A stretch of DNA of 64,000 nt. Source: Methanococcus aeolicus Nankai-3. GTDB lineage: Archaea > AGJL01 > Methanococci > Methanococcales > Methanococcaceae. Under the pieces are notes generated by a model, which ran no database searches, was not told where the DNA came from, and worked only from the letters and a program-made list of their open reading frames with translations. The translations under genes were made by a program, and so were the position numbers. Shown one piece after another: positions 1-64,000 of this stretch. The DNA lies in the NCBI RefSeq assembly GCF_000017185.1, contig NC_009635.1, positions 932,563 to 996,562 on the forward strand. The letters are read 5' to 3'. Numbering within the stretch: position 1 is the first letter of the stretch; the number at the start of each line of letters is the position of its first letter.

Positions 1-122
1 AACTGTCCTATGATAGTCCAAAATAATTAAATAATTATAGGTTTAATATTGTATGTATTATGCATAATACAGTCTTATCTGCGTATCCCCTGTATGAAAA
101 AGTTCGAAGATTGGCTATATAT
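1..122 (-). repeat. MITE-like element, copy A (cut by window edge)
   Basis: On the minus strand this begins with TATAGCCAATCTTCGAAC, nearly the left end of the copies at 5091 and 30049 (TATAGTCAATCTTCG). The bases at 1-8 (AACTGTCC) match the inner part of the right end seen at 19988 and 5228. The missing outer end would add about 18 bp, giving the family length of about 140 bp. It carries no gene. Confidence 0.6.
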
Positions 123-187
123 AATAATGATAAAAATAGCAAATTGTAATAAAAATATAAAATCAAAAAATAGTAAAATTAATTTAA

Positions 188-289
188 TTAGTTATTTCTT
201 TTATCTCTTTTCATTCTTCTAATTCTCTTTTTATAGTGGCTCCATCTCATTTGACCTTTCTTTTTCCATCTTCTTGAACTTCTTTTTAT
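188..289 (-). CDS. Ribosomal protein L41e-like micro-ORF (33 codons), apparent AUA start
   Basis: The minus strand encodes a very basic 33-residue peptide containing RRWKKKGQMRWSHYKKRIRR. As I recall the family, this matches the archaeal large-subunit protein L41e ([23 protein letters not shown] in Thermococcales), a short helix on the ribosome. Aligning to that N-terminus (MKRRPRKW) puts the initiator on an ATA codon at 287-289. A GTGAT sequence at 293-297 lies exactly 3 nt upstream, the spacing used by most genes here. An in-frame TTG lies further upstream but has no ribosome binding site. The gene follows gatC by 75 bp and may be cotranscribed with it. The identity is likely; the AUA start is an inference. 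Confidence 0.7.
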   Translation of the reverse strand: MKRSSRRWKKKGQMRWSHYKKRIRRMKRDKRNN

Positions 290-364
290 AGTATCACACT
301 CGATTAATTTTATCAAATTTATAATATTTTATCATATAATCAATATTAATTATAATCATATAAA

Positions 365-604
365 TTAATTGCTCCATTTACTTTTTTCCACGACAATATA
401 GTCGTCTTTAGTTTTGGGGGCAATTTTTAAGGCATCGTGTTTAAATGAAGTATCCAACTTAGAAATATCATCTTCCCTTAAAACATTTTTAGTGTCAAGA
501 ATATAATATTCTTCCTCACTATCAATTTCAAAGCTTTCAAGAACTGTTGAAAACTGTTCAACAATTTCTTCTGCCTGTTTTTGTATTTTTTCAATATCTA
601 TCAT
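365..604 (-). CDS. gatC: Asp-tRNA(Asn)/Glu-tRNA(Gln) amidotransferase subunit C
   Basis: This 79-residue acidic protein resembles archaeal GatC, the small subunit that ties GatA to GatB in the enzyme amidating Asp-tRNA(Asn) (and Glu-tRNA(Gln)). The helical N-terminus is followed by ILDTKNVLREDD at residues 35-46, the conserved C-terminal GatC segment. I chose ATG at 604: GTGG lies 5 nt upstream, whereas the GTG three codons earlier has no binding site. gatA and gatB are not in the window. The call rests on the motif and the size, so it is good but not certain. Confidence 0.65.
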   Translation of the reverse strand: MIDIEKIQKQAEEIVEQFSTVLESFEIDSEEEYYILDTKNVLREDDISKLDTSFKHDALKIAPKTKDDYIVVEKSKWSN

Positions 605-679
605 AAAAACCACATAAATAAATTATAATATACCATAATATATTTATAACTATTTATAATTTTTGTATGGCCGTATTAT

Positions 680-1546
680 TTATAACAACCCATACTCTTT
701 TAGTGCTGTTTCTAATTTAAATTTATTTTCTTCTTCCATTTTACATAATGGAAGTCGTAAATCACCAGCAGGCATATTTAATAAATTCATTGCGGTTTTT
801 ATTGGCACAGGATTAGTTTCAATAAATAAGGACTTCATAAGATTAAATAATTTATAATGTATTTCACGAGCCTCTTTAAATTTGCCTTCATTAGCATAAT
901 TTACCATTTGGACAAATTCATTTGGAACTATGTTGGCAACAACACTAATAACCCCATTACCTCCGAGAGATATTACGGGCAAGGTTAATTCATCATTTCC
1001 AGAAAGCACAGATATATCACATGAATTTATAACATCCGATATATGGGATAAATCTGGATTTGCTTCTTTAACAGTTGTAATGTTGCTGTATTCCTCATAT
1101 AGATATTTTATAGTTTCAGGTTGGAGATTTACAGCTGTTCTAGAAGGAACATTATATAATACTATCGGAATATTTATTGATTCCGCTATTTTAGAGAAAT
1201 GCTGTTTTAATCCTTCCTGGGTGGGTTTATTATAGTAAGGAGTTATTAATAGCACAGAATCAGCACCAACATCTTCCGCAAATTGAGAAAGTGCAATCGC
1301 CTCTTCTGTTGAGTTTGAACCAGCACCAGCTATAACATCCACCTTTCCATCACATACACTAACGGATTTTTCAATAATCTTTTTGTGTTCATCATGGGAT
1401 AAAGTAGGAGATTCGCCAGTTGTTCCAACTGATACTATGCCATTAACTCCATTATCGATTAAAAAGTTTATGTTTTGTTCTAAACCTTCGTAATCTACTC
1501 CCCCATTTTTAAATGGAGTAATAATTGCAGGAAACACTCCTTGCAT
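680..1546 (-). CDS. dapA: 4-hydroxy-tetrahydrodipicolinate synthase
   Basis: The 288-residue TIM-barrel enzyme condenses pyruvate with aspartate semialdehyde in the lysine/diaminopimelate pathway. Family signatures are present: GTTGES at 41-46 in the pyruvate-binding region, YNVPSRT at 131-137 with the catalytic tyrosine, and the Schiff-base lysine K160 in TTVKEAN. The length is normal. A GGTGAT precedes the ATG. It is followed upstream by rps17e and chorismate mutase genes on the same strand, an arrangement I recall from other methanococci, so the three may form one operon. Confidence 0.95.
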   Translation of the reverse strand: MQGVFPAIITPFKNGGVDYEGLEQNINFLIDNGVNGIVSVGTTGESPTLSHDEHKKIIEKSVSVCDGKVDVIAGAGSNSTEEAIALSQFAEDVGADSVLLITPYYNKPTQEGLKQHFSKIAESINIPIVLYNVPSRTAVNLQPETIKYLYEEYSNITTVKEANPDLSHISDVINSCDISVLSGNDELTLPVISLGGNGVISVVANIVPNEFVQMVNYANEGKFKEAREIHYKLFNLMKSLFIETNPVPIKTAMNLLNMPAGDLRLPLCKMEEENKFKLETALKEYGLL

Positions 1547-1582
1547 AAAATCACCAATTAAGACATATACCTACCATACTGA

Positions 1583-1774
1583 TTATGCATCGACTTTTTT
1601 CATTTTTTTAGTTACATATCCTGCAACCCTATTTCTAAGTCTTTTGGTAGCTATCTCTGCAACCTCATCTATAACTTTTTTGTTTGTTTCAAAATCTGTG
1701 GTTAATCTGTCTTCATATTTTTCTACAAGGTCTTCCCCTGCTCTTTTAATAAATGTTTGTCTAATTCTTCCCAA
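1583..1774 (-). CDS. rps17e: 30S ribosomal protein S17e
   Basis: This 63-residue basic protein has the S17e hallmark: MGRIRQTFIKR at the N-terminus, a central helix with DFETNKK, and a lysine-rich tail. It is a small-subunit protein found in archaea and eukaryotes. The start is TTG at 1772-1774, fixed by a perfect GGTGAT located 3 nt upstream. A GGAGCTCC palindrome lies just upstream at 1790. Confidence 0.93.
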   Translation of the reverse strand: MGRIRQTFIKRAGEDLVEKYEDRLTTDFETNKKVIDEVAEIATKRLRNRVAGYVTKKMKKVDA

Positions 1775-1886
1775 GTTATCACCTGTATAGGAGCTCCTAT
1801 TTATTTATTATATAATATATTTACATATTTGTGTTTTATTCAATTTACCGAAAATATATTAACCAACCATATATTGCAATCATTAT

Positions 1887-2183
1887 TTAAATATTTTTCT
1901 TTTCACATGCCTTTTTTTGAAGTTCTTTGCTATGCTCCATCAATAAAGTCAATATTTCCAAAGACAAATTTGAGTCAAAATCATATTTATTGCATAATGA
2001 TTTTATAGTCTCTTTAATATGGTGTTCCCTTTCTTCATCATTTATGGGCATGTTTAATTCGGATTTTAAATTTGCTATTTCTCCCGCAAACTGGGTTCTT
2101 TCAGCCATTAATTTAATTAATTGCTCATCTATTTCATTTATTCTATTTCTAATAATATTAAGTCTATCTTTTGGATTTGTCAT
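1887..2183 (-). CDS. Chorismate mutase (AroQ type)
   Basis: The 98-residue all-helical protein starts MTNPKDRLNIIRNRINEIDEQL, the usual beginning of AroQ-class chorismate mutases, with the conserved basic residues of helix 1 and a later ERTQFAGEIANLK segment. It converts chorismate to prephenate for phenylalanine and tyrosine. The start at 2183 has GGAGAT 6 nt upstream; the longer open frame begins in sequence without a binding site. It is a stand-alone domain with no prephenate dehydratase or dehydrogenase fused. Confidence 0.85.
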   Translation of the reverse strand: MTNPKDRLNIIRNRINEIDEQLIKLMAERTQFAGEIANLKSELNMPINDEEREHHIKETIKSLCNKYDFDSNLSLEILTLLMEHSKELQKKACEKKNI

Positions 2184-2377
2184 TATTATCTCCAAAATAT
2201 TTGTAATCAATAAATATAATAAATAAATGATAAAATATTATTCTATAAAAGATATATATTATAATATATTATTTAAGTATAACTAATAAAAGTATTCTAT
2301 TATTGTGGATAACTATATAACCTATGAATAATATGTAAAATAAATATATAATATTTTAATATTTCAGGGAGCTCCAT

Positions 2378-2391
2378 ATTAATAATATATA
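2378..2391 (+). promoter_or_regulatory. Probable promoter of the C/D box sRNA
   Basis: A TATA-like stretch AATAATATATATGG lies about 25 bp before a purine/ATGC start-like sequence near 2405-2412. It is immediately downstream of a GGAGCTCC at 2368 and is the only promoter-like site oriented towards the sRNA. The whole area is AT-rich, so the assignment is tentative. Confidence 0.4.
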
Positions 2392-2411
2392 TGGACATGC
2401 GAACACATGCT

Positions 2412-2480
2412 TAAAGTAGATAATGATGAAAAGAGGGTTGTCTGATTTTATGATGAAACTTACCCGACCTGAATCTACCT
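2412..2480 (+). ncRNA. C/D box sRNA guiding rRNA 2'-O-methylation
   Basis: All four boxes are present in order: C (ATGATGA, 2423-2429), D' (CTGA, 2442-2445), C' (ATGATGA, 2450-2456) and D (CTGA, 2469-2472). Both spacers are exactly 12 nt, the archaeal norm. A 6-bp terminal stem (GTAGAT with ATCTAC) closes the RNA. The guide before box D (AACTTACCCGAC) is a perfect complement of GTCGGGTAAGTT, a universally conserved 23S rRNA segment. By the N+5 rule it would methylate the second G of GTCGG. I could not assign the D' guide (AAAGAGGGTTGT). Confidence 0.88.
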
Positions 2481-2513
2481 TTTTTAAGTTTTTACTATTT
2501 TATTTTTTCTAAA
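2479..2513 (+). terminator. Oligo-T terminator after the sRNA
   Basis: The terminal stem of the sRNA is followed by CCTTTTTTAAGTTTTTAC and further T-rich sequence. Oligo-T tracts are the usual archaeal termination signal. The tract overlaps the 3' end of cofG on the opposite strand. Confidence 0.5.
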
Positions 2514-3637
2514 ACTTTACAACTTAACCAATTTTCATTGATATATTTTTCATAAACTGGCAATCTTTCTTTTAACGAATATCCAAATTCTTCGGTATAT
2601 TTTTTTAATTCCTCTATTTTTGGCCATGGTGCCTCTGGATTTACAAAATCTTTTGTAATGGGCGACACCCCTCCCCAATCATCAACACCAGCAAATAAAA
2701 ACAGCTGACCTGTTTCAGAATTTAAATTAGGAGGAACTTGAATAGATATATCTTTTAATATTAATTTTGCCACAATTAGCACTTTTAACATTTTTAAAGG
2801 AGTTGGTTCTTCATAATTACTCATAGGAATGCTTTCCTTTGCCCTAAAATTTTGAATAATTACTTCTTGAATATGACCGTATTTTTTATGAATATTGTTA
2901 ATATCAACTAATGATTGAACAATTTCTTCATTGGTTTCCCCAATACCAACCAATATTCCAGTTGTAAAAGGTATTTTGAGTTTTCCTGCATCTTCAATCA
3001 TTTTTAATCGTTTCTTTGGTTCTTTTCCGGGGCTATCTTTGTGGGCTATCGTATTATACAGCCTATCGCTAGAATTTTCAAGCATGAGCCCCATGGAAGC
3101 ATTTACTTCTTTTAATGTTTTTAATTCCTCATAGGATAATATCCCGCAATTTGTATGTGGCAATAGGTCCGTATTAGTTAAACACCAGTCGGAAATATCA
3201 TATAAATATTCTAAAATATTGTTGTATCCCATTTTCTTTAAATCTTCTTTTATTTTTGGATTTTCGTCTACGGTTTCACCAAAGGTAAATAATGCCTCCC
3301 TACAACCATGTTTATTTCCAGTTAATAATATTTCTTTTATTTCCTGTTTATTCATCAGTTTGTAGTTTTCTCTCCTAAATGTGCAATATCCGCAAATGTT
3401 TTTGCACCAATTACATATTGGAATAAATACATTTTTTGAGTAAGTGATATATTTTTTGTTATTGGTTTTATTGCCATTACCGATATTTTTATTTCCATTA
3501 TTATTTATCAGACTTAATTTATCAATTATATCTTGTGGATTTTTTGAATTTAGAAATTCCACCATTTCCGATAGGAAATCCTCAAATCTTTGATTTGGGT
3601 ATAGAAGCTTCGCTTCTATTTCATTAATATTATTCAT
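2495..3637 (-). CDS. cofG: 7,8-didemethyl-8-hydroxy-5-deazariboflavin synthase, subunit 1
   Basis: CofG is the radical SAM half of the enzyme that makes the deazaflavin chromophore (Fo) of coenzyme F420. The radical SAM cysteines are C78, C82 and C85 in CKNICGYC, preceded by the family's NVFIP segment. The chosen ATG at 3637 has GGGGAG 5 nt upstream and overlaps the end of pyrD by 8 nt, so the two are translationally linked. Odd points: an Asn/Gly/Lys-rich stretch at about 45-60 and a perfect short hairpin at 3601-3619 inside the coding sequence. CofH is not in the window. Confidence 0.92.
3601..3619. repeat. Short hairpin inside cofG
   Basis: An 8-bp perfect inverted repeat (ATAGAAGC / GCTTCTAT) with a TTC loop. 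It has the same build as the other short hairpins in the window (3-nt loop, G+C next to the loop) and is read in frame as IEAKLLY near the CofG N-terminus. Confidence 0.6.
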
Positions 3638-4547
3638 GAGCTCCCCCAACAATATCTTTTAATTTAATATTTTTTTCAATTAAAAATTGTTCCATTTCCT
3701 CACATATTTTATCAAATATATCGTATCCCCTATAATATACACCAGTTCCAACCTGAACAGCAGAGGCACCAGCCAACATAAACTCTATTGCATCTAATCC
3801 CATGGTAATTCCGCCAACTCCAATTATTGGGAGCTCCACCGCAGAATAAATATCATAAACATTTTTTATGGCAATTGGTTTTATTGCCTTTCCAGACATT
3901 CCACCAAATTTGTTGCCCAATATTGGTTTTTTGGTTTCTATATCTATTACCATGCCCGGACCAAGTGTATTTATTGCCACAATACCATCGGCCCCAGCAT
4001 CTTCAACGGATTTAGCTATTTCTTTTATATCCGCTACATTTGGAGTTAATTTAGCCATAACAGGTTGTTTATTTACACAGTCCTTTACAGCAGATACAAC
4101 CGAATGAGATAAATCTGGATTTTGTCCAATTTGAGCCCCATAAAAACCTCCCGCATGTGGGCAAGATATATTTAATTCGATAACATCTACAAATGGACTT
4201 ATTGTTTCTGCAACTTTTGAAAATTCATTACTGTCTTTTCCATATATGGAACCTATTATTTTTACGCCCATCTTTTTTAAATCGTCCCTTATTTCTTCAA
4301 TTTCTCCAACATATTCATTTATTCCGGGATTTGGCAACCCCATGGCATTTAAAAATCCACCTTCTACTTCTACCATTGTAGGATTGTTATGCCCCATTTT
4401 CTTTTCTAACCCTATGGATTTCGTGCATACAGCACCAGCCCCATTTTTTCCCATTCTCTTTAAGGCACTTCCTGTCTCCCCCATAATTCCCGCGGCAAGG
4501 AATACGGGATTTTTAAAATCAATACCAAATAAATTTGTTTTTAACAT
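3630..4547 (-). CDS. pyrD: Dihydroorotate dehydrogenase B, catalytic subunit
   Basis: The 305-residue flavoprotein oxidises dihydroorotate to orotate in pyrimidine synthesis. Class 1B features are visible: NAMGLPNPG at 67-75, the catalytic cysteine C129 in NISCPH, and FMN-binding glycine segments near the C-terminus (IGVGGI). It would normally pair with the iron-sulfur flavoprotein PyrK, which is not encoded here. The start has a GGTGAT. cofG follows with an 8-nt overlap. Confidence 0.94.
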
Positions 4548-4576
4548 TATATCACCATAATTTATTTTTATTATAA

Positions 4577-4984
4577 TTATTTCCTTAATCTATTTTTATA
4601 ACTATTTTCTTTTTTTCTTCTTTGAATCACTTTATAATATTTTTCATGAGGAACTTTTAAAAACTTTTCCCTTGATTTTTTAATTGTGCCCGATACCCCC
4701 AATATGATTATATTTATTGGATTCTTTTTGTATTCATTGATAGATATTAGTGCCGATTTTACAAAATCTACCTCTTCCCTCGTTATTCTCAATAGACCTT
4801 TTGGGTGGGTATAGTCAATTAACCAAGGATTACACTTGGAGCTCCCCCATACCCCATAATAATTTATCAAGGAGCTCCTTATTAAATTTACAACTTCGCC
4901 ACCAGATAGCTCGTTATTGTATATAATTTTAAATGAAATATATCTCTTTTTTTCCCGTATCGTTGGAGGTAATGTTTTAAGCAA
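4577..4984 (-). CDS. rnp2: Ribonuclease P protein component 2 (Pop5/Rnp2)
   Basis: This 135-residue basic protein belongs to the Pop5/Rpp14 family, a protein subunit of the archaeal RNase P ribonucleoprotein that trims tRNA 5' leaders. It begins with LPPTIREKKRYISF, the family's typical opening, and has the central YYGVWG segment and a Lys/Arg-rich tail. The start is TTG, set by GGTGAT 5 nt upstream. Two GGAGCTCC palindromes lie inside the gene. A second, protein-only RNase P candidate is encoded at 43643-44365. Confidence 0.88.
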   Translation of the reverse strand: MLKTLPPTIREKKRYISFKIIYNNELSGGEVVNLIRSSLINYYGVWGSSKCNPWLIDYTHPKGLLRITREEVDFVKSALISINEYKKNPINIIILGVSGTIKKSREKFLKVPHEKYYKVIQRRKKENSYKNRLRK

Positions 4985-5090
4985 TTATATCACCGATAAA
5001 AATAATAAATATACAAAATATACTTAAATATAACTTAAATATAATTTACATATAGCTATATACTTATACATATAATAATCATACCATCTA

Positions 5091-5228
5091 TTTATAGTCA
5101 ATCTTCGGACAATTTTCCGTAATGCAAGTGATTAAATAGTATAAAATCTCTCTTATTATGATACAAAACAGAGAAATACCTTTAATCGTTTAGGGCGGAT
5201 AAGGGACAGTAATTGAACTTACTATATT
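5091..5228 (+). repeat. MITE-like element, copy B
   Basis: This 138-bp non-coding unit occupies most of the 4985-5285 intergenic region. Its left end reads TTTATAGTCAATCTTCGGAC, as in the copy at 30049. Its right end, on the opposite strand, reads ATAGTAAGTTCAATTACTGTCC and closely matches the partial copy at 19988. The two ends are imperfect inverted repeats of each other. No target duplication is obvious. Confidence 0.7.
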
Positions 5229-5285
5229 GTTATTTTATTTTTTCTTATTCTATTTATTGTTATTAATACTATAAACGGTGATTTC

Positions 5286-6152
5286 GTGATAACAGATTAT
5301 GCAAAAAAGATATTAAATGAAACCCTATCCTACGATGTCGGATTTGGAGATTTAACCACAGAATTAATTATTCCCGATAGCCACACTTCAAAAGGAATTA
5401 TAAAAGTTAAAGAAAATGGTGTTGTGGCATGTGGGCTAAATTTTGTAGTAGAATATATAAAAGAACATAATTTAAAGGTAAAAACATTTGTAAATGATGG
5501 AGATGTTGTATCAGAAAATACAAATATTTTGGAAATAGAAGGAAATACCAAAAAAATATTGACAATTGAAAGAACAATTTTAAATTTTTTGATGCATTTA
5601 TCAGGCATAGCCACAAAAACCCATAATGTTGTGGAAATGGTGAAAAAAGTAAATAACAATGTAAAAATTGCCTGCACACGAAAAACTCTTCCGATGTTGT
5701 CTCCTTTGGAAAAATATGCCGTATTTGTAGGAGGCGGGGATACTCACAGATTTAGATTAGATGATATGATAATGATAAAAGACAACCACATAGAGGCTGT
5801 TGGTATTGAAAATTGTTTTAAAATAGTAAAAAAATTAAGTTTTTCCAAAAAAATAGAAATAGAAGTAGATAATATTGAGCAATTAAAAGAAGTGTTACAA
5901 TATAAGCCTGATATTGTGCTTTTAGATAATTTTAAACCCGAGGATATTGGCGGAGCTCTTGAAATTATTGAGGAAAATTATAATAAAAATAAATACACCT
6001 ATAAGCCATTAATCGAAGTTAGTGGAGGAATTAACGATAAAACAGTATTAAATTATGCAAAATATCCTATTGATATAATTTCTATGGGCTGTTTAATTCA
6101 TTCAGCAATTGCTGTTGATATGGGGCTTGATTTAAATAAAACTAATGATTAA
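5286..6152 (+). CDS. nadC: Nicotinate-nucleotide pyrophosphorylase (quinolinate phosphoribosyltransferase)
   Basis: The 288-residue enzyme makes nicotinate mononucleotide from quinolinate and PRPP in NAD synthesis. TRKTLP at 131-136 and HRFRLDDMIMIKDNH at 154-168 are the substrate-binding signatures, followed by the barrel segments EVD and LLDNF. The start is GTG at 5286, set by a perfect GGTGAT 4 nt upstream (5276-5281). It is a single gene, convergent with eIF-5A. Confidence 0.95.
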   Translation: MITDYAKKILNETLSYDVGFGDLTTELIIPDSHTSKGIIKVKENGVVACGLNFVVEYIKEHNLKVKTFVNDGDVVSENTNILEIEGNTKKILTIERTILNFLMHLSGIATKTHNVVEMVKKVNNNVKIACTRKTLPMLSPLEKYAVFVGGGDTHRFRLDDMIMIKDNHIEAVGIENCFKIVKKLSFSKKIEIEVDNIEQLKEVLQYKPDIVLLDNFKPEDIGGALEIIEENYNKNKYTYKPLIEVSGGINDKTVLNYAKYPIDIISMGCLIHSAIAVDMGLDLNKTND

Positions 6153-6236
6153 AAATATAATATGGTGTGCTCGGAGCTCCAAACAATACAAAAAATATTA
6201 AAAAAATAGAAATATTAAAAATAAATTATTATTTAA

Positions 6237-6632
6237 TTATTTACTTATTACTCTTGTTATTTTATATCTTCCAACAGCTTCGAAGTATTCTACTTCCATA
6301 CCGCTGTCTATTTCCTCAACATCCTCAGGCATTGGGATTTCTAATGTATCAAATGTTTCTAAATCCATTATTTGAACTAAATCTCCCATAATTGATAAAA
6401 CTTGTCCTTTTCTTTTGTCAATTAATGGAACATCTGCTCTTGATGAGGTTGGTCCAACATGCTCTTTTTTAACATTTTCGAATAGTCCCATTGCTGTTAA
6501 TCTTATTTTAGCTCCTCCGTGTTTTCCCGGTTTTGACTTTGTCATATCTACAATTCTACATGGCACTTCATCAATTACGATGTATTGTCCTACTTTTAAT
6601 GAACCCAATTCTACTGGTTTTGTTCCTGGCAT
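6237..6632 (-). CDS. eif5a: Translation initiation factor 5A (aIF-5A)
   Basis: This 131-residue two-domain protein binds the ribosome and relieves stalling. The hypusination loop SKPGKHGGAK is intact, with K37 as the modified lysine. An SH3-like N-terminal domain is followed by an OB fold (GQVLSIMGDLVQIMDLE). The length is normal for archaea and a GGTGAT precedes the ATG. Confidence 0.96.
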   Translation of the reverse strand: MPGTKPVELGSLKVGQYIVIDEVPCRIVDMTKSKPGKHGGAKIRLTAMGLFENVKKEHVGPTSSRADVPLIDKRKGQVLSIMGDLVQIMDLETFDTLEIPMPEDVEEIDSGMEVEYFEAVGRYKITRVISK

Positions 6633-6763
6633 TTAATCACCTAATATATGTTTCGTTTTTTATTGTTTATTGAATTGTTTTATTATTGATTGTCATATAT
6701 AGTATATAAATATTTACATGAAAAAACTATATCTTTAATATTTTTATTAATATTTATAACTAA

Positions 6764-7744
6764 TTATAAATATTTTGCAATTTCTTTTGCCCAATAATTT
6801 ATAATAAAACTTGCCCCTGCTCTTTTTATGCCATGTAGTGTTTCTATAATAGCATCAGTCCTATTTATCCAACCATTTATTGAAGCCGCTTCAATCATAG
6901 AATATTCTCCACTTACACAGTATGCTCCAATTGGTATATTAAAATTATCATTGGCAATTTTTATAATATCCAAATAAGGAAGTGCAGGTTTTACCAATAT
7001 TAAATCGGCTCCTTCTTCAATATCTAATTCAATTTCACGAATTGCCTCATTGGAGTTCCTATAATCCATTTGATATGTTTTCCTGTCTTTTATCTCTGAT
7101 TTTGGAGCACTTTCTGCGGCATCCCTAAATGGACCATAAAATGAGGAAGCATATTTTGCACCGTAGCTCATTATGGGTATATCCGTGTGATTGTTTTCGT
7201 CGAGGGCTTTTCGCAGAGCTCCAACCCTACCGTCCATCATATCCGAAGGAGCAATTATATCCACGCCACTATTTGCATAAGATATGGCTATTTTTGAAAG
7301 TATGGGTAGCGTTTCATCATTTAAAACTTTATTATTTTTATAATCAATTAAACCACAATGCCCATGTGAAGTATATTCGCATAAACATGTGTCAGCAATA
7401 ACTAATAAATCATTTCCCAGCTCTGCCTTTATGTTTCTTATGGCTTTTTGGATAACTCCATTTTCATCATATGCTGATGATGCAATTTCATCTTTATATT
7501 TTGGTATTCCAAATAATATTACAGCTGGAACCCCTAAATCTGCTATTTCCTTACATTCTTCAACTACGCCCTCTGTGCTAAATCTATATTGATTTGGCAT
7601 TGAAGTTATTTCTTTTTTTTCACTTCCTTTTAGGGTTTCGTCAATAAATAAAGGCATTATTAAATCATTTTTTATAAGGGTAGTTTCACCGACTAAATCT
7701 CTAATTTTTTTGGTGTTTCTTAATCTTCTTGGTCTTTTTATCAT
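6764..7744 (-). CDS. hemB: Porphobilinogen synthase
   Basis: The 326-residue enzyme joins two 5-aminolevulinate molecules into porphobilinogen. In methanogens this feeds corrinoids and coenzyme F430. The zinc-site cysteines C120, C122 and C130 ([13 protein letters not shown]) and the Schiff-base lysines K197 (YGAKYASS) and K252 (LVKPA) are all present. The binding site is GAGATG, weaker than its neighbours. It is monocistronic between divergent and convergent genes. Confidence 0.96.
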
Positions 7745-7912
7745 GGTATTGCATCTCTATCTATTATTCGCAATAATAATAAAATATATGGTATATTGTA
7801 ATATATAATATAAAGTATATAATAATATTAATAATAAAATATATTGTTGTAGCATTATATTATAATGATATCATATTAGGCATCATATAATTTATTAAAT
7901 CTTGGTGGATTA

Positions 7913-8443
7913 ATGAAACAATTTGCAGAAATTATTTCTAATTTATTTCCTTATTGGTTTATAATCTCTATGACATTACTTTTTAAAAATATCGTAGAAA
8001 TAATATTAATTGGAGCATTGCCTTTTATTGTATGGGTGATTTATGCCAAATTAAAAAATCAACAATGGGATATAGAAGATAGAGCTCCAAGAATTGTGCC
8101 ATTGATATTATTAATTTGTTATGGATTTTTAATATATCCTTTCATCGACCATGGATATTTAACAATGATATTTTTTATAAATTTAATAATAATATCGACT
8201 ATTACAGTATTTTGGAAAATAAGTATCCATTGTTATGGGAGCTCCACAATATTAATATTATTGGCACACAAATATTATGGAGATAATACAATTTTTTTTA
8301 TTGCCTTGGTATTTAATCTATTAATATTAATATCTACGATGTGGGCACGACTATATTTAAATAGACATACAAAATTGCAGGTTGGAATTGGGACATTATT
8401 GGGATTAATTATAAATATTGTGTTGATTGGCACCATAACCTGA
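7913..8443 (+). CDS. Integral membrane protein, PAP2 phosphatase-like
   Basis: The 176-residue protein has about five to six hydrophobic segments. Three spaced polar motifs recall the PAP2 lipid phosphatase superfamily: IEDRAPR at about 54-60, SIHCYGSS at 104-111 and ARLYLNRHTKLQ at 145-156. In canonical PAP2 enzymes the last motif ends in D; here it is Q, and the first lacks the usual KX6RP form, so activity is uncertain. A GGTGG precedes the ATG. The neighbours give no functional hint. Confidence 0.5.
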   Translation: MKQFAEIISNLFPYWFIISMTLLFKNIVEIILIGALPFIVWVIYAKLKNQQWDIEDRAPRIVPLILLICYGFLIYPFIDHGYLTMIFFINLIIISTITVFWKISIHCYGSSTILILLAHKYYGDNTIFFIALVFNLLILISTMWARLYLNRHTKLQVGIGTLLGLIINIVLIGTIT

Positions 8444-8519
8444 ATAACACATATAAATATTATATTAAATAAAATATAATATATTAAAATATAAAATTAA
8501 TAATTTGTGAGGGAATAAT

Positions 8520-9107
8520 ATGGTAACTTTAAAAACCCCATTATCAAAGGAAATCATTAAAAAATTAAATGTTGGAGATATTGTTTATTTAAATGGTATA
8601 ATTTACACAGGAAGAGATGAGGCCCATTTAACAATATTAGAAGAAGGCGAAAAACCAGAATCAAAAATAATAGTGGAAAAATTAAAACATGGCGCAATAT
8701 ATCATGCAGGACCAATAATGAAAAAAGAAAATAATAAATGGAAATGTGTGGCAATAGGTCCAACAACTTCCGCTAGAATGAATAATATGGAGGAAGAATT
8801 TATAAAAATAACAGATATATCTGTTATAGTTGGAAAGGGGGGCATGAAAGATGAATTATTAGATGCATTTAATGCCCATGGTGTTGTATATCTGGGAGCT
8901 CCGGGCGGTTGTGCCGCACTTCTTGCAAATTCAATAGTGGAGGTAAAAGGAGTTTATTATGAGGAGCTAGGTATGCCCGAAGCATTTTGGGAATTAGAAG
9001 TTAAAGACTTTGGGCCCCTTATTGTATCAATGGACGCCAACGGAAACAGCATTTATAAAGAAGTAAATAACATAGTTAATAAAAATTTAGAAAAAATGAT
9101 ACAATAA
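8520..9107 (+). CDS. Class I fumarate hydratase, beta subunit
   Basis: The 195-residue protein matches the C-terminal half of class I fumarases, which in methanogens is a separate subunit. Visible signatures are the N-terminal LKTPLSKE, IYTGRDEAH, HAGPIM and the GPTTSARM phosphate/substrate loop, plus GKGGM. With the Fe-S alpha subunit (absent here) it interconverts fumarate and malate in the incomplete reductive TCA pathway. The ribosome binding site is GAGG. Confidence 0.9.
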   Translation: MVTLKTPLSKEIIKKLNVGDIVYLNGIIYTGRDEAHLTILEEGEKPESKIIVEKLKHGAIYHAGPIMKKENNKWKCVAIGPTTSARMNNMEEEFIKITDISVIVGKGGMKDELLDAFNAHGVVYLGAPGGCAALLANSIVEVKGVYYEELGMPEAFWELEVKDFGPLIVSMDANGNSIYKEVNNIVNKNLEKMIQ

Positions 9108-9218
9108 ATCAACGGATATTATATTTTATATATGGAATATATAATCATGCATGATTATTATCATAAATGAGATTAAATATTATACATTAGATATTTTTGC
9201 AAATGGCGGAGGGATATT

Positions 9219-9575
9219 ATGGAATCTTGGAACTTAAAATATAAAACAAAATGCTACAATTGTGGGAAAATCGTAGACCAAATAATTGAGATATATCCAA
9301 ATCAGGCATTTGTAAAATGCTCAAATTGTGGTGCAACAAGATACTATATTTTAAAAACTGTTGAAATTGATAAAGGGAATATAATTGAAGAAGAAAAAGA
9401 TAAAAAAAGAAAGTTCGACAACTGGTTATTGGAAAAAGAAGCTAAATGTTATAATTGCAATACATTATACATACAAGATATATTAATAACTGAATCTGGT
9501 ATGTATGTAAGATGTAGAAATTGCGGATTTGCAAGATACTACTGGTTCCATATGATGGAAATACCAAATAAATAA
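9219..9575 (+). CDS. Tandem zinc-ribbon protein of unknown function
   Basis: The 118-residue protein is an internal duplication. Each half has two CxxC pairs about 18 residues apart (C12/C15 with C34/C37, and C77/C80 with C99/C102). Each half also ends in a similar ARYY/TRYY segment, joined by a charged linker. The halves read KCYNCGK...KCSNCGATRYY and KCYNCNT...RCRNCGFARYY. Such ribbons bind zinc and often contact nucleic acid or a transcription complex, but I do not recognise a named family. The binding site GGAGGG is strong. Confidence 0.75.
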   Translation: MESWNLKYKTKCYNCGKIVDQIIEIYPNQAFVKCSNCGATRYYILKTVEIDKGNIIEEEKDKKRKFDNWLLEKEAKCYNCNTLYIQDILITESGMYVRCRNCGFARYYWFHMMEIPNK

Positions 9576-9582
9576 TTGAACG

Positions 9583-9622
9583 GTTATTTTTACTTTTTTT
9601 ACTTTTTATTTTTTTATCCACT
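9583..9622 (+). terminator. Oligo-T terminator after the zinc-ribbon gene
   Basis: Several runs of five to seven T (GGTTATTTTTACTTTTTTTA and onwards) begin 8 bp after the stop codon. This is the expected archaeal intrinsic termination signal in the 306-bp gap before cdc48. Confidence 0.5.
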
Positions 9623-9732
9623 CTCACAATATTTTTTTATCCAATTAACAAAAAGGGCAATGAATATATATTATTATCTAAATAATAGTAATCACTATAT
9701 TATTAAATAGTTGTGTGTGTGCAATACACAAA

Positions 9733-9750
9733 ACCAAAACATTTATATAG
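9733..9750 (+). promoter_or_regulatory. Probable cdc48 promoter
   Basis: ACCAAAACATTTATATAG resembles a BRE plus TATA box. It lies about 130 bp before the cdc48 ATG, implying a 5' leader of roughly 100 nt. Nothing else is seen in the 9623-9881 stretch except AT-rich sequence and the strong GGTGG binding site of cdc48. Confidence 0.5.
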
Positions 9751-9866
9751 AAGTTCAAAGGTATATTACTATATATTACTATAGGTTGGCATATAATCAA
9801 TTTAAAATGACAACATTTATAATCAATGAAATTCATAATTATAATAAATTTTATACTAATTAATAA

Positions 9867-12053
<2,187 letters not shown>

Positions 12054-12062
12054 TTAAATAAT

Positions 12063-12118
12063 TAATTTTTCTATTTTCTATTTTCTATTTTTTGATATTT
12101 TTCCATTATTTTTAATTT
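12063..12118 (+). terminator. Oligo-T terminator after cdc48
   Basis: The stretch TTTTTCTATTTTCTATTTTC and following T runs begins about 10 bp after the cdc48 stop codon. Confidence 0.5.
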
Positions 12119-12150
12119 TTATTCTATGGGTAATTCTATTTTCACGAATA

Positions 12151-12160
12151 TTTATATATT
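12151..12160 (+). promoter_or_regulatory. TATA box of a probably leaderless transcript
   Basis: TTTATATATT is centred about 26 bp upstream of the ATG at 12181, the usual TATA-to-start-site distance. No ribosome binding site lies between them, so transcription probably begins at or within a few bases of the start codon. Confidence 0.5.
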
Positions 12161-12180
12161 ATTATATCCTATTATATATC

Positions 12181-13599
12181 ATGTCAAAAAATAAAATAAT
12201 AAGGGACCCAATATATAAAGATGTGTTAATCAATAGTGGCGAAATTGATATAATTGACAGCCCAGAAGTTCAAAGATTAAGAAATATAAAGCAAACAGGT
12301 TTAACTTGTATTGTTTATCCTAGTGCCAACCATACCAGATTTGAACACTCCATAGGGACTATGTATATTGCAGGAGAAATTTTTAAAAGATTTAAGGATA
12401 TTGACACCCAATTAATAAGAATTGCAGGACTACTGCATGACATAGGGCATCCCCCATTTTCCCATACTCTTGAAGTAAATGGTTACGACCATGAATACCA
12501 CACTAAAAAAAAGATTAAAAAAATGAATTTTGAGAATTATACTTCCAATGAAATAATTAATGTTTTATCTTCTAAAAGTATTGAAGGAATGCTACTTAGC
12601 GGAGATATTGATGCCGATAGAATTGATTATTTAATGAGGGATAGTTATCATACGGGGGTGGCATATGGTTCAATTGATTACAACAGATTAATTGGTAGCA
12701 TGATATTATATGGAGATAAAAATAATAGCAATGACCACCATAATAAATTGGCAATATTAGAAAAAGGAAAAATTGCAGTAGAATCTTTACTAATTGCACG
12801 ATATCAAATGTACCCTACTGTTTATATGCATCCTACTTCAAGAATTTCAGAAACAATGCTAAAACAAGCCACTGTTGAAGCCATAAGTGAAAAATTATTT
12901 AAAGTGCATGACCTTTCCATCATGGACGATATTGACTTAATTTCAATTATACGAAATCAGAGAGGGGAAGAATCAAATAAATTAATTAATATGATAGATA
13001 GAAGGCAATTATTTAAAAATATAGTCACGCTAAAATATGGGGAGCTCCTTCCAATTGAAAGATGGAGATTAATTAATTTAAGTGATTACAATATACGAAA
13101 ATTGGAAGGGGAGCTCCTTGATAAATTTGATATTAAAATATTTTTGGATATACCCTCATATCCTAAAATGAATGAGCACAATATTAAAATCGTAATAAAT
13201 GATAAAATCTATCGTTTAAACCATATATCTCCCCTTGCAAATAGTTTAAAATTAGCATACATAAATTCTTGGGATGTTAGAGTTTATGCATCTCCTGAAA
13301 TAAATGGAACCATTAACAAAATAACCGATAAAGATATAGAGGAAATTAATAAATATATCTTTGAATTCATTGAAAATAAAACTAAACATGGTGAATTATA
13401 CCACATAATTGAAGAAAATGAGAAAATAAGAGGAAAAGGTAATTTAATAAATATTATAAAAGAAAAAGGACTGTCTGAAAAAGATGTAATTGAGGAGCTC
13501 CAAAAATTAACTTTCTGTGGCCTAATCAATGAAACTGTTGAAAAAATTGGGGGAATATATAGATATGATTATAGTATCAACAATAATCTAAAAAATTAA
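12181..13599 (+). CDS. HD-domain phosphohydrolase (SAMHD1-like dNTPase family)
   Basis: The 472-residue protein has the HD signature with metal ligands in HTRFEHS (51-57), LLHDIGHPPFSH (85-95) and GDIDADRIDY (141-150), the pattern of COG1078/SAMHD1-type dNTP triphosphohydrolases. It probably trims nucleotide pools. The C-terminal 200 residues are less conserved and end in a winged-helix-like segment. There is no Shine-Dalgarno sequence, unlike almost every other gene here. Three GGAGCTCC sites fall inside the gene. Confidence 0.85.
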   Translation: MSKNKIIRDPIYKDVLINSGEIDIIDSPEVQRLRNIKQTGLTCIVYPSANHTRFEHSIGTMYIAGEIFKRFKDIDTQLIRIAGLLHDIGHPPFSHTLEVNGYDHEYHTKKKIKKMNFENYTSNEIINVLSSKSIEGMLLSGDIDADRIDYLMRDSYHTGVAYGSIDYNRLIGSMILYGDKNNSNDHHNKLAILEKGKIAVESLLIARYQMYPTVYMHPTSRISETMLKQATVEAISEKLFKVHDLSIMDDIDLISIIRNQRGEESNKLINMIDRRQLFKNIVTLKYGELLPIERWRLINLSDYNIRKLEGELLDKFDIKIFLDIPSYPKMNEHNIKIVINDKIYRLNHISPLANSLKLAYINSWDVRVYASPEINGTINKITDKDIEEINKYIFEFIENKTKHGELYHIIEENEKIRGKGNLINIIKEKGLSEKDVIEELQKLTFCGLINETVEKIGGIYRYDYSINNNLKN

Positions 13600-13626
13600 A
13601 TTAAAAAGAAATTAAAAGGAACTAAT

Positions 13627-14217
13627 ATGAAGGCACGAATAGGAAGACAGGTAAAGCACTTTGAAAACATAGATGTAGATTGTATAACTGCAATATTTTC
13701 CAAAAACAATTTATACAGATATACATTACAGATGCAATATAAAGACAGAATAGAACAAAATAACACCATTACAGTTATTCTTAAAAATCCATCTTCGGCA
13801 AATGAAAAAATGGCAGATAACACTATACGAAGAGTAGAAGGCTTCGTTCATTGCAATTTTCCAGATGTAAAATATTTAAATATATTGAATATTTTTGCAT
13901 ACCGGGCAACCGATGCAAAAGATGTTAAAAATGCCCTAATAAACAATGGATTAAATTATATTGTAGGAATAGAAAACGATAAATACATAAAATCATTTGT
14001 AAAAGAAAGTGATTATATAATTAAAGCATGGGGCGGAAATAGTGGAATTAATAAAAAAGCATATAATCAAAGAATTGAGCAAGTAAATGATTTAATACAT
14101 AATAATGTTAAAAAAGATGTTCCTATTTATAGAGTAGATGGCAATGGAAAAGGGAGCTCCTTGTATCCATTTCATGCCTGTTTTTGGAGTTATACTATGG
14201 GATTAGAAAAATATTAA
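13627..14217 (+). CDS. DUF1643 family protein
   Basis: The 196-residue protein carries DUF1643 signatures: VILKNPSSANEK at about 50-61, DNTIRRVEGF, the NIFAYRATDAKDV segment at about 91-103, and IENDKYI. The family is widespread but uncharacterised. It starts 28 bp after the HD gene with a GGA binding site, so the two may be cotranscribed, which could hint at a nucleotide-related role. That is inference only. Confidence 0.8.
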   Translation: MKARIGRQVKHFENIDVDCITAIFSKNNLYRYTLQMQYKDRIEQNNTITVILKNPSSANEKMADNTIRRVEGFVHCNFPDVKYLNILNIFAYRATDAKDVKNALINNGLNYIVGIENDKYIKSFVKESDYIIKAWGGNSGINKKAYNQRIEQVNDLIHNNVKKDVPIYRVDGNGKGSSLYPFHACFWSYTMGLEKY

Positions 14218-14226
14218 ATATATATG

Positions 14227-14709
<483 letters not shown>

Positions 14710-14763
14710 TTATATATTATTTTTAAAATATTATATATTTCATCTATTTTATGTTAAATTATT

Positions 14764-15453
14764 TTATTTGTTTATTTTATCCATGTAGTAATTTATTAAT
14801 TCTTCCCCGTTTAAATGTGCCAAACCATGTTCTTCCGCATATTTTTCGGTTTCCGCTCTGCTCATGGCTTTTCCATCGTCCCCCATCATTTCGCAAATTG
14901 TGGTAATTGGAGTTAAACCAGCCAATTCTGCAAGAGCTACGGTCATTTCCGTATGTCCTTCCCTATTTTTTAAAAGTCCTTCTGATGCCCTCAACAACAC
15001 CACATGTCCGGGAGCTCTGAACTCTTTTCCAAAATCATTGTATCTTTTTTCTTTTAGGAGCTCCGCCAATTTTTTTATTGTGAGTGCCCTATCATTATCA
15101 GTTATTCCTGTAAATGTGCTCCTATGATTTACAGTTATTGAAAATGAAGATTTTTCATCATATGGTATATCATTAGGATACAATTCTTTTAAAATAGGGA
15201 ATTTCTCATTTGCACAATCGAACACATCAATCATAAAAGGAATTCCGACAGCTTCACAATATTTTGGGTGTATTGCTGTGCAAATTAATCCTCCCCCGTC
15301 TTTTCTCATAGTTCTTATGTGTTCAGGAGTTATAAATTCCGAAGCTACAACCATATCGGCTTCCCCCTCCCTATCATCGCTATCGTAAATTAATATCATT
15401 TTTCCATTTTTTAAATCATTTATGGCTTTTTCAATTTTAGCATTTTCACTCAT
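14764..15453 (-). CDS. ribB: 3,4-dihydroxy-2-butanone 4-phosphate synthase
   Basis: The 229-residue enzyme makes the four-carbon unit of riboflavin from ribulose 5-phosphate. The acidic loop [12 protein letters not shown] (23-34) and the later [17 protein letters not shown], with catalytic His and Glu, are present. The GTP cyclohydrolase II domain found in many bacteria is absent, as in other archaea. It sits 66 bp upstream of ribC with its own GAGGT binding site. Confidence 0.95.
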
Positions 15454-15510
15454 TGTTTAACCTCTTAAAATGAAATTATTTTATAGATGCTCAATAATTT
15501 TAATTATAAT

Positions 15511-15897
15511 TTATAATCTAATTTTTACCATATAATTATTTTTTAAAGATAAATATTTTCTCAATTTAATGGGGGCTATTAATTCTATTACATTATTTGG
15601 ATGCTCAGTTTTTTTTGGATATACGATAGCACCATTTACACAATAATCTTTTATACATATTCTTACAGGTATTAATTTAACGCCATAGTATTTATTATTT
15701 TTATAATAAAAATCATCCACTTCTATAGGATTTAACTCGTTTAAATTTATTATATATCCTAATTTAACATTTAAAGTGCCTTCATAAGGTTCAAATCCAA
15801 GAATATTTTTAAATTTTTCTTTATATGGGGGAAGAGACATGTAGTGCTTCCCTTCACCTTTTCCTGAAACTACACGGCCAAATAATTTATTTAGCAT
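15511..15897 (-). CDS. ribK: CTP-dependent riboflavin kinase
   Basis: The 128-residue protein matches archaeal RibK, which makes FMN using CTP instead of ATP. The N-terminal GRVVSGKGEGKHYMSLPPY (7-25) and YEGTLNVKL (38-46) are the nucleotide and flavin binding segments, and PNNVIELIAPIKLR the C-terminal one. No separate winged-helix domain is fused. It is upstream of ribB and ribC on the same strand, completing the end of FMN synthesis. Confidence 0.93.
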   Translation of the reverse strand: MLNKLFGRVVSGKGEGKHYMSLPPYKEKFKNILGFEPYEGTLNVKLGYIINLNELNPIEVDDFYYKNNKYYGVKLIPVRICIKDYCVNGAIVYPKKTEHPNNVIELIAPIKLRKYLSLKNNYMVKIRL

Positions 15898-16072
15898 TTA
15901 AATCATCACCAATATTATAGGTATATTTTTTGAATTTATTTTTAAATATAATCTAATTAATATTGGGTTTCATTTAATAAATAAGTTATGATGGAATAAA
16001 AAAATAAATACAATAACTACAAAAACATTGAAGTCCCCAATAATATTTAAAAATTAAAAAATAGGTGGTATT

Positions 16073-16831
16073 TTGATAGGCATAATCGGAGGAACTGGAA
16101 TATCTACAATATTAAATAAAGGCAGAGAGGAAATAATAAACACAAAATATGGAAATGCAAAGGTATTAATTGATAAAGAAAGCGATGTAGTTTTATTATT
16201 TAGGCACGGCATACGCCATAACACCCCACCACACAAAATAAATTATAGGGCCAATATTATGGCACTTAAACAGCTTGGTGTCGATAAAATTTTAGCAATA
16301 AATGCCGTAGGTTCATTAAAAGAAGAAATAACTCCGGGAAGTTTTGTAGTGGCAAATGATTTTATAGAATTCACAAAAGAAAGGAAAAGCACATTTTACG
16401 ATGGAGAAAATGGCGAAGTTGTGCATATTGATGTTTCAGAGCCTTATTGCCCACAAATGACAGAATTAATAAAATGTTTATTGAATAATAGGGGCTACAA
16501 ATATTGCGAAGGCACCTATGTATGCACAGAAGGGCCAAGATTTGAAACTAAGGCAGAAATAAATTTCTATAAAACAATAGGAGATATTGTGGGCATGACG
16601 GCATACCCCGAAGTAGTTCTTGCTAGGGAGCTCCAACTATGCTATGGTTCTATATGCACAGTCTCCAACTATTGCACAGGAATATCTAAAAGTAGATTAA
16701 CTATATCAGAAGTATATGAAACAATAAATGAAATGGAAAATGAAATATTGAATATTGTGGAGGATATAATAAATTATAAACGGGACCAATGTAGTTATTG
16801 TAAAAATATACTAAATGATGCTAAAATGTAA
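16073..16831 (+). CDS. MTAP-family purine nucleoside / methylthio-nucleoside phosphorylase
   Basis: This 252-residue family member has IIGGTGI at the N-terminus, the phosphate-binding FRHGIRHNTPPHKINYRAN, NAVGSL, and the purine-site segment TEGPRFETKAE followed by VGMTAYPE. In methanogens the close relative (MJ0060) acts on methylthioinosine, so salvage of the methylthio nucleoside is likely. The exact base preference cannot be read here. The start is TTG, set by GGTGG 6 nt upstream. The C-terminus has a CSYC pair. Confidence 0.88.
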   Translation: MIGIIGGTGISTILNKGREEIINTKYGNAKVLIDKESDVVLLFRHGIRHNTPPHKINYRANIMALKQLGVDKILAINAVGSLKEEITPGSFVVANDFIEFTKERKSTFYDGENGEVVHIDVSEPYCPQMTELIKCLLNNRGYKYCEGTYVCTEGPRFETKAEINFYKTIGDIVGMTAYPEVVLARELQLCYGSICTVSNYCTGISKSRLTISEVYETINEMENEILNIVEDIINYKRDQCSYCKNILNDAKM

Positions 16832-16852
16832 TATAATAATTATTTGTGTGAA

Positions 16853-18113
16853 TTACCCCTCCCTTACGGAAGGAGCTCCCTGACTCATAGGGGATACTTG
16901 CCCAGAGATTACCTTTATGTAAGGTATAATTCTGAGTAGAGGTCTCCCCTCCACAGGTACAACGGACTCTCCAAGCCCTGACTTTAATATATTTAGGGAC
17001 GCATTGTAATCCCTATCAATATTCCAACCGCAGTTTGGACAGAAAAAGAGCCTATCATACAATTTTAAACTACTAACTACAAAACCGCAGTTGGAACACT
17101 TTTTAGAAGTATATGCAGGATTTACAAGTATTACTTCTCTACCAGCACCTTCCACCTTTTAGCAAATCGGAGATTTGCTAAATCGTAAAAATTTGCGTAG
17201 CAAATTTTTAGATGTAGAGAAGCAAATTTATGAATTTTTTCCAAGAACCATCAAGAATATGACGGTTTAAGGTCTTTTGACATTTTTTGTTTTCAACCAT
17301 TGATTTTATATTTAAATCTTCTAAAACTATTTTATCATAGTTATTTACATAATACCTTGATAGTTTATGTAGAAAATCATTTTTCTGATTGTTTAATTTA
17401 TCATAAACATTGATAAGTTTTAATTTGGTCTTTTTGTAGTTATTAGAACCCCTAACCTTTCGAGATAAGTTCTTTTGGACTTTCTTTATTTTATCTAAAG
17501 TTTTGTCAATAAATTTAGGATTTTCAAATTTGTTCCCGTCTGAATCGATGGCATAACCATCGATTCCTAAATCGATACCTATAACTTTATTAGTTTTAGG
17601 TAATGGTTTAGGTTCTTCTTCCACTTGAAAAAAGGCAAACCACTTACCAGTTGGTTCTTTTTTTATAATTATTCCTTTAATTACTCCTTTAATTTTTCTG
17701 TGTAGTGTTATAGGAATTTCTCCTATTTTGGATAGTTTAAGTCTTTTGGTTTTATAATCAACCTTGAAACCTGATTGATTGTATTCTATCGTTTTATAGT
17801 GATTTTTAGATGATTTAAATCTTAATCTACCTACTTTATGCCCATTCTGTTTTAGTTTTCCTAATGCTTTGAGACTACCCCAAAGTTTATTATTCACAAG
17901 TTGAAGGACTTTGGAATGGACTTTTTTAAGTTCAGGATTTTCCTTTTTATGCTCTGTGATTAGTTTTTGAGTGTCTCCCTTGTTTAATTTCGGATTTTTA
18001 GTTTTTTGTTCCAAAAGATAATTATAGAGGTATCTACAAATGTTTAGATGCTCTTCTATTGTTTCTTGGAGTCTCTTAGAGGGATATATCCTAAACTTAT
18101 AAGTTCTCATCAT
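16853..18113 (-). pseudogene. tnpB: TnpB (IS605 OrfB-family RNA-guided nuclease), interrupted
   Basis: The first part (18113 to 17208) runs from MMRTYKFRIYPS to FINLLLY and includes the RuvC residues in GIDLGIDG and VLEDLN. The second (17158 to 16853) has [16 protein letters not shown], the zinc finger (CSNCGF, CPNCGW) and the last RuvC aspartate in RDYNASLN. All catalytic parts therefore survive, but a 55-bp double hairpin (17159-17213) between them brings stop codons and a frame change. Removing it would restore a normal TnpB of about 400 residues. No tnpA is seen. Confidence 0.9.
17159..17213. repeat. 55-bp double-hairpin insertion inside tnpB
   Basis: Two perfect stem-loops lie side by side: 17159-17181 (10-bp stem starting TTAGCAAATC, loop GGA) and 17186-17210 (11-bp stem starting TAAAAATTTGC, loop GTA). 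They sit between the TAC and AAG codons of an otherwise continuous TnpB sequence, so this is an insertion of about 55 bp. The build matches hairpins elsewhere in the window. Confidence 0.8.
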
Positions 18114-18227
18114 GTGTAATCACAACATCAACATGTTTAAGAAAACTTAGTATATTATCATTTTTATATATTTCTCTTTGGTCTAACTAAATAATATTTA
18201 CTCACATTTCCGAGCGAAGCGAAAGAA

Positions 18228-18259
<32 letters not shown>

Positions 18260-18308
18260 ACTAAAAGTTATTACCATAATTCATCCTCCCGTAGCGAAGC
18301 GGAGGGCT

Positions 18309-18329
18309 ACAAAATCCGAAGGATTTTGT
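18309..18329. repeat. Short hairpin at the IS left end
   Basis: ACAAAATCC and GGATTTTGT form a 9-bp stem with a GAA loop. It is nearly the same sequence as the hairpins at 30138-30223, which suggests one family. Confidence 0.6.
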
Positions 18330-18337
18330 TTAATCCC

Positions 18338-19009
18338 TTACGGAAGGGGACTTCTTATGGAATAAGTTAAATTATATCCTTTAAATCCTCCTATCAATCT
18401 TTTTACCTTAAAGCCCAATAATTTAAAAATAGTTGCCATTGCCTGACTTCTCATTCCTCCCCTTGCACAAAATACCACAATTGTTTTGTTGTTATCAATT
18501 TTTATGGCATTTTGGGTTATTCTTTTTATACTTTCCCCGATTATCTCAGAAGCTAAATTCATAGCTTTATCCCTGCCTTCTTGTTTATAGGTTTTTCCTA
18601 TTGTTTCGTGCTCATCGTCTAAAAAAATAGGCACATTTATAGCATTTGGAATAGTTTTTTTAGCATATTCTCTCGGAGCTCTGGCATCAACAATAACAAC
18701 ATTTGATTTATCCATCTCTTCAAAATCCGATAATGTAATTACTTCGTCAAGGAGCTCCTTGCCAATAGAACCCAAATATTTTTTAATATCGATTGGTTCA
18801 AAATAAATTAATTCATCTTTATATTTTAAAGTTGTAGGGAACTCAATAGTTTTTGATTTATTCAATATAAATGAAGCCAATTCTCCACTTATTTTTCCAG
18901 CCAATATTTTATTTCCATCAGTTATTAATTTTTTTCCAGTTTTTAACTGTATTGCCAATATTACGGTATTTTTAAATGTCAGTAGTCTTGAAAGTATTTC
19001 TTCGTCCAT
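18338..19009 (-). CDS. tRNA 2-selenouridine synthase, rhodanese subunit (split SelU)
   Basis: The 223-residue protein has a rhodanese domain from about 90 on: VDARAPREY at 108-116 and the active-site C181 in CARGGMRS, the loop typical of SelU/YbbB. In Methanococcales SelU is known to be split into a rhodanese protein and a P-loop protein; the second is encoded just upstream at 19168-19845. Together they replace sulfur by selenium at the wobble uridine of tRNA. Its last residues (RSPLP) are encoded by the left-end repeat of the adjoining IS, so the natural C-terminus seems to have been replaced. Confidence 0.82.
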   Translation of the reverse strand: MDEEILSRLLTFKNTVILAIQLKTGKKLITDGNKILAGKISGELASFILNKSKTIEFPTTLKYKDELIYFEPIDIKKYLGSIGKELLDEVITLSDFEEMDKSNVVIVDARAPREYAKKTIPNAINVPIFLDDEHETIGKTYKQEGRDKAMNLASEIIGESIKRITQNAIKIDNNKTIVVFCARGGMRSQAMATIFKLLGFKVKRLIGGFKGYNLTYSIRSPLP

Positions 19010-19167
19010 ATTATCATTATATTTTATTTTTATTATATTGTGTGTTCAAAAAGTTTTTGTTCTTTTAATGTCCTTATGATAGTTTATCAGTTGGACAAAA
19101 ACATATATACAAATATCGAGAGCATGCTATTTGGAGTATAAAATATTCTTGAACATGCCATATATTT

Positions 19168-19845
19168 TTAATTTTTATTTATATTATGTTCAGTTATATT
19201 ATGTTCAGTTAATTTTTCATTCACAAAATTATTTATTATTTCAACAGATTTTGATAAATCCGTATTATATACATCCAAATCGACGGTTATTTTTTTCAGT
19301 GGCCTCATGTAGGCGTCACCATATAATTTTTCCTCAATTAATTTAGCAGAGTTGTAATAGTCCTCCTTTTCCAGAAGTTCAATTATTTCGCCAACAAACT
19401 TAATTTTTTCTTCCCTCTTAAACAGTGTTTTAAGCGTCTTGAATTTTTCAAGCAATAATTTTTTCTCTTCTTCATTTTTTGGCAAATAATAACTCAAAAG
19501 TCGCTGAATTTGGCACTCATAGGGGCAGTTTATAACCATACAATAATCATAATTCTTTAAATTTGAAAATGGCTCTGGAATATCCAATTTAATATTGCCT
19601 CCTATTCTACTACCTTCAAACTCTAATATACAGTATCCTTTTTCCTTTGCCTTTTCAATTTGTTCATTTAATAATTTATCAAATGTCTTTTGGTCATTTT
19701 GTTTCAAATGATATAAATCTCCTAAAATACTACCTCTTGTGTTCCCGCATCCTTCTATATCTATTACAGGATGGTAATTTTTTAATTCCTCCAATATTTC
19801 GGTTTTTCCACAACCTGTTTTTCCAAATAATCCAAAAATTATCAT
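19168..19845 (-). CDS. tRNA 2-selenouridine synthase, P-loop subunit (split SelU)
   Basis: The 225-residue protein begins MIIFGLFGKTGCGKTEIL with the Walker A loop at 8-15, then DIEGCGNTRGSILG and LEFEGSRIG, which match the C-terminal half of bacterial SelU. I chose the ATG at 19845, which has GGTGC upstream; the longer open frame adds 27 unrelated hydrophobic residues. It lies upstream of the rhodanese half, the reverse of the domain order in the fused bacterial enzyme. Confidence 0.82.
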   Translation of the reverse strand: MIIFGLFGKTGCGKTEILEELKNYHPVIDIEGCGNTRGSILGDLYHLKQNDQKTFDKLLNEQIEKAKEKGYCILEFEGSRIGGNIKLDIPEPFSNLKNYDYCMVINCPYECQIQRLLSYYLPKNEEEKKLLLEKFKTLKTLFKREEKIKFVGEIIELLEKEDYYNSAKLIEEKLYGDAYMRPLKKITVDLDVYNTDLSKSVEIINNFVNEKLTEHNITEHNINKN

Positions 19846-19987
19846 AATAGCACCATAAAAATTCCTGAATATCTCACAAATGTAAATCGACAGATGCATT
19901 AGTAAAACGCATATCAAACAAATCATTCAATATAATATAACAATTAAAAAAATAATTCATATTTATTGAAAATATCCAAATACAGCA

Positions 19988-20036
19988 CATATAGTAAGTT
20001 CAATAACTGTCCCTTATTTATCCTAACTATTAATGA
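19988..20036 (-). repeat. MITE-like element, copy C (one end only)
   Basis: CATATAGTAAGTTCAATAACTGTCCCTTAT matches the right end of copy B read on the opposite strand, with one mismatch in the first 24 bases. Similarity fades after about 45 bp and no second end is visible, so this is a fragment. Confidence 0.55.
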
Positions 20037-20191
20037 CCATATGTTAGAAAACACCGGATTTTTATAATATTTTTTATAATATAATATTATGTTATTAAAA
20101 TGTTATTAAAAAAGTTAATTGATATTAATTTAAATATATAAATAGAAAATGCAAAATTGTAAAATCATATATAATGTTAAAAATAGTTAGA

Positions 20192-21181
20192 TTACATATC
20201 CTCTTGCAATTCCAATATATTGATTGCAAATATTTTGCCTTGTTTGGCATAATCATCATGCGGATTTATTTCCAACGCCTTATTGAAACATCCTATTGCT
20301 TTATTATACTCCCCCAAATCATTGAATATATCTCCTTTGATATTCCAAATATTGCCTTTTTTTGAACTTGAAATAATATTTAATACCTCATCACAGCAAT
20401 TTAGGGCATCTTCGTATCTTTCCAAATTTCTGAGTATTTGTAGTTTAATAAAATAAGTATTTTTGTTTTCTGGATTTATATTTAATACCTCATCACAGCA
20501 ATTTAGGGCATCTTCGTATCTTTTCATCTTTCTAAGAACTCGTATTTTAAGATTTAATATTCCACTATTTTTTGGGTTTCTATTCAATAAAATATTATAA
20601 CATTCCAGTGCTTCTTCATACCTCCCTAAATTTTCAAGCACAACTCCTTTTTCATCGAAAATCTGTTTAACTCGTGGATTAACTTCTGTTGCTTTGTTAA
20701 AACATAACAGTGCTTCTTCATATTTTTCCAATTTACTAAATAGAACTCCCGCATGTTTCCAAACTCGGGCATCTTTTGGATTTATTTCCAACGCCTTATT
20801 AAAATAAGTTATTGCTTCTTCATATTTTTCCCATTTTCTAAGTATTACTCCCTTATATATCCAAACTCGGGCATTATTTGGTGTTAATTCTAATGATTTA
20901 TCGAGACATGTTATTGCTTCTTCATATTTATTTATTTTGCCATATAAAACTCCTTTGTGCATCCAAGCACTGCTATTTTTTGGGTTTAAATTTAGTGCCT
21001 TATCAAAACATTCTATTGCATTGGGGTATTTTTTCCATTTTCTAAATGCGATACCTTTATGCTTCCAGGCGTTGCTATTTTTTGGGTTAATGGATATTGC
21101 CGTATCTATCGCCCCTATTGCGTCCATATATCTTCTTTGCCCATATAATGTAATTCCTACCTTTATCCATTCTTTTTCCAA
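20192..21181 (-). CDS. TPR-repeat protein
   Basis: The 329-residue protein is built almost entirely of nine 34-residue tetratricopeptide repeats. Each has a W/F-x-x-KG, a Y-x-x-A and a closing NP, for example AWKHKGIAFRKWKKY and VWIYKGVILRKWEKY. The last three are more diverged and two share the sequence EDALNCCDEVLNI. Such scaffolds bind partner proteins; there is no catalytic domain or signal peptide. The start is TTG with GGAGAT upstream. The likely partner is unknown. Confidence 0.9.
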   Translation of the reverse strand: MEKEWIKVGITLYGQRRYMDAIGAIDTAISINPKNSNAWKHKGIAFRKWKKYPNAIECFDKALNLNPKNSSAWMHKGVLYGKINKYEEAITCLDKSLELTPNNARVWIYKGVILRKWEKYEEAITYFNKALEINPKDARVWKHAGVLFSKLEKYEEALLCFNKATEVNPRVKQIFDEKGVVLENLGRYEEALECYNILLNRNPKNSGILNLKIRVLRKMKRYEDALNCCDEVLNINPENKNTYFIKLQILRNLERYEDALNCCDEVLNIISSSKKGNIWNIKGDIFNDLGEYNKAIGCFNKALEINPHDDYAKQGKIFAINILELQEDM

Positions 21182-21214
21182 ATTATCTCCTATTTATTCT
21201 TTTATTTTTTATTT

Positions 21215-23991
<2,777 letters not shown>

Positions 23992-24070
23992 CTAAAAATC
24001 CAAAAAAATAGAAAAGTATTTATATTATATTTTATGCGTGTATATGATTTATCAATATATGTCATTGTGT

Positions 24071-24820
24071 TTAATCTTCTTCACATTCGTTTATAAATAC
24101 GCCGTTCAAATATTCTTTTAATTTTTCTTTTCCAACTGTGGAACGGAGCTCATAAATTTTTAATGGGGTAAATGCTTCGTAAATATCCTGTTCTTGTATT
24201 CCCATATCTCTTGCTCTGGCATTGCATATTTTTATTGCCACATCATTTAATGAGGCATCAATACTGTCCGCATAATGTAATAACCAACTCTCTATGCTGT
24301 CGGGTTTCATGGCCCCATATTCTCCATGATGTGATGCCACAATTTTTATTAATTCCATTGGCACATTTCTTTTATACATTTCTGCCACCATAAGGGTCAG
24401 ATGCTCCAAATGAAACTCTGATATATGGTCATATTGGTTGTTATTATTGCCATTATTTTTATTATCTTTTATAATATAATTTTGAGGCTTCATTATGTCG
24501 TGCAATATCCCCCCCGCAATAATTAAATCCTTATTTAATTGTAAATTATAACTATTTTCAAGAGATTTTGCCATATTTAATGCCAAATCTGTAATTGCCA
24601 TGGTGTGCTCAATTAATCCTCCTTCATATTTGTGATGCCACCTTATGCTTGCAGGAGATTGTTCAAATGGTATATTGGTATCCTCTACATCCTTATGCGA
24701 TGGCAAAGGATTGTTTATAAAATCAATAACGATATTTTTTAAATCTTTATCTTCTATTTTTTCTACCAAATTAAATAAATCATCCATATTATATAATTTT
24801 CTTGTAGGTGATTGTTCCAT
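24071..24820 (-). CDS. HD-domain protein (archaeal, HDIG-like)
   Basis: The 249-residue protein has the metal-binding HD pattern: KYEGGLIEHTMAI, GGILHDIMKP and ASHHGEYG, then LLHYADSIDA. This suggests a phosphohydrolase or exonuclease-like activity of unknown substrate. A short Asn-rich insert (KNNGNNNNQYD) follows the HD motif. GAGGT precedes the ATG. It is divergent from the cysteine-rich gene at 24908. Confidence 0.78.
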   Translation of the reverse strand: MEQSPTRKLYNMDDLFNLVEKIEDKDLKNIVIDFINNPLPSHKDVEDTNIPFEQSPASIRWHHKYEGGLIEHTMAITDLALNMAKSLENSYNLQLNKDLIIAGGILHDIMKPQNYIIKDNKNNGNNNNQYDHISEFHLEHLTLMVAEMYKRNVPMELIKIVASHHGEYGAMKPDSIESWLLHYADSIDASLNDVAIKICNARARDMGIQEQDIYEAFTPLKIYELRSTVGKEKLKEYLNGVFINECEED

Positions 24821-24907
24821 AATAATACCTCATTTTTTGTTAATTTTTATATATGTTATTAAATATATAAATAATATACAAATGATAAAAAAATTGGTGA
24901 TAATAGT

Positions 24908-25282
24908 ATGTTGGAGCTCCATGAAAATCATTTAAAAAAAGTATTCAATTTATGTGGTGCAAACAGGGATTGTGAATATTATCCATGCCATTATGATAAT
25001 CAAGTTTGTTTATGGTGTTATTGTCCATTTTATCCATGCAATGACGAAGAATTTGGAGAATTAATCACCAGAAAAGACGGAACTACCATATGGAGTTGTA
25101 TGAATTGTGGGTGGGTGCATCGACCAGAAGTAGCATCAGAAATATTAAAAGAAATATTAAAAATTACAAATGATAAAAATATAGACGATGCCGTTAATAT
25201 TATGGATAATCATGAATTGATGTTAAAAATAAGGGAAAAAGTTAAAAAGAAATATAAAAAGAATATTAAAGTAAATAAATAA
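24908..25282 (+). CDS. Cysteine-rich small-domain protein
   Basis: The N-terminal 80 residues match the cysteine-rich small domain (Pfam PF04071): CGANRDCEYYPCHYD, VCLWCYCPFYPC and WSCMNCGWVH. At least ten cysteines could bind zinc or an Fe-S cluster. The C-terminal 45 residues are a charged helix. The function is unknown. It is 12 bp upstream of the prepilin peptidase gene and likely cotranscribed. Confidence 0.8.
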   Translation: MLELHENHLKKVFNLCGANRDCEYYPCHYDNQVCLWCYCPFYPCNDEEFGELITRKDGTTIWSCMNCGWVHRPEVASEILKEILKITNDKNIDDAVNIMDNHELMLKIREKVKKKYKKNIKVNK

Positions 25283-25294
25283 TAAAGGGATATT

Positions 25295-26332
25295 ATGATT
25301 AGTTTTGATTATTTAACCATTGCATATATTATTAATTTTATTTTATTGTCCATAGCTACCTACACAGACATAAAAACAAGGGAAATTCCCCATATAATTA
25401 CCATCATAATGTTAATTATTAATTTACCTTTGGGATTTTATTTATTTGGATTTGAGGCAATTTGGGCATTTTTATCAACTTTAATATTATGTTTAATATT
25501 GGGTATCGGAATGGGAGGGGGAGATATAAAATTATTTACAGTTTTAGCTCCGATTTTCCTATTTGCTGGAACAATATTGTATATTCCAAAGGCAATATTA
25601 ATATTAATAGGAATTAGTGCGGGAATATCTGCATTTTATCCTATGCTAAATATATTGAAAAAATATTGGAAAGAAATAATTCCTTCTTCGGCATATTTGG
25701 CAATGGTGTTGGGCATTATTATCTATATAATTAGTTTTTACAATGTTCCATATGCAATATTGTTTGTTTGGGGATATATTATATTATCTGTATTCATATC
25801 TAGAAAAGTAAGCGGATATAAAGAATTTACAAAAAAGGCAGGATTTTTTGCACCATTGTATTTGATTGGGCTGTATTTGTTAGATTATAATTATTTTGTG
25901 AATAATCAGGTATTGTTGCAATTTTTGGTCTATGTTGGGGAATTAAGCCTTATATCAATAGTGATCTATGCCTTAACTGGTGCAGAAATATCCAGTAAAA
26001 AATTGGTAAAAGACTTAAAAGAGGGAGACATATTACGGGACATTATCACAATTGAAGGAAATTCTGTAACCGTAGAGGGGGCAAATATCTTAAAAAGATT
26101 TAAATTAATGGTAGATGCTGAAATGGGCAAAAATGAAACAGAAAATAAAAAAATATTGATGACAGATGGGGAAGGACTATATAAGGAGGACTTGGAGCTC
26201 CTACAAAAATTACATAAAGAAGGAAAAATACCTAATGAATTAAATTTAATTACAACATATCCATTTGTTCCATTTGTATTAGTTGGTTATGTGGTGGTTT
26301 TAGTGCTTCATTATTATTTTAATTTATTTTAG
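25295..26332 (+). CDS. Type IV prepilin peptidase (A24 family, EppA-like)
   Basis: The 345-residue membrane protein has the aspartyl peptidase pair: D25 in YTDIKTREIP and D77 in GMGGGD. About eight membrane segments and a cytoplasmic loop with a Lys/Glu-rich region (about 225-315) follow. In methanococci FlaK processes archaellins and EppA processes pilins. The long C-terminal part resembles EppA, so cleavage of class III pilin signal peptides is likely. No pilin genes are nearby. Confidence 0.82.
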   Translation: MISFDYLTIAYIINFILLSIATYTDIKTREIPHIITIIMLIINLPLGFYLFGFEAIWAFLSTLILCLILGIGMGGGDIKLFTVLAPIFLFAGTILYIPKAILILIGISAGISAFYPMLNILKKYWKEIIPSSAYLAMVLGIIIYIISFYNVPYAILFVWGYIILSVFISRKVSGYKEFTKKAGFFAPLYLIGLYLLDYNYFVNNQVLLQFLVYVGELSLISIVIYALTGAEISSKKLVKDLKEGDILRDIITIEGNSVTVEGANILKRFKLMVDAEMGKNETENKKILMTDGEGLYKEDLELLQKLHKEGKIPNELNLITTYPFVPFVLVGYVVVLVLHYYFNLF

Positions 26333-26360
26333 ATATAAATTTTAAAAATAAGATGGAAAT

Positions 26361-27398
26361 ATGATTTTGCTAAAAGACGGGGTAGAATACATACAATACA
26401 ATTATAAATATGAGAATGAATTGGAGAAAATGGTTTTTGAGCACCACAAAGAAATTTTTGGAGATAATACGCTATTATTTAATAAATCCAAAATAAAAAC
26501 GGTGGCTAATGTTGGGACTATCCCCGATGCTTTTGTAGTGGATTTAAAAAACAAAAATTGGTATATTGTTGAAGTAGAATTAAAAGACCATGATATATAT
26601 AGTCATGTAAATTCTCAAATTATGAGATTTTTAGATGCCATTGACAATCCAAATACTAAAAAAGAATTGTCCGATAAATTTTATAATGAAGTTAATAATG
26701 AACCATTTAAAGAGGCACTATTTAAAACAAACCATATCAAAGAAGTTTATAAACACATATCAGACATTATAGATACAAATCCATCAATTGTAATAATAAT
26801 TGATGAAATAACCAATAAAGTTAAAACGGGGCTTAATGGATTATCAAAATACCACGATATAAAGACAATAGAATTTAAAACATTTAAAAGAAAAAACTCT
26901 AATTGCTTAGAGGAACATATTCATTTGTTTAATAAACTACATACTTACAATGAAGAACCACCGACCAACAACGGAAACGCCGATAAAAATAATAACAACA
27001 ATACAGAGGGCAATAATAAATCAAATTACACAGAAGAACACCATTTAAATGGAAAACCCAATAATATTGTTGAATTATACAACGAATTAAAAAAACAGAT
27101 TTTGAATATTGGAGACGACATAACTATAAAACCATTAAAACACTATATTGCCTGTAAAATATCAAATACTAATTTTGTATATATTGTGGTTAATAAGTCT
27201 AAATTAAATTTATCTTTATTAATTCCAAAAGGGAATTTAAATGATGATAAAAAAATAACTGCTGATGTAAGTAATACAGGACATTGGGGTAATGGTGATT
27301 ATGGTATATCACTAAATAAAAACATGAATTTAGAATATATAATGTCATTAATAAAACAAAGTTATGAATATAATAAAAATAAAAAATTAAAAAAATAA
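26361..27398 (+). CDS. PD-(D/E)XK nuclease-like protein with DUF5655 domain
   Basis: Residues 20-130 have a nuclease-fold pattern: IPDAFVVDL with D56, then YIVEVELKDHD with E73 and K75, and a helix QIMRFLDAI. After an Asn-rich linker (about 198-220), residues 230-345 match DUF5655 (YNELKKQILNIGDD through GHWGNGDYGISL and LIKQSYEY). The protein may cut or bind DNA, or belong to a defence or repair function; this is inference from fold hints. The next small gene begins 1 bp after its stop codon. Confidence 0.6.
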   Translation: MILLKDGVEYIQYNYKYENELEKMVFEHHKEIFGDNTLLFNKSKIKTVANVGTIPDAFVVDLKNKNWYIVEVELKDHDIYSHVNSQIMRFLDAIDNPNTKKELSDKFYNEVNNEPFKEALFKTNHIKEVYKHISDIIDTNPSIVIIIDEITNKVKTGLNGLSKYHDIKTIEFKTFKRKNSNCLEEHIHLFNKLHTYNEEPPTNNGNADKNNNNNTEGNNKSNYTEEHHLNGKPNNIVELYNELKKQILNIGDDITIKPLKHYIACKISNTNFVYIVVNKSKLNLSLLIPKGNLNDDKKITADVSNTGHWGNGDYGISLNKNMNLEYIMSLIKQSYEYNKNKKLKK

Positions 27399-27399
27399 A

Positions 27400-27627
27400 A
27401 TGAGATACTTTTTAGAAGATATCGAAGAAAAAGAAGAGGAACTATATAAAAATGTAATCAATGCCTTAAAATTGTTTAAAAACAATTATGAAATTGATGA
27501 TTTTAAAGTTCCTAAAAAAATTAGAGATATATTAATAAAACAAAACATTTTATTCCTAAATCCACAAAAAGGAACATTAAAACCACAGTCATTTTTGGTA
27601 TGGAATGCTATTAAGAAAGTGGTTTAA
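27400..27627 (+). CDS. Small hypothetical protein
   Basis: The 75-residue charged protein starts 1 bp after the stop codon of the previous gene and has no clear binding site, so it is probably translated by coupling. The end ILFLNPQKGTLKPQSFLVWNAI looks like a small winged-helix or DNA-contact module, but I do not recognise a family. The composition is normal for coding sequence here. Confidence 0.55.
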   Translation: MRYFLEDIEEKEEELYKNVINALKLFKNNYEIDDFKVPKKIRDILIKQNILFLNPQKGTLKPQSFLVWNAIKKVV

Positions 27628-27660
27628 AAAAGTTTAAGAATTAAAAGTATTTTAAAGATA

Positions 27661-28401
27661 TTATTTAAAGAATTTTACAAATGCATATAAATTTGTAAAT
27701 GGGTGTGGAGGGCAGCCGGGAATATATAAATCCACAGGCAATATTTTATCAACTCCGCCAACTACTTCCTCGTTTTCCCTAAATATTCCTCCCGATATTG
27801 CACATGTGCCAACTGCTATAACAAATTTTGGAGAAGGAGTCGCATCATATGTTTTCATGAGTGCGAGCTCCATATTTTTTGTGACTGGTCCTGTGATTAC
27901 AAGACCATCTGCATGTCTCGGCGATGCCACAAATTTAATACCGAACCTAGATAAGTCATAAACTGGCGTATTCAAAACATTTATATCGGCATCGCAGGCA
28001 TTGCATCCACCTGCACATACTTCTCTTAAATATACAGATTTTCCAAATAATTTTTTTATACTTTTTAAACTACTTGTATCCGGTTCTTTTAATGTATCTT
28101 TTATAATTAAATCTTCCCTTTTTAAGGCAAACATTCTGTAATCTCTTGTAAATATTATAAAATTCTGTTTTATAAACTGACATTTGCCACAGAATAGGCA
28201 CTTTCCCAAGTCCAAAGTTCTATCATTAAGATTTACTGCACCTGTGGGGCATATAGATGCCACTTTTTGCACATCCTCATCTGCTGCATCCTGATTTAAG
28301 ACTGGTCTTCCTCGGTATGCTTCGGGAAGCTGTATTTTATCACTGGGAAATTCAACTGTCCTATATCCCTGCGTTATCCGGTTGATAATTATGTTGTTCA
28401 T
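27661..28401 (-). CDS. Hyf/Hyc-type small subunit fused to a ferredoxin-like domain (Ehr complex)
   Basis: The 246-residue protein joins a HycF/HyfH-like N-terminus (about 1-100, with one cluster set: ICPTGA and KCLFCGKC) to a HycG/HyfI/NuoB-like domain. The latter has its proximal [4Fe-4S] ligands: CAGGCNACD, GTCAISGGIF and PGCPPHP. Compared with HycF, the other cluster of the ferredoxin part is missing. It is the last gene of the six-gene complex and would pass electrons to or from the large subunit. Confidence 0.85.
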   Translation of the reverse strand: MNNIIINRITQGYRTVEFPSDKIQLPEAYRGRPVLNQDAADEDVQKVASICPTGAVNLNDRTLDLGKCLFCGKCQFIKQNFIIFTRDYRMFALKREDLIIKDTLKEPDTSSLKSIKKLFGKSVYLREVCAGGCNACDADINVLNTPVYDLSRFGIKFVASPRHADGLVITGPVTKNMELALMKTYDATPSPKFVIAVGTCAISGGIFRENEEVVGGVDKILPVDLYIPGCPPHPFTNLYAFVKFFK

Positions 28402-28413
28402 ATATACACCTCA

Positions 28414-29970
28414 TTAAAGGTCAAAACCACAGTATGATAAGTTAAAACTTTTGTTGCACAGAGGGAAATCATATATTCCTTCATTTCTAACTACCAATTC
28501 AAGTGCTGTCCAGTTGTGGAATGATGGGTCTTTTATTTTATATCTAATTATGTTTCCATTCTCATCCGTGATTATACAATGGGAGAGCTCACCTCTCCAA
28601 GCTTCTTCCATGGTTATTATAAAGCTGTTAGGTTTTAATACTGTTTTTTCTATTTTTTCTAATTTATCGGCACTGTCATTGATTTGGAAATCTGCGACTT
28701 TAAGGAGCTCTATGCAAAATTCTATGGAGTCAAGGGTTTCGTAAAAGTATGTTTTTGCCCTGGAACTAACAGCTCCGTCTTTTCTAGCTACGAGCCCTAT
28801 ACCACGGTTGTAAATATTCTTAGCCTTTGAAAAGCTCTTCCTTACATCATATTTTATTCCCGATGCCCTACCTGCTGGACCTACAAGACCTATTAACTTG
28901 GCTGTTTTTGTATCTACTATACCCGTGTAGTCAAATCTTCCAAGAACTTCTGGATTATCTAGCATTAGATTGCCTACATCAATAACTTCTTTTTTAAGCT
29001 GTTCAAACCTTTTAATGAGCTCTTTTATGTGGTCATCGCTGAGTTTAAAAGGAGCTCCGAAAGGTCGCACTGAGCTCCTACCAAATCTATTTCCGCATAT
29101 CAATACAAACATATTTAAAAAGTCCCCCCTGATCCTACCGTAATATGATGCCGTAGGTATATATCCCACATCTCCTGCAAGACCGCCCATCGTTCCGATA
29201 TGGTTGGCTATCCTTTCTATTTCCAATAATAATCTTCTATAATTATATAGTGGCTCATTTGCTTCATAATTACAATTACTTAACCATTCAATAGCTTCCG
29301 AAAAACAGATACTATTGCCAATTACAGTATCTCCTGCTATGGATTCGATAATTAATGGCAATACTTCTTTTTTACAATTTAATATTTGTTTTTCGATGCC
29401 TCTATGTTGATATCCATGTTGGATTTCAAGACTTAAAATAGTTTCCCCGATACAGTTAAATCTAAAATGTCCGGGCTCAATAATTCCCGCATGAACTGGA
29501 CCAACTGCAACTTGATGTATTTCTTCACCGCCCACCTCATAGAATGGATAATTTCCAGGAATAGGTGCTGTGTAATTATTACCAAATACATCGGGAGCTC
29601 CCTTATAATTTTTATGGTATCTTACAGATTTAAGCCATGGGTGATTTTTAGGAACAATTCCATATTGTTCTGCTATTTCCCTTTCAAACATTTGAAATTT
29701 AATATTATATTGTGAAAGTGATTCAAAGGAGGTTCCCACCATGGTGCTTAATACATATAATTCTGTATCATTTCTCAAAACTGAATATATTTTATATTTA
29801 TTTTCATTGCTATTATTTTTATTAATATTATAAGAGGGAATTGCAAAATGCTGAACAACATATCCGGTTTCTGTAAATTTTAAAATTTTATCCTTGAATT
29901 CCTCAAATGGAATTATAGGTATATCTTCAACATTTACTGCCATTCCATTATCTATTTTTAATAATCCCAT
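28414..29970 (-). CDS. Hydrogenase-like large subunit without Ni-Fe ligands (Ehr complex)
   Basis: The 518-residue protein fuses a 30-kDa/NuoC-like domain (about 1-145) to a HycE/NuoD-like domain. Where active [NiFe] hydrogenases have a CxxC pair (L1), this has IESIAGDTVIGNS at 208-220. Where they end in DPCxxC (L2), this ends NKSFNLSYCGFDL. Ni-Fe binding is therefore not expected. Such proteins occur in energy-converting hydrogenase-related (Ehr) complexes of unknown substrate. The hydrophobic partners are encoded upstream, after a 300-bp gap filled by a repeat element. Confidence 0.85.
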   Translation of the reverse strand: MGLLKIDNGMAVNVEDIPIIPFEEFKDKILKFTETGYVVQHFAIPSYNINKNNSNENKYKIYSVLRNDTELYVLSTMVGTSFESLSQYNIKFQMFEREIAEQYGIVPKNHPWLKSVRYHKNYKGAPDVFGNNYTAPIPGNYPFYEVGGEEIHQVAVGPVHAGIIEPGHFRFNCIGETILSLEIQHGYQHRGIEKQILNCKKEVLPLIIESIAGDTVIGNSICFSEAIEWLSNCNYEANEPLYNYRRLLLEIERIANHIGTMGGLAGDVGYIPTASYYGRIRGDFLNMFVLICGNRFGRSSVRPFGAPFKLSDDHIKELIKRFEQLKKEVIDVGNLMLDNPEVLGRFDYTGIVDTKTAKLIGLVGPAGRASGIKYDVRKSFSKAKNIYNRGIGLVARKDGAVSSRAKTYFYETLDSIEFCIELLKVADFQINDSADKLEKIEKTVLKPNSFIITMEEAWRGELSHCIITDENGNIIRYKIKDPSFHNWTALELVVRNEGIYDFPLCNKSFNLSYCGFDL

Positions 29971-30048
29971 TTAATTCACCTTATATAAATTATATAATTA
30001 TAATTTTATTTTAAGAATGCCTCACAGGGAGCTCCTTTTTAATATTAA

Positions 30049-30260
30049 TTTATAGTCAATCTTCGAACAATTCCTGTAATGCATAGTTAAAGAATATAAA
30101 ATCTCATATTACGATACAACAACAGAGGAATTTATTTACAAAATCTTCGATTTTGTACAAAATCCTAAAAGGATTTTGTTTACAAAAGCTATGCTTTTGT
30201 ATAAAATCCTAAAAGGATTTTATTCAATAATTAGGACTGCCATTGAAGATTAACTATTAT
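30049..30260 (+). repeat. MITE-like element, copy D, carrying a hairpin array
   Basis: The left end TTTATAGTCAATCTTC and the right end read on the other strand (ATAATAGTTAATCTTC) are terminal inverted repeats. The 85 bp after the left end match copy B well. The unit is 212 bp, longer than the others because of four hairpins at 30138-30223. It fills the gap between the large-subunit gene and the membrane-subunit genes of the Ehr cluster. Confidence 0.75.
30138..30223. repeat. Array of four back-to-back hairpins
   Basis: Four perfect stem-loops abut, or nearly abut, each other: 30138-30156 (stem ACAAAATC, loop TTC), 30157-30179 (ACAAAATCCT, loop AAA), 30182-30200 (ACAAAAGC, loop TAT) and 30201-30223 (ATAAAATCCT, loop AAA). 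The stems are variants of one sequence, suggesting serial duplication. The sequence is inside MITE copy D. Confidence 0.85.
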
Positions 30261-30275
30261 ATTCAAACATTTGAA

Positions 30276-31688
30276 CTATTGTATAAAATTTAATATATAG
30301 TCTTGATATGAACTAAACATAATTGCAGTAATTATAAGCGAAATGAATAACATAATTAAACTTGGAGCATACAGCCCAAAGCTTTCTTTCATCGGTTTAA
30401 TGTTACATTCCTCTGATTCACTATAACATATTTGAATAATTTTTTTAGAGAATCCTACAATTACCAAAATCAATGCAATAATAAATAAAAATCCCACTGC
30501 ATAGTAATGTCCAGTAAATGCTCCAAATATTATTAATAATTCACTTAGAAACAATCCAAACGGCGGAAATCCTGAAATACCAATTGCCCCAAGCGTAAAT
30601 GCAAATGCTGTTTTTGGCAACAATTTAAAGAAATTTTTTACTTTGGATATATCTTTTGTGCCATATTGAAGAAGCATATTTCCAGTAGCTAAAAACAGAG
30701 CACATTTAATAAGTGAATGATTTATCATGTGGAAAATCGACCCAAGCAATGCTATACCTCCAATTCCAGCCCCCAATACTATAATACCCATGTTTTCAAT
30801 ACTAGAATATGCAAGCAATCTTTTATAATCCTTTTGAGCAGGCATAAATGCAGCAGCCACAAATACAGAGAATAAACCAAGAGCTATCATCATTTTGCCT
30901 GTAATTTCTCCCAAATTAAGATATCCTGCAAGAACATTGATTTTATATATGGGTAAGAAAGCACAATTTAACAGAGCTCCCGAAAGTAGTGCCGATGCAG
31001 GACTTGGAGCTTCCCCATGAGCATCTGAAAGCCAGATATGCATGGGAGCTAAACCAACTTTTGTTCCATATCCTATGAGTATAAACACAAATCCAACTAA
31101 AAACCACAATGGATTTATTGTTCCAGTATATGCCATTAGATTAGAGAATAAAAGCCCAGAAACTTGAATAGGCTGTGTAAACGATTGTAATATAATGAAA
31201 GAGCCCAATAATGCAAGTGAAATTCCTACGGAACAGGTAATAATATATTTCCATGTAGCCATGACTGAATCCCTTGTTTTATGCAAAAATATCAGCGGAG
31301 CACTTGAAATTGTTGTAGCTTCAATAGCTATCCATGTAAGGATTATATGGTCAGAAATTGCCGTCAAACTCATTGCAGACACAAAGAACAACAGCATAGA
31401 ACTGTAAATATGTTCTGATTCATAGTTGGAATTTTTAAAGTAGTCTATGGAATAATATGACACCATTAAAAATAATAACGAAATTATACCAAGCACTATT
31501 TTTCCAAGTGGTGTGATAAATATATAATTTTTTAACAATATTACTTGGCTAGGTTCAATAAATATATATGCTGTAATAATAACCTGAATTATTGCTGCTA
31601 TAAATGGAATATATCTTGTAAGCTTTCCCTTTATAAAGTAGGCAATAACCCCAGCTAATGCAGGAATTATAACTACTAATTCATCCAT
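30276..31688 (-). CDS. HyfF/NuoN-type proton-pumping membrane subunit (Ehr complex)
   Basis: The 470-residue protein has about fourteen membrane helices and the Mrp/NuoLMN signature near the middle: ATWKYI, KVGLAPMHIWLSDAHGEAPSPASALLSG and LLAYSSIENMGII. These hold the conserved lysines and glutamate of ion-translocating subunits. I chose the ATG at 31688 because GAGGCG lies 9 nt upstream; the ATG seven codons earlier has no binding site. It is downstream of the HyfE-like gene. Confidence 0.85.
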   Translation of the reverse strand: MDELVVIIPALAGVIAYFIKGKLTRYIPFIAAIIQVIITAYIFIEPSQVILLKNYIFITPLGKIVLGIISLLFLMVSYYSIDYFKNSNYESEHIYSSMLLFFVSAMSLTAISDHIILTWIAIEATTISSAPLIFLHKTRDSVMATWKYIITCSVGISLALLGSFIILQSFTQPIQVSGLLFSNLMAYTGTINPLWFLVGFVFILIGYGTKVGLAPMHIWLSDAHGEAPSPASALLSGALLNCAFLPIYKINVLAGYLNLGEITGKMMIALGLFSVFVAAAFMPAQKDYKRLLAYSSIENMGIIVLGAGIGGIALLGSIFHMINHSLIKCALFLATGNMLLQYGTKDISKVKNFFKLLPKTAFAFTLGAIGISGFPPFGLFLSELLIIFGAFTGHYYAVGFLFIIALILVIVGFSKKIIQICYSESEECNIKPMKESFGLYAPSLIMLFISLIITAIMFSSYQDYILNFIQ

Positions 31689-31748
31689 CTTATTCGCCTC
31701 TATATCCATACATTTTAATTAAATTATTATAATGATTTTTGCAGTCCG

Positions 31749-32381
31749 TTATTCTTTTTTGTAGTCTTCGGTAGTGTAAAGTTTGTTAATTTGATTAATA
31801 ATTATTGTCATAAGCATTACACAAATTAGAATATCCAAAAGTATTCCAAATTCAACTACATATTGCATATTTTTTCCTATCATCAAACCAACAATAGATA
31901 TGCCATTTTCAAGCATTAAATAAGAAGATACTTGTGTAATTGCCTTTTTCCTAGCCATTAAAAGAAATAGTGCTGGAATTATTGTAGTCATACCGCCAAT
32001 AAACAATAATTTTTCGGAAATATCGAAATTCAAATATCCTGACCATATAGATGCTATACCTATAACGATTAATCCAAAAAATAACGATGTTTGATATCCA
32101 ATTAATGGATTGAGCTCTCTTTTAATATTTCCTTTTCTCGTTGCATACATTAAAAAACTCGGTATAAAGAAAGACCGTATTACCAAAGTGCTCAAAGCTA
32201 TAATAAGTCCGTAGGTAGTTATTTCTCCACCTCCAATAATTATTGTAAGAACGGAAACTAAAAAACTTTGAACCGCTATTGTTTTAACAAGTGAAAATAA
32301 TCTGTGTGTATTCAAGGTCAACAATACGGTTCCGATTATGGCTGCAATAATTAATTTTTCATAATATAATATTTCAATCAT
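31749..32381 (-). CDS. HyfE-type membrane subunit (Ehr complex)
   Basis: The 210-residue hydrophobic protein has about six to seven membrane helices and matches HyfE, which contains a NuoK-like part: SYLMLENGISIVGLMIG includes the conserved glutamate. The start codon overlaps the stop of the NuoH-like gene (TAATG), so they are translationally coupled. Confidence 0.8.
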   Translation of the reverse strand: MIEILYYEKLIIAAIIGTVLLTLNTHRLFSLVKTIAVQSFLVSVLTIIIGGGEITTYGLIIALSTLVIRSFFIPSFLMYATRKGNIKRELNPLIGYQTSLFFGLIVIGIASIWSGYLNFDISEKLLFIGGMTTIIPALFLLMARKKAITQVSSYLMLENGISIVGLMIGKNMQYVVEFGILLDILICVMLMTIIINQINKLYTTEDYKKE

Positions 32382-33295
32382 TACCTCACCCCGATAGAGA
32401 ATATTAGTGCAAGTGTAGCTAAGGCGAATGATGACATTAGGAAAGATGTATTTCTAGGAAGTTTATATCTAACTCTGATAGATTCCATAATTCCTACGGC
32501 AAAAGCTATTACAAATATTCCAATTATAAATGCCAAATAATTTAAAGCCCCAATTCCAAAATCCACGGGAAATATTAATCTTGAAAGTATTCCACTAAAG
32601 AATAGGAATTTTAAAAATGTTCCTAATTCCATTAATCCCAAATCAGGACCACTATTATCTAATATCATTACTTCGTGAATCATAGTTAATTCTAAATGTG
32701 TATCTGGGTCATCTATTGGTTTTCTTGCATTTTCCACAATTAATACCATAAATAATACAATTATTGATATTATGGCAAATATTCCCGCTTGATTCCATAA
32801 TGTTTGAGCCCCTACACTACCCAACATGTCCAACAGACTGGGAGCTCCTGTAAGTTTTATCACCAATATGAATGTCATAAATAAAGAGCCTTCTGCCAAA
32901 AATGACATAAATGCCTCTCTACTAGCGCCCATTCCTTCAAATGAAGAAGCCGTGTTTAATGAGCTAAGAAGTAGAAAGAATCTACTTAAAGCAAATAAAT
33001 ACACCACCATAATAAAATCATATGCAAATGAAATTACTGGTTTTTCTCCTGCGATTGGAAAAAATAGGAGAGCCAATAAATATATGCTGGATATAATTAA
33101 GGGTGCAAATCTAAATACCCAGGTTGTGTTTTTACTGTATACCAGTCCTTTTTTTAAGAATCTTATTAAATCATAATATTTTATAAATACAGAAGGTCCT
33201 TTTTTACCCGCAGATAATGCCTTTACTTTATCAATCACACCAGGAAACAGCGGAGCAAGTGAAACCGTAAGTAAATAATATATTATAGATTCCAT
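32381..33295 (-). CDS. HyfC/HycD/NuoH-type membrane subunit (Ehr complex)
   Basis: The 304-residue protein has about eight membrane helices. The NuoH-family loops are visible: GVIDKVKALSAGKKGPSVF near the N-terminus, SSFEGMGASREAFMSFLAEG, and ARKPIDDPDTHLELTMIHE, which carries the acidic residues of the quinone-chamber-like region. It anchors the soluble large and small subunits. It starts 1 bp after the NuoL-like gene ends. Confidence 0.87.
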   Translation of the reverse strand: MESIIYYLLTVSLAPLFPGVIDKVKALSAGKKGPSVFIKYYDLIRFLKKGLVYSKNTTWVFRFAPLIISSIYLLALLFFPIAGEKPVISFAYDFIMVVYLFALSRFFLLLSSLNTASSFEGMGASREAFMSFLAEGSLFMTFILVIKLTGAPSLLDMLGSVGAQTLWNQAGIFAIISIIVLFMVLIVENARKPIDDPDTHLELTMIHEVMILDNSGPDLGLMELGTFLKFLFFSGILSRLIFPVDFGIGALNYLAFIIGIFVIAFAVGIMESIRVRYKLPRNTSFLMSSFALATLALIFSIGVR

Positions 33296-33296
33296 C

Positions 33297-35420
33297 TTAC
33301 CACCACATTATTAAATAAATATATGATAGGAGAAGCGATATGATTATAATCACATATCCCATATAATAGTTAAAGTTTCCATCTTTAAGATATCTAATTA
33401 CCGATAATCCAACTGAAATAGGTTTTATTAATAGTAATTCAAATACTGCCTCAGCCAAGTCTTTACTATGTGAATGATATTTGGCTTCATGTGGGAATAT
33501 TCCCTTGACAGGTTTTTCATGGGTTTTTATAATTACAAATGGTTTGAAGAATTCCACTATTGGACTAGCATATGATGATGCCGTATATTGCATCTTTGAA
33601 GTTGGATTACTGTATCCACAATCCCATGTGTATCCATCAACAATTTTGTTTTTGTAATATATCATTCTCAATACAACGAATAGAGATACCAAAGCTATTA
33701 AAATTATATAAACACCTGTTAGATTTGGAAATACCGATAATTGAGAGCATGCTGTAATTCCTGCAAGATTTGAACTATTTGCTATTTTTATAATTGGATT
33801 TACGAACAATATCGGAAAAATACCTATAATTATACAAATTAAAGCCAGTAGTATTTGAGGAACGCTCATAACATGTGGAGACGCTTTGGCATTTGCTGAT
33901 GCCTTTGTTTTAGGAGCTCCTAAAAAAGATATTCCCAATACCTTGGTGAAACATGCCGTTGCAAGGCCTCCAATAAGTACTAATGCAATGATGCCAAATG
34001 TAGATGCTATTAATAATCCAACTGAGTCATTAAGTCCATTGAAACCGCCCATATATATTAAAAGCTCACTTACAAATCCATTAAATGGGGGTATTCCCGA
34101 TATTGCAAGAGAACCTATAAGGAAAACCAAGCTTGTTGTAGGCATTCTCTTCATTAAACCCCCCATCCCTTCCAAAGAGTGTGTTCCTGTGGATTTTATC
34201 ATCGCACCTGCGCCCATAAATAATAATGATTTAAATAGTGCGTGATTTAGAATGTGGAGGAGAGCTCCTGCAAATCCCAACAAGGCTATGGTTTCGTTAT
34301 GATAATATTTTCCAATTAATCCAATGCCCAAACCTATCAATATAATACCTATGTTTTCAATACTAGAATATGCAAGCAATCTTTTAATATCGTGTTGGGC
34401 AAGGGCATAAGCCACCCCAAGAATTCCAGATAAGATACCTAATATTAACACCATATATCCAATGTAAATATTATTTATTCCAAGAAGCAATATGAGCATT
34501 ATAATTCCATAAATACCCATTTTAATCATAACACCAGACATTACTGCTGAAACATGACTTGGTGCCACAGGATGTGCATACGGTAGCCATGAGTGAAATG
34601 GAAATACTCCTGCTTTTGACGCAAAACCTACAAATCCAAGGAGAAATACTGCTATTTTTAAATAATCTGGCATGTTAGAAAATTGGTCAAAACTGATAGA
34701 ACCAGTAGCCACATATGCCAGGGCGAATGATGCGAATATAAACATTCCACCTGCATGAGTATATATTAAATAGATATATCCTGATTTTCTAACTTCCTCT
34801 TTGAATCCGTCAAACATGACTAATAGGAATGATGAAATGGACATTAATTCCCAAAATAATAAGAAAATAATACTGTTGTTTGAAATTGTAACTCCAACCA
34901 TTGAGGCTACAAGCACTGCAAAATTTAAATACTGAAATCCTGTTGCTAATTTTCTTTTTTTGTCGTCCATATATCCATAGCTATAAATTGCAGCCATGAT
35001 AGAAACCAATAGCACGACAGCTGAAAAGAACATTGATATTGGATCTATTTTAAAACTTATTGGAATTATGCTTTCAACCAAATATGTAAGTTCATAAGAT
35101 TTGTTATTTAATATTACCATAATTGCATTATATGTTCCAAATAATGAGCCCATTGAAATAATCAATATTGAAATTATTTTTGATAATTTGAACCATTTTG
35201 AAAATAAAACACCCAATAATCCACCCAATACAATAATTGATATACATATTAACATATTATCTCCAAATGGTAATTGTATAGCATTTAACCCAATAGTCAT
35301 ATTGGTGTTAAATCTAGATTCTGCCATTACAGGAGATATAAATGCCAATAATATGGCCAATATAACAAATATACTTATTGATTTAACCTTTAAATTTAAT
35401 TTTGGTTTTATAATATCCAT
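33297..35420 (-). CDS. HyfB/NuoL-type proton-pumping membrane subunit (Ehr complex)
   Basis: The 707-residue protein has about sixteen membrane segments and the NuoL/MrpA core: LLFWELMSISSFLLV, SKAGVFPFHSWLPYAHPVAPS and LLAYSSIENIGIILIG. It is the first gene of the complex. I chose the ATG at 35420 (MDIIKPK), preceded by GTGGTTAAG; the open frame continues 16 codons upstream without a binding site. The set NuoL-, NuoH-, HyfE- and NuoN-like followed by large and small subunits is the Hyf-type layout minus HyfD. Confidence 0.85.
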   Translation of the reverse strand: MDIIKPKLNLKVKSISIFVILAILLAFISPVMAESRFNTNMTIGLNAIQLPFGDNMLICISIIVLGGLLGVLFSKWFKLSKIISILIISMGSLFGTYNAIMVILNNKSYELTYLVESIIPISFKIDPISMFFSAVVLLVSIMAAIYSYGYMDDKKRKLATGFQYLNFAVLVASMVGVTISNNSIIFLLFWELMSISSFLLVMFDGFKEEVRKSGYIYLIYTHAGGMFIFASFALAYVATGSISFDQFSNMPDYLKIAVFLLGFVGFASKAGVFPFHSWLPYAHPVAPSHVSAVMSGVMIKMGIYGIIMLILLLGINNIYIGYMVLILGILSGILGVAYALAQHDIKRLLAYSSIENIGIILIGLGIGLIGKYYHNETIALLGFAGALLHILNHALFKSLLFMGAGAMIKSTGTHSLEGMGGLMKRMPTTSLVFLIGSLAISGIPPFNGFVSELLIYMGGFNGLNDSVGLLIASTFGIIALVLIGGLATACFTKVLGISFLGAPKTKASANAKASPHVMSVPQILLALICIIIGIFPILFVNPIIKIANSSNLAGITACSQLSVFPNLTGVYIILIALVSLFVVLRMIYYKNKIVDGYTWDCGYSNPTSKMQYTASSYASPIVEFFKPFVIIKTHEKPVKGIFPHEAKYHSHSKDLAEAVFELLLIKPISVGLSVIRYLKDGNFNYYMGYVIIIISLLLSYIYLIMWW

Positions 35421-35710
35421 CTTAACCACATCTTTTAACTTTGTATGGTTATTCAGGTTATCATACATAATATATAACTGTTTCGAAAGTTAAGAATTAT
35501 TTAATGTAGTTAAACATAAGTTTAATAAAAAAAAAACTAATAAAAAATTATGATACGATCAGAAATAATTTACACTACCATATCTATGTCGCTGAATACT
35601 GTATTTTATTAATATGAACAATATATATTATTAAGAACTTTGGAGAACAAACTTTCTAAACATACCATAAATAAAGATATGGCGTCAAATAAAAAATAAA
35701 AATAATTTAT

Positions 35711-38431
35711 TTATTGAATAATGGCAATACTATCGATTAATCCATCAATATTCACAGTTTCTACAATTTCCCCACCACTAAATAAAGCCCTTTTAACATC
35801 TTTAACATGTTCTTTTGTTAATAAACCAAATTCAGATTCAAATCCATCTTTTAATATTTTTTCAATGGTTTCATTGTCTGCATTTTTAACGAAATCCATA
35901 ACTTTTTTAGAATCTTTTTTAAATTCTGGACCTATTTTTGATTTATTTGGTATGATTTCAGATATTTTATGCTCCAATTCTGGTTTTCCATTTATTATTT
36001 TTAATTCATTTATATTTAGAGTTCCTTTTATATCTTCTACAACTTTTAATAGTCCCTCATAATCATGGTTGTTGGTGTATATCTCAACGCGTTCCAATGG
36101 AGCATTTAAAGGCATTCCTTTATTAGATTTATATCTTCTTATTGAAACTATGGTATTTTTAGCAATTTCTCCATCGTTTTCATTTTCTTGGCTTATGCTG
36201 TTTTTATCCACTTTGCACCATGACCCATGTAAGTCATCGATTTTATATATTTCTCCCACAATATCAGAGAAGTGCGGAGTAAATGGTGCCATAAGCTTTA
36301 ATACGGTTGTAATTACTGTGTATAATGTATATTGGGCATTGAATTTACTAATTTTTGCCTTTTCGCTGTCCTCTTTGTTGTATAATCTGTATTTAACCAT
36401 TTCAATATAGTTATCGCATAAATCATGCCATACGAATTTTTCAATATCTCCAACTGTGTTAAATTTATAATTTTCCAAATCATTTGATACATTTTCAATT
36501 AATCTATTTAATTTACTTAGTATCCACAAATCCACAGGATTATCTACATTTACACAATTACATGGATTAGATATTTCAACATCATTGCCACCAACGATTA
36601 ATTTAATTTTAGAATCATTTATGCTATTTTTAATGGTTTCAATGGTTTCGTCATCTAAATTCATCTTTGCAAATCTTGAAGCGTTCCAGAATTTTCTTAA
36701 AAATCTATATCCGTAATCCACTTCCTTCCATGCAAATGGAACATCATTTCCAATTGTGCTATTTGATGCCCACAATCTAAGTGCATCTGCCCCATAGTCT
36801 TTTGTAATTTCAAATGGCTCTACTACATTGCCCCTACTTTTACTCATTTTATGGCCATCTTCACCAAATACCATTCCATTTATTACAATTTCATCCCATG
36901 GTTTTTTATCTGTGAGTGCAATTGATTTTATTATGGTATAAAATGCCCATGTTCTTATAATATCATGTCCTTGTGGTCTTAATTGAACGGGGTACCGTTT
37001 ATTAAAGAATTCATTGTTTGTTTCCCATTCTGTTATTGCCATTGGAGTAATAGAAGAATCCATCCAAGTATCCAATACATCTGTTTCAGGAGTTAAATTT
37101 TTATTTCCACATTTACATGTATATGGGCATTCTTTTGTTGGATCAATTGGCAAATCTTCCTCCTTAGCTACAATTACTTCCCCACAATCTTTACAATACC
37201 ATACTGGAATTGGTGTAGCAAATAATCTTTGTCTGCTTATGCACCAATCCCAACCCATGTCTTTAATCCATTGTAATAATCTTGTTTTCATATGTTCAGG
37301 AGTCCATTTAATTTCATTTGTGGCTTTTTCTACCATATCAAGTAATTCCTTTACATTTACAAACCATTGGTCGCCCACAATAATCTCAATTGGAGTTTTA
37401 CATCTCCAACATACTCCAACATTTTGTTCCAATGGGTCTTGTTTTATTAAATATCCTTCCTCTTTCAAATCATTTATTATTTGTTTTTTTGCGTCCTCGG
37501 TGGTCATTCCTGCATATTTTCCACAAATCTCGGACAATTCTCCTTTTTCAGTTATTGCCTCTTTAACTTCCAAATTATGTCTATTTACCCATACAACATC
37601 TGTTTTATCTCCGAATGTACATACCATTACAACCCCTGTTCCGAAGTCCATTTCTACATCTTTATCGGGATATACTTTTACTTCATGATTAAATAATGGA
37701 ACTTTAACTGTTTTTCCAACTACATCTTCATATCTTTTGTCCTCAGGATTTACCACAATACCCACACAAGCCGCCAATAATTCTGGTCTGGATGTGGCTA
37801 TTTCTAAATATTTATTTTCATCTTCGGCATATGTGAATTTTATATGATTTAAATATGATTTTCTATCTTTATATTCAACTTCGGCAAAGGCAATTGCTGT
37901 TTGACATCTTGGACACCAATTTACGGGGTGCTTTCCCCTATAAACTAAATTATCTTTATGCATCTTTACAAATGCCGTCTGGGATTTCTTTACATATTCT
38001 GGACTCATTGTTATATATTCCCGATCCCAATCAATAGATATACCGAGGGAATTAATTTGTTCCCTCATTTTTTCAATATTTTCGTCGGTTAATTCAATAC
38101 ATAATTTTCTAAATTCATGCCTATCTATATCTGTTTTTGTTATTCCGTGAATTTCCTCAACCTTTACCTCTGTTGGCAATCCATGGCAGTCCCATCCTTG
38201 CGGAAATAACACATCATAATTATTCATTCTTTTAAATCTTGCTATTATGTCCATGTAGGTCCAATTTAAAGCATGCCCTAAATGCATTCTTCCCGTTGGA
38301 TATGGTGGCGGGGTATCTATAATATAAGGCGGTCTTTTTTCATCATCATCAAATTTATAAATTTTTTGTTCCAACCATTTTTTTTGTATTTCTTTTTCAA
38401 TGTTTATATCATATTCTTTATTCATTTCCAT
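35711..38431 (-). CDS. valS: Valyl-tRNA synthetase
   Basis: The 906-residue class Ia synthetase has the HIGH-type motif [14 protein letters not shown] near residue 45, the KMSKS loop in [14 protein letters not shown], and an editing domain between them with [10 protein letters not shown]. It charges tRNA-Val; a tRNA-Val(UAC) gene is in this window at 45735. Two ATGs lie close together; the first (38431) has GAGGG at the right distance. ileS follows upstream beyond a tRNA-Leu gene. Confidence 0.96.
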
Positions 38432-38624
38432 GATTTCCCTCGTGCTTAGTAATTTTATATAGTTGGCATAAAACTATAAAATTAAGATATGCAATTAATA
38501 TATAATAATATTAGTATATTACTAAAATATACCATCAAAATATAAAATAATAACTATTATTATATTTTAGAAACATTGTGATTATATAATAATATATAAT
38601 ATTATATATTTAGTTAAATAGATA

Positions 38625-38641
38625 ACCGAAAAGTATATATA
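38625..38641 (+). promoter_or_regulatory. tRNA-Leu promoter
   Basis: ACCGAAAAGTATATATA is a strong archaeal BRE/TATA. About 22-25 bp downstream, ATGCGAGT at 38662 resembles the methanococcal box B start-site sequence, leaving a leader of about 14 nt before the tRNA. Confidence 0.75.
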
Positions 38642-38675
38642 TGATGAATGTATATGTTAAGATGCGAGTAGAAGA

Positions 38676-38760
38676 GCAGGGGTTGCCAAGCCTGGCCAAC
38701 GGCGCTGGACTTAAGATCCAGTCTCATAGGAGTTCGGGGGTTCAAATCCCTTCCCCTGCA
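38676..38760 (+). tRNA. tRNA-Leu (anticodon UAA)
   Basis: The acceptor stem GCAGGGG/CCCCTGC, the D arm GCC...GGC, and the anticodon stem CTGGA/TCCAG around the loop CTTAAGA (anticodon TAA) are clear, as is the TTCAAAT T loop. A long variable arm marks it as class II. The discriminator base is A and CCA is not encoded. There is no intron. Confidence 0.95.
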
Positions 38761-38788
38761 TATTTTCGAATGAAATAAGAAAATCGTA

Positions 38789-38810
38789 GAAATTTTCAAA
38801 GGAAAATTTC
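38789..38810. repeat. Hairpin downstream of tRNA-Leu
   Basis: A 9-bp perfect stem (GAAATTTTC / GAAAATTTC) with an AAAG loop, followed by a run of T. It may help end the tRNA transcript or may belong to the short-hairpin family. Confidence 0.5.
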
Positions 38811-38969
38811 GAGATTTTTTTATAGGCTATAATATTTATTAATTTAAATTTATGATTATAATTTAATATATATTTGATAAAATAGTAAAAATAACAATTT
38901 TATAAGAAATAAATAATAAAAAAATAAAAATAGTTAAATGGTCGGGAGCTCCCAAACCCACAATATTAT

Positions 38970-41900
38970 TTAATTCTTTTTAACTCCTATTTTCAAATTA
39001 TAAACTTCACCGTTTGGTGTTTTTATATTCCATTCTTGAATATTATCACATTCAATAGTAGGCTCAAATGTTCCTCTTACTTCTTTTTCTATGTCTTTTA
39101 ATGCATCTTCATTAAATTCGATGCCTTCCATTGTTATCTTTATTTTTTCCTCAATGTCTAAATCCATATCTTTTCTCATTGATTGAATTCTTCTTATTAC
39201 TTCTCGTTTAAGTCCATCTTTTATAATTTCTTCCGTCAATTCTATGTCAATATAAACACTTCCTTTTCGGAGCTCCATACCAACAATGTTATCAGGAATA
39301 TCTATTTTAAATTCAACATGTTCTGGTTTAATTGTAAATCCATCTATTGTTATTTCTCCCTCTGCCAATTTATCCTTTAATTCTTTTGGATTTTGAGAGT
39401 TTAAAATTTTTACAACAGCTGGAACATCACTTTTAAAGGAAGCCCCTAATGTTCTGAAATTTGGTTTTAACGATATATTTCCTTCAAATTCTTTAACTTC
39501 TATATTTTTAACATTTCCTTGTTCCTTTATAATATAATGATATTTATTTACAATATCCCCAAGTTCATTTGGTAATATTATTTTTGATATTGGATATCTA
39601 AGTGTGTATTTTACCTTATCTCTTCCTTTAAGTATTGCATCTACAATTTCCCTTGCTGTTTCAATACCTTCTTCTACCTCTTTATTTATGTATTCCTCTT
39701 CGACCACAATTTTTGTCATGAATATACTTTGTGGCATACCCTCGATTTTCAAGTTTTGATATATTTTTTCGCTTATATGTGGTGCAACTGGTGCCAATAT
39801 TACGACCAATTTCATTAACACATAATAAAGGGTTTGATATGCTGAAAGTTTGTCAGGGTCTTCTTTTTCCATCCAAGTTCTGTTCCTTATAAGTTTAATA
39901 TACCATCTACTTAAATCATTTAATATAAAGTCCCTAACTTTCCAAGTATATTCGTGAAGATGCGGAATCTCTAAAACTTCAATTGCTTCTTTTGTTAAGG
40001 AGTTTATTTTACTTATTATCCATTTATCCTCATCTCTTAAATAATTGAAATATTCCTCATTTGGACTGAAATCATCAAGAACCATATAATTAACTGCAAA
40101 TGAATAAGAATTCCAAAGAGTATTAAATACACTTTTTACATCATTCATTTCACCAATTGAAAATCTTAAATCCTCCCATGCCTTATTTGCACTAAGTAAA
40201 TAAAATCTTAATAAATCAGCTCCAAATTCCTCAACAACATCATCAGGATTTACCACATTTCCAATACTTTTACTCATCTTTTCCCCAGTTTCGTCGAGGG
40301 TGAATCCATGCATCATACATTTTTTATATGGGATGTCATCGAATACAATTTCACTAAGGGCATGTTGGGAGTAAAACCATTTTGTAACTTGGTCATTTCC
40401 TTCTACAATGAAATCTGCCTTTTTTAATTCTTTTGCATTTATTGAAGCGTAAGGAGCTAATCCAGAGTCATACCAAACATCAAGAACATCCGGAGTTCTT
40501 TTCATTTCACAACCGCAATCACATTTCATTATAATTTTATCAACGGTTGGTTTGTGTAAATCGTCATTAATTGGAATATCATTTATCATTTCCTGTTTTA
40601 ATTCCTCAACACTTCCAATTATTTTATATTTTCCACAGTCCTTATTTTCACAAATCCAAATTGGAAGTGGTATTCCCCAATATCTTTGTCGGCTTATATT
40701 CCAATCCCCAACAAATTTAACACCATTTATATATCGAGTTTCTACCCAGTTTGGAACCCAGTCAGTGTTTTTAGCATGTTCTACTATATTATTTTTAATT
40801 TTAGAAATATTTAAAAACCATTGTTCTGTGCTTCTGAATAATAACGGGGTTTTACACCTCCAACAGTGCGGGTATGTGTGCTTTTTCTTTCCGGCATTTA
40901 CTATTAAATTTTTATCAGTTAGGGTAGCAATTATATCTTCATCTGCATCTTTTACAAATACTCCTTTCCATTTTCCCTCTACATATTTTCCTTCGTCATC
41001 AATTGGAGAGTAAATTGGTGAATTATATTTTTTACCAACTTCAAAATCCTCCTCCCCAAATCCTGGGGCAGTATGAACTAACCCGGTTCCTCCGTCTAAA
41101 CTAACATGCTCCCCCAATACTATGGTATGAACTTTTTCTAATTGGAAAAACTCTTTTTGTCTTTCATTTTCTTCCAATAATGCAGGAACATATTTTATTC
41201 CCTCTAATTCTTTCCCTTTTACCTTTTTAACTATGTTGTATGACTTAATATTATTTTGTTTTTTTGCCAGTTTAATTACGGCTTCAACTAATGCTTCTGC
41301 AATTACCCATGTTTCTTTTCGTTCATTGTCAAATATTACTTCAACAAATCCATAGTCAAATTCGGGATTTACGGCAATTAATAAGTTTGATATTAATGTC
41401 CATGGCGTAGTCGTCCAAATTACAAAATATGTATTTGGGTATGAATTATCATCGGCCACTTTAAATTTAACATACACAGAAGGGTCTAAAACATCTTGAT
41501 ATTCTCCCCTTACCTCGTGTTCTGCCAATGAGGTTTCACATCGTGGGCACCAATATCCAACCCTTAAATCTTTTGATAATAATTCTTTTTCGTGGGCTCT
41601 TTTTAAACTCCACCAACCAGCTTCAATATAATCATTTTTAATTGGTAGATAGGCATTTTCCCAGTCGAGCCATATTCCTAAATTTTTAAATTGGTTTTCC
41701 ATTACCTCTTTATTATTTAAGGCGAATTCTTTACATTTTTCAATAAATACATCAGTTCCTACTTTTGTTTCGATGTCCTTCTTTGATTGCAAATTAAATT
41801 CATGCTCTACCTTTACCTCAATAGGTAGTCCATGCATATCCCAACCTGCTTTATCAAGCACATTGTAGTTTTGCATTCTTTTAAATCTTAATACGGTATC

Positions 41901-42092
41901 TTTTATTGTCTTATTCCAAGCTGTTCCCAAATGTATGGACCCAGAACAATATGGCGGACCATCTACAAAATAGTAATCTGGATAATTTTCATTTAATTTT
42001 TTTACTTTTTGGTATATCTCATTATTTTCCCAAAATTCTTTTATTTCTTTATCCATCTCTCTAAAATCTACTTTCCCTTTTATCTCTTTCAT
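38970..42092 (-). CDS. ileS: Isoleucyl-tRNA synthetase
   Basis: The 1040-residue class Ia synthetase has the HIGH-type motif PYCSGSIHLGTAWN near residue 50 and KMSKS in EKMSKSIGNVVNP. The CP1 editing domain lies between, with TWVIAEALV and TAPGFGEED, and a zinc-binding C-terminal part follows. Its length is typical of archaea. The start is the ATG at 42092, fixed by GGTGAAT; the TTG one codon before is within the spacer. It lies 23 bp downstream of a DUF356 gene. Confidence 0.96.
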   Translation of the reverse strand: MKEIKGKVDFREMDKEIKEFWENNEIYQKVKKLNENYPDYYFVDGPPYCSGSIHLGTAWNKTIKDTVLRFKRMQNYNVLDKAGWDMHGLPIEVKVEHEFNLQSKKDIETKVGTDVFIEKCKEFALNNKEVMENQFKNLGIWLDWENAYLPIKNDYIEAGWWSLKRAHEKELLSKDLRVGYWCPRCETSLAEHEVRGEYQDVLDPSVYVKFKVADDNSYPNTYFVIWTTTPWTLISNLLIAVNPEFDYGFVEVIFDNERKETWVIAEALVEAVIKLAKKQNNIKSYNIVKKVKGKELEGIKYVPALLEENERQKEFFQLEKVHTIVLGEHVSLDGGTGLVHTAPGFGEEDFEVGKKYNSPIYSPIDDEGKYVEGKWKGVFVKDADEDIIATLTDKNLIVNAGKKKHTYPHCWRCKTPLLFRSTEQWFLNISKIKNNIVEHAKNTDWVPNWVETRYINGVKFVGDWNISRQRYWGIPLPIWICENKDCGKYKIIGSVEELKQEMINDIPINDDLHKPTVDKIIMKCDCGCEMKRTPDVLDVWYDSGLAPYASINAKELKKADFIVEGNDQVTKWFYSQHALSEIVFDDIPYKKCMMHGFTLDETGEKMSKSIGNVVNPDDVVEEFGADLLRFYLLSANKAWEDLRFSIGEMNDVKSVFNTLWNSYSFAVNYMVLDDFSPNEEYFNYLRDEDKWIISKINSLTKEAIEVLEIPHLHEYTWKVRDFILNDLSRWYIKLIRNRTWMEKEDPDKLSAYQTLYYVLMKLVVILAPVAPHISEKIYQNLKIEGMPQSIFMTKIVVEEEYINKEVEEGIETAREIVDAILKGRDKVKYTLRYPISKIILPNELGDIVNKYHYIIKEQGNVKNIEVKEFEGNISLKPNFRTLGASFKSDVPAVVKILNSQNPKELKDKLAEGEITIDGFTIKPEHVEFKIDIPDNIVGMELRKGSVYIDIELTEEIIKDGLKREVIRRIQSMRKDMDLDIEEKIKITMEGIEFNEDALKDIEKEVRGTFEPTIECDNIQEWNIKTPNGEVYNLKIGVKKN

Positions 42093-42115
42093 CAATTCAC
42101 CTATTAGTATTATTT

Positions 42116-42592
42116 TTATTTTTGACTATTTGATTTGGATTTAGGTTTGGATTTAGGTTTTGAACCTCTTTTTCTATCATATTTTGGTTTTTTAAATTTA
42201 TTTGACTTATTTGATTTGGATTTTTCTTTTTCTTCGGCATCTACTTCCATTTTACTTTTATAGTATCCTTTCAATGATGGCATTTTTGGAAAGTCTTCAA
42301 TAAGGTATTTGTATGGCTCATGCCTTTCACTTATAATTGTAATATGGGCAGGAGGGTGGATTTTCCTTATTTTATCAATTGCTCTTGGGGCATTTTCTTT
42401 TATTTTAACCAAACATGCATTTATACATGGTTTCTTAATATCTCCCAATACATATTTTAAAAGTTCATCAGCTGCCTCAGGAACCATAATTTTAGGTTTT
42501 CCTTCTATTGTCAATTTAGCATGCCTGTGGATATCTGCCAGTGCATTTTTAATTTTTTCGTAGTTGTCTCCTCTTATGAGTAATAGCACCAT
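42116..42592 (-). CDS. DUF356 family protein (methanogen-specific)
   Basis: The first 110 residues match DUF356, a family found in methanogens, starting MVLLLIRGDNYEKIKNALAD and continuing with PEAADELLKYVLGDI. The function is unknown. The last 45 residues are a Lys/Ser/Pro repeat tail (PKSKPKSKS), encoded by near-repeats of TTAGGTTTGGAT. The short gap to ileS suggests cotranscription. Confidence 0.8.
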   Translation of the reverse strand: MVLLLIRGDNYEKIKNALADIHRHAKLTIEGKPKIMVPEAADELLKYVLGDIKKPCINACLVKIKENAPRAIDKIRKIHPPAHITIISERHEPYKYLIEDFPKMPSLKGYYKSKMEVDAEEKEKSKSNKSNKFKKPKYDRKRGSKPKSKPKSKSNSQK

Positions 42593-42677
42593 ATTAATTC
42601 ACCGTGTTTCGTTGTGATGGATTTACAATCCAGCATTAAATATGTATTTCGTATAGATATTATGGAGCTCCGTAAAT

Positions 42678-42817
42678 AATATAGTAAATCGACGGACATT
42701 TGTCATAAACTCCATTATGTATTAACCTTAATTACAGTTTAATTACTATTTAGAACATTATATATCCTTAATTATTTAGAACCTATAAATGACAGTTAAT
42801 TGTCGATTCACCATATA
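42678..42817. repeat. MITE-like element, copy E, with target duplication
   Basis: This 140-bp unit begins AATATAGTAAATCGACGG and ends, read on the other strand, TATATGGTGAATCGAC. The inverted repeats extend over about 26 bp with mismatches and end in GTCAT on both sides. It is flanked by identical 10-bp direct repeats CTCCGTAAAT (42668-42677 and 42818-42827), the expected footprint of insertion. The ends are related to those of copies B and D but form a separate subtype. It contains no ORF. Confidence 0.75.
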
Positions 42818-42848
42818 CTCCGTAAATCTATATTATCGTAGTTATATA

Positions 42849-43264
42849 TTATACATCATATACAACACTATCTTTTTTAAATGTTTTTAATTGTTGTATG
42901 TTCGGAGCTCCGAAAAATATATCATTGTCGAGCTCTTTTAAAATTTTTTCAACAGTTTGTTTTAGTTTTGGGAGCTCCTCTTTAATAATAAACCATGTAG
43001 TTTCATAATCTACTCCAAAGTATTTATGAATTAAAATATTTCTAAATCCGATTATTTTTTCCACGGGATTTCAGAATATTCCTCTCTAATCTCAACGGGC
43101 ACATATTTTGATGCCTCGCCTATTATTTCTAAATTTCTTGTAATGGCATCCACTAAAAGCTCATTTTTAATAAAATCTTCAAATTCAATATTGTTTATCC
43201 ATCTTTCTATTTTACTTGCAGAATTTAAGATGTCCCACAAAAATTTTTTAGCATCCCTTTTCAG
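42849..43264 (-). pseudogene. HepT-like toxin (DUF86), frameshifted
   Basis: The reading frame from LKRDAKKFLWDIL through VDAITRNLEIIGEAS to EIPWKK stops at TAA, and the next frame resumes IIGFRNILIHKYFGVDYETTW. In an intact HepT these are continuous (EIPW..IIGFRN..IHxYF); RNILIHKY carries the RX4-6H RNase motif. One A is missing from an A6 run at about 43056. No good start codon remains: the frame opens at CTG, next to an inserted hairpin (43265-43283). Two GGAGCTCC sites follow. It pairs with the MntA gene upstream. Confidence 0.8.
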
Positions 43265-43283
43265 GTAAAATCTACGATTTTAC
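43265..43283. repeat. Short hairpin between mntA and hepT
   Basis: GTAAAATC and GATTTTAC form an 8-bp stem with a TAC loop, located exactly where a HepT start codon would be expected. The adjoining CTACGCTTCGCTCCG forms the end of mntA. Confidence 0.65.
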
Positions 43284-43287
43284 TACT

Positions 43288-43596
43288 CTACGCTTCGCTC
43301 CGATAGACATATATTAAATCCTCCTCAATAGATTTTTTTAAATAAGGATTTTGTATTGATTTTTTAATTATTAAATCAACCTCAATATTAAGTATTTTTT
43401 CTAAATATTCCTTTAAATCAACTATATCTAAGCCGATAGGTTCATAAAATTCAATTAAAATATCTATATCCGAAGTTTCCTTCTGCTCTCCCCTCACATA
43501 ACTGCCAAATATTCCGATTGTTTTAACTTTATATTTTTCTTTTAGTTCTTTTTTATGTTCTAAAAGTATCTTTTTTATTTCGTTTAATGTTTTCAT
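43288..43596 (-). CDS. MntA-like minimal nucleotidyltransferase antitoxin
   Basis: The 102-residue protein has the nucleotidyltransferase core GSYVRGEQKETSDIDILIEF (31-50), with the catalytic GS and DxD. In MntA/HepT modules the MNT protein AMPylates and silences the HepT RNase. The catalytic residues are intact even though the HepT partner is broken. Its last residues (RSEA) come from the short-hairpin sequence. A GTGAT precedes the ATG. Confidence 0.85.
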   Translation of the reverse strand: MKTLNEIKKILLEHKKELKEKYKVKTIGIFGSYVRGEQKETSDIDILIEFYEPIGLDIVDLKEYLEKILNIEVDLIIKKSIQNPYLKKSIEEDLIYVYRSEA

Positions 43597-43642
43597 ATTA
43601 TATCACTTCGGAGCTCCGATAAATCTCAAATAAAAATATTAA

Positions 43643-44365
43643 TTAAATTTTGTTCCCATAGGTATTTAAATATTCTTTAAGTATAAATGGAAAATCTTTT
43701 GCCTTAACAAATCTAAGCCCCAACCTTTGAGCCCATTTTTCAATACCTTCATCACTTGCAACAACTGCGGCATCGAGCTCCTTGGCAAGTAATAGTACAT
43801 CTAAATCTGGGGCACTATCAAGAGTGCCCGTTCTAAGTGCAGTTCTATATTTATTTCTAAAAGATTTTACTGTTTTTGATAGCACCTCATCAGTATGTTC
43901 TTTATGTGTAGCATTGGTATCGACATTCTTTGTATTTTTTGTATTATCATTTTGATTAGAATTACACCCTTTTATAGATAAATAGGATACTGATGCGGAT
44001 TCATACATTGCATTTTCCCCTATTCTCATACCTTTGTTTATTCTCTCCCGTATATCCCTTATATATTCGTACAACAATTCAGCGGGAAGTTTTATTTCAT
44101 ATCTGTTGGGCGTTTTTTTTACAAGCCATGTATCTACTTTTATTATGGTTTCTTTTGGGCAGTTTTCTCTTTTTAAAAACCCAATTAATTCATCATATAC
44201 ACTAGGATAAGGAATATGGCAAGATATTCCAAGATTAACCCGCGAGTCGGCAATTAAATCAAGCATTATTTTAGTTGATTCCGAAATGCCATCAACCCCA
44301 AGGGAGCTCCTTACTTCTGTATCAGTAATTGCAGTTGTATCTATACAAAATCTTTGTTTTTGCAT
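43643..44365 (-). CDS. HARP: homolog of Aquifex RNase P (UPF0278, PIN domain)
   Basis: The 240-residue protein matches the UPF0278 / RNA ligase partner family, now known as HARP, a minimal protein-only RNase P. PIN-domain acidic residues are visible at D9 and D15 (CIDTTAITDTEVR) and in the C-terminal LDVLLLAKELDAAVVASDEG. The central helical region contains an Asn/Thr-rich insert. Archaea with HARP usually also keep the RNA-based RNase P, and rnp2 is in this window. A GGTGAT precedes the ATG. Confidence 0.83.
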   Translation of the reverse strand: MQKQRFCIDTTAITDTEVRSSLGVDGISESTKIMLDLIADSRVNLGISCHIPYPSVYDELIGFLKRENCPKETIIKVDTWLVKKTPNRYEIKLPAELLYEYIRDIRERINKGMRIGENAMYESASVSYLSIKGCNSNQNDNTKNTKNVDTNATHKEHTDEVLSKTVKSFRNKYRTALRTGTLDSAPDLDVLLLAKELDAAVVASDEGIEKWAQRLGLRFVKAKDFPFILKEYLNTYGNKI

Positions 44366-44412
44366 CTAATCACCATAAAAAGAAATAAAAAATAAAAATA
44401 AGAAATAAAAGC

Positions 44413-44427
44413 AAATCCTACGGATTT
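44413..44427. repeat. Short hairpin at the 3' end of the TmcAL-like gene
   Basis: AAATCC and GGATTT form a 6-bp stem with a TAC loop that contains the stop codon (TAG on the minus strand). Confidence 0.5.
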
Positions 44428-45503
44428 TTTCGAATTCCTAAAATATTTATTTTTGAAGGATAATTCATAATATATTTTGAAATAATATCTTCTTCAATTC
44501 TTGCCTCTAATTTCGATATAATTCGCTCTTTATAGTGTTTTGAAAATCCATATGGTAATTTTTCCTTAATTTCGTCAATTGTGTTAAATGGCCGGTATTG
44601 TTCTAATAAATTTGCCAACTTTTCAGGAACATATTTATTTAATTCATATTCATTTACAGTCTCCAATATTCTATCTTCAAACCGCTTTAAAATAATATCT
44701 TGTATATTATATTTCTTTAAAATATTAATCGTGGTTTCAGGTAACATATCCCCAATATCTTTAAAATTTCCATTAAATATATTTTCTCTTATTTTTGTGC
44801 CCGATATTCCTTCGATTCTTTCTATGAATAAGAATTTTGGATTAAACTTAATATTACTATTATTTTTACTATTCCATTTATTATTAAGCTTATAAATGGT
44901 ATTTGACATTGATGCTATTACATAATTATCTATTTCAAGCTTTTCCCCAAGGAGCTCCCCTGTCTCCATACATTTTATTTTATATGGCTTTACTTTTATA
45001 TGGTTCTTAGCATTTATACAATTTATAACTTTATCCATTGTTTTTTCTGGAATATATCCCCTTGGGATAATTTCTGCACCAATTGTTTGGAACGCCTTTA
45101 TAATACATTGCATATATTGACCAGAACCCATAATTCCCATTGGAGGACCTTCTACCACAATATCGGCACCTGCTTCTATTGCCATTTCTGCCCTAATATA
45201 TCTATTTACAAAATAAGGGATTCCTCTTCCACTTCTTTCAAGCGGTGCAGGTAAAACACTTATAAAAATACCTTGCTCTTTGCCCCTTTTTAAACAATAT
45301 TTATGTCCATTATGAAGCGGATTATATTCTGTAAAATCGGCTACAATTTTTGTTGGTTTTCGGAGCTCCGAGTTTTCGTCTTTTATTTTATCTACTATTT
45401 TCTTAAATTTATCAATATTGGCCCCATCTTCCGAATTTAAATTAGAATTATGGATAATGTCTTTTCTATCTTTTAAAAAATTGATTAATTGAATATCTCC
45501 CAT
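44418..45503 (-). CDS. TmcAL-like nucleotidyltransferase (COG1323)
   Basis: After an N-terminal extension of about 50 residues, the protein shows [15 protein letters not shown] (58-71) with the HxGH nucleotide site. Later come [17 protein letters not shown] and [11 protein letters not shown], the ISxTxIR motif. This is the architecture of tRNA(Met) cytidine acetate ligase and related predicted nucleotidyltransferases; the substrate in archaea is not established. A short hairpin at 44413-44427 supplies the end of the gene (KNP, stop). It has an Asn-rich insert near 205-215. Confidence 0.72.
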
Positions 45504-45640
45504 AACAACACCGAAAAATAAAATATATTATAGTATTATTGATAATAACATTATTTTTTATTTTATTATCTTATTATCTTATTATTGTATAAGAATATTG
45601 TATATTATTAACATATCCAGTAGTGCAAAATAAATCACTA

Positions 45641-45660
45641 AACCATAATGTTTATATATT
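45641..45660 (+). promoter_or_regulatory. Probable tRNA-Val promoter
   Basis: AACCATAATGTTTATATATT contains a good TATA box at 45651-45658. Start-site-like ATGC follows at 45665. This predicts a leader of about 50-65 nt before the tRNA, unusually long beside the tRNA-Leu gene. Confidence 0.55.
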
Positions 45661-45734
45661 ATGAATGCATTTGTTATGTTGTGGAAGTATCACGGGCAGG
45701 AAAGCTTAGAATACTAAACAAAGTAAATTGCATT

Positions 45735-45808
45735 GGACCCATGGTCTAGTTGGCTATGACATCGCCCTTACAAGGCGAGGGTCGCCGGTTCGAATCCGGC
45801 TGGGTCCA
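45735..45808 (+). tRNA. tRNA-Val (anticodon UAC)
   Basis: The acceptor stem GGACCCA/TGGGTCC, D arm GTC...GAC, anticodon stem TCGCC/GGCGA around CTTACAA (anticodon TAC) and T arm GCCGG-TTCGAAT-CCGGC all pair fully. The discriminator is A, CCA is not encoded, and there is no intron. Confidence 0.97.
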
Positions 45809-45985
45809 TTATTTTTATATGTCATAACATTTATTAATTTAGATATATTATTTTTTATTTTTTTTATTCTCTAGTATTTTCTCGGAGCTCCTACAACCTT
45901 AATTATATTTTTTTATTTGTAATTAAATATATTTATAGTATAAATTACAATAATATCCACAATACACAAAATGAGGATTGATATT

Positions 45986-47437
45986 ATGGGACTAATGGAT
46001 ACAATAACAAATATCTTTAAAAAATCCCCAAAAATACATTATGCCAAATCCAAATCGGTCGATGTTTTTGAATTGAATAAAAATCCACATTATGTCGTGG
46101 CTTCTGTGGAATTAGGAAACACCACAGTTAAATCCATCATAACTGGAACTAATATGGAAACTGGAACAACATATTTAATGGGCAAATGTGTTAAAATGAC
46201 CAGAGATGTGAGGGCACCAAAAAAGGGAGAAGAAGTATTTGGTAAAACGCTATGGGGTGTGGAGCTCACAAAAGAGGCAGTTTCTGACATGGTAACAGAG
46301 GTATTGTTGGGAGCCCTGAAAGATGCAAATTTAAAAATAGAAGATTTACATTTTGTTGTTAGAAGTACGGGCGTTACGGCGGGATTTGCATCTCCTGATG
46401 AAATAACAAATATGATTGTTGCTCTTGCAGATGGTTGTTTAAAGGCAAAAATACCACCTTCAAAGATGGCCCCTGCAATGACTAAAAACCAACTTCCAAA
46501 ACCATTTGATAAATATAGTTTAATGGATAAAATTATATTTGATGGTGCTGTAACGGGCGTAGTTCCTCCAACAGGAAAAGAATGCGTAGCAAATGAAATG
46601 GAAGGAGAATTGGTTACAGCAGGATTAAAAGTTGGAGCAAAATGGACAGAACTTGATTTCAGAAATCCATGTATGAGTATAGATTTTGGAACCACACTTG
46701 CGGGAAGAATTACAAATGATAAGTTGCCTTATGCTAATGTTGTTGGTAATTTATGCGGTTTGGCTGGTGCTGTTGCCGATGCCATTGTAAGGGGGAGCGG
46801 ATTAGTAGATAAAAACAAAGGAGCCGCAATTGACATAATGAAAGAAAAAGGGAAAGTAAATAAAAAAATTGCCGAAAAATATGCCGAAGAAGCTCACAGC
46901 TACATAATTGTATCCGAAGTTCCAGAAAATAGAGATAGATTTGGAACAGTTCCAGTAGTTCCAGAAAGTGCTAAAAAGGCAGGCACAACGCTAATAGGCT
47001 GTGATGTAGGCGAGAATGGAAGCGATATTCCACAATTAGAAGCAATTGGTAAAAGAATTATGGAAGAAAGTAATATTCCAACATTATTATATACACTTGA
47101 TATTGTATCCGCAGATATCACAAAAAGATTAGTGGAGTTAGCACATACAAAAAGATTAGTAAATGAAAAAACAGCAATTGGAATAACTGGTAGAGCTGGT
47201 ATCACTGGAGAAAAACCAAAATTAATAATTGAAAAATTAGGGGAATTAAATATTTGGGATAAGCCAGAAGACCATGTTGTATTTATCGAAGATGGTCTTG
47301 CATTGGGTTCCAGTATAATGGCACGATGTATGAATTGTTTAGGAACTCCGAAAAACCCCGTAGGAGGAAATCGGGGAGATAGATGTATATTGGGAGAAAG
47401 AAGAAAGTGGCAAAAACAGAAAGGAATGATAAAATAA
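45986..47437 (+). CDS. Methanogenesis marker protein 14
   Basis: The 483-residue protein belongs to a family found only in methanogens (marker 14, DUF2114). Nucleotide-binding motifs of an ASKHA-type fold are visible: SVELGNTTVKSIITGT near the N-terminus, SIDFGTTLAG in the middle and GITGRAGITG near the C-terminus. The C-terminus has two cysteines (CMNCLG). A role in maintaining or activating the methanogenesis machinery is inferred from its distribution. I chose ATG 45986, with a GGATTGAT upstream. Confidence 0.85.
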   Translation: MGLMDTITNIFKKSPKIHYAKSKSVDVFELNKNPHYVVASVELGNTTVKSIITGTNMETGTTYLMGKCVKMTRDVRAPKKGEEVFGKTLWGVELTKEAVSDMVTEVLLGALKDANLKIEDLHFVVRSTGVTAGFASPDEITNMIVALADGCLKAKIPPSKMAPAMTKNQLPKPFDKYSLMDKIIFDGAVTGVVPPTGKECVANEMEGELVTAGLKVGAKWTELDFRNPCMSIDFGTTLAGRITNDKLPYANVVGNLCGLAGAVADAIVRGSGLVDKNKGAAIDIMKEKGKVNKKIAEKYAEEAHSYIIVSEVPENRDRFGTVPVVPESAKKAGTTLIGCDVGENGSDIPQLEAIGKRIMEESNIPTLLYTLDIVSADITKRLVELAHTKRLVNEKTAIGITGRAGITGEKPKLIIEKLGELNIWDKPEDHVVFIEDGLALGSSIMARCMNCLGTPKNPVGGNRGDRCILGERRKWQKQKGMIK

Positions 47438-47529
47438 ATAACATAATTATTAAAAAATATTATTAAATTATTTTTTTAATATTTTTACATATATATGTTA
47501 TGGAGCTCCATGACCCCCAACTATTTTTT

Positions 47530-47739
47530 TTAAATATCAACCAGTTCATCTTTAATTTCAATACCTTGCTCTTTGAACCATTCGACATATTTTTATCTGG
47601 TTTGGCAATATGCATAAAAAGCCAACCTACAAGAAATGAAATTACATTATTAAAATCTTTTTCAGAGCCATTTTCAATTTCGGGTATTTTTTATGGTTTT
47701 CACGGTGGGAGCAATTGTATTTTTCCATTTTATTAGCAT
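47530..47739 (-). pseudogene. Decayed hemerythrin-like gene
   Basis: On the minus strand GGCGATATT precedes an ATG at 47739, giving MLIKWKNTIAPTVK, a hemerythrin-like start that soon runs into a stop. In other frames the C-terminal part survives: [15 protein letters not shown], then after a one-base shift [19 protein letters not shown]. The pattern FLxxWLxxHIxxxDKxY is the hemerythrin C-terminal helix with its iron ligands. The middle, with most iron ligands, is deleted. It lies next to rubrerythrin and FprA genes. Confidence 0.65.
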
Positions 47740-47859
47740 AATATCGCCAAAAAATAAATATTTATCCCACATATGAAAAATGAGAGCTTCTAAAAATAAA
47801 AAAAATATCCATAATAAAACAAAATATAAAATTAAACTATAAAAAAATAAAAAAATAAT

Positions 47860-48282
47860 TTATTTGAAGTATCTTTCCAATATTCCTTTTAACATTTTAG
47901 CATGTCTTGCTTCATCTCTACTTGATTCATCAAAGAAATCATGAGCTGGGTCGATATCTAATTCTTTTGCCTTTGTTGCAGCAGCCTTTTTCTCATTGTT
48001 TGCCATACATTCTCCATTGTACATCATTTCAATGTTTTCTTTTAAGTTATCTGAAATTACCCCATTCATTTCAGCAAATTTAGCGGCATGCTCAGCTTCT
48101 TCAAATGCTATTGTTTTCAATACTTCTGCAACTTCTGGGAGACCTTCTCTCTGAGCTTGTCTTGCCATTGCCAAATACATTCCAACTTCTGCACATTCTC
48201 CTTTAAAGTTTGCTTCAACTTCTTTTTCTAAGTCTGTTCCTTTTGTGGTTCCTATTTTGTGTTCGTTTATTAATTCTACCAT
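47860..48282 (-). CDS. Rubrerythrin-like diiron protein (no rubredoxin domain)
   Basis: The 140-residue four-helix protein carries the diiron ligand helices [27 protein letters not shown] and [14 protein letters not shown]. Such proteins reduce hydrogen peroxide in anaerobes. The C-terminal rubredoxin domain of classic rubrerythrin is missing, so an external electron donor is needed. A GGTGAT precedes the ATG. It lies downstream of fprA, another oxygen-defence gene. Confidence 0.9.
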
Positions 48283-48430
48283 AAAATCACCTTTGTTATC
48301 GTATTGTATATATTTTATATAATTAATTATAATATATTTCGTATTGTGTTTTTATTATTTAATTAGAGAAATAAATACACCCTAAAAATAATAAAGAATA
48401 GATATATTATTCTATAGTTTTATTAGTATA

Positions 48431-49660
48431 TTAATTTTCTGCATCTTTTAATTTTGCTGCCAATCTTTTACCCATATTGTAGCAATTTGTTAATTCATCT
48501 TCATTTGGAACATAATTTAATTCATATTTGTCCAATACTTCAAATCCACATTTCTGTATATCTTCTGCAAGGATTTCTGTTCCTCCCCCTTGTCCTCCTT
48601 TTGAACCAAATACAATAGCTTTTCTTTTCAATCCAGTTCTATTGAATCTTAATCCCTTCAAATAATATACTATATCCCCTAATGATGGATATGGTTCATC
48701 ATTTATTGTAGGAGCTCCGAACAATACTGCCTTACTATCCAATATACTTTTTACAATTTCACTTCTTTCATCACTATGTAAATAATACATTTCTACATCA
48801 ATTCCCCCACTAATAAGACCCTCTGCAAAAGCATGAGCCATTTTTTGGGTAGAATAGTGCATAGTATCATATACTATTGTAGCTTTGTCCTTACATACTC
48901 CTGTTGCAAAGTTTTGGTATGCACCAATTACTTTCATTGGGTCGGTCCATATTTGACCATGTGAAGGAGCAATCATTTTTATTTTTTCCAATAATCCAAG
49001 CTCAATTACTTCATTGAATTTCTTCAATACAAGTTTTGATAATGGAGTAATTAAGTTTGCATAGAATTTTTGGTTGGCATCCATTAATATATTTTCTGGA
49101 ATTTCGTAATCATATCTTTGTGTAAAGCAAAGATGTTGTCCAAATGCATCATTTGAGAATAATATTCCTTCTTCCCCATATAGCGTAAACATACTGTCGG
49201 GCCAGTGTAATAATGGTGCTTCAAGGAATGTTAGCGTTTTTCCACCAATATCGATGCTTTCCAATGATTTAACTACTTTAAATGGTGCATCTTTTAATGA
49301 AGGATAATGGTTTATTAATCCTTCAACTGCTACCTCAGTACAGTAAATAGGCGCTTCTGGGAATTTTTTGTGAATTTCAGGTAATGCTCCGGAATGGTCT
49401 TTTTCAATGTGGTTTTGAACTATCACATCTATTTTAAATTCTTTTCCTTCTTTTTCACAGGCATCTTTTATTCTTCCCCACATTTGAGCTGATGTCCCCG
49501 GATATGTATTATCTATCAATACAGTTTTATCTTCTCCAAATACTATGTATGCATTATAGGTTGTTCCCTTTAATGTATATCCATGGTACATTCTAATGTC
49601 CCAATCCATTACACCTACCCAATATACTCCATCTGCTATTTTAAAAGCGTCTGCTTTCAT
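48431..49660 (-). CDS. fprA: F420H2 oxidase (flavodiiron protein FprA)
   Basis: The 409-residue protein joins a metallo-beta-lactamase diiron domain (NHIEKDHSG at 83-91, [10 protein letters not shown] and FSNDAFGQH after it) to a flavodoxin domain ([25 protein letters not shown]). In methanogens it reduces oxygen to water using F420H2. The diiron ligands are intact. It has its own upstream region of nearly 290 bp and a strong GGTGAT. Confidence 0.93.
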
Positions 49661-49947
49661 TTTATCACCCTTAATTTACATAGATATTATATTTTTAATA
49701 ATATATATATATCTGTAGGTTATACTCATAGGTCAGTTTTCATTTTACGATATAATATGTAGTATTATCGAATATAATAAGTTAACCGTGCGTATTTCGT
49801 CAATTATATTTTTAATTATACGAAATTCGAACGATTTTACAGAACCCCATAATTATTAAAAATAATTTTATTAAATAATATAAAAAATAAAATAGTAATT
49901 TAATAAGATAATAAAACTACATATATTGCAACTACCATATAACTTGT

Positions 49948-50637
49948 TTAAGGTTTAAACTCTATACCATCTTTTCTACAAACACTTTTACACTCAAAAC
50001 ATCGAATACAATCCTTTTGGTCGATATTTTTAGTTAGCTTTATTTGCATTGGGCATTTCCTTTCGCACAACCTACATTTTACACATTTATCATTTAGTTT
50101 TAATTTAAACAGAGATTTTATTGAAAGTATCGATAAAAATGCCCCAACAGGACATATATATTTACAGAAAGCTCGCGGAATAAAAAATGAAACTATTGTA
50201 AATGCCACCAATACTGCCAATGAAATTATATTTCCCGATATTCCCAATTCCGGTAAATAGGCATTATACGGACTTAATCGAATATAAATAAATATTACAA
50301 ATAAAAACAACACCACATATTTTAAATATATTAATTTATTGTGGATGTTTTCTGGGAGCTCCGGAAGTTTTTTTAACTTAAACAATTTAACCCTCAGCAT
50401 ATAGCCGAGCTCGAATAGAAATCCCCATGGACACCACCAGCTACAAAATACTCTTCCAAAAATCAGTGTTAAGACAAGCACTACTATGGATATAACTATA
50501 TAATTTTTTCCAATAGTTCCCGTAGTAATGAATGTATTTACAATTCCTATAAAAATTAAAAAGAAACTGCCCGATAGAATAAATTTTATAAAAAATGCTG
50601 TTTGAGATATTTTTCTTAATATTTGGAGCTTATCCAT
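49948..50637 (-). CDS. Membrane Fe-S protein, NapH/4Fe-4S polyferredoxin-like
   Basis: The 229-residue protein has four to five membrane helices with cysteine pairs at their ends (CSWWCPWGF and CKYICPVGAF) and a C-terminal ferredoxin domain with two cluster sets (CVKCRLCERKCP and CIRCFECKSVCR). Such proteins carry electrons across or along the membrane. It is 55 bp downstream of the DUF166 gene and probably cotranscribed. The partner is unknown. Confidence 0.82.
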   Translation of the reverse strand: MDKLQILRKISQTAFFIKFILSGSFFLIFIGIVNTFITTGTIGKNYIVISIVVLVLTLIFGRVFCSWWCPWGFLFELGYMLRVKLFKLKKLPELPENIHNKLIYLKYVVLFLFVIFIYIRLSPYNAYLPELGISGNIISLAVLVAFTIVSFFIPRAFCKYICPVGAFLSILSIKSLFKLKLNDKCVKCRLCERKCPMQIKLTKNIDQKDCIRCFECKSVCRKDGIEFKP

Positions 50638-50692
50638 AGTTTCACCAAAAATATATTTGAAATGTTAGAGGAATTTATTATAAAAAAATTTA

Positions 50693-51493
50693 TTATAAGG
50701 AGCTCTGCCCGAAAATCCCACATCTACCGCAAAATTTATTTTTACATTTGTATGGCAAAAGTGCTTTCTTTACGGCATCTAATGCAATATATCCTGCTTC
50801 GTGAAGCATGGTATCTTCCAGCTCCTTATCATATTCCATACTTCCCAAACATGGGTAGTTGTGGTGAGCGTTTGCTATCTTGTCCTTTAATTCGTTTATG
50901 ATTTTTCCTTTAATCCTTTTGGACATATAGTGAGTTTCACCACATGGTGCCGATATAATCACCTTAACATCGTCGTCTATTTTATGTCCATCTGATGATT
51001 TAATTTCAACCTGTGGAAATCCTATTTTAAAGTAATTTATAAACTCATTTAAAACTTTTCTATTATGTCTCTTTTTTAAAGCACAAAATGGCTTTGGATT
51101 TTCAAAATCCATTCCATTCTTTTCACACATTTCTTTTAAGCTGTTTCTCATAGCTATTGATAAATCAGATGGTGTTTCTGATGGCACAATTAACAATTTG
51201 TAATTTTTTTCCGCAAGCATGTTTGGGAGCTCATACAATAAATCCTCATGAAGTTGGGCAACTGCCACATCACCCTCCGGGAGCTCCGGTATGTAATCGG
51301 AAGCATCCTCTATAAATTCATCATCATCAATAGCGTCCAAAACCACAGCCTTTACATCGTCTTTATACGACCAATCCCCTCGACAGTTATAACAATCCTC
51401 ACAGATTCTACAAAAATCTGGTTCATTCAGTAGATTTTTATAAAATTTCTCCATTCTCTGGTTTCCTTTGTGGTATATAAATGTAGCTTTCAT
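50693..51493 (-). CDS. DUF166 family protein
   Basis: The 266-residue protein matches DUF166, an archaeal family sometimes labelled thymidylate synthase-like without proof. It has cysteine clusters at both ends: CRICEDCYNC near residue 28 and CKNKFCGRCGIFG at the C-terminus, which may bind a metal cluster. The start at 51493 follows GGTGAT directly; the longer open frame includes that site. The upstream region shares an element with acr3. Confidence 0.8.
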   Translation of the reverse strand: MKATFIYHKGNQRMEKFYKNLLNEPDFCRICEDCYNCRGDWSYKDDVKAVVLDAIDDDEFIEDASDYIPELPEGDVAVAQLHEDLLYELPNMLAEKNYKLLIVPSETPSDLSIAMRNSLKEMCEKNGMDFENPKPFCALKKRHNRKVLNEFINYFKIGFPQVEIKSSDGHKIDDDVKVIISAPCGETHYMSKRIKGKIINELKDKIANAHHNYPCLGSMEYDKELEDTMLHEAGYIALDAVKKALLPYKCKNKFCGRCGIFGQSSL

Positions 51494-51590
51494 AATATCA
51501 CCTAACAAGTGAGTGAGCTACAAAACCCACAGGATTTAGCTCAAATCACTTTAAAAAAGTTATTTTATATATTTTAATGAGCGTTCAATA

Positions 51591-51640
51591 CATAAAAACA
51601 TTTTTGACTACCGTTTTAAAAAATAGGACATAATTTTTAT
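51591..51640 (-). promoter_or_regulatory. Shared upstream element, copy 1
   Basis: On the minus strand GGTAGTCAAAAATGTTTTTATG is preceded by ATTATGTCCTATTTTTTAAA. Both parts recur upstream of acr3 (53281-53330), and the GTCAAAAAT core recurs upstream of the gene at 59745. It could be a BRE/TATA region or an operator shared by redox genes. Confidence 0.4.
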
Positions 51641-51691
51641 TAAAAAATTTGTAATTTTTATTATTCTTATTGTTTTTATTAAATTTTTGGA

Positions 51692-52072
51692 TTATTTTAA
51701 ATTGTTGGCGAGCTCCCTTACCTTGCCCTCAATCTCATCTCTTACATTCCTATAAAATTCAATGTCTTTATCTGCTGGGTCTTCAATATTCCATGCGATG
51801 TGTTTTTTAGCTGGAACAAAAGGGCAGGCACCTAAACATCCCATTGTAACAACAACATCAAAATTTCCAACCTCTCTAACAACCTCGTTTATTGTTTGAG
51901 GCTTTTGTTTTGCGTTTAAATTTTTTTCATTTAAAACTTCAATAACTTTTTCATCAACAACATCGGTTTTTTCTAACCCTGCACTATATGCATTTAGTCC
52001 ATATTTATTTCCAAATGCTTCTGCCATTATACTTCTCCTTTTATTGTGTATGCAAACAAACAGAACCTTCAT
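51692..52072 (-). CDS. arsC: Arsenate reductase (low-molecular-weight phosphatase type)
   Basis: The 126-residue protein has the P-loop CIHNKRRS at 7-14 with its catalytic cysteine and arginine, the resolving cysteines in MGCLGACPF, and the acid in EDPADKD. It reduces arsenate to arsenite, which the pump encoded just upstream then exports. The ribosome binding site GGAGGT is the best in the window. Confidence 0.92.
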   Translation of the reverse strand: MKVLFVCIHNKRRSIMAEAFGNKYGLNAYSAGLEKTDVVDEKVIEVLNEKNLNAKQKPQTINEVVREVGNFDVVVTMGCLGACPFVPAKKHIAWNIEDPADKDIEFYRNVRDEIEGKVRELANNLK

Positions 52073-52121
52073 ATTTTACCTCCGGAGCCAAATGGCACCA
52101 AAATAATATAAATAATATTTT

Positions 52122-53156
52122 TTACCATTTTGTCTTATTTGCAATCCAGACAAGTGTTAACATTAACGGAACCTCTACAAGAACACCAACAACCGTTGCA
52201 AGTGCAGCTCCACTGTTGAGCCCAAATAATGTTATCGCAACTGCAACTGCAAGCTCAAAGAAGTTACTAGCTCCAATAAGTGCTGATGGAGCAGAGATAT
52301 TGTGCGGTAAATTCCACTTTTTTGTCCAGTAATATGCCAAACCAAATACAAAGAATGTTTGTATTATTAAAGGTATAGATATCAACAATATATACAAAGG
52401 ATTGGTTAATATTATTCCCCCCTGGAATGAGAATAAAAGCATCAAAGTCATCAATAAGCTTAATATTGAAGCCTTGTTTAAACTTGGTATAAATGTTTTT
52501 TCAAACCATTTTTGTCCCTTATGTGCCAGTAAGTACTTCCTTGATAGATATCCAAAAATCAACGGTATAACTACATACAGGAATACTGAAAGAAACAATG
52601 TATCATAAGGAATAGGAATGTTGCTTATTCCCATTAAAAACCCAACTATTGGGACAAATGCAATGAGTATTATTAAATCATTTGTGGCTACCTGCACTAA
52701 TGTATATAAAGGGTCCCCATCAGTCAGATAACTCCAAACAAACACCATGGCAGTACATGGTGCCACTCCCAAAAGTATTGCCCCAGCAACATATTCCTTA
52801 GCCAATTCCAATGGAATAAAACCAAATTTTGAAAAAATCGTTATTAAAAATAATGACGCAAATATATACATTGTGAATGGTTTTATTAACCAATTTATGG
52901 CCCAGGTTATCGTCATTCCTTTAATATAATTCTTTTTTACCATCTCCACAGCCCTAAAATCAATCTTTACCATCATTGGATAAATCATTGCCCATATTAA
53001 TACTGCTATCGGAATGTTAACATTGGCTATCGTAAATTTTGAGAGTGTTTGAGGAATTATTGACAAATAATTGCCTATTAGAATCCCTGCGATTATACAC
53101 AATGCCACCCATATTGAAAGATACTTTTCAAAAAACCCTAGTCCTTTTTTACCCAT
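52122..53156 (-). CDS. acr3: Arsenite efflux transporter, ACR3 family
   Basis: The 344-residue protein has ten predicted membrane helices. The family signature is GVAPCTAMVFVWSYLTDGDP, with the conserved cysteine and a later conserved SNFFELAVAVAI segment. It exports arsenite. arsC begins 50 bp downstream, forming a two-gene arsenic operon. No ArsR-type regulator is encoded nearby. Confidence 0.94.
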   Translation of the reverse strand: MGKKGLGFFEKYLSIWVALCIIAGILIGNYLSIIPQTLSKFTIANVNIPIAVLIWAMIYPMMVKIDFRAVEMVKKNYIKGMTITWAINWLIKPFTMYIFASLFLITIFSKFGFIPLELAKEYVAGAILLGVAPCTAMVFVWSYLTDGDPLYTLVQVATNDLIILIAFVPIVGFLMGISNIPIPYDTLFLSVFLYVVIPLIFGYLSRKYLLAHKGQKWFEKTFIPSLNKASILSLLMTLMLLFSFQGGIILTNPLYILLISIPLIIQTFFVFGLAYYWTKKWNLPHNISAPSALIGASNFFELAVAVAITLFGLNSGAALATVVGVLVEVPLMLTLVWIANKTKW

Positions 53157-53190
53157 ATTATCACCACATTTTAAAAAAAATGTAGATATT

Positions 53191-53212
53191 ATTATATTTA
53201 TACTTTTCGATT
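53191..53212 (-). promoter_or_regulatory. acr3-arsC promoter
   Basis: Read on the minus strand, TCGAAAAGTATAAATATAAT is a good BRE/TATA about 45 bp before the acr3 ATG. Confidence 0.6.
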
Positions 53213-53280
53213 AATTAATAAATTGAAATATATTTTAAAAATATCTAAATTTATAAATTAAATGGGAGTATATCTACAAC

Positions 53281-53330
53281 CCGTAAAACATTTTTGACCA
53301 TTATTTTTAAAAAAATAAGATATAATTTTA
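53281..53330 (-). promoter_or_regulatory. Shared upstream element, copy 2
   Basis: On the minus strand ATGGTCAAAAATGTTTTACG, preceded by TAAAATTATATCTTATTTTT, repeats the element at 51591-51640. It lies about 75 bp upstream of the acr3 TATA box, so here it is not the core promoter. Confidence 0.45.
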
Positions 53331-53372
53331 GTAGATTAACTATAAATTAATTTAATAATATATATTATTCTA

Positions 53373-53966
53373 TTATTTAACTGGTTCTATTTTAAAATAG
53401 CAGGCGTCTGCTCCCTGTGCCATGCATCTTATTTCATCCACCACCACAGTTTTATTTAGTATGCATTCATAGGCACCAGCAAGGACTCCCGCATCAAAAT
53501 AACATATGGATTCATTGGATTTCAAACCATCGCACAATGCACAGTCATTTACTTTTATAATAACGGGATTTTTACTTTCAATTTTCAATACTCCCAAGTT
53601 ATTTTTTCTGAAAAATTTTTTCAATTCCATATAATTTTTTGGATTAATATGCCGTCCAAACTCATATCCAATATCGTATAATGTAATTTCAGAGTTTAAC
53701 TCTTTAATTTTTTTCATCATAATCATAATCATAAGTCGTAATATTTCCAATGGGACATATTCTTTAATATTTCTATTTGTATATTTGCTTTCAATAAATG
53801 TGTATTTTTCTTTGTCATATCCCTTTTTTAAATGCTCAACAGTTTCCTTTATGAGCTCATCATCATTTGAAAGATAAATACCTCCTCCCTGTGTCGCGTC
53901 ATCATCATTCTTCCCCAATATTGTAAGGAAGTCCTCCATATTTTTTGTTTTTAACTCCATTTTCAT
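53373..53966 (-). CDS. V4R-domain protein
   Basis: The C-terminal half of this 197-residue protein matches the V4R (4-vinyl reductase) ligand-binding domain: DCALCDGL near 140, CYFDAGVLAGAYE, and CMAQGADACYFKI at the end, giving the cysteines typical of the archaeal version. The N-terminal half is helical. V4R proteins sense or handle small ligands or metals and sometimes regulate nearby genes. It may serve the adjoining ars or sulfur genes. Confidence 0.78.
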   Translation of the reverse strand: MKMELKTKNMEDFLTILGKNDDDATQGGGIYLSNDDELIKETVEHLKKGYDKEKYTFIESKYTNRNIKEYVPLEILRLMIMIMMKKIKELNSEITLYDIGYEFGRHINPKNYMELKKFFRKNNLGVLKIESKNPVIIKVNDCALCDGLKSNESICYFDAGVLAGAYECILNKTVVVDEIRCMAQGADACYFKIEPVK

Positions 53967-54116
53967 GTTATCTCTTCAAATACTTTTTTATATATTTATA
54001 TTTATTACATACAACTTACATATAATGATAATGGTGCGAATAACGGTAAAATACGCTGAAAAAGAGACGAAAAACGGAATAATGAAGAGTTAATAAATTA
54101 AAGAAAATAATATTAT

Positions 54117-54872
54117 TTATAATCTGTAAAATTCCTTTGCATTTTTATATGTGGAGCTCCCTATTTTATCATCTTCAACTCCAATTTTTTGCATATATAA
54201 TTTTGTTCTCGGCAAGGCATAAATATCCGCCTTTAAACTACCCAAATCACTGCTTAGGATGAATTTTTTATTATAATTTTTTATTATTTCCGATGCTTCC
54301 ATAGGGCTTATTTTCATAGGTTGTTGCACTGTTAAACCAATATAAACATCCCTATCTATTAAATCCACAGTATCCTTATTGATGTGGTCAATCATTACTA
54401 AATCATCCTTTATTTTCACTTCATCCAAAATTTTTAAAATTTCAATTAATGCCTCTTTCTTATTCTTTTCAGGAGTATGAACAATTATCGGCATGTTGTA
54501 ATCCTTTGCTAAATACAACTGCTCTTTTAAAAGGTTTTTCTCATCATCGGTTAAATAATGTAGTCCAGTTTCCCCAATAGCTACAACATTTTCAATATCT
54601 AAAAACTCTGGAAGTTTTTTTATAAGGAGCTCCCAGTTTTTAGGATATCCCATAGGATGAGCCCCCACTGCAACCTTAACATCAACTCCTGCCATTTTTC
54701 CTCTTTTAGTCTCTAAGTTAATCAACCTATCCCAATGGTCTAAACAAACTTCTGGAACGCTCATTTTATATGGGTCATGGGCACAGGTAATTATTGTTTC
54801 AATTCCACATAATGCCATTTTCTCTAAATCCTCAAAACTTCTTACATCCAAATGAGTATGGGCATCTATCAT
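54117..54872 (-). CDS. TatD-related metal-dependent hydrolase (COG1099)
   Basis: The 251-residue TIM-barrel protein has the metal ligands of the TatD family: MIDAHTHLD at the start, AVGAHPMGYP, AIGETGLHYL, IIVHTPEKN, MIDHINKDT and SSDLGS. The archaeal COG1099 group has no proven substrate; DNase or other phosphoesterase activity is possible. It starts the run of genes leading into the sulfur-relay cluster downstream of it only by strand; the spacing is over 100 bp. Confidence 0.82.
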   Translation of the reverse strand: MIDAHTHLDVRSFEDLEKMALCGIETIITCAHDPYKMSVPEVCLDHWDRLINLETKRGKMAGVDVKVAVGAHPMGYPKNWELLIKKLPEFLDIENVVAIGETGLHYLTDDEKNLLKEQLYLAKDYNMPIIVHTPEKNKKEALIEILKILDEVKIKDDLVMIDHINKDTVDLIDRDVYIGLTVQQPMKISPMEASEIIKNYNKKFILSSDLGSLKADIYALPRTKLYMQKIGVEDDKIGSSTYKNAKEFYRL

Positions 54873-54983
54873 AAAATCACCTTAAATAATTTAAACATGA
54901 TTAAATAGGATTTTTAAAATAAAAACTTAATGAAAATAATTTAATTAAAATGTAAGAAATACATATAAAAACTAAAAAATAAA

Positions 54984-55331
54984 TTATTTAGTTAAATAAT
55001 AATAAAACTTCTCATCATCTGCAAGGCAGTGGATTGTTGCCTGCCTAATTCCAAAGTTTGCGCCTATCTTTTTTGCAAACTGCTTTTCCATATCTATAGT
55101 TTCGTTTAAAACTTCTACAATATCGCCATCGTTGTTTATGTTTATTGTAGGTTTCTCATTGTAGTATATTATATATTTTTCATACAGGAGCTCCGCATCC
55201 TCCATCTGAACCTTTGAAAAATCATTTAACAATTCATTATTGTATTGTTCAATCGAACATAATTTGGCAATTATTGATAGTTTCATTTTATTTGATATTA
55301 TTTTTACTACATTTTCTTTTAAATGTTCCAT
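54984..55331 (-). CDS. Uncharacterised protein of the sulfur-relay cluster
   Basis: The 115-residue acidic protein has no motif I recognise. It contains two cysteines (LCSIEQY near 28 and IHCLADDEK near 103). It is the last gene of the tight DsrF/DsrE/DsrH/DsrE2 run, beginning 8 bp after DsrF, with a GGTGAAA binding site. Position suggests a role in the same sulfur-handling process. Confidence 0.6.
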   Translation of the reverse strand: MEHLKENVVKIISNKMKLSIIAKLCSIEQYNNELLNDFSKVQMEDAELLYEKYIIYYNEKPTININNDGDIVEVLNETIDMEKQFAKKIGANFGIRQATIHCLADDEKFYYYLTK

Positions 55332-55339
55332 TATTTCAC

Positions 55340-55702
55340 CTAAAAGGTAATTACATCTTCATATTCGTTTAAAATATTTTTTAATTCCATATATCTCACT
55401 ACCTCAACATCATCCAGTATGTCGTCGGTTTCTATTTCCCTTTCCTTTAAACACTCCTCAATACAATATATTTTGCATCCAAAAGCACTTAAATTATTTA
55501 TCACATCCACAATTGAAGGCATTCCCAATTCCTCTGGTTTTTGCCCAGATTTAGCATTATAAACCCCGTCATGAATTAAAATGACATCGGATTTTTCAAT
55601 AATTCCGCTGGCAATTTGGGACAGTGCAAACATCATGCCGGCGAAGGAATCTTCACTTCCATAAGGTGGCTTTAATATTATTGTAATAAGTGATTTAACC
55701 AT
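55340..55702 (-). CDS. DsrF/TusC-like protein
   Basis: The 120-residue protein matches the DsrE/DsrF family fold: LITIILKPPYGSEDSFAGMMFAL, then VILIHDGVY and a cysteine-containing end of the sheet (FGCKIYCIEECLKE). In TusBCD and DsrEFH complexes this is the non-catalytic C/F subunit that assembles with E and H. The gene order E, F-like here and the 4-nt spacing support that. Confidence 0.78.
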   Translation of the reverse strand: MVKSLITIILKPPYGSEDSFAGMMFALSQIASGIIEKSDVILIHDGVYNAKSGQKPEELGMPSIVDVINNLSAFGCKIYCIEECLKEREIETDDILDDVEVVRYMELKNILNEYEDVITF

Positions 55703-55706
55703 TATT

Positions 55707-56063
55707 TCACCTTGTAAGTGTAATTACTCTATCACTATCTGCTATATATTTTGAAAGGTCGTTGGTTAAACTTCCGATTTTACATCCTTCAATTACATTT
55801 TCCTCATAAATTCCCCTTGCATTTGCACATGTGCTACATGCCGCCACGACCATACCTTTATCCATTAACTCTTTAATCGTGGTTCCAAGATTTGGGAATC
55901 TTTTTGGGGCTTGTTTATCTATTATTGCAGTGATTCCTTCACCGTAGAAAAACATATTTACTTTATGCCCTTTTTTTAATGCGGATTCTGCCAGTTTTAC
56001 GGCAAAATTACCGTCCATATTCATCATGGCACCAGATTTTAAAATAATAGTTAATGTTTTCAT
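55707..56063 (-). CDS. DsrE/TusD-like sulfurtransferase subunit
   Basis: The 118-residue protein has the DsrE fold (LTIILKSGAMMNMDGNFAVK) and the persulfide-carrying region VVAACSTCANARGI, with C76 and C79 in the position of the active cysteine of TusD/DsrE. It would accept sulfur from TusA. Tight spacing on both sides places it with DsrF and DsrH subunits. Confidence 0.82.
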   Translation of the reverse strand: MKTLTIILKSGAMMNMDGNFAVKLAESALKKGHKVNMFFYGEGITAIIDKQAPKRFPNLGTTIKELMDKGMVVAACSTCANARGIYEENVIEGCKIGSLTNDLSKYIADSDRVITLTR

Positions 56064-56072
56064 AAACCCACC

Positions 56073-56360
56073 TTAAAGAGTAATCACTTGGTTATATTTT
56101 TCCATAATCAAATCCACCGCTGTATCGTAATCAATGAGCTCCGTTTCTTCAATAGTTTCAAACCCCCTTGCATGTGCGTCATTCTCCATTGCATATATTT
56201 TATAATGGAGCTCCCTAAGTTTGTTCCTCATGTTTGAAGTTGTGGCATAGTATATCCCATCTTCTGCAAGAAGAACTCCATCGTTACCATCTTTTAATTT
56301 TTCCATTACTTCAATGGCATTACACTCAAAAGGAGATTTTAAAAGAATAAATAGTGTCAT
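56073..56360 (-). CDS. DsrH/TusB-like subunit
   Basis: The 95-residue protein resembles DsrH/TusB: TLFILLKSPFE at the start, VLLAEDGIYYA in the middle and AMENDAHARGFE, matching the family's DveARG segment. Its only cysteine is in the N-terminal loop. It is between the DsrE and DsrE2 genes with 4-9 nt gaps. Confidence 0.78.
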   Translation of the reverse strand: MTLFILLKSPFECNAIEVMEKLKDGNDGVLLAEDGIYYATTSNMRNKLRELHYKIYAMENDAHARGFETIEETELIDYDTAVDLIMEKYNQVITL

Positions 56361-56364
56361 TAAA

Positions 56365-56781
56365 TCACCCTATGAAAAGCTGAACTTTTGCATCCATTGC
56401 AAGGTCTATAAATTTTGTGGCTCCAACTATTTCCACTCCATCAATTAAATCTTCTTCTTTTACTCCCATTATACTCATAGAAGTGCTACATGCATAAAGC
56501 TTAGCACCTAAATCGATAGTCTGTTGTCGAGATTCCTCAAATCCGCCAATATTCTGCTTTTTCATTTTCTTTTCCATCATCTTTACCCCCAAACTTCCAA
56601 ATAATCTATATATTCCAGGAAGTTTAGGCTTAGCATTCTTCTTTAATACTTCAAGTCCAAAAAATGTAAAGAAAATATGTACCTCCATCCCCATGGATGC
56701 ACCTATGGTTCCAAGAATAAAAGCCATCATTGCCTTATCAAAAGTGCCTTCTGAAACCACAAGTGCCATTTTATCGGCCAT
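56365..56781 (-). CDS. DsrE2-like membrane-associated sulfur carrier (COG2210)
   Basis: The 138-residue protein matches the DsrE2 family: MALVVSEGTFDKAMMAFILGT with a hydrophobic first helix, LPGIYRLFGS, and the conserved cysteine in LYACSTSMSIMG. DsrE2 proteins often accompany TusA and rhodanese in sulfur oxidisers; here TusA is encoded directly upstream. It probably works as a persulfide carrier at the membrane. Confidence 0.83.
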   Translation of the reverse strand: MADKMALVVSEGTFDKAMMAFILGTIGASMGMEVHIFFTFFGLEVLKKNAKPKLPGIYRLFGSLGVKMMEKKMKKQNIGGFEESRQQTIDLGAKLYACSTSMSIMGVKEEDLIDGVEIVGATKFIDLAMDAKVQLFIG

Positions 56782-56850
56782 AATACCACCAAATAGTAAA
56801 TAAAAAAATATAAAAAAATAAAATAGAAAATAATAATAGATATTAAGACT

Positions 56851-57069
56851 TTATTTTTTCTTAATTTTGAAGGCTAAAATCCCATTTTCTTCGGTCATTT
56901 CAACCAATTCATTTCCTGTTCTATTACACCATGCTGGAACATCTTCTTTTGCCCCAACATCATCAGCTATGAGCTCTAAAATCTCCCCTTCCTTTAACTC
57001 CTTCATTTTCTTAGCGAGCTCTACAATGGGCATTGGACATTGTAATCCTCTCGCATCTAATGTAGCCAT
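56851..57069 (-). CDS. tusA: TusA sulfur-carrier protein
   Basis: The 72-residue protein has the TusA signature RGLQCPMPIVELAKKM, with the persulfide cysteine C11 followed by PMP, and the C-terminal GAKEDVPAWCNRTGNELV. It hands sulfur to DsrE-type partners, all encoded next to it. GGTG precedes the ATG. Confidence 0.92.
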   Translation of the reverse strand: MATLDARGLQCPMPIVELAKKMKELKEGEILELIADDVGAKEDVPAWCNRTGNELVEMTEENGILAFKIKKK

Positions 57070-57100
57070 ATTTACACCTTTTAATTAGTATTAAATATCG

Positions 57101-57292
57101 TTAAAATTTAACCTTTACTGCCCCTGTTGGACATACATCTTCACAAACTCCACAGCCTGTGCATTCATCTTCATGAGCTACAACAACTTTTTCTCCATCA
57201 ACTTCAAAAACTTCCATAGGGCAGTTTTTTTCACATTCTCCACATTCTTTTGCTCCTTTGCATGTGTCATAGTTAATAGTTACACTTACCAT
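57101..57292 (-). CDS. Ferredoxin, 2[4Fe-4S]
   Basis: The 63-residue protein has two cluster motifs: CKGAKECGECEKNCP and CTGCGVCEDVCPTGA. The first has a longer spacing (CX4CX2CX3C form) than the classic CX2CX2CX3C, seen in some methanogen ferredoxins. It likely supplies electrons to the neighbouring hybrid-cluster protein or sulfur enzymes. Confidence 0.9.
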   Translation of the reverse strand: MVSVTINYDTCKGAKECGECEKNCPMEVFEVDGEKVVVAHEDECTGCGVCEDVCPTGAVKVKF

Positions 57293-57355
57293 ATATTATC
57301 ACCATATTATAAATTACATCGATATATTTAGTTATTATTCAACTTTTCAACTTTA

Positions 57356-57706
57356 TTATTCAACTTTATTGGGTTCTTCTGGACCGCCTATTTTTGAAGG
57401 ATGTGGTGCTTTGATTACAAAGAATTCAAGAACCTCACATGTTAAATTTTGAGCAATCATCTTTGTATTGAACGGCAAATGAATTATTGTTCCAGCAGGA
57501 TATACTTTTGGCTCTTGGTCTTCCAGAGTTAATGTCATCTCTCCCTTTATAACTATTAAATGAACCTTTGAGTTTGTAAAGTGCTTAGGTGTGCCTTCTC
57601 CTTTTGGAAATATCATATGGATAATTTGAACATCGTCGGTATTAACTATTTTTTCCACGGTCTTTGAATCCGATTCAGTAGTAAAATTGTATGTTTTTTC
57701 TATCAT
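57356..57706 (-). CDS. Cupin-domain protein
   Basis: The 116-residue protein has the cupin pattern: FPKGEGTPKHFTNSKVHLIVIKGEMTL and AGTIIHLPFNTKM, with histidines that may bind a metal. No substrate is indicated. It lies between the ferredoxin and hcp genes on the same strand, so a role in the same stress response is plausible. Confidence 0.8.
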   Translation of the reverse strand: MIEKTYNFTTESDSKTVEKIVNTDDVQIIHMIFPKGEGTPKHFTNSKVHLIVIKGEMTLTLEDQEPKVYPAGTIIHLPFNTKMIAQNLTCEVLEFFVIKAPHPSKIGGPEEPNKVE

Positions 57707-57808
57707 AAAATCACCATAAAATAAAAATAAAAATAAAAAAATAAATTTCGTAGGTAATTCTGTGTGCTTTCAGGTGTAATGAATTTAATATTTAATAATA
57801 TTTCATTC

Positions 57809-59584
57809 TTACTGATTTATCATTTTTTCAATGTCTTCATCAACTGTGGATATTGCTCCAATTCCAAAGTTTTCTACAAGAACATTTGCTACATTAGGTG
57901 ATAAAAATGCCGGTAGCGTTGGACCTAAATATATATTCTTTACACCGAGGTGTAATAATGCCAACAATACAGCAACAGCTTTTTGCTCATACCATGCTAC
58001 ATTATATGCTATTGGTAAGTCATTTATATCCTCTAATTCAAATACTTCTTTCAATTTAAGGGCTATCACAGCTAATGAATAACAGTCATTACATTGTCCT
58101 GCATCCAATACTCTTGGAATTCCCCCAATATCCCCTAAATTCAATTTATTGTATCTGTATTTTGCACATCCTGCTGTTAATATAATTGTATCCTCTGGAA
58201 GTGCCTTAGCAAATTCTGTGTAATAATTTCTTGAATTATGTCTTCCATCACATCCAGCCATTACAACAAATTTTCTTACTGCTCCAGACTTCACAGCTTC
58301 AACAACTTTATCCGCCAATGCAAATACTTGGTTGTGAGCAAATCCTCCAACTATCTTACCAGTTTCAATTTGTTTTGGTGGGGCACATTTTTTAGCCTTT
58401 TCGATTACTTCTGAGAAATCTTTGTTTCCATTTTCATCAACTGGAATATATTTTAAACCGGGGTACCCTACAACTCCTGTTGTATATATTCTATCAACAT
58501 AGCTTTCTGCGGGTGGAACGATACAATTTGTTGTCATTACAATTGGTCCATTGAATGATTCAAACTCGCTTTTTTGTGTATGCCATGCGCCACCATAGTT
58601 TCCTACAAAGTGGTCATATTTCTTAAATGCTGGGTAATAATGAGCTGGCAACATTTCACTGTGAGTATATACATCTACACCAGTTCCTTTTGTTTGCTCC
58701 AACAACTGTTCCATGTCTTTTAAATCATGTCCACTTATCAATATTGCTGGGTTGTTTCTTACCCCTATTTCAACCTCTGTTATTTCTGGGTGTCCGTATG
58801 TTTCTGTATTTGCTTTATCCAGTAAAGCCATTGTATCTACAACATATTTACCACATTCAAGAACAAAAGCTGTCAAGTCATCTCCTGAAAGTGTGTCATC
58901 AACTGTTGATGCCATAGCTTTTCTTATAAATTTATGCAATTCTTTATCATCGTATCCCAATACCATGGCATGATGTAAATATGCACTCATACCTTTTACT
59001 CCATAGGTCAATAATTCTCTTAAAGACCTTATATCTTCATTTTCTGTTGCCTGAACAGATACATCTAAGGAGTTAGCTTTTGCAATGATTTCCTCATCAT
59101 TTTCTGGCTTCCAGGTTACACAATCAGGCAAATCAACACTGCATCCACATGAACATGTTGGTGTAGCTTGGTCTCTAAGTGCCAATCCTTCTTTTATTTT
59201 TGATATGATATCTTGGTCGTCGAAATTTGCATTTGTAATGGTAGTAAATAATGCATCAACTATGTATTTATCTATTGCATCGTTTGAGTACCCTAAGTTT
59301 ATCCTAACTACACTCAATCCCTTTACCACATATATTAAAAGGTCCTGGAGATTAGCTACATTATCTTTTTTACCACATACCCCCGCTACGGTACATCCCG
59401 TATTTCTTGCTGTTTCTTGACATTGGAAACAGAACATTTTTGTTAATCTTGGAGATAATTCCATTTTTTCACCTTTTTTAATTTCTACTTCTGGTTCTAC
59501 TGCTAAAACGCCTTTATCCTTAGATACATTACTCCCTATTATTTTATCCACAATTGACTTTACTTTTTGTTGTATATCACTCAT
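57809..59584 (-). CDS. hcp: Hybrid-cluster protein (hydroxylamine reductase)
   Basis: The 591-residue protein has the N-terminal Fe-S cluster motif [17 protein letters not shown], an inner [12 protein letters not shown] segment, and hybrid-cluster ligands in [21 protein letters not shown] and [15 protein letters not shown]. Such proteins reduce nitric oxide or hydroxylamine and act in nitrosative stress. The N-terminal 45 residues are an extra, lysine-rich extension. It is flanked by an Fe-S protein upstream and a cupin and ferredoxin downstream. Confidence 0.93.
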
Positions 59585-59744
59585 TATTTCACCCTAAATT
59601 ATAATAATATAATATTTCATTTTTTACTTATATCTATTGTTGATACCATTGGCCATCAATTTGATATAATTAGTAATATTATATTTATTATTTTTATTAC
59701 CCTATTATTCCTATTGTATTAATATATTTATCCTATTATTTATA

Positions 59745-60458
59745 CTATTTTATTAATTTACCATCCAATGAAATTATATATGTATTTATTTCACAATCAA
59801 GTCCCTCTAATGCCTTCTGCACTATTTTACGCATTTCAGAACAGCAAGGCACACTCATAATTACTATATCTACTTTTTTTATGTCATTTAATTTAACAAT
59901 TGTCCTTATTTTTTCAGAATATCCCGAAATATCGTCTAATTTTGGACATCCGATTGCCAAAACTTTCCCCTTTAAGAATTTCTTGTGAAAATTTGCATAG
60001 GCAAATGGAACGCAATCTGCCACTATTGCCAATTCGGCATCTTTGAAGTAAGGTGCCATAGGATTTAAAAGGTGAAGCTGAACAGGCCAGTTCATTAATT
60101 CAGAATTTACTTCTACGCCCTCCGCTCCGCTTTCAATATTTGCCCCTCTGTTAAAGGTTTTTGCTACGGAGCTCGGGCATGAATGACCTGCATGACTACC
60201 ACCACATCCACCTTTCTTTTCATCCTCTTTTATCTCAACTTCTTCTTTTATTATATTCAAGGCATCAACAGGACACACATCTAAACAGGAGCCCACTCCA
60301 TCGCAGTGGATTTCCTTATCCTTATTCACCTTTACCTTCCCCGTCTCCTCGTCAGGAATTAGGATATTTTCCTCGCAGGCGTCAATACACAACCCGCATT
60401 TCTCATATCCTATACATTTGTCCTGGATTACTTCAACTTTATATTTGGTTATTTTCAT
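59745..60458 (-). CDS. Fe-S protein, ferredoxin domain plus conserved C-terminal domain
   Basis: The 237-residue protein starts with a two-cluster ferredoxin (CIGYEKCGLCIDACEE and CDGVGSCLDVCPVDA), has a Gly/Cys/His-rich linker (GGCGGSHAGHSCP), and then a domain of NWPVQLHLLNPMAPYFKDAE and AIGCPKLDD. Proteins of this type occur beside hcp genes and probably pass electrons to it. It is first in the hcp-sulfur block and has a GTCAAAAAT element upstream. Confidence 0.82.
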   Translation of the reverse strand: MKITKYKVEVIQDKCIGYEKCGLCIDACEENILIPDEETGKVKVNKDKEIHCDGVGSCLDVCPVDALNIIKEEVEIKEDEKKGGCGGSHAGHSCPSSVAKTFNRGANIESGAEGVEVNSELMNWPVQLHLLNPMAPYFKDAELAIVADCVPFAYANFHKKFLKGKVLAIGCPKLDDISGYSEKIRTIVKLNDIKKVDIVIMSVPCCSEMRKIVQKALEGLDCEINTYIISLDGKLIK

Positions 60459-60514
60459 AATATCACTACCATATAATTTATTTTCTAACTTTCACAATAT
60501 TAAAAGTGTATTTA

Positions 60515-60550
60515 ATAGTATAAAAAGATTTTTGACTGTTTTATGTCAAA
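60515..60550 (-). promoter_or_regulatory. Shared upstream element, copy 3 / promoter
   Basis: On the minus strand ACAGTCAAAAATCTTTTTATAC shares GTCAAAAAT-TTTT with the sites at 51591 and 53281. In this copy it looks like a BRE plus TATA (TTTTTATA), about 55-80 bp before the ATG at 60458. The AAAC and GACATAAAACAGTC around it add a partial inverted repeat. Confidence 0.4.
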
Positions 60551-60574
60551 AGAAGCTATAAAAATTGTTCTTTT

Positions 60575-60967
60575 TTATGCATAAATTGATATAATTAGTA
60601 TTACTATAATTAAAAAAAGTAATATTATTTTAATTCTCTTAACTCCTTTCAATTTATTCAAGGTATAATTTAGTTTATTCAAATTTACGCCCATCTTTTC
60701 ATAATTTTCAATAATATCTAATGAAATATCCTTTTTAATCAAATCATCCATTGTCTTAGAAGGAGCTCCTTTATTTCTTAGGTTTATAAATATATCTCTT
60801 GCCTTTTCTAAATCATAGTCATTTTCTATTAGTTTATTTATAACATCATCTGAAATATGTCTTTTCTTTAAATCTCCTACTGTCTTTCTTATCTTTGTTA
60901 AATAATCTACATTATTAGCGTTTTTAGTTATTTTAGATATAGAACTTTGAACTTTTAGATATTCCAT
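60575..60967 (-). CDS. Toxin-cassette N-terminal module with membrane-anchor tail (copy 1)
   Basis: Residues 8-60 are nearly identical to the N-terminal modules of the genes at 61686 and 63256 (SISKITKNANN, KKRHISDDVIN). The next part matches the 63256 gene further (LRNKGAPSKTMDDLIKKD). After about residue 105 it ends in one membrane helix (IILLFLIIVILIISIYA) instead of a nuclease domain. There is no binding site at the ATG; homology begins exactly there, so it is probably an orphan cassette produced by recombination. Confidence 0.55.
   Translation of the reverse strand: MEYLKVQSSISKITKNANNVDYLTKIRKTVGDLKKRHISDDVINKLIENDYDLEKARDIFINLRNKGAPSKTMDDLIKKDISLDIIENYEKMGVNLNKLNYTLNKLKGVKRIKIILLFLIIVILIISIYA
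60838..60967 (-). repeat. Cassette repeat, copy 1
   Basis: About 125 bp encoding the shared module (from ISKSS-like to ISDD-IN) recurs here, at 62128-62250 and at 63878-64000. Copies 1 and 3 remain similar for a further 70 bp. Copy 1 has lost one G and gained five bases near its 5' end. Confidence 0.8.
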
Positions 60968-61022
60968 TTGGATTATTTTATTTAATTATATAAATTATAC
61001 TAGATAAAAAAGAAAAAAATAG

Positions 61023-61670
61023 TCAAAATTCTGTTCCTAATAAATATTTAGAAACTTCTTTAACCTTATTAGTTAAAAAACTATGATTAAATGGATTTTC
61101 ATCTAATAATATTAAAAGACCTCCATCATCTAATTCTTCAACTTTATAAACTGGTGCAGATAAAATCCTATCCTTCCCAATGTTTTTAACAATCTTTGGA
61201 GATAATATCGTTAAGCCAGTTATTATTTTTGGCTTTCCTTCTTTAATAAGTTGTTCGTAAGTGGGAATATATTCATCTTCTAATTCTTCTCCATCGTAAT
61301 ATAAAACCATTAAAGGCGTTGTTTTTAAGTAAAGATTTTTTATAAGGTTAATTAGTTTATTTATTGAATTTACTGGCTGTCTCGATAAAGTGTAGAAAAA
61401 GGTTAATTCGAAAGAATTTTTTGAGATTAATAGGTCAAAACTACTATTTTCTACTGTAAAATTACTAATCAGTCCTGTATTGTATTTTGAAATCGATTCA
61501 CACACATTATTTAAGTTATCAGTATCAATATATATACAATCCGTTCCTACAGAAACAGCATCTAATTCTAAATCCGCCCCCAAATCCTCAATATATTTAA
61601 TTAGTTTGATAATATCCTGTTTATTCCATTTTTGTTTATTCAATATGTAATCTACACAATCGATAGTCAT
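61023..61670 (-). CDS. Predicted immunity protein for the cassette at 61686
   Basis: The 215-residue, overall acidic, soluble protein matches no family I recognise. It starts 15 bp after the toxin-like gene ends, with a proper GGCGAT binding site, whereas the toxin fragment itself has none. This is the usual toxin-then-immunity order. It contains LMVLYYDGEELEDEYIPTYEQL and a C-terminal LLILLDENPF. Confidence 0.5.
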   Translation of the reverse strand: MTIDCVDYILNKQKWNKQDIIKLIKYIEDLGADLELDAVSVGTDCIYIDTDNLNNVCESISKYNTGLISNFTVENSSFDLLISKNSFELTFFYTLSRQPVNSINKLINLIKNLYLKTTPLMVLYYDGEELEDEYIPTYEQLIKEGKPKIITGLTILSPKIVKNIGKDRILSAPVYKVEELDDGGLLILLDENPFNHSFLTNKVKEVSKYLLGTEF

Positions 61671-61685
61671 AATATCGCCATTTTA

Positions 61686-62536
61686 TTATGGTTTATACAC
61701 TACATACTTAGCTCCAAATTCATTTAATTTTCTAATAACATCATCATTTGGCTGTTCTCTAAAACAATACATCAATTCTTTATCGTGAGTTTTTGAATAA
61801 TCACTTAATTTTCTTAGTTGTTCTACAAATCTTTGCCATTTTCTGCTTCCATCTTTCACAATATCTTTACCTTTGCATTCAATAATCTTATTTGTGGTTT
61901 CAATATCTATTTCAGTCTCATATCCATAGGTCTTCTTATCTAATTTTTTAGACAACTCCACAATCTCATTAACATTACACTTTTCAGCAGCTACCATTGC
62001 CTCATACGGAGCTCCTGTATTTCCATTTTTAATACTTTTGAGTAATTCACTATATCCATCCACTTTTCTAAGTTTGCTTAAAGCATTATTTAGTTTTTCT
62101 AAGTCGATATCTTTATTTATATATTTATTTATAGCATCATCTGAAATATGTCTTTTCTTTAAATCTCCTATTGTCTTTCTTATCTTTGTTAAATCATTTA
62201 CATTATTAGCATTTTTAGTTATTTTAGCAATAGAACTTTTAGATATTCCCATCTTAGATAATTTATTTGTTTCATCTACTGCTTTTTTAAGAGCATCGTT
62301 TGGTTTGTTGCTGTTTTTGATGATGCTGTTTATTGTGCTTGTTTCTACTCTTTTATCTTTGAGTTTAGATATTCTGTTATCTATCCATCCAAGTTTTTTA
62401 TCATTTTTAACAGCATCTTTAAACAGCTTGTTAATATTCTCTGGTTCAACTCATTCATCTAAGAGATTAACAGCATTATCTGCAACTGTTTTTGGACTAT
62501 ATCCCTTACTCTCTTTCTTTGCTGACTCTTTGATTT
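61686..62536 (-). pseudogene. Orphan toxin cassette with PD-(D/E)XK-like C-terminus (copy 2)
   Basis: From 62252 on, an open frame of 188 residues has the shared module (1-45), a short linker, and a C-terminal nuclease-like domain: YETEIDIETTNKIIECKGKD with D116, E125 and K127. The same frame continues upstream to 62536 (KLGWIDNRISKLKDKRV and NKPNDALKKAVDETNKLSK) but is cut by one TGA at 62451-62453. It lacks an RBS and a proper 5' end, so it looks like the 3' part of a larger toxin gene. Confidence 0.6.
62128..62250 (-). repeat. Cassette repeat, copy 2
   Basis: Copy 2 is almost identical to copy 3 for its first 60 bases from the GGAATATCTAAAAGTTC end and diverges slowly after that. It marks the border between the constant module and the variable toxin end. 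Confidence 0.8.
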
Positions 62537-62611
62537 AAAAAAATAGATTAATTAAAAAATGTAATTTATTTGTTATGTTAGATAAAAATAGAATTAAGAT
62601 TTTAAAAAGAT

Positions 62612-63238
62612 TTATATCCAATCATCGTCCTCTTCCACTTCTGGAGCTACTGAGTTAGTATTAAGGATATATAAATAACACTTCCCTATTTTTTCAATTA
62701 ATTGTGGCTCTGTTAATATATCTGTTTCGTCCCATATTACTTTCTCTGGAATTTTTATATCTAAATCTTCTTTATACACAAATAACCACGGTAGTTTTGT
62801 AAAATTATCTGTTATATCTGATAAGAATTCTTTTGGATTTTTATATTTCTTTTTTTCTAACTTTATTTCATACTCCTCTATTGTATTATGAATACCTCCA
62901 AATCCAAATTCTGGCTGAATAAGTTCTATAACTTTTTTAACTGTATCTATAAGTATTTGAGTATTTTGCTTTGCTATTTGTTTTGCTTTTTCTATCGGAT
63001 ACTCATCTTCATAGAAATAGGAACAATACTTACTATAGTCTGTTAAAACTCCAACAATATAGTATTCTTCTCCAAATATATTCTCTACAATTGTTCCTTC
63101 AATTGTGGTGCGTATTCCCAAACCCGTATATATATTTGGCAACTTTTCATTTATTTCTTTCTTATAATTTTTAAGTATTTTTTCATATTTTTTAGGATTT
63201 TCTTTTGTATAAAAATTAATTAAAAGGTCTGAAGACAT
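62612..63238 (-). CDS. Predicted immunity protein for the cassette at 63256
   Basis: The 208-residue acidic protein (ending EVEEDDDWI) is not similar to the one at 61023 and matches no family I know. I chose ATG 63238, which follows a perfect GGGTGAT; the open frame begins four codons earlier. It lies 18 bp after the toxin-like gene. The position, size and acidity fit an immunity protein for a nuclease. Confidence 0.5.
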   Translation of the reverse strand: MSSDLLINFYTKENPKKYEKILKNYKKEINEKLPNIYTGLGIRTTIEGTIVENIFGEEYYIVGVLTDYSKYCSYFYEDEYPIEKAKQIAKQNTQILIDTVKKVIELIQPEFGFGGIHNTIEEYEIKLEKKKYKNPKEFLSDITDNFTKLPWLFVYKEDLDIKIPEKVIWDETDILTEPQLIEKIGKCYLYILNTNSVAPEVEEDDDWI

Positions 63239-63255
63239 GTTATCACCCATTACTT

Positions 63256-64000
63256 TTATAATTCATCTATATTTTTTACAATTATCTCTTTATCTGAAAC
63301 AAATGCGACTTTTTCTATATTATATTTTTTAAATATCTCTTTTGCATTTTTTACACTAATTTTAGAGTGTTTTGGAAATACAAGTATTCCTGTTTTACCT
63401 GTAGCTTCAATTTTTCTGTTTAATTGATTTGTCCAATCTCTTATATCTTTGTCACTTATTTTTTTACTTGGTTTTATATTTTTACATTCATACACCGCCT
63501 TATCCGTTAATGCATCTATTTCTTCCCTATTATGATTCATAGAAAACTTAATAACATTCTCTCCTTTATCTATTAATCTTGATGCTGTTTTTAGTTCAAA
63601 TGCTATATCGTTTGCCTTTTCGTTATTTTTTGCAATATCTCTTAATACCTTCTGCAACACATATTGACTTGGATTGTCAGGATTTTTTATACTTGAGAGT
63701 TTTTCTATATCTTTGAAATCAATTTTTCCTTTAAGGTATTGTAATGCAGATATTTCTTTTAAAGAATATTCTTTCTTAATCAAATCATCTATTATCTTCG
63801 CTGGAACTCCTTTATTTCTCAATTCTACAATAGTATCTTTCGCTTTTTCTAAATCATAACCTTTTTCTATTAACTCATTTATAGCATCATCTGAAATATG
63901 CCTTTTCTTTAAATTTCCAATGATTTTTCTTTGTTTTGTTAAATCATTTACATTATTAGCATTTTTAGTTATTTTAGCAATAGAACTTTTAGATATTCCC
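63256..64000 (-). CDS. Polymorphic toxin-like protein, C-terminal part (partial, runs off the window)
   Basis: The frame is open from the window edge to 63256, so at least 247 residues. It starts with the shared module (GISKSSIAKI through KKRHISDDAIN), continues with helical repeat-like segments (ELIEKGYDLEKAKD, LRNKGVPAKIIDDLIKKEYS), and ends with a domain containing REEIDALTDKAVYECKN and WTNQLNRKIEATGKTGILVF. The D..ECK pattern and following helix suggest a PD-(D/E)XK nuclease. The N-terminal delivery part must lie beyond 64000. Confidence 0.65.
   Translation of the reverse strand, partial: GISKSSIAKITKNANNVNDLTKQRKIIGNLKKRHISDDAINELIEKGYDLEKAKDTIVELRNKGVPAKIIDDLIKKEYSLKEISALQYLKGKIDFKDIEKLSSIKNPDNPSQYVLQKVLRDIAKNNEKANDIAFELKTASRLIDKGENVIKFSMNHNREEIDALTDKAVYECKNIKPSKKISDKDIRDWTNQLNRKIEATGKTGILVFPKHSKISVKNAKEIFKKYNIEKVAFVSDKEIIVKNIDEL
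63878..64000 (-). repeat. Cassette repeat, copy 3
   Basis: This copy ends exactly at the window edge with GGGAATATCTAAAAGTTC on the minus strand, the same point where copies 1 and 2 begin. Confidence 0.8.

Follow-up and report, generated by a model that had tools for sequence, protein, structure and literature searches.

A five-gene TusA–DsrE2–DsrHEF cassette in methanogens, a candidate DsrC-independent sulfur relay

To place a cluster of sulfur-transfer genes in Methanococcus aeolicus Nankai-3, we analysed a 64,000-nucleotide (nt) stretch of its genome (positions 932563-996562 of a single-contig genome of 1,569,500 bases, G000), hereafter the window, together with related archaeal genomes. 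On its minus strand the window carries tusA, dsrE2, dsrH, dsrE and dsrF, a cassette that recurs in fixed order in distant archaea. From the conserved cysteines and homology of the encoded proteins, we propose that the five genes may specify a methanogen-type, DsrC-independent relay of sulfane sulfur (persulfide or thiosulfate), a reading whose chances of being right or wrong we regard as evenly balanced.

In the order of transcription, the minus strand encodes a 237-amino-acid (aa) iron–sulfur protein, Hcp, a cupin, a ferredoxin, TusA, DsrE2, DsrH, DsrE, DsrF, a 115-aa protein that we termed F1 and a TatD-family protein, and the intergenic gaps from tusA through dsrE2, dsrH and dsrE to dsrF are 69, 4, 9 and 4 bp. 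The first cassette gene, tusA (56851..57069), encodes a 72-aa protein with the catalytic Cys11 in a CPMP motif (PF01206, 95.6 bits). It is followed by dsrE2 (56365..56781; 138 aa; PF13686 (DsrE_2), 122.4 bits), dsrH (56073..56360; 95 aa; PF04077, 67.4 bits), dsrE (55707..56063; 118 aa; PF02635, 71.0 bits) and dsrF (55340..55702; 120 aa; PF02635, 69.4 bits). All five Pfam matches exceed the curated cut-offs, bearing out the initial annotation as to both the identities of TusA, DsrE2, DsrH, DsrE and DsrF and the completeness of the set. Among the NCBIfam models, that of the TusB domain was the only one passed by a cassette protein, DsrH (73.8 bits against a cut-off of 49.2); the top models for DsrF and DsrE were TusC and TusD, respectively, both below cut-off, DsrE2 stayed below the DsrE2 equivalog cut-off (90.6 versus 210), and TusA obtained its best score as TusA, with YedF models matching below cut-off. 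A profile search of the PDB returned chains of the Allochromatium vinosum DsrEFH complex for DsrF (2hy5_B) and DsrH (2hy5_C), and 1jx7_A and A. vinosum 2hy5_A for DsrE, with 2hy5_A ranked after YchN; given these matches to 2hy5_A, 2hy5_B and 2hy5_C, the three-subunit DsrE/DsrF/DsrH assignment holds. The nearest solved structures for DsrE2 in the same type of search were 2qs7 and 3pnx. Alignments revealed that Cys98 of DsrE2 (6 sequences) and the Cys76-x-x-Cys79 pair of DsrE (10 sequences) are invariant and that TusA keeps the CPMP cysteine, in agreement with the CPxP catalytic motif, across the cassette sequences compared, while the alignments of DsrF and DsrH contained no invariant cysteine. 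Such a pattern is what a DsrEFH-type relay would be expected to show, DsrE being the presumed catalytic subunit and DsrF and DsrH presumed non-catalytic ones.

The initial annotation had counted the 115-aa protein as a sixth member of the set and placed the ferredoxin with it; both instead accompany hcp in genomes that have no cassette. The hcp gene itself (57809..59584), which encodes a hybrid cluster protein of the hydroxylamine reductase family (NF003658, 886 bits; 11 loci), lies on the minus strand in a row with genes for the 237-aa iron–sulfur protein (59745..60458; Fer4 domains; family F10; hcp neighbour at 5 loci), a small cupin (57356..57706; family F2; conserved hcp neighbour at 11 loci, with a Pfam match below the curated cut-off), the ferredoxin (57101..57292; Fer4, two 4Fe-4S motifs), F1 (54984..55331) and, downstream of F1, the TatD-family hydrolase (54117..54872; PF01026, 66.7 bits; conserved neighbour at 7 loci). 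F1, for which no Pfam match was obtained, is strongly matched in 22 of the 36 Methanococcales genomes and adjoins hcp in all 12 neighbourhoods read, mostly together with the cupin, and the ferredoxin holds the equivalent position in four cassette-less genomes (G022, G023, G026 and G028). When G023, a close relative, is compared with the window, DNA homology ends at the final codon of the ferredoxin gene and restarts at the ribosome-binding site of F1, the interval between the two genes being approximately 144 bp in G023 versus approximately 1,764 bp in the window. Because the G023 neighbourhood lacks the cassette and both F1 and the ferredoxin are tied to hcp, the unit consists of five genes rather than six, and the ferredoxin and F1 were ruled out as parts of the relay. 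Most relatives possess the full hcp row and no cassette. The sulfur unit is thus a block of five genes inserted in, or retained within, an hcp gene row that is conserved across Methanococcales.

Several further observations concern this row and the rest of the window. Conserved neighbours of hcp in Methanococcales (the cupin and F1, often with the iron–sulfur protein, the ferredoxin and TatD) were seen at 54984-60458 of the window and at loci L045, L046, L049-L054 and L056-L058. F1 is predicted with high confidence to form a four-helix, ferritin-like bundle (pLDDT 93.7) that resembles bacterioferritin by Foldseek (E 0.008), with the usual ExxH diiron motifs absent by eye, and is a possible candidate partner of Hcp. 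The Hcp of G033, which belongs to the family of G000, is letter-for-letter identical to that of Methanothermococcus thermolithotrophicus (structure 8CNR), and in G033 the genes for the 237-aa iron–sulfur protein, Hcp, the cupin, F1 and TatD are adjacent, in contrast to the published description of the M. thermolithotrophicus hcp as an isolated gene without related neighbours (PMC10210160). A stress region at 47860-53156 encodes a rubrerythrin-like protein, a flavodiiron protein, a NapH-like iron–sulfur membrane protein, a DUF166 protein, an ArsC-like protein and ACR3 arsenite efflux. The window also contains a split tRNA 2-selenouridine synthase, SelU (18338-19009 and 19168-19926), both halves of which score far above the NCBIfam cut-offs, a TnpB-type RNA-guided endonuclease frame that is apparently split in two (17208-18113 and 16853-17155) and, at 60575-63822, a run of small proteins, several of which share the N-terminal motif ITKNANNVxxLTKIRKTxGDLKKRHISDD; the single one of these searched had no family match. 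A scan for sigma-70 promoters, the model of which does not cover archaeal promoters, found no more than expected by chance.

Within Methanococcales, the cassette is an optional module. Close orthologues of both DsrE and DsrE2 were found in 3 of the 36 genomes (G000, G035 and G001), so the cassette meets no general need in the order. Between G035 and G001 the block has approximately 88% DNA identity, and because the F1 of G001 is 96% identical to that of G035 versus 50% to that of its congener G007, the sequences suggest that the block probably moved between lineages. The cassette proteins of G000 and G035 are 73–86% identical, compared with 57–71% for Hcp, the cupin and F1 and 87–89% for TatD and ArsC. 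In G034, which belongs to the genus of G035 and has neither the ferredoxin nor the cassette, the cupin–F1 spacer retains the last 10 codons of dsrF and the stop codon (L053 9772-9891; 58 nt, 54 of them identical to G035; score of 96 versus a shuffle maximum of 39). This remnant indicates that the cassette was lost from G034 by deletion, contradicting simple absence in all cassette-less relatives. No significant dsrF scar was detected in G023, and the match in G033 was restricted to the spacer behind dsrF. Gain, transfer-mediated spread and repeated loss within Methanococcales would fit these observations. The GC content of the cassette (34–36%) is not clearly different from that of hcp and is uninformative, lending no support either way to a recent foreign import, and close plasmid-borne copies were dismissed, the best plasmid matches being just 29–37% identical. 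The dsrH of G001 is split over two frames (L046 9583-9868), which may reflect decay or a sequencing error.

The set had been expected to be out of place in methanogens; yet TusA–DsrE2–DsrH–DsrE–DsrF are encoded on one strand and in fixed order at 22 loci, 3 in Methanococcales and 19 in other archaea, named Methanomassiliicoccaceae among them, and with these 19 further loci the expectation falls away. In a scan of named genomes, MAGs under the labels Methanomassiliicoccaceae, Euryarchaeota, Methanomicrobia and others proved to carry related sets; DsrE matched in 43 of the 390 genomes of the phylum of the first such MAG (approximately 20 strongly). In the Methanosaeta phylum (394 genomes), the DsrE2 profile matched in 68 genomes but much more weakly, at ≤109 bits versus approximately 250. 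The gene for archaeosine synthase alpha, arcS (NF040592, 439.1 bits, the cut-off being 440), follows the set at 16 of the 19 non-Methanococcales loci and at 3 partial loci. Of the 22 sets outside Methanococcales, full or partial, 19 have arcS behind them on the same strand, with outgroup loci L116-L118 left out of the count. A TrmB-type regulator gene and pyrB diverge upstream in all 16 full sets followed by arcS, and no hcp-neighbourhood gene was found near the cassette at the loci read outside Methanococcales. A tree built from the five proteins in concatenation groups the Methanococcales sets in a single clade (99/99 support) beside the other sets. With its recurrence in distant methanogens, the set looks like a genuine methanogen form of an already known machine for sulfur transfer. 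Two outgroup sets, L116 and L117, are arranged differently, as dsrH-dsrE-dsrF-tusA followed first by a gene for a YeeE/YedE-type sulfur transporter (PF04143, 160 bits), then by one for a protein with four rhodanese domains. A literature search, with most subscription journals outside its coverage, found no description of the set in methanogens.

The partner that takes up sulfur in both known relays is missing in all carriers searched. DsrC/TusE (PF04358) was above cut-off in none of the 36 Methanococcales genomes and in none of the 7 other genomes with related sets, the E. coli control being positive. Because the MnmA and Aminotran_5 family searches matched all controls, hit counts were not used, and these families were judged on score and coverage, with NCBIfam models for single proteins. 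A full-length MnmA was not found in this way, the matches in 13 genomes being partial, of ≤31 bits and read as generic PP-loop proteins; nor was a recognisable cysteine desulfurase in G000, where the protein that best matches PF00266 (class-V aminotransferase) scores as an aminotransferase. One carrier outside Methanococcales (G210) does have a SufS-like enzyme, and Methanococcales have been reported to lack cysteine desulfurase (PMC10067955). The neighbours of the cassette are hcp or arcS genes, with no dsrAB or shdr genes seen near it and no hdr-like or lipoate-related genes recognised among the labelled neighbours of the cassette loci. With no DsrC/TusE, no full-length MnmA and no recognised desulfurase in the window genome, tRNA thiolation of the canonical kind and sulfur oxidation through Dsr both appear unlikely. 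The first impression that neither enteric TusABCDE tRNA thiolation nor Dsr sulfur oxidation fits this organism therefore stands.

The cassette resembles several characterized systems and coincides with none of them. One of these is type I DsrEFH of A. vinosum, known together with rhd-tusA-dsrE2 (PMC3397948, PMC4175335): the protein families are the same, DsrE, DsrF and DsrH are encoded together, the DsrE cysteine is conserved, and TusA and DsrE2 are partners. Unlike the A. vinosum system, the methanogen set comes without DsrC and without a dsr operon, begins with dsrH (H-E-F), has TusA and DsrE2 clustered with DsrEFH and has a CxxC motif in DsrE. The NCBIfam rankings recall E. coli TusBCD/TusA, which serves tRNA 2-thiouridine formation; the methanogen set differs from it by the absence of TusE, of full-length MnmA and of a recognised desulfurase in the window genome and by the addition of DsrE2. 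In having TusA beside a three-subunit DsrEFH-like transferase, it is similar to the type II DsrEFH or yeeE-tusA-dsrEFH (YTD) clusters, the make-up of which is shared by outgroup sets L116 and L117, but it is set apart from type II, by the published description, in that it has DsrE2 and no DsrC (PMC13293266). Type II DsrEFH has been described for the most part from sulfate-reducing and disproportionating organisms that have reductive DsrAB, and methanogens go unmentioned in the main text of this 2026 survey of types I and II (PMC13293266). The dsrE3A-dsrE2B-tusA genes of Metallosphaera cuprina likewise encode an archaeal TusA together with DsrE2, but they are tied to an Hdr-like complex and dihydrolipoamide dehydrogenase and lack a DsrEFH trimer (PMC4175335). 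Finally, TusA and DsrE families also occur in the same Methanococcales genomes as a TusA–DsrE pair (TusAD of M. maripaludis), which, unlike the cassette, consists of just two genes. Throughout Methanococcales there is a second DsrE-like protein, which in G000 is 31% identical to the cassette DsrE. G000 also encodes a 272-aa TusA–DsrE fusion beside a DUF5400 gene (L048 6249-7067), with kin in many Methanococcales genomes.

In the relay that we propose, on the strength of homology and of conserved catalytic cysteines, TusA (Cys11) and DsrE2 (Cys98) would take up a persulfide or thiosulfonate group. The group would then be handed to the DsrE active site (Cys76/Cys79) within a DsrE–DsrF–DsrH complex, in which DsrF and DsrH would act as structural subunits and which would deliver the sulfur to an acceptor other than DsrC/TusE. 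In M. aeolicus the cassette is probably co-transcribed with the hcp–cupin–ferredoxin–F1 row that surrounds it and would serve as an optional module for zero-valent sulfur (polysulfide, S0 or thiosulfate). TusA and DsrE families also act in tRNA and selenium chemistry, and the outgroup transporter and rhodanese are not part of the cassette, both of which count against the relay. A YeeE-like pair that occurs elsewhere in Methanococcales genomes is not distributed in step with the cassette, and none was found in the non-Methanococcales carriers tested. Of the roles first suggested, namely the handling of persulfide or sulfite or a supply of sulfur for cofactors, none can be separated from the others by sequence, and the part that gained ground is sulfane-sulfur handling, which the nearest outgroup sets favour through their transporter and rhodanese neighbours. 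These neighbours, and by analogy the in vitro transfer of thiosulfate by archaeal DsrE3A/TusA (PMC4175335), support sulfane sulfur as the putative substrate class. More tentatively, and with more doubt than belief, we suggest a methanogen-specific relay without DsrC/TusE that is common to two deeply separated methanogen groups and has a new terminal acceptor; arcS, its near-constant partner outside Methanococcales, may mark a new sulfur route into tRNA.

A different possibility, which we consider unlikely, is that the set acts like TusABCD, with an archaeal tRNA thiolase such as NcsA, and not TusE–MnmA, as the recipient of its sulfur. The score of DsrH above the TusB cut-off, the TusC and TusD rankings of DsrF and DsrE and the position of the tRNA enzyme gene arcS next to the set would all suit this role, but TusE/DsrC is absent, MnmA matches are weak and partial, 33 of the 36 Methanococcales genomes lack the cassette and, to our knowledge, ArcS chemistry itself requires no sulfur. 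The split tRNA 2-selenouridine synthase in the window and the induction of the TusA–DsrE pair of M. maripaludis by 4.5–4.6 log2-fold on selenium depletion (PMC11097638) also point to tRNA, whereas the NcsA of that species uses inorganic sulfide to thiolate tRNA in vitro (PMC10067955). Together, the arcS adjacency and the selenium response of the pair leave room for a tRNA role with a different thiolase.

The location of the cassette within the hcp–cupin–ferredoxin–F1 row, the rubrerythrin, flavodiiron and arsenic genes of the same region and the predicted ferritin-like fold of F1 would be compatible with an Hcp-linked stress module, in which the relay supplies or repairs sulfur in iron–sulfur clusters or thiols hit by NO, O2 or arsenic and the operon ferredoxin is the electron source. 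We hold this to be distinctly improbable, since the same cassette occurs outside Methanococcales without a nearby hcp-neighbourhood gene, most relatives have the complete hcp row without the cassette, and proximity may merely reflect insertion into an expressed operon. Still less probable is selenium handling, in which TusA and DsrE proteins would carry selenium as proposed for YedF-type systems; it draws on the below-cut-off YedF matches of TusA, the split SelU genes of the window and the response of the M. maripaludis TusA–DsrE pair to selenium status (PMC11097638). The cassette TusA scores best as TusA, however, and no selenium genes were recognised beside the cassette at the loci that were read. 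Barely conceivable, although the protein families are those of A. vinosum DsrEFH, is dissimilatory sulfur oxidation, whether through reverse Dsr, in which DsrEFH would feed DsrC, or through an sHdr system: the absence of DsrC already contradicts the reverse-Dsr form, the neighbours are hcp or arcS genes with no dsrAB or shdr genes seen among them, and we know of no terminal electron acceptor in strictly anaerobic methanogens that would suit it.

Methanococcales have no cysteine desulfurase and are believed to draw directly on sulfide, and for this reason the way in which sulfur moves in methanogens is an open question. A complete DsrEFH–TusA–DsrE2 set without DsrC, for which we favour the relay of sulfane sulfur, suggests a machine that is used outside both known pathways. 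The presence of dsrEFH alone should be treated with caution as a marker of sulfur oxidation, and the ordered recurrence of the set beside arcS provides a concrete place to seek the missing acceptor.

What the first reader, a model, noticed from the sequence alone, without database searches (positions are those of the whole stretch)
60575..64000. Polymorphic toxin/immunity cassette array in a methanogen
Three genes or fragments share one N-terminal module (about 45 residues, 125 bp nearly identical in DNA) but have unrelated ends: a membrane helix, and two different domains that each contain a D...E-C-K pattern typical of PD-(D/E)XK nucleases. Each nuclease-like end is followed within 15-18 bp by an unrelated acidic gene of about 210 codons. 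The copy nearest the window edge is open and continuous; the others are 5'-truncated. This is the layout of main toxin plus orphan cassettes known from bacterial CDI/Rhs systems. I know of few archaeal examples, and the families here look new to me.
Basis: partly seen in the sequence, partly recalled or inferred. Interest (0 to 1): 0.9.

Follow-up and report, generated by a model that had tools for sequence, protein, structure and literature searches.

The report
Methanogen secreted polymorphic toxin–immunity array
A methane-producing archaeon carries a small secreted protein with a swappable toxin-like tail, a probable antidote gene beside it, and spare tail-plus-antidote sets; related methanogens carry the same sets on other carriers, so this looks like a weapon system for fighting close relatives that trades its warheads between species.

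Summary
The edge gene continues past 64000 into a 462-466 aa protein with a Sec signal peptide, a ~280-aa repeat-rich N-terminus and a variable C-terminus, followed 17 bp on by an acidic 208-codon gene. Downstream lie two 5'-truncated copies: one with another C-terminus plus its own acidic partner gene, one ending in a membrane helix. The same genome holds a second full-length copy with a third C-terminus and partner. Of 36 Methanococcales genomes, five carry this N-terminus and a sixth (G011) carries the same toxin-immunity pairs on an unrelated dockerin-bearing carrier. Toxin A and its partner occur in exactly the same three genomes. Cassettes are 95-99% identical in DNA between two families. 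Two relatives have the flanking genes ~0.6-0.75 kb apart without the island. Tails B and C resemble BECR/EndoU RNases (weak Pfam hits); A and D look like PD-(D/E)XK nucleases by motif and weak profile hits only. Best reading: a polymorphic toxin system with its own secreted carrier. It works like CDI/Rhs but belongs to neither. Archaeal polymorphic toxins were already predicted; toxicity, protection and delivery are untested.

The parts
63256..64000 (-). 3' part of the full-length type A toxin gene; continues beyond the window to genome 997219 (466 aa GTG / 462 aa ATG), signal peptide MLKKCFTILLAILLLASPVNA
63256..63753 (-). type A toxin domain (about 165 aa; E, EEID-x8-ECK, W..Q motif; PD-(D/E)XK-like)
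   Evidence: conserved in three genomes at 76-82%; weak hits Tox-REase-3 E 0.016, PDDEXK_15 E 0.03, phrog_244 resolvase E 5e-5
62612..63238 (-). putative immunity gene A (208 codons, pI 4.7)
   Evidence: found in exactly the three genomes that have toxin A, always directly downstream
62094..62530 (-). homology arm: 5'-truncated copy of the carrier N-terminus, 93% identical to the main gene, with in-frame TGA at 62451-62453
61686..62252 (-). orphan type D toxin cassette (188-aa ORF; tail about 61686-62054, EID-x8-ECKG motif, PD-(D/E)XK-like)
61023..61670 (-). putative immunity gene D (215 codons, pI 4.7)
   Evidence: unique to this genome among 36
60575..60967 (-). remnant E: carrier repeat module (arm 60725-60948) ending in a hydrophobic helix (about 60578-60655), no partner gene

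Best explanation
This is a polymorphic toxin-immunity locus of an archaeon. The main gene makes a Sec-exported carrier whose C-terminal ~110-180 residues are an exchangeable nuclease (DNase-like types A and D, RNase-like types B and C in sister loci). The gene directly downstream makes a matching acidic protein that binds and blocks that nuclease in the producer and its kin. Downstream lie silent, 5'-truncated cassettes, each with a stretch of carrier repeat sequence (tens to several hundred bp), a different toxin tail and, where intact, its own immunity gene. Recombination through the shared repeat sequence can swap a spare tail into the main gene, while the spare immunity genes still protect. 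Shown: architecture, export signal by sequence, tail swapping on one carrier, same pairs on a second carrier, recent transfer between families, a site without the island in two relatives. Inferred: nuclease activity, inhibition by the partner, delivery into neighbouring archaeal cells.
For: Full-length genes in the same genome are 87% identical in DNA over 850 bp and then unrelated (20-column identity profile). Carrier in 5 of 36 Methanococcales genomes. Toxin A and ImmA in exactly the same 3 genomes; toxin C in 4 genomes, each with ImmC directly downstream; toxin B with an ImmB-type gene downstream in all 4 genomes that have it. The toxin B tail plus ImmB (62% and 80% identical) sit on an unrelated dockerin carrier in G011. 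Cassette DNA 95-99% identical over 0.7-1.2 kb between the two families of the order, with no DNA match outside the arrays. Flanking genes ~0.6-0.75 kb apart without the island in G034 and G035, 4.5 kb apart here. Toxin C tail also ends large TSP3-repeat proteins of Halorussus, each with a ~174-aa gene 3-4 bp downstream. Weak profile hits: PBECR1 E 0.0013, EndoU E 0.0016, phrog_244 E 5e-5. In G034 the main toxin is frameshifted and its ImmC is split by a transposase; all five intact full-length toxins have an intact partner.
Against: No toxin or partner passes a curated Pfam cut-off; single-sequence models of tails A and D are poor (pLDDT 66 and 55) and match no nuclease. No known delivery apparatus or processing protease was identified on the carrier. 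Type D occurs in one genome only. Haloarchaeal and methanococcal ImmC are not significantly similar. No expression or toxicity data.
Confidence: 0.87

Rival explanations
1. A secreted nuclease for scavenging DNA or RNA outside the cell, with a barstar-like inhibitor that only protects the producer before export; variable tails are substrate variants, not weapons.
For: Sec signal and no delivery apparatus; nuclease-like tails.
Against: Does not explain silent 5'-truncated spare cassettes, orphan immunity genes without a toxin (L025 11557-12147), or exchange of 95-99% identical cassettes between families.
Confidence: 0.06
2. Variable surface protein (antigenic or phase variation, for example against viruses), with tails that are binding domains and partner genes of unrelated role.
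For: Repeat-based carrier, silent donor cassettes, and a Thermococcales precedent of hypervariable proteins (VARTIG, PMC8416519).
Against: Tails are basic, partners mostly acidic and strictly paired; tails B and C have weak RNase-toxin profile hits; no membrane anchor on the intact copies beyond the signal peptide.
Confidence: 0.04
3. An intracellular toxin-antitoxin or abortive-infection defence locus.
For: Tight toxin-partner gene pairs; weak PADLOC hit PbeA to tail D (E 0.001).
Against: Intact main genes of the shared carrier start with a signal peptide in every genome; the G011 carrier has a hydrophobic N-terminus and a dockerin domain.
Confidence: 0.03

Closest known systems
Archaeal polymorphic toxin systems predicted by Zhang et al. 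2012 (PMC3482391) and Makarova et al. 2019 (mBio 10:e00715-19; not readable here)
   Same: Exported multi-domain protein with exchangeable nuclease C-terminus, adjacent immunity gene, spare cassettes; nucleases are said to be the commonest tails in archaea (PMC8416519).
   Different: The carrier here has no Pfam match and none of the carriers named for archaea in the passages read (e.g. PVC-metallopeptidase). Whether this genome is in the 2019 tables could not be checked.
Bacterial CDI (CdiA/CdiI) and Rhs systems
   Same: Main toxin plus downstream immunity and displaced orphan toxin-immunity modules that keep homology to the main gene (general knowledge of these systems).
   Different: No filamentous haemagglutinin or RHS match, no partner transporter gene beside it, no VENN or Rhs-core junction seen; the junction lies in ~30-34-residue repeats; carrier only 462 aa.
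PBECR1 (PF18809) and EndoU_bacteria (PF14436) RNase domains
   Same: Tail B weakly matches PBECR1 (E 0.0013), tail C of G011 weakly matches EndoU (E 0.0016).
   Different: Below curated cut-offs; not in the window itself but in the sister loci.
Tox-REase-3 (PF15647) and phage PD-(D/E)XK nucleases (PDDEXK_15, phrog_244)
   Same: Tail A matches weakly over the D-x8-ECK region.
   Different: Below cut-offs; fold not confirmed.
Haloarchaeal TSP3-repeat proteins (Halorussus caseinilyticus WP_276282764, WP_276282689)
   Same: Same toxin C tail at the extreme C-terminus (hhalign E 4.5e-16) with a small gene 3-4 bp downstream.
   Different: Unrelated carrier; partner gene similarity not significant.

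Membership tests
Polymorphic toxin system (general) | Constant exported N-terminus joined to variable C-terminal toxin domains | tested here: met
   87% DNA identity over 850 bp then unrelated tails within one genome; five genomes, tails A, B and C on intact carriers; signal peptide by sequence
Polymorphic toxin system (general) | Specific immunity gene directly downstream of each toxin | tested here: met
   Tails A-D paired with a same-strand partner; A and ImmA in the same 3 of 36 genomes, C and ImmC in 4. Gene pairing only; protection itself not tested
Polymorphic toxin system (general) | Standalone or orphan toxin-immunity cassettes with homology to the main gene | tested here: met
   437-bp arm at 93% (window); arms of tens to hundreds of bp in G029 and G034
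Polymorphic toxin system (general) | Tail is a toxic enzyme | tested here: inconclusive
   Weak nuclease profile hits only; structure models uninformative
CDI (CdiA) | Filamentous haemagglutinin repeats, TpsB partner, VENN junction | tested here: not met
   No Pfam match in the carrier, 462 aa, no transporter gene adjacent
Rhs | RHS/YD repeats and core-junction motif | tested here: not met
   No RHS match in the carrier
PVC/eCIS-delivered toxins | DUF4157-type metallopeptidase before the toxin and injection-system genes nearby | tested here: not met
   No such domain in the carrier; neighbours are metabolic and regulatory genes. The rest of the genome was not searched for an injection system
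PD-(D/E)XK nuclease (tails A, D) | Core fold with D...ExK active site | tested here: inconclusive
   Motif conserved in all three A homologs, exact spacing shared with D; fold not confirmed
BECR RNase (tails B, C) | Significant profile match or BECR fold with catalytic residues | tested here: inconclusive
   PBECR1 E 0.0013, EndoU E 0.0016; conserved H, RH, T, P in tail C

The most novel reading that the evidence does not exclude
An archaea-specific class of polymorphic toxins in which a short Sec-secreted, repeat-built carrier delivers exchangeable nucleases across the archaeal cell envelope without any injection machine, with warhead-antidote cassettes traded among methanogen families and also hung on dockerin carriers.
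Probability: 0.35. Interest if true: 0.78.

Novelty: new variant of a known kind. Interest (0 to 1): 0.6.

Why it matters
Archaeal polymorphic toxins are predicted but were described in 2021 as not experimentally characterised (PMC8416519). This is a compact case in Methanococcales, which include genetically tractable laboratory species, with four toxin-immunity types to test, a second carrier for the same pair, and near-identical cassettes in two families. It makes archaeal kin competition, and how a secreted protein crosses an archaeal envelope, directly testable.

Tried and rejected
Single-sequence structure prediction of tails A and D, then fold search in PDB: no informative match. Relatives' sequences were not added because the tool admits only window proteins and certain loci. 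Sequence search of PDB: only chance hits. Plasmid searches with the edge-gene fragment and tail D, a phage search with tail D, and viral-contig searches with tails A and D and the carrier: nothing. Homology of methanococcal and haloarchaeal ImmC: same layout, not significant (E 0.11). ImmA-ImmD local similarity (E 3e-4 with composition correction off, non-collinear) judged compositional. Loose nuclease motif rejected as evidence because half of all ORFs have it. NCBIfam gave no useful hit to tails A or D. Makarova 2019 mBio is not held in the library, so prior listing of this locus is unknown. Only one tail (C) found relatives beyond Methanococcales.

Full report
WHERE IT IS. The window is bases 932563-996562 of a single 1,569,500-bp contig. 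From memory that length fits Methanococcus aeolicus Nankai-3; the kinship of the genome (relatives in its own family and one other family of the order) agrees.

OBSERVATION. Three copies of a shared coding module lie on the minus strand at 60575-64000. The edge ORF, cut by the window, continues to genome position 997219. It is 466 aa from a GTG, or 462 aa from an ATG preceded by a Shine-Dalgarno-like GGGTGA. It begins MLKKCFTILLAILLLASPVNA, a textbook Sec signal peptide (rule-based reading; hydropathy). The middle copy keeps 437 bp of carrier sequence at 93% DNA identity, broken by an in-frame TGA (62451-62453) and a TAA, then a different tail. The third copy keeps 228 bp at 83% and ends in a hydrophobic helix. 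Tails A and D are each followed, 17 and 15 bp on, by an acidic gene (208 and 215 codons; pI 4.7), while the tails are basic.

SECOND LOCUS IN THE SAME GENOME. At 468595-470037 a 480-aa gene shares 87% DNA identity with the edge gene over the first 850 bp and then becomes unrelated. Its tail (type B) weakly matches PBECR1, a barnase/EndoU/colicin-like RNase (E 0.0013), and it is followed by a 176-codon acidic gene.

RELATIVES. A profile of the carrier finds it in 5 of 36 Methanococcales genomes. Reading those loci: G006 has a full-length type A toxin plus ImmA, then a truncated type C cassette and an extra orphan ImmC; G029 (a Methanothermococcus MAG) has a full-length type C toxin plus ImmC, then B and C cassettes with partners; G034 has a broken main gene followed by C, A and B cassettes; G035 has a carrier with no tail left. 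Toxin A and ImmA occur in exactly the same three genomes. Toxin C occurs in four genomes and ImmC lies directly downstream each time. Type D and ImmD occur only here.

SAME WARHEADS, OTHER CARRIERS. In G011 the type B tail and ImmB (62% and 80% identical to those of the window genome) sit on a 627-aa protein with a hydrophobic N-terminus, a dockerin domain (PF00404, E 5e-5, above its cut-off) and a Peripla_BP_2-like stretch. Type C tails also form the extreme C-termini of haloarchaeal TSP3-repeat proteins, each followed 3-4 bp on by a ~174-aa gene (profile comparison E 4.5e-16). The haloarchaeal partner is not significantly similar to ImmC.

MOBILITY. Cassette DNA is 95.5% identical over 1001 bp and 99.4% over 709 bp between G006 and G029, and 98.1% over 1190 bp between G011 and G029, although G006 and G011 belong to a different family from G029; nothing outside the arrays aligns in the stretches compared. 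In G034 and G035 the two genes that flank the window's island lie 578 and 751 bp apart, with a short CGGC-type ORF and no toxin, against 4481 bp here. No integrase was seen; a transposase gene interrupts ImmC in G034.

JUNCTION. The carrier C-terminal half contains ~30-34-residue repeats (best self-alignment score 83 against a shuffle maximum of 68 in the second full-length copy, 79 against 54 in G035; not above the shuffle maximum in the edge gene, 49 against 54). G034 and G035 carry an extra repeat. Tails begin just after a repeat reading like INKLIEKGYDL, and 26-40 bp of its DNA recurs at cassette starts across species. This gives a plausible crossover site; no recombination event was observed directly.

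ENZYME CLASS. Tail A: conserved E, EEID-x8-ECK and a later Q, weak hits to Tox-REase-3, PDDEXK_15 and a phage resolvase family (E 5e-5). Tail D shares the exact D-x8-ECK spacing. Single-sequence models did not confirm the fold. So nuclease is likely but not shown. Tail C: EndoU hit E 0.0016 in the G011 member.

A NATURAL CONTROL. All five intact full-length toxins (two here, one each in G006, G029 and G011) have an intact partner gene. In G034 the main toxin is frameshifted and its ImmC is split by a transposase. That fits a rule that the antidote can be lost only when the toxin is lost, though it is one case.

WHAT IS KNOWN. Polymorphic toxins in a small number of archaea were described in 2012 (PMC3482391); archaeal loci with colicin D and PD-DExK tails were shown in 2019 (PMC6393860); a 2021 paper states that many archaea are predicted to have them and none had been characterised experimentally (PMC8416519). 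Inter-strain toxin genes, including Rhs proteins, were noted in M. maripaludis (PMC11452385). The main catalogue (Makarova 2019) could not be read. The kind is therefore known; the carrier family, the repeat junction, the immunity families and the two-carrier exchange in methanogens are what appears new here.

VERDICT. A real, well-supported polymorphic toxin-immunity array; works like CDI/Rhs, not a member of either; biochemical activity and delivery are inferred.

Noticed in passing
L049:758-5938 (G011 contig 138): Toxin B tail plus ImmB on a dockerin-bearing exported carrier, followed by further immunity genes and a toxin C-ImmC pair; suggests cohesin-dockerin display of toxins in a methanogen.
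   Followed up: partly
L033:3504-5955 and L034:1347-5894 (Halorussus caseinilyticus plasmids): Two TSP3-repeat proteins, 95-100% identical along most of the shared body but with diverged toxin C tails and different small downstream genes: a haloarchaeal main-plus-truncated pair.
   Followed up: partly
L027:8345-10114 (G034): A transposase gene splits an ImmC gene next to a frameshifted main toxin gene.
   Followed up: yes
L025:11557-12147 and L026:7305-7895: An orphan immunity gene in one family is 99.7% identical in DNA to the immunity gene of a Methanothermococcus toxin in another family: very recent transfer.
   Followed up: yes
L058 about 840-1417, L059 about 875-1625: At the site without the island, relatives carry a small CGGC-type cysteine protein (about 105 codons) between the ferredoxin-like and NikR-like genes, absent at this place in the window genome.
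   Followed up: no
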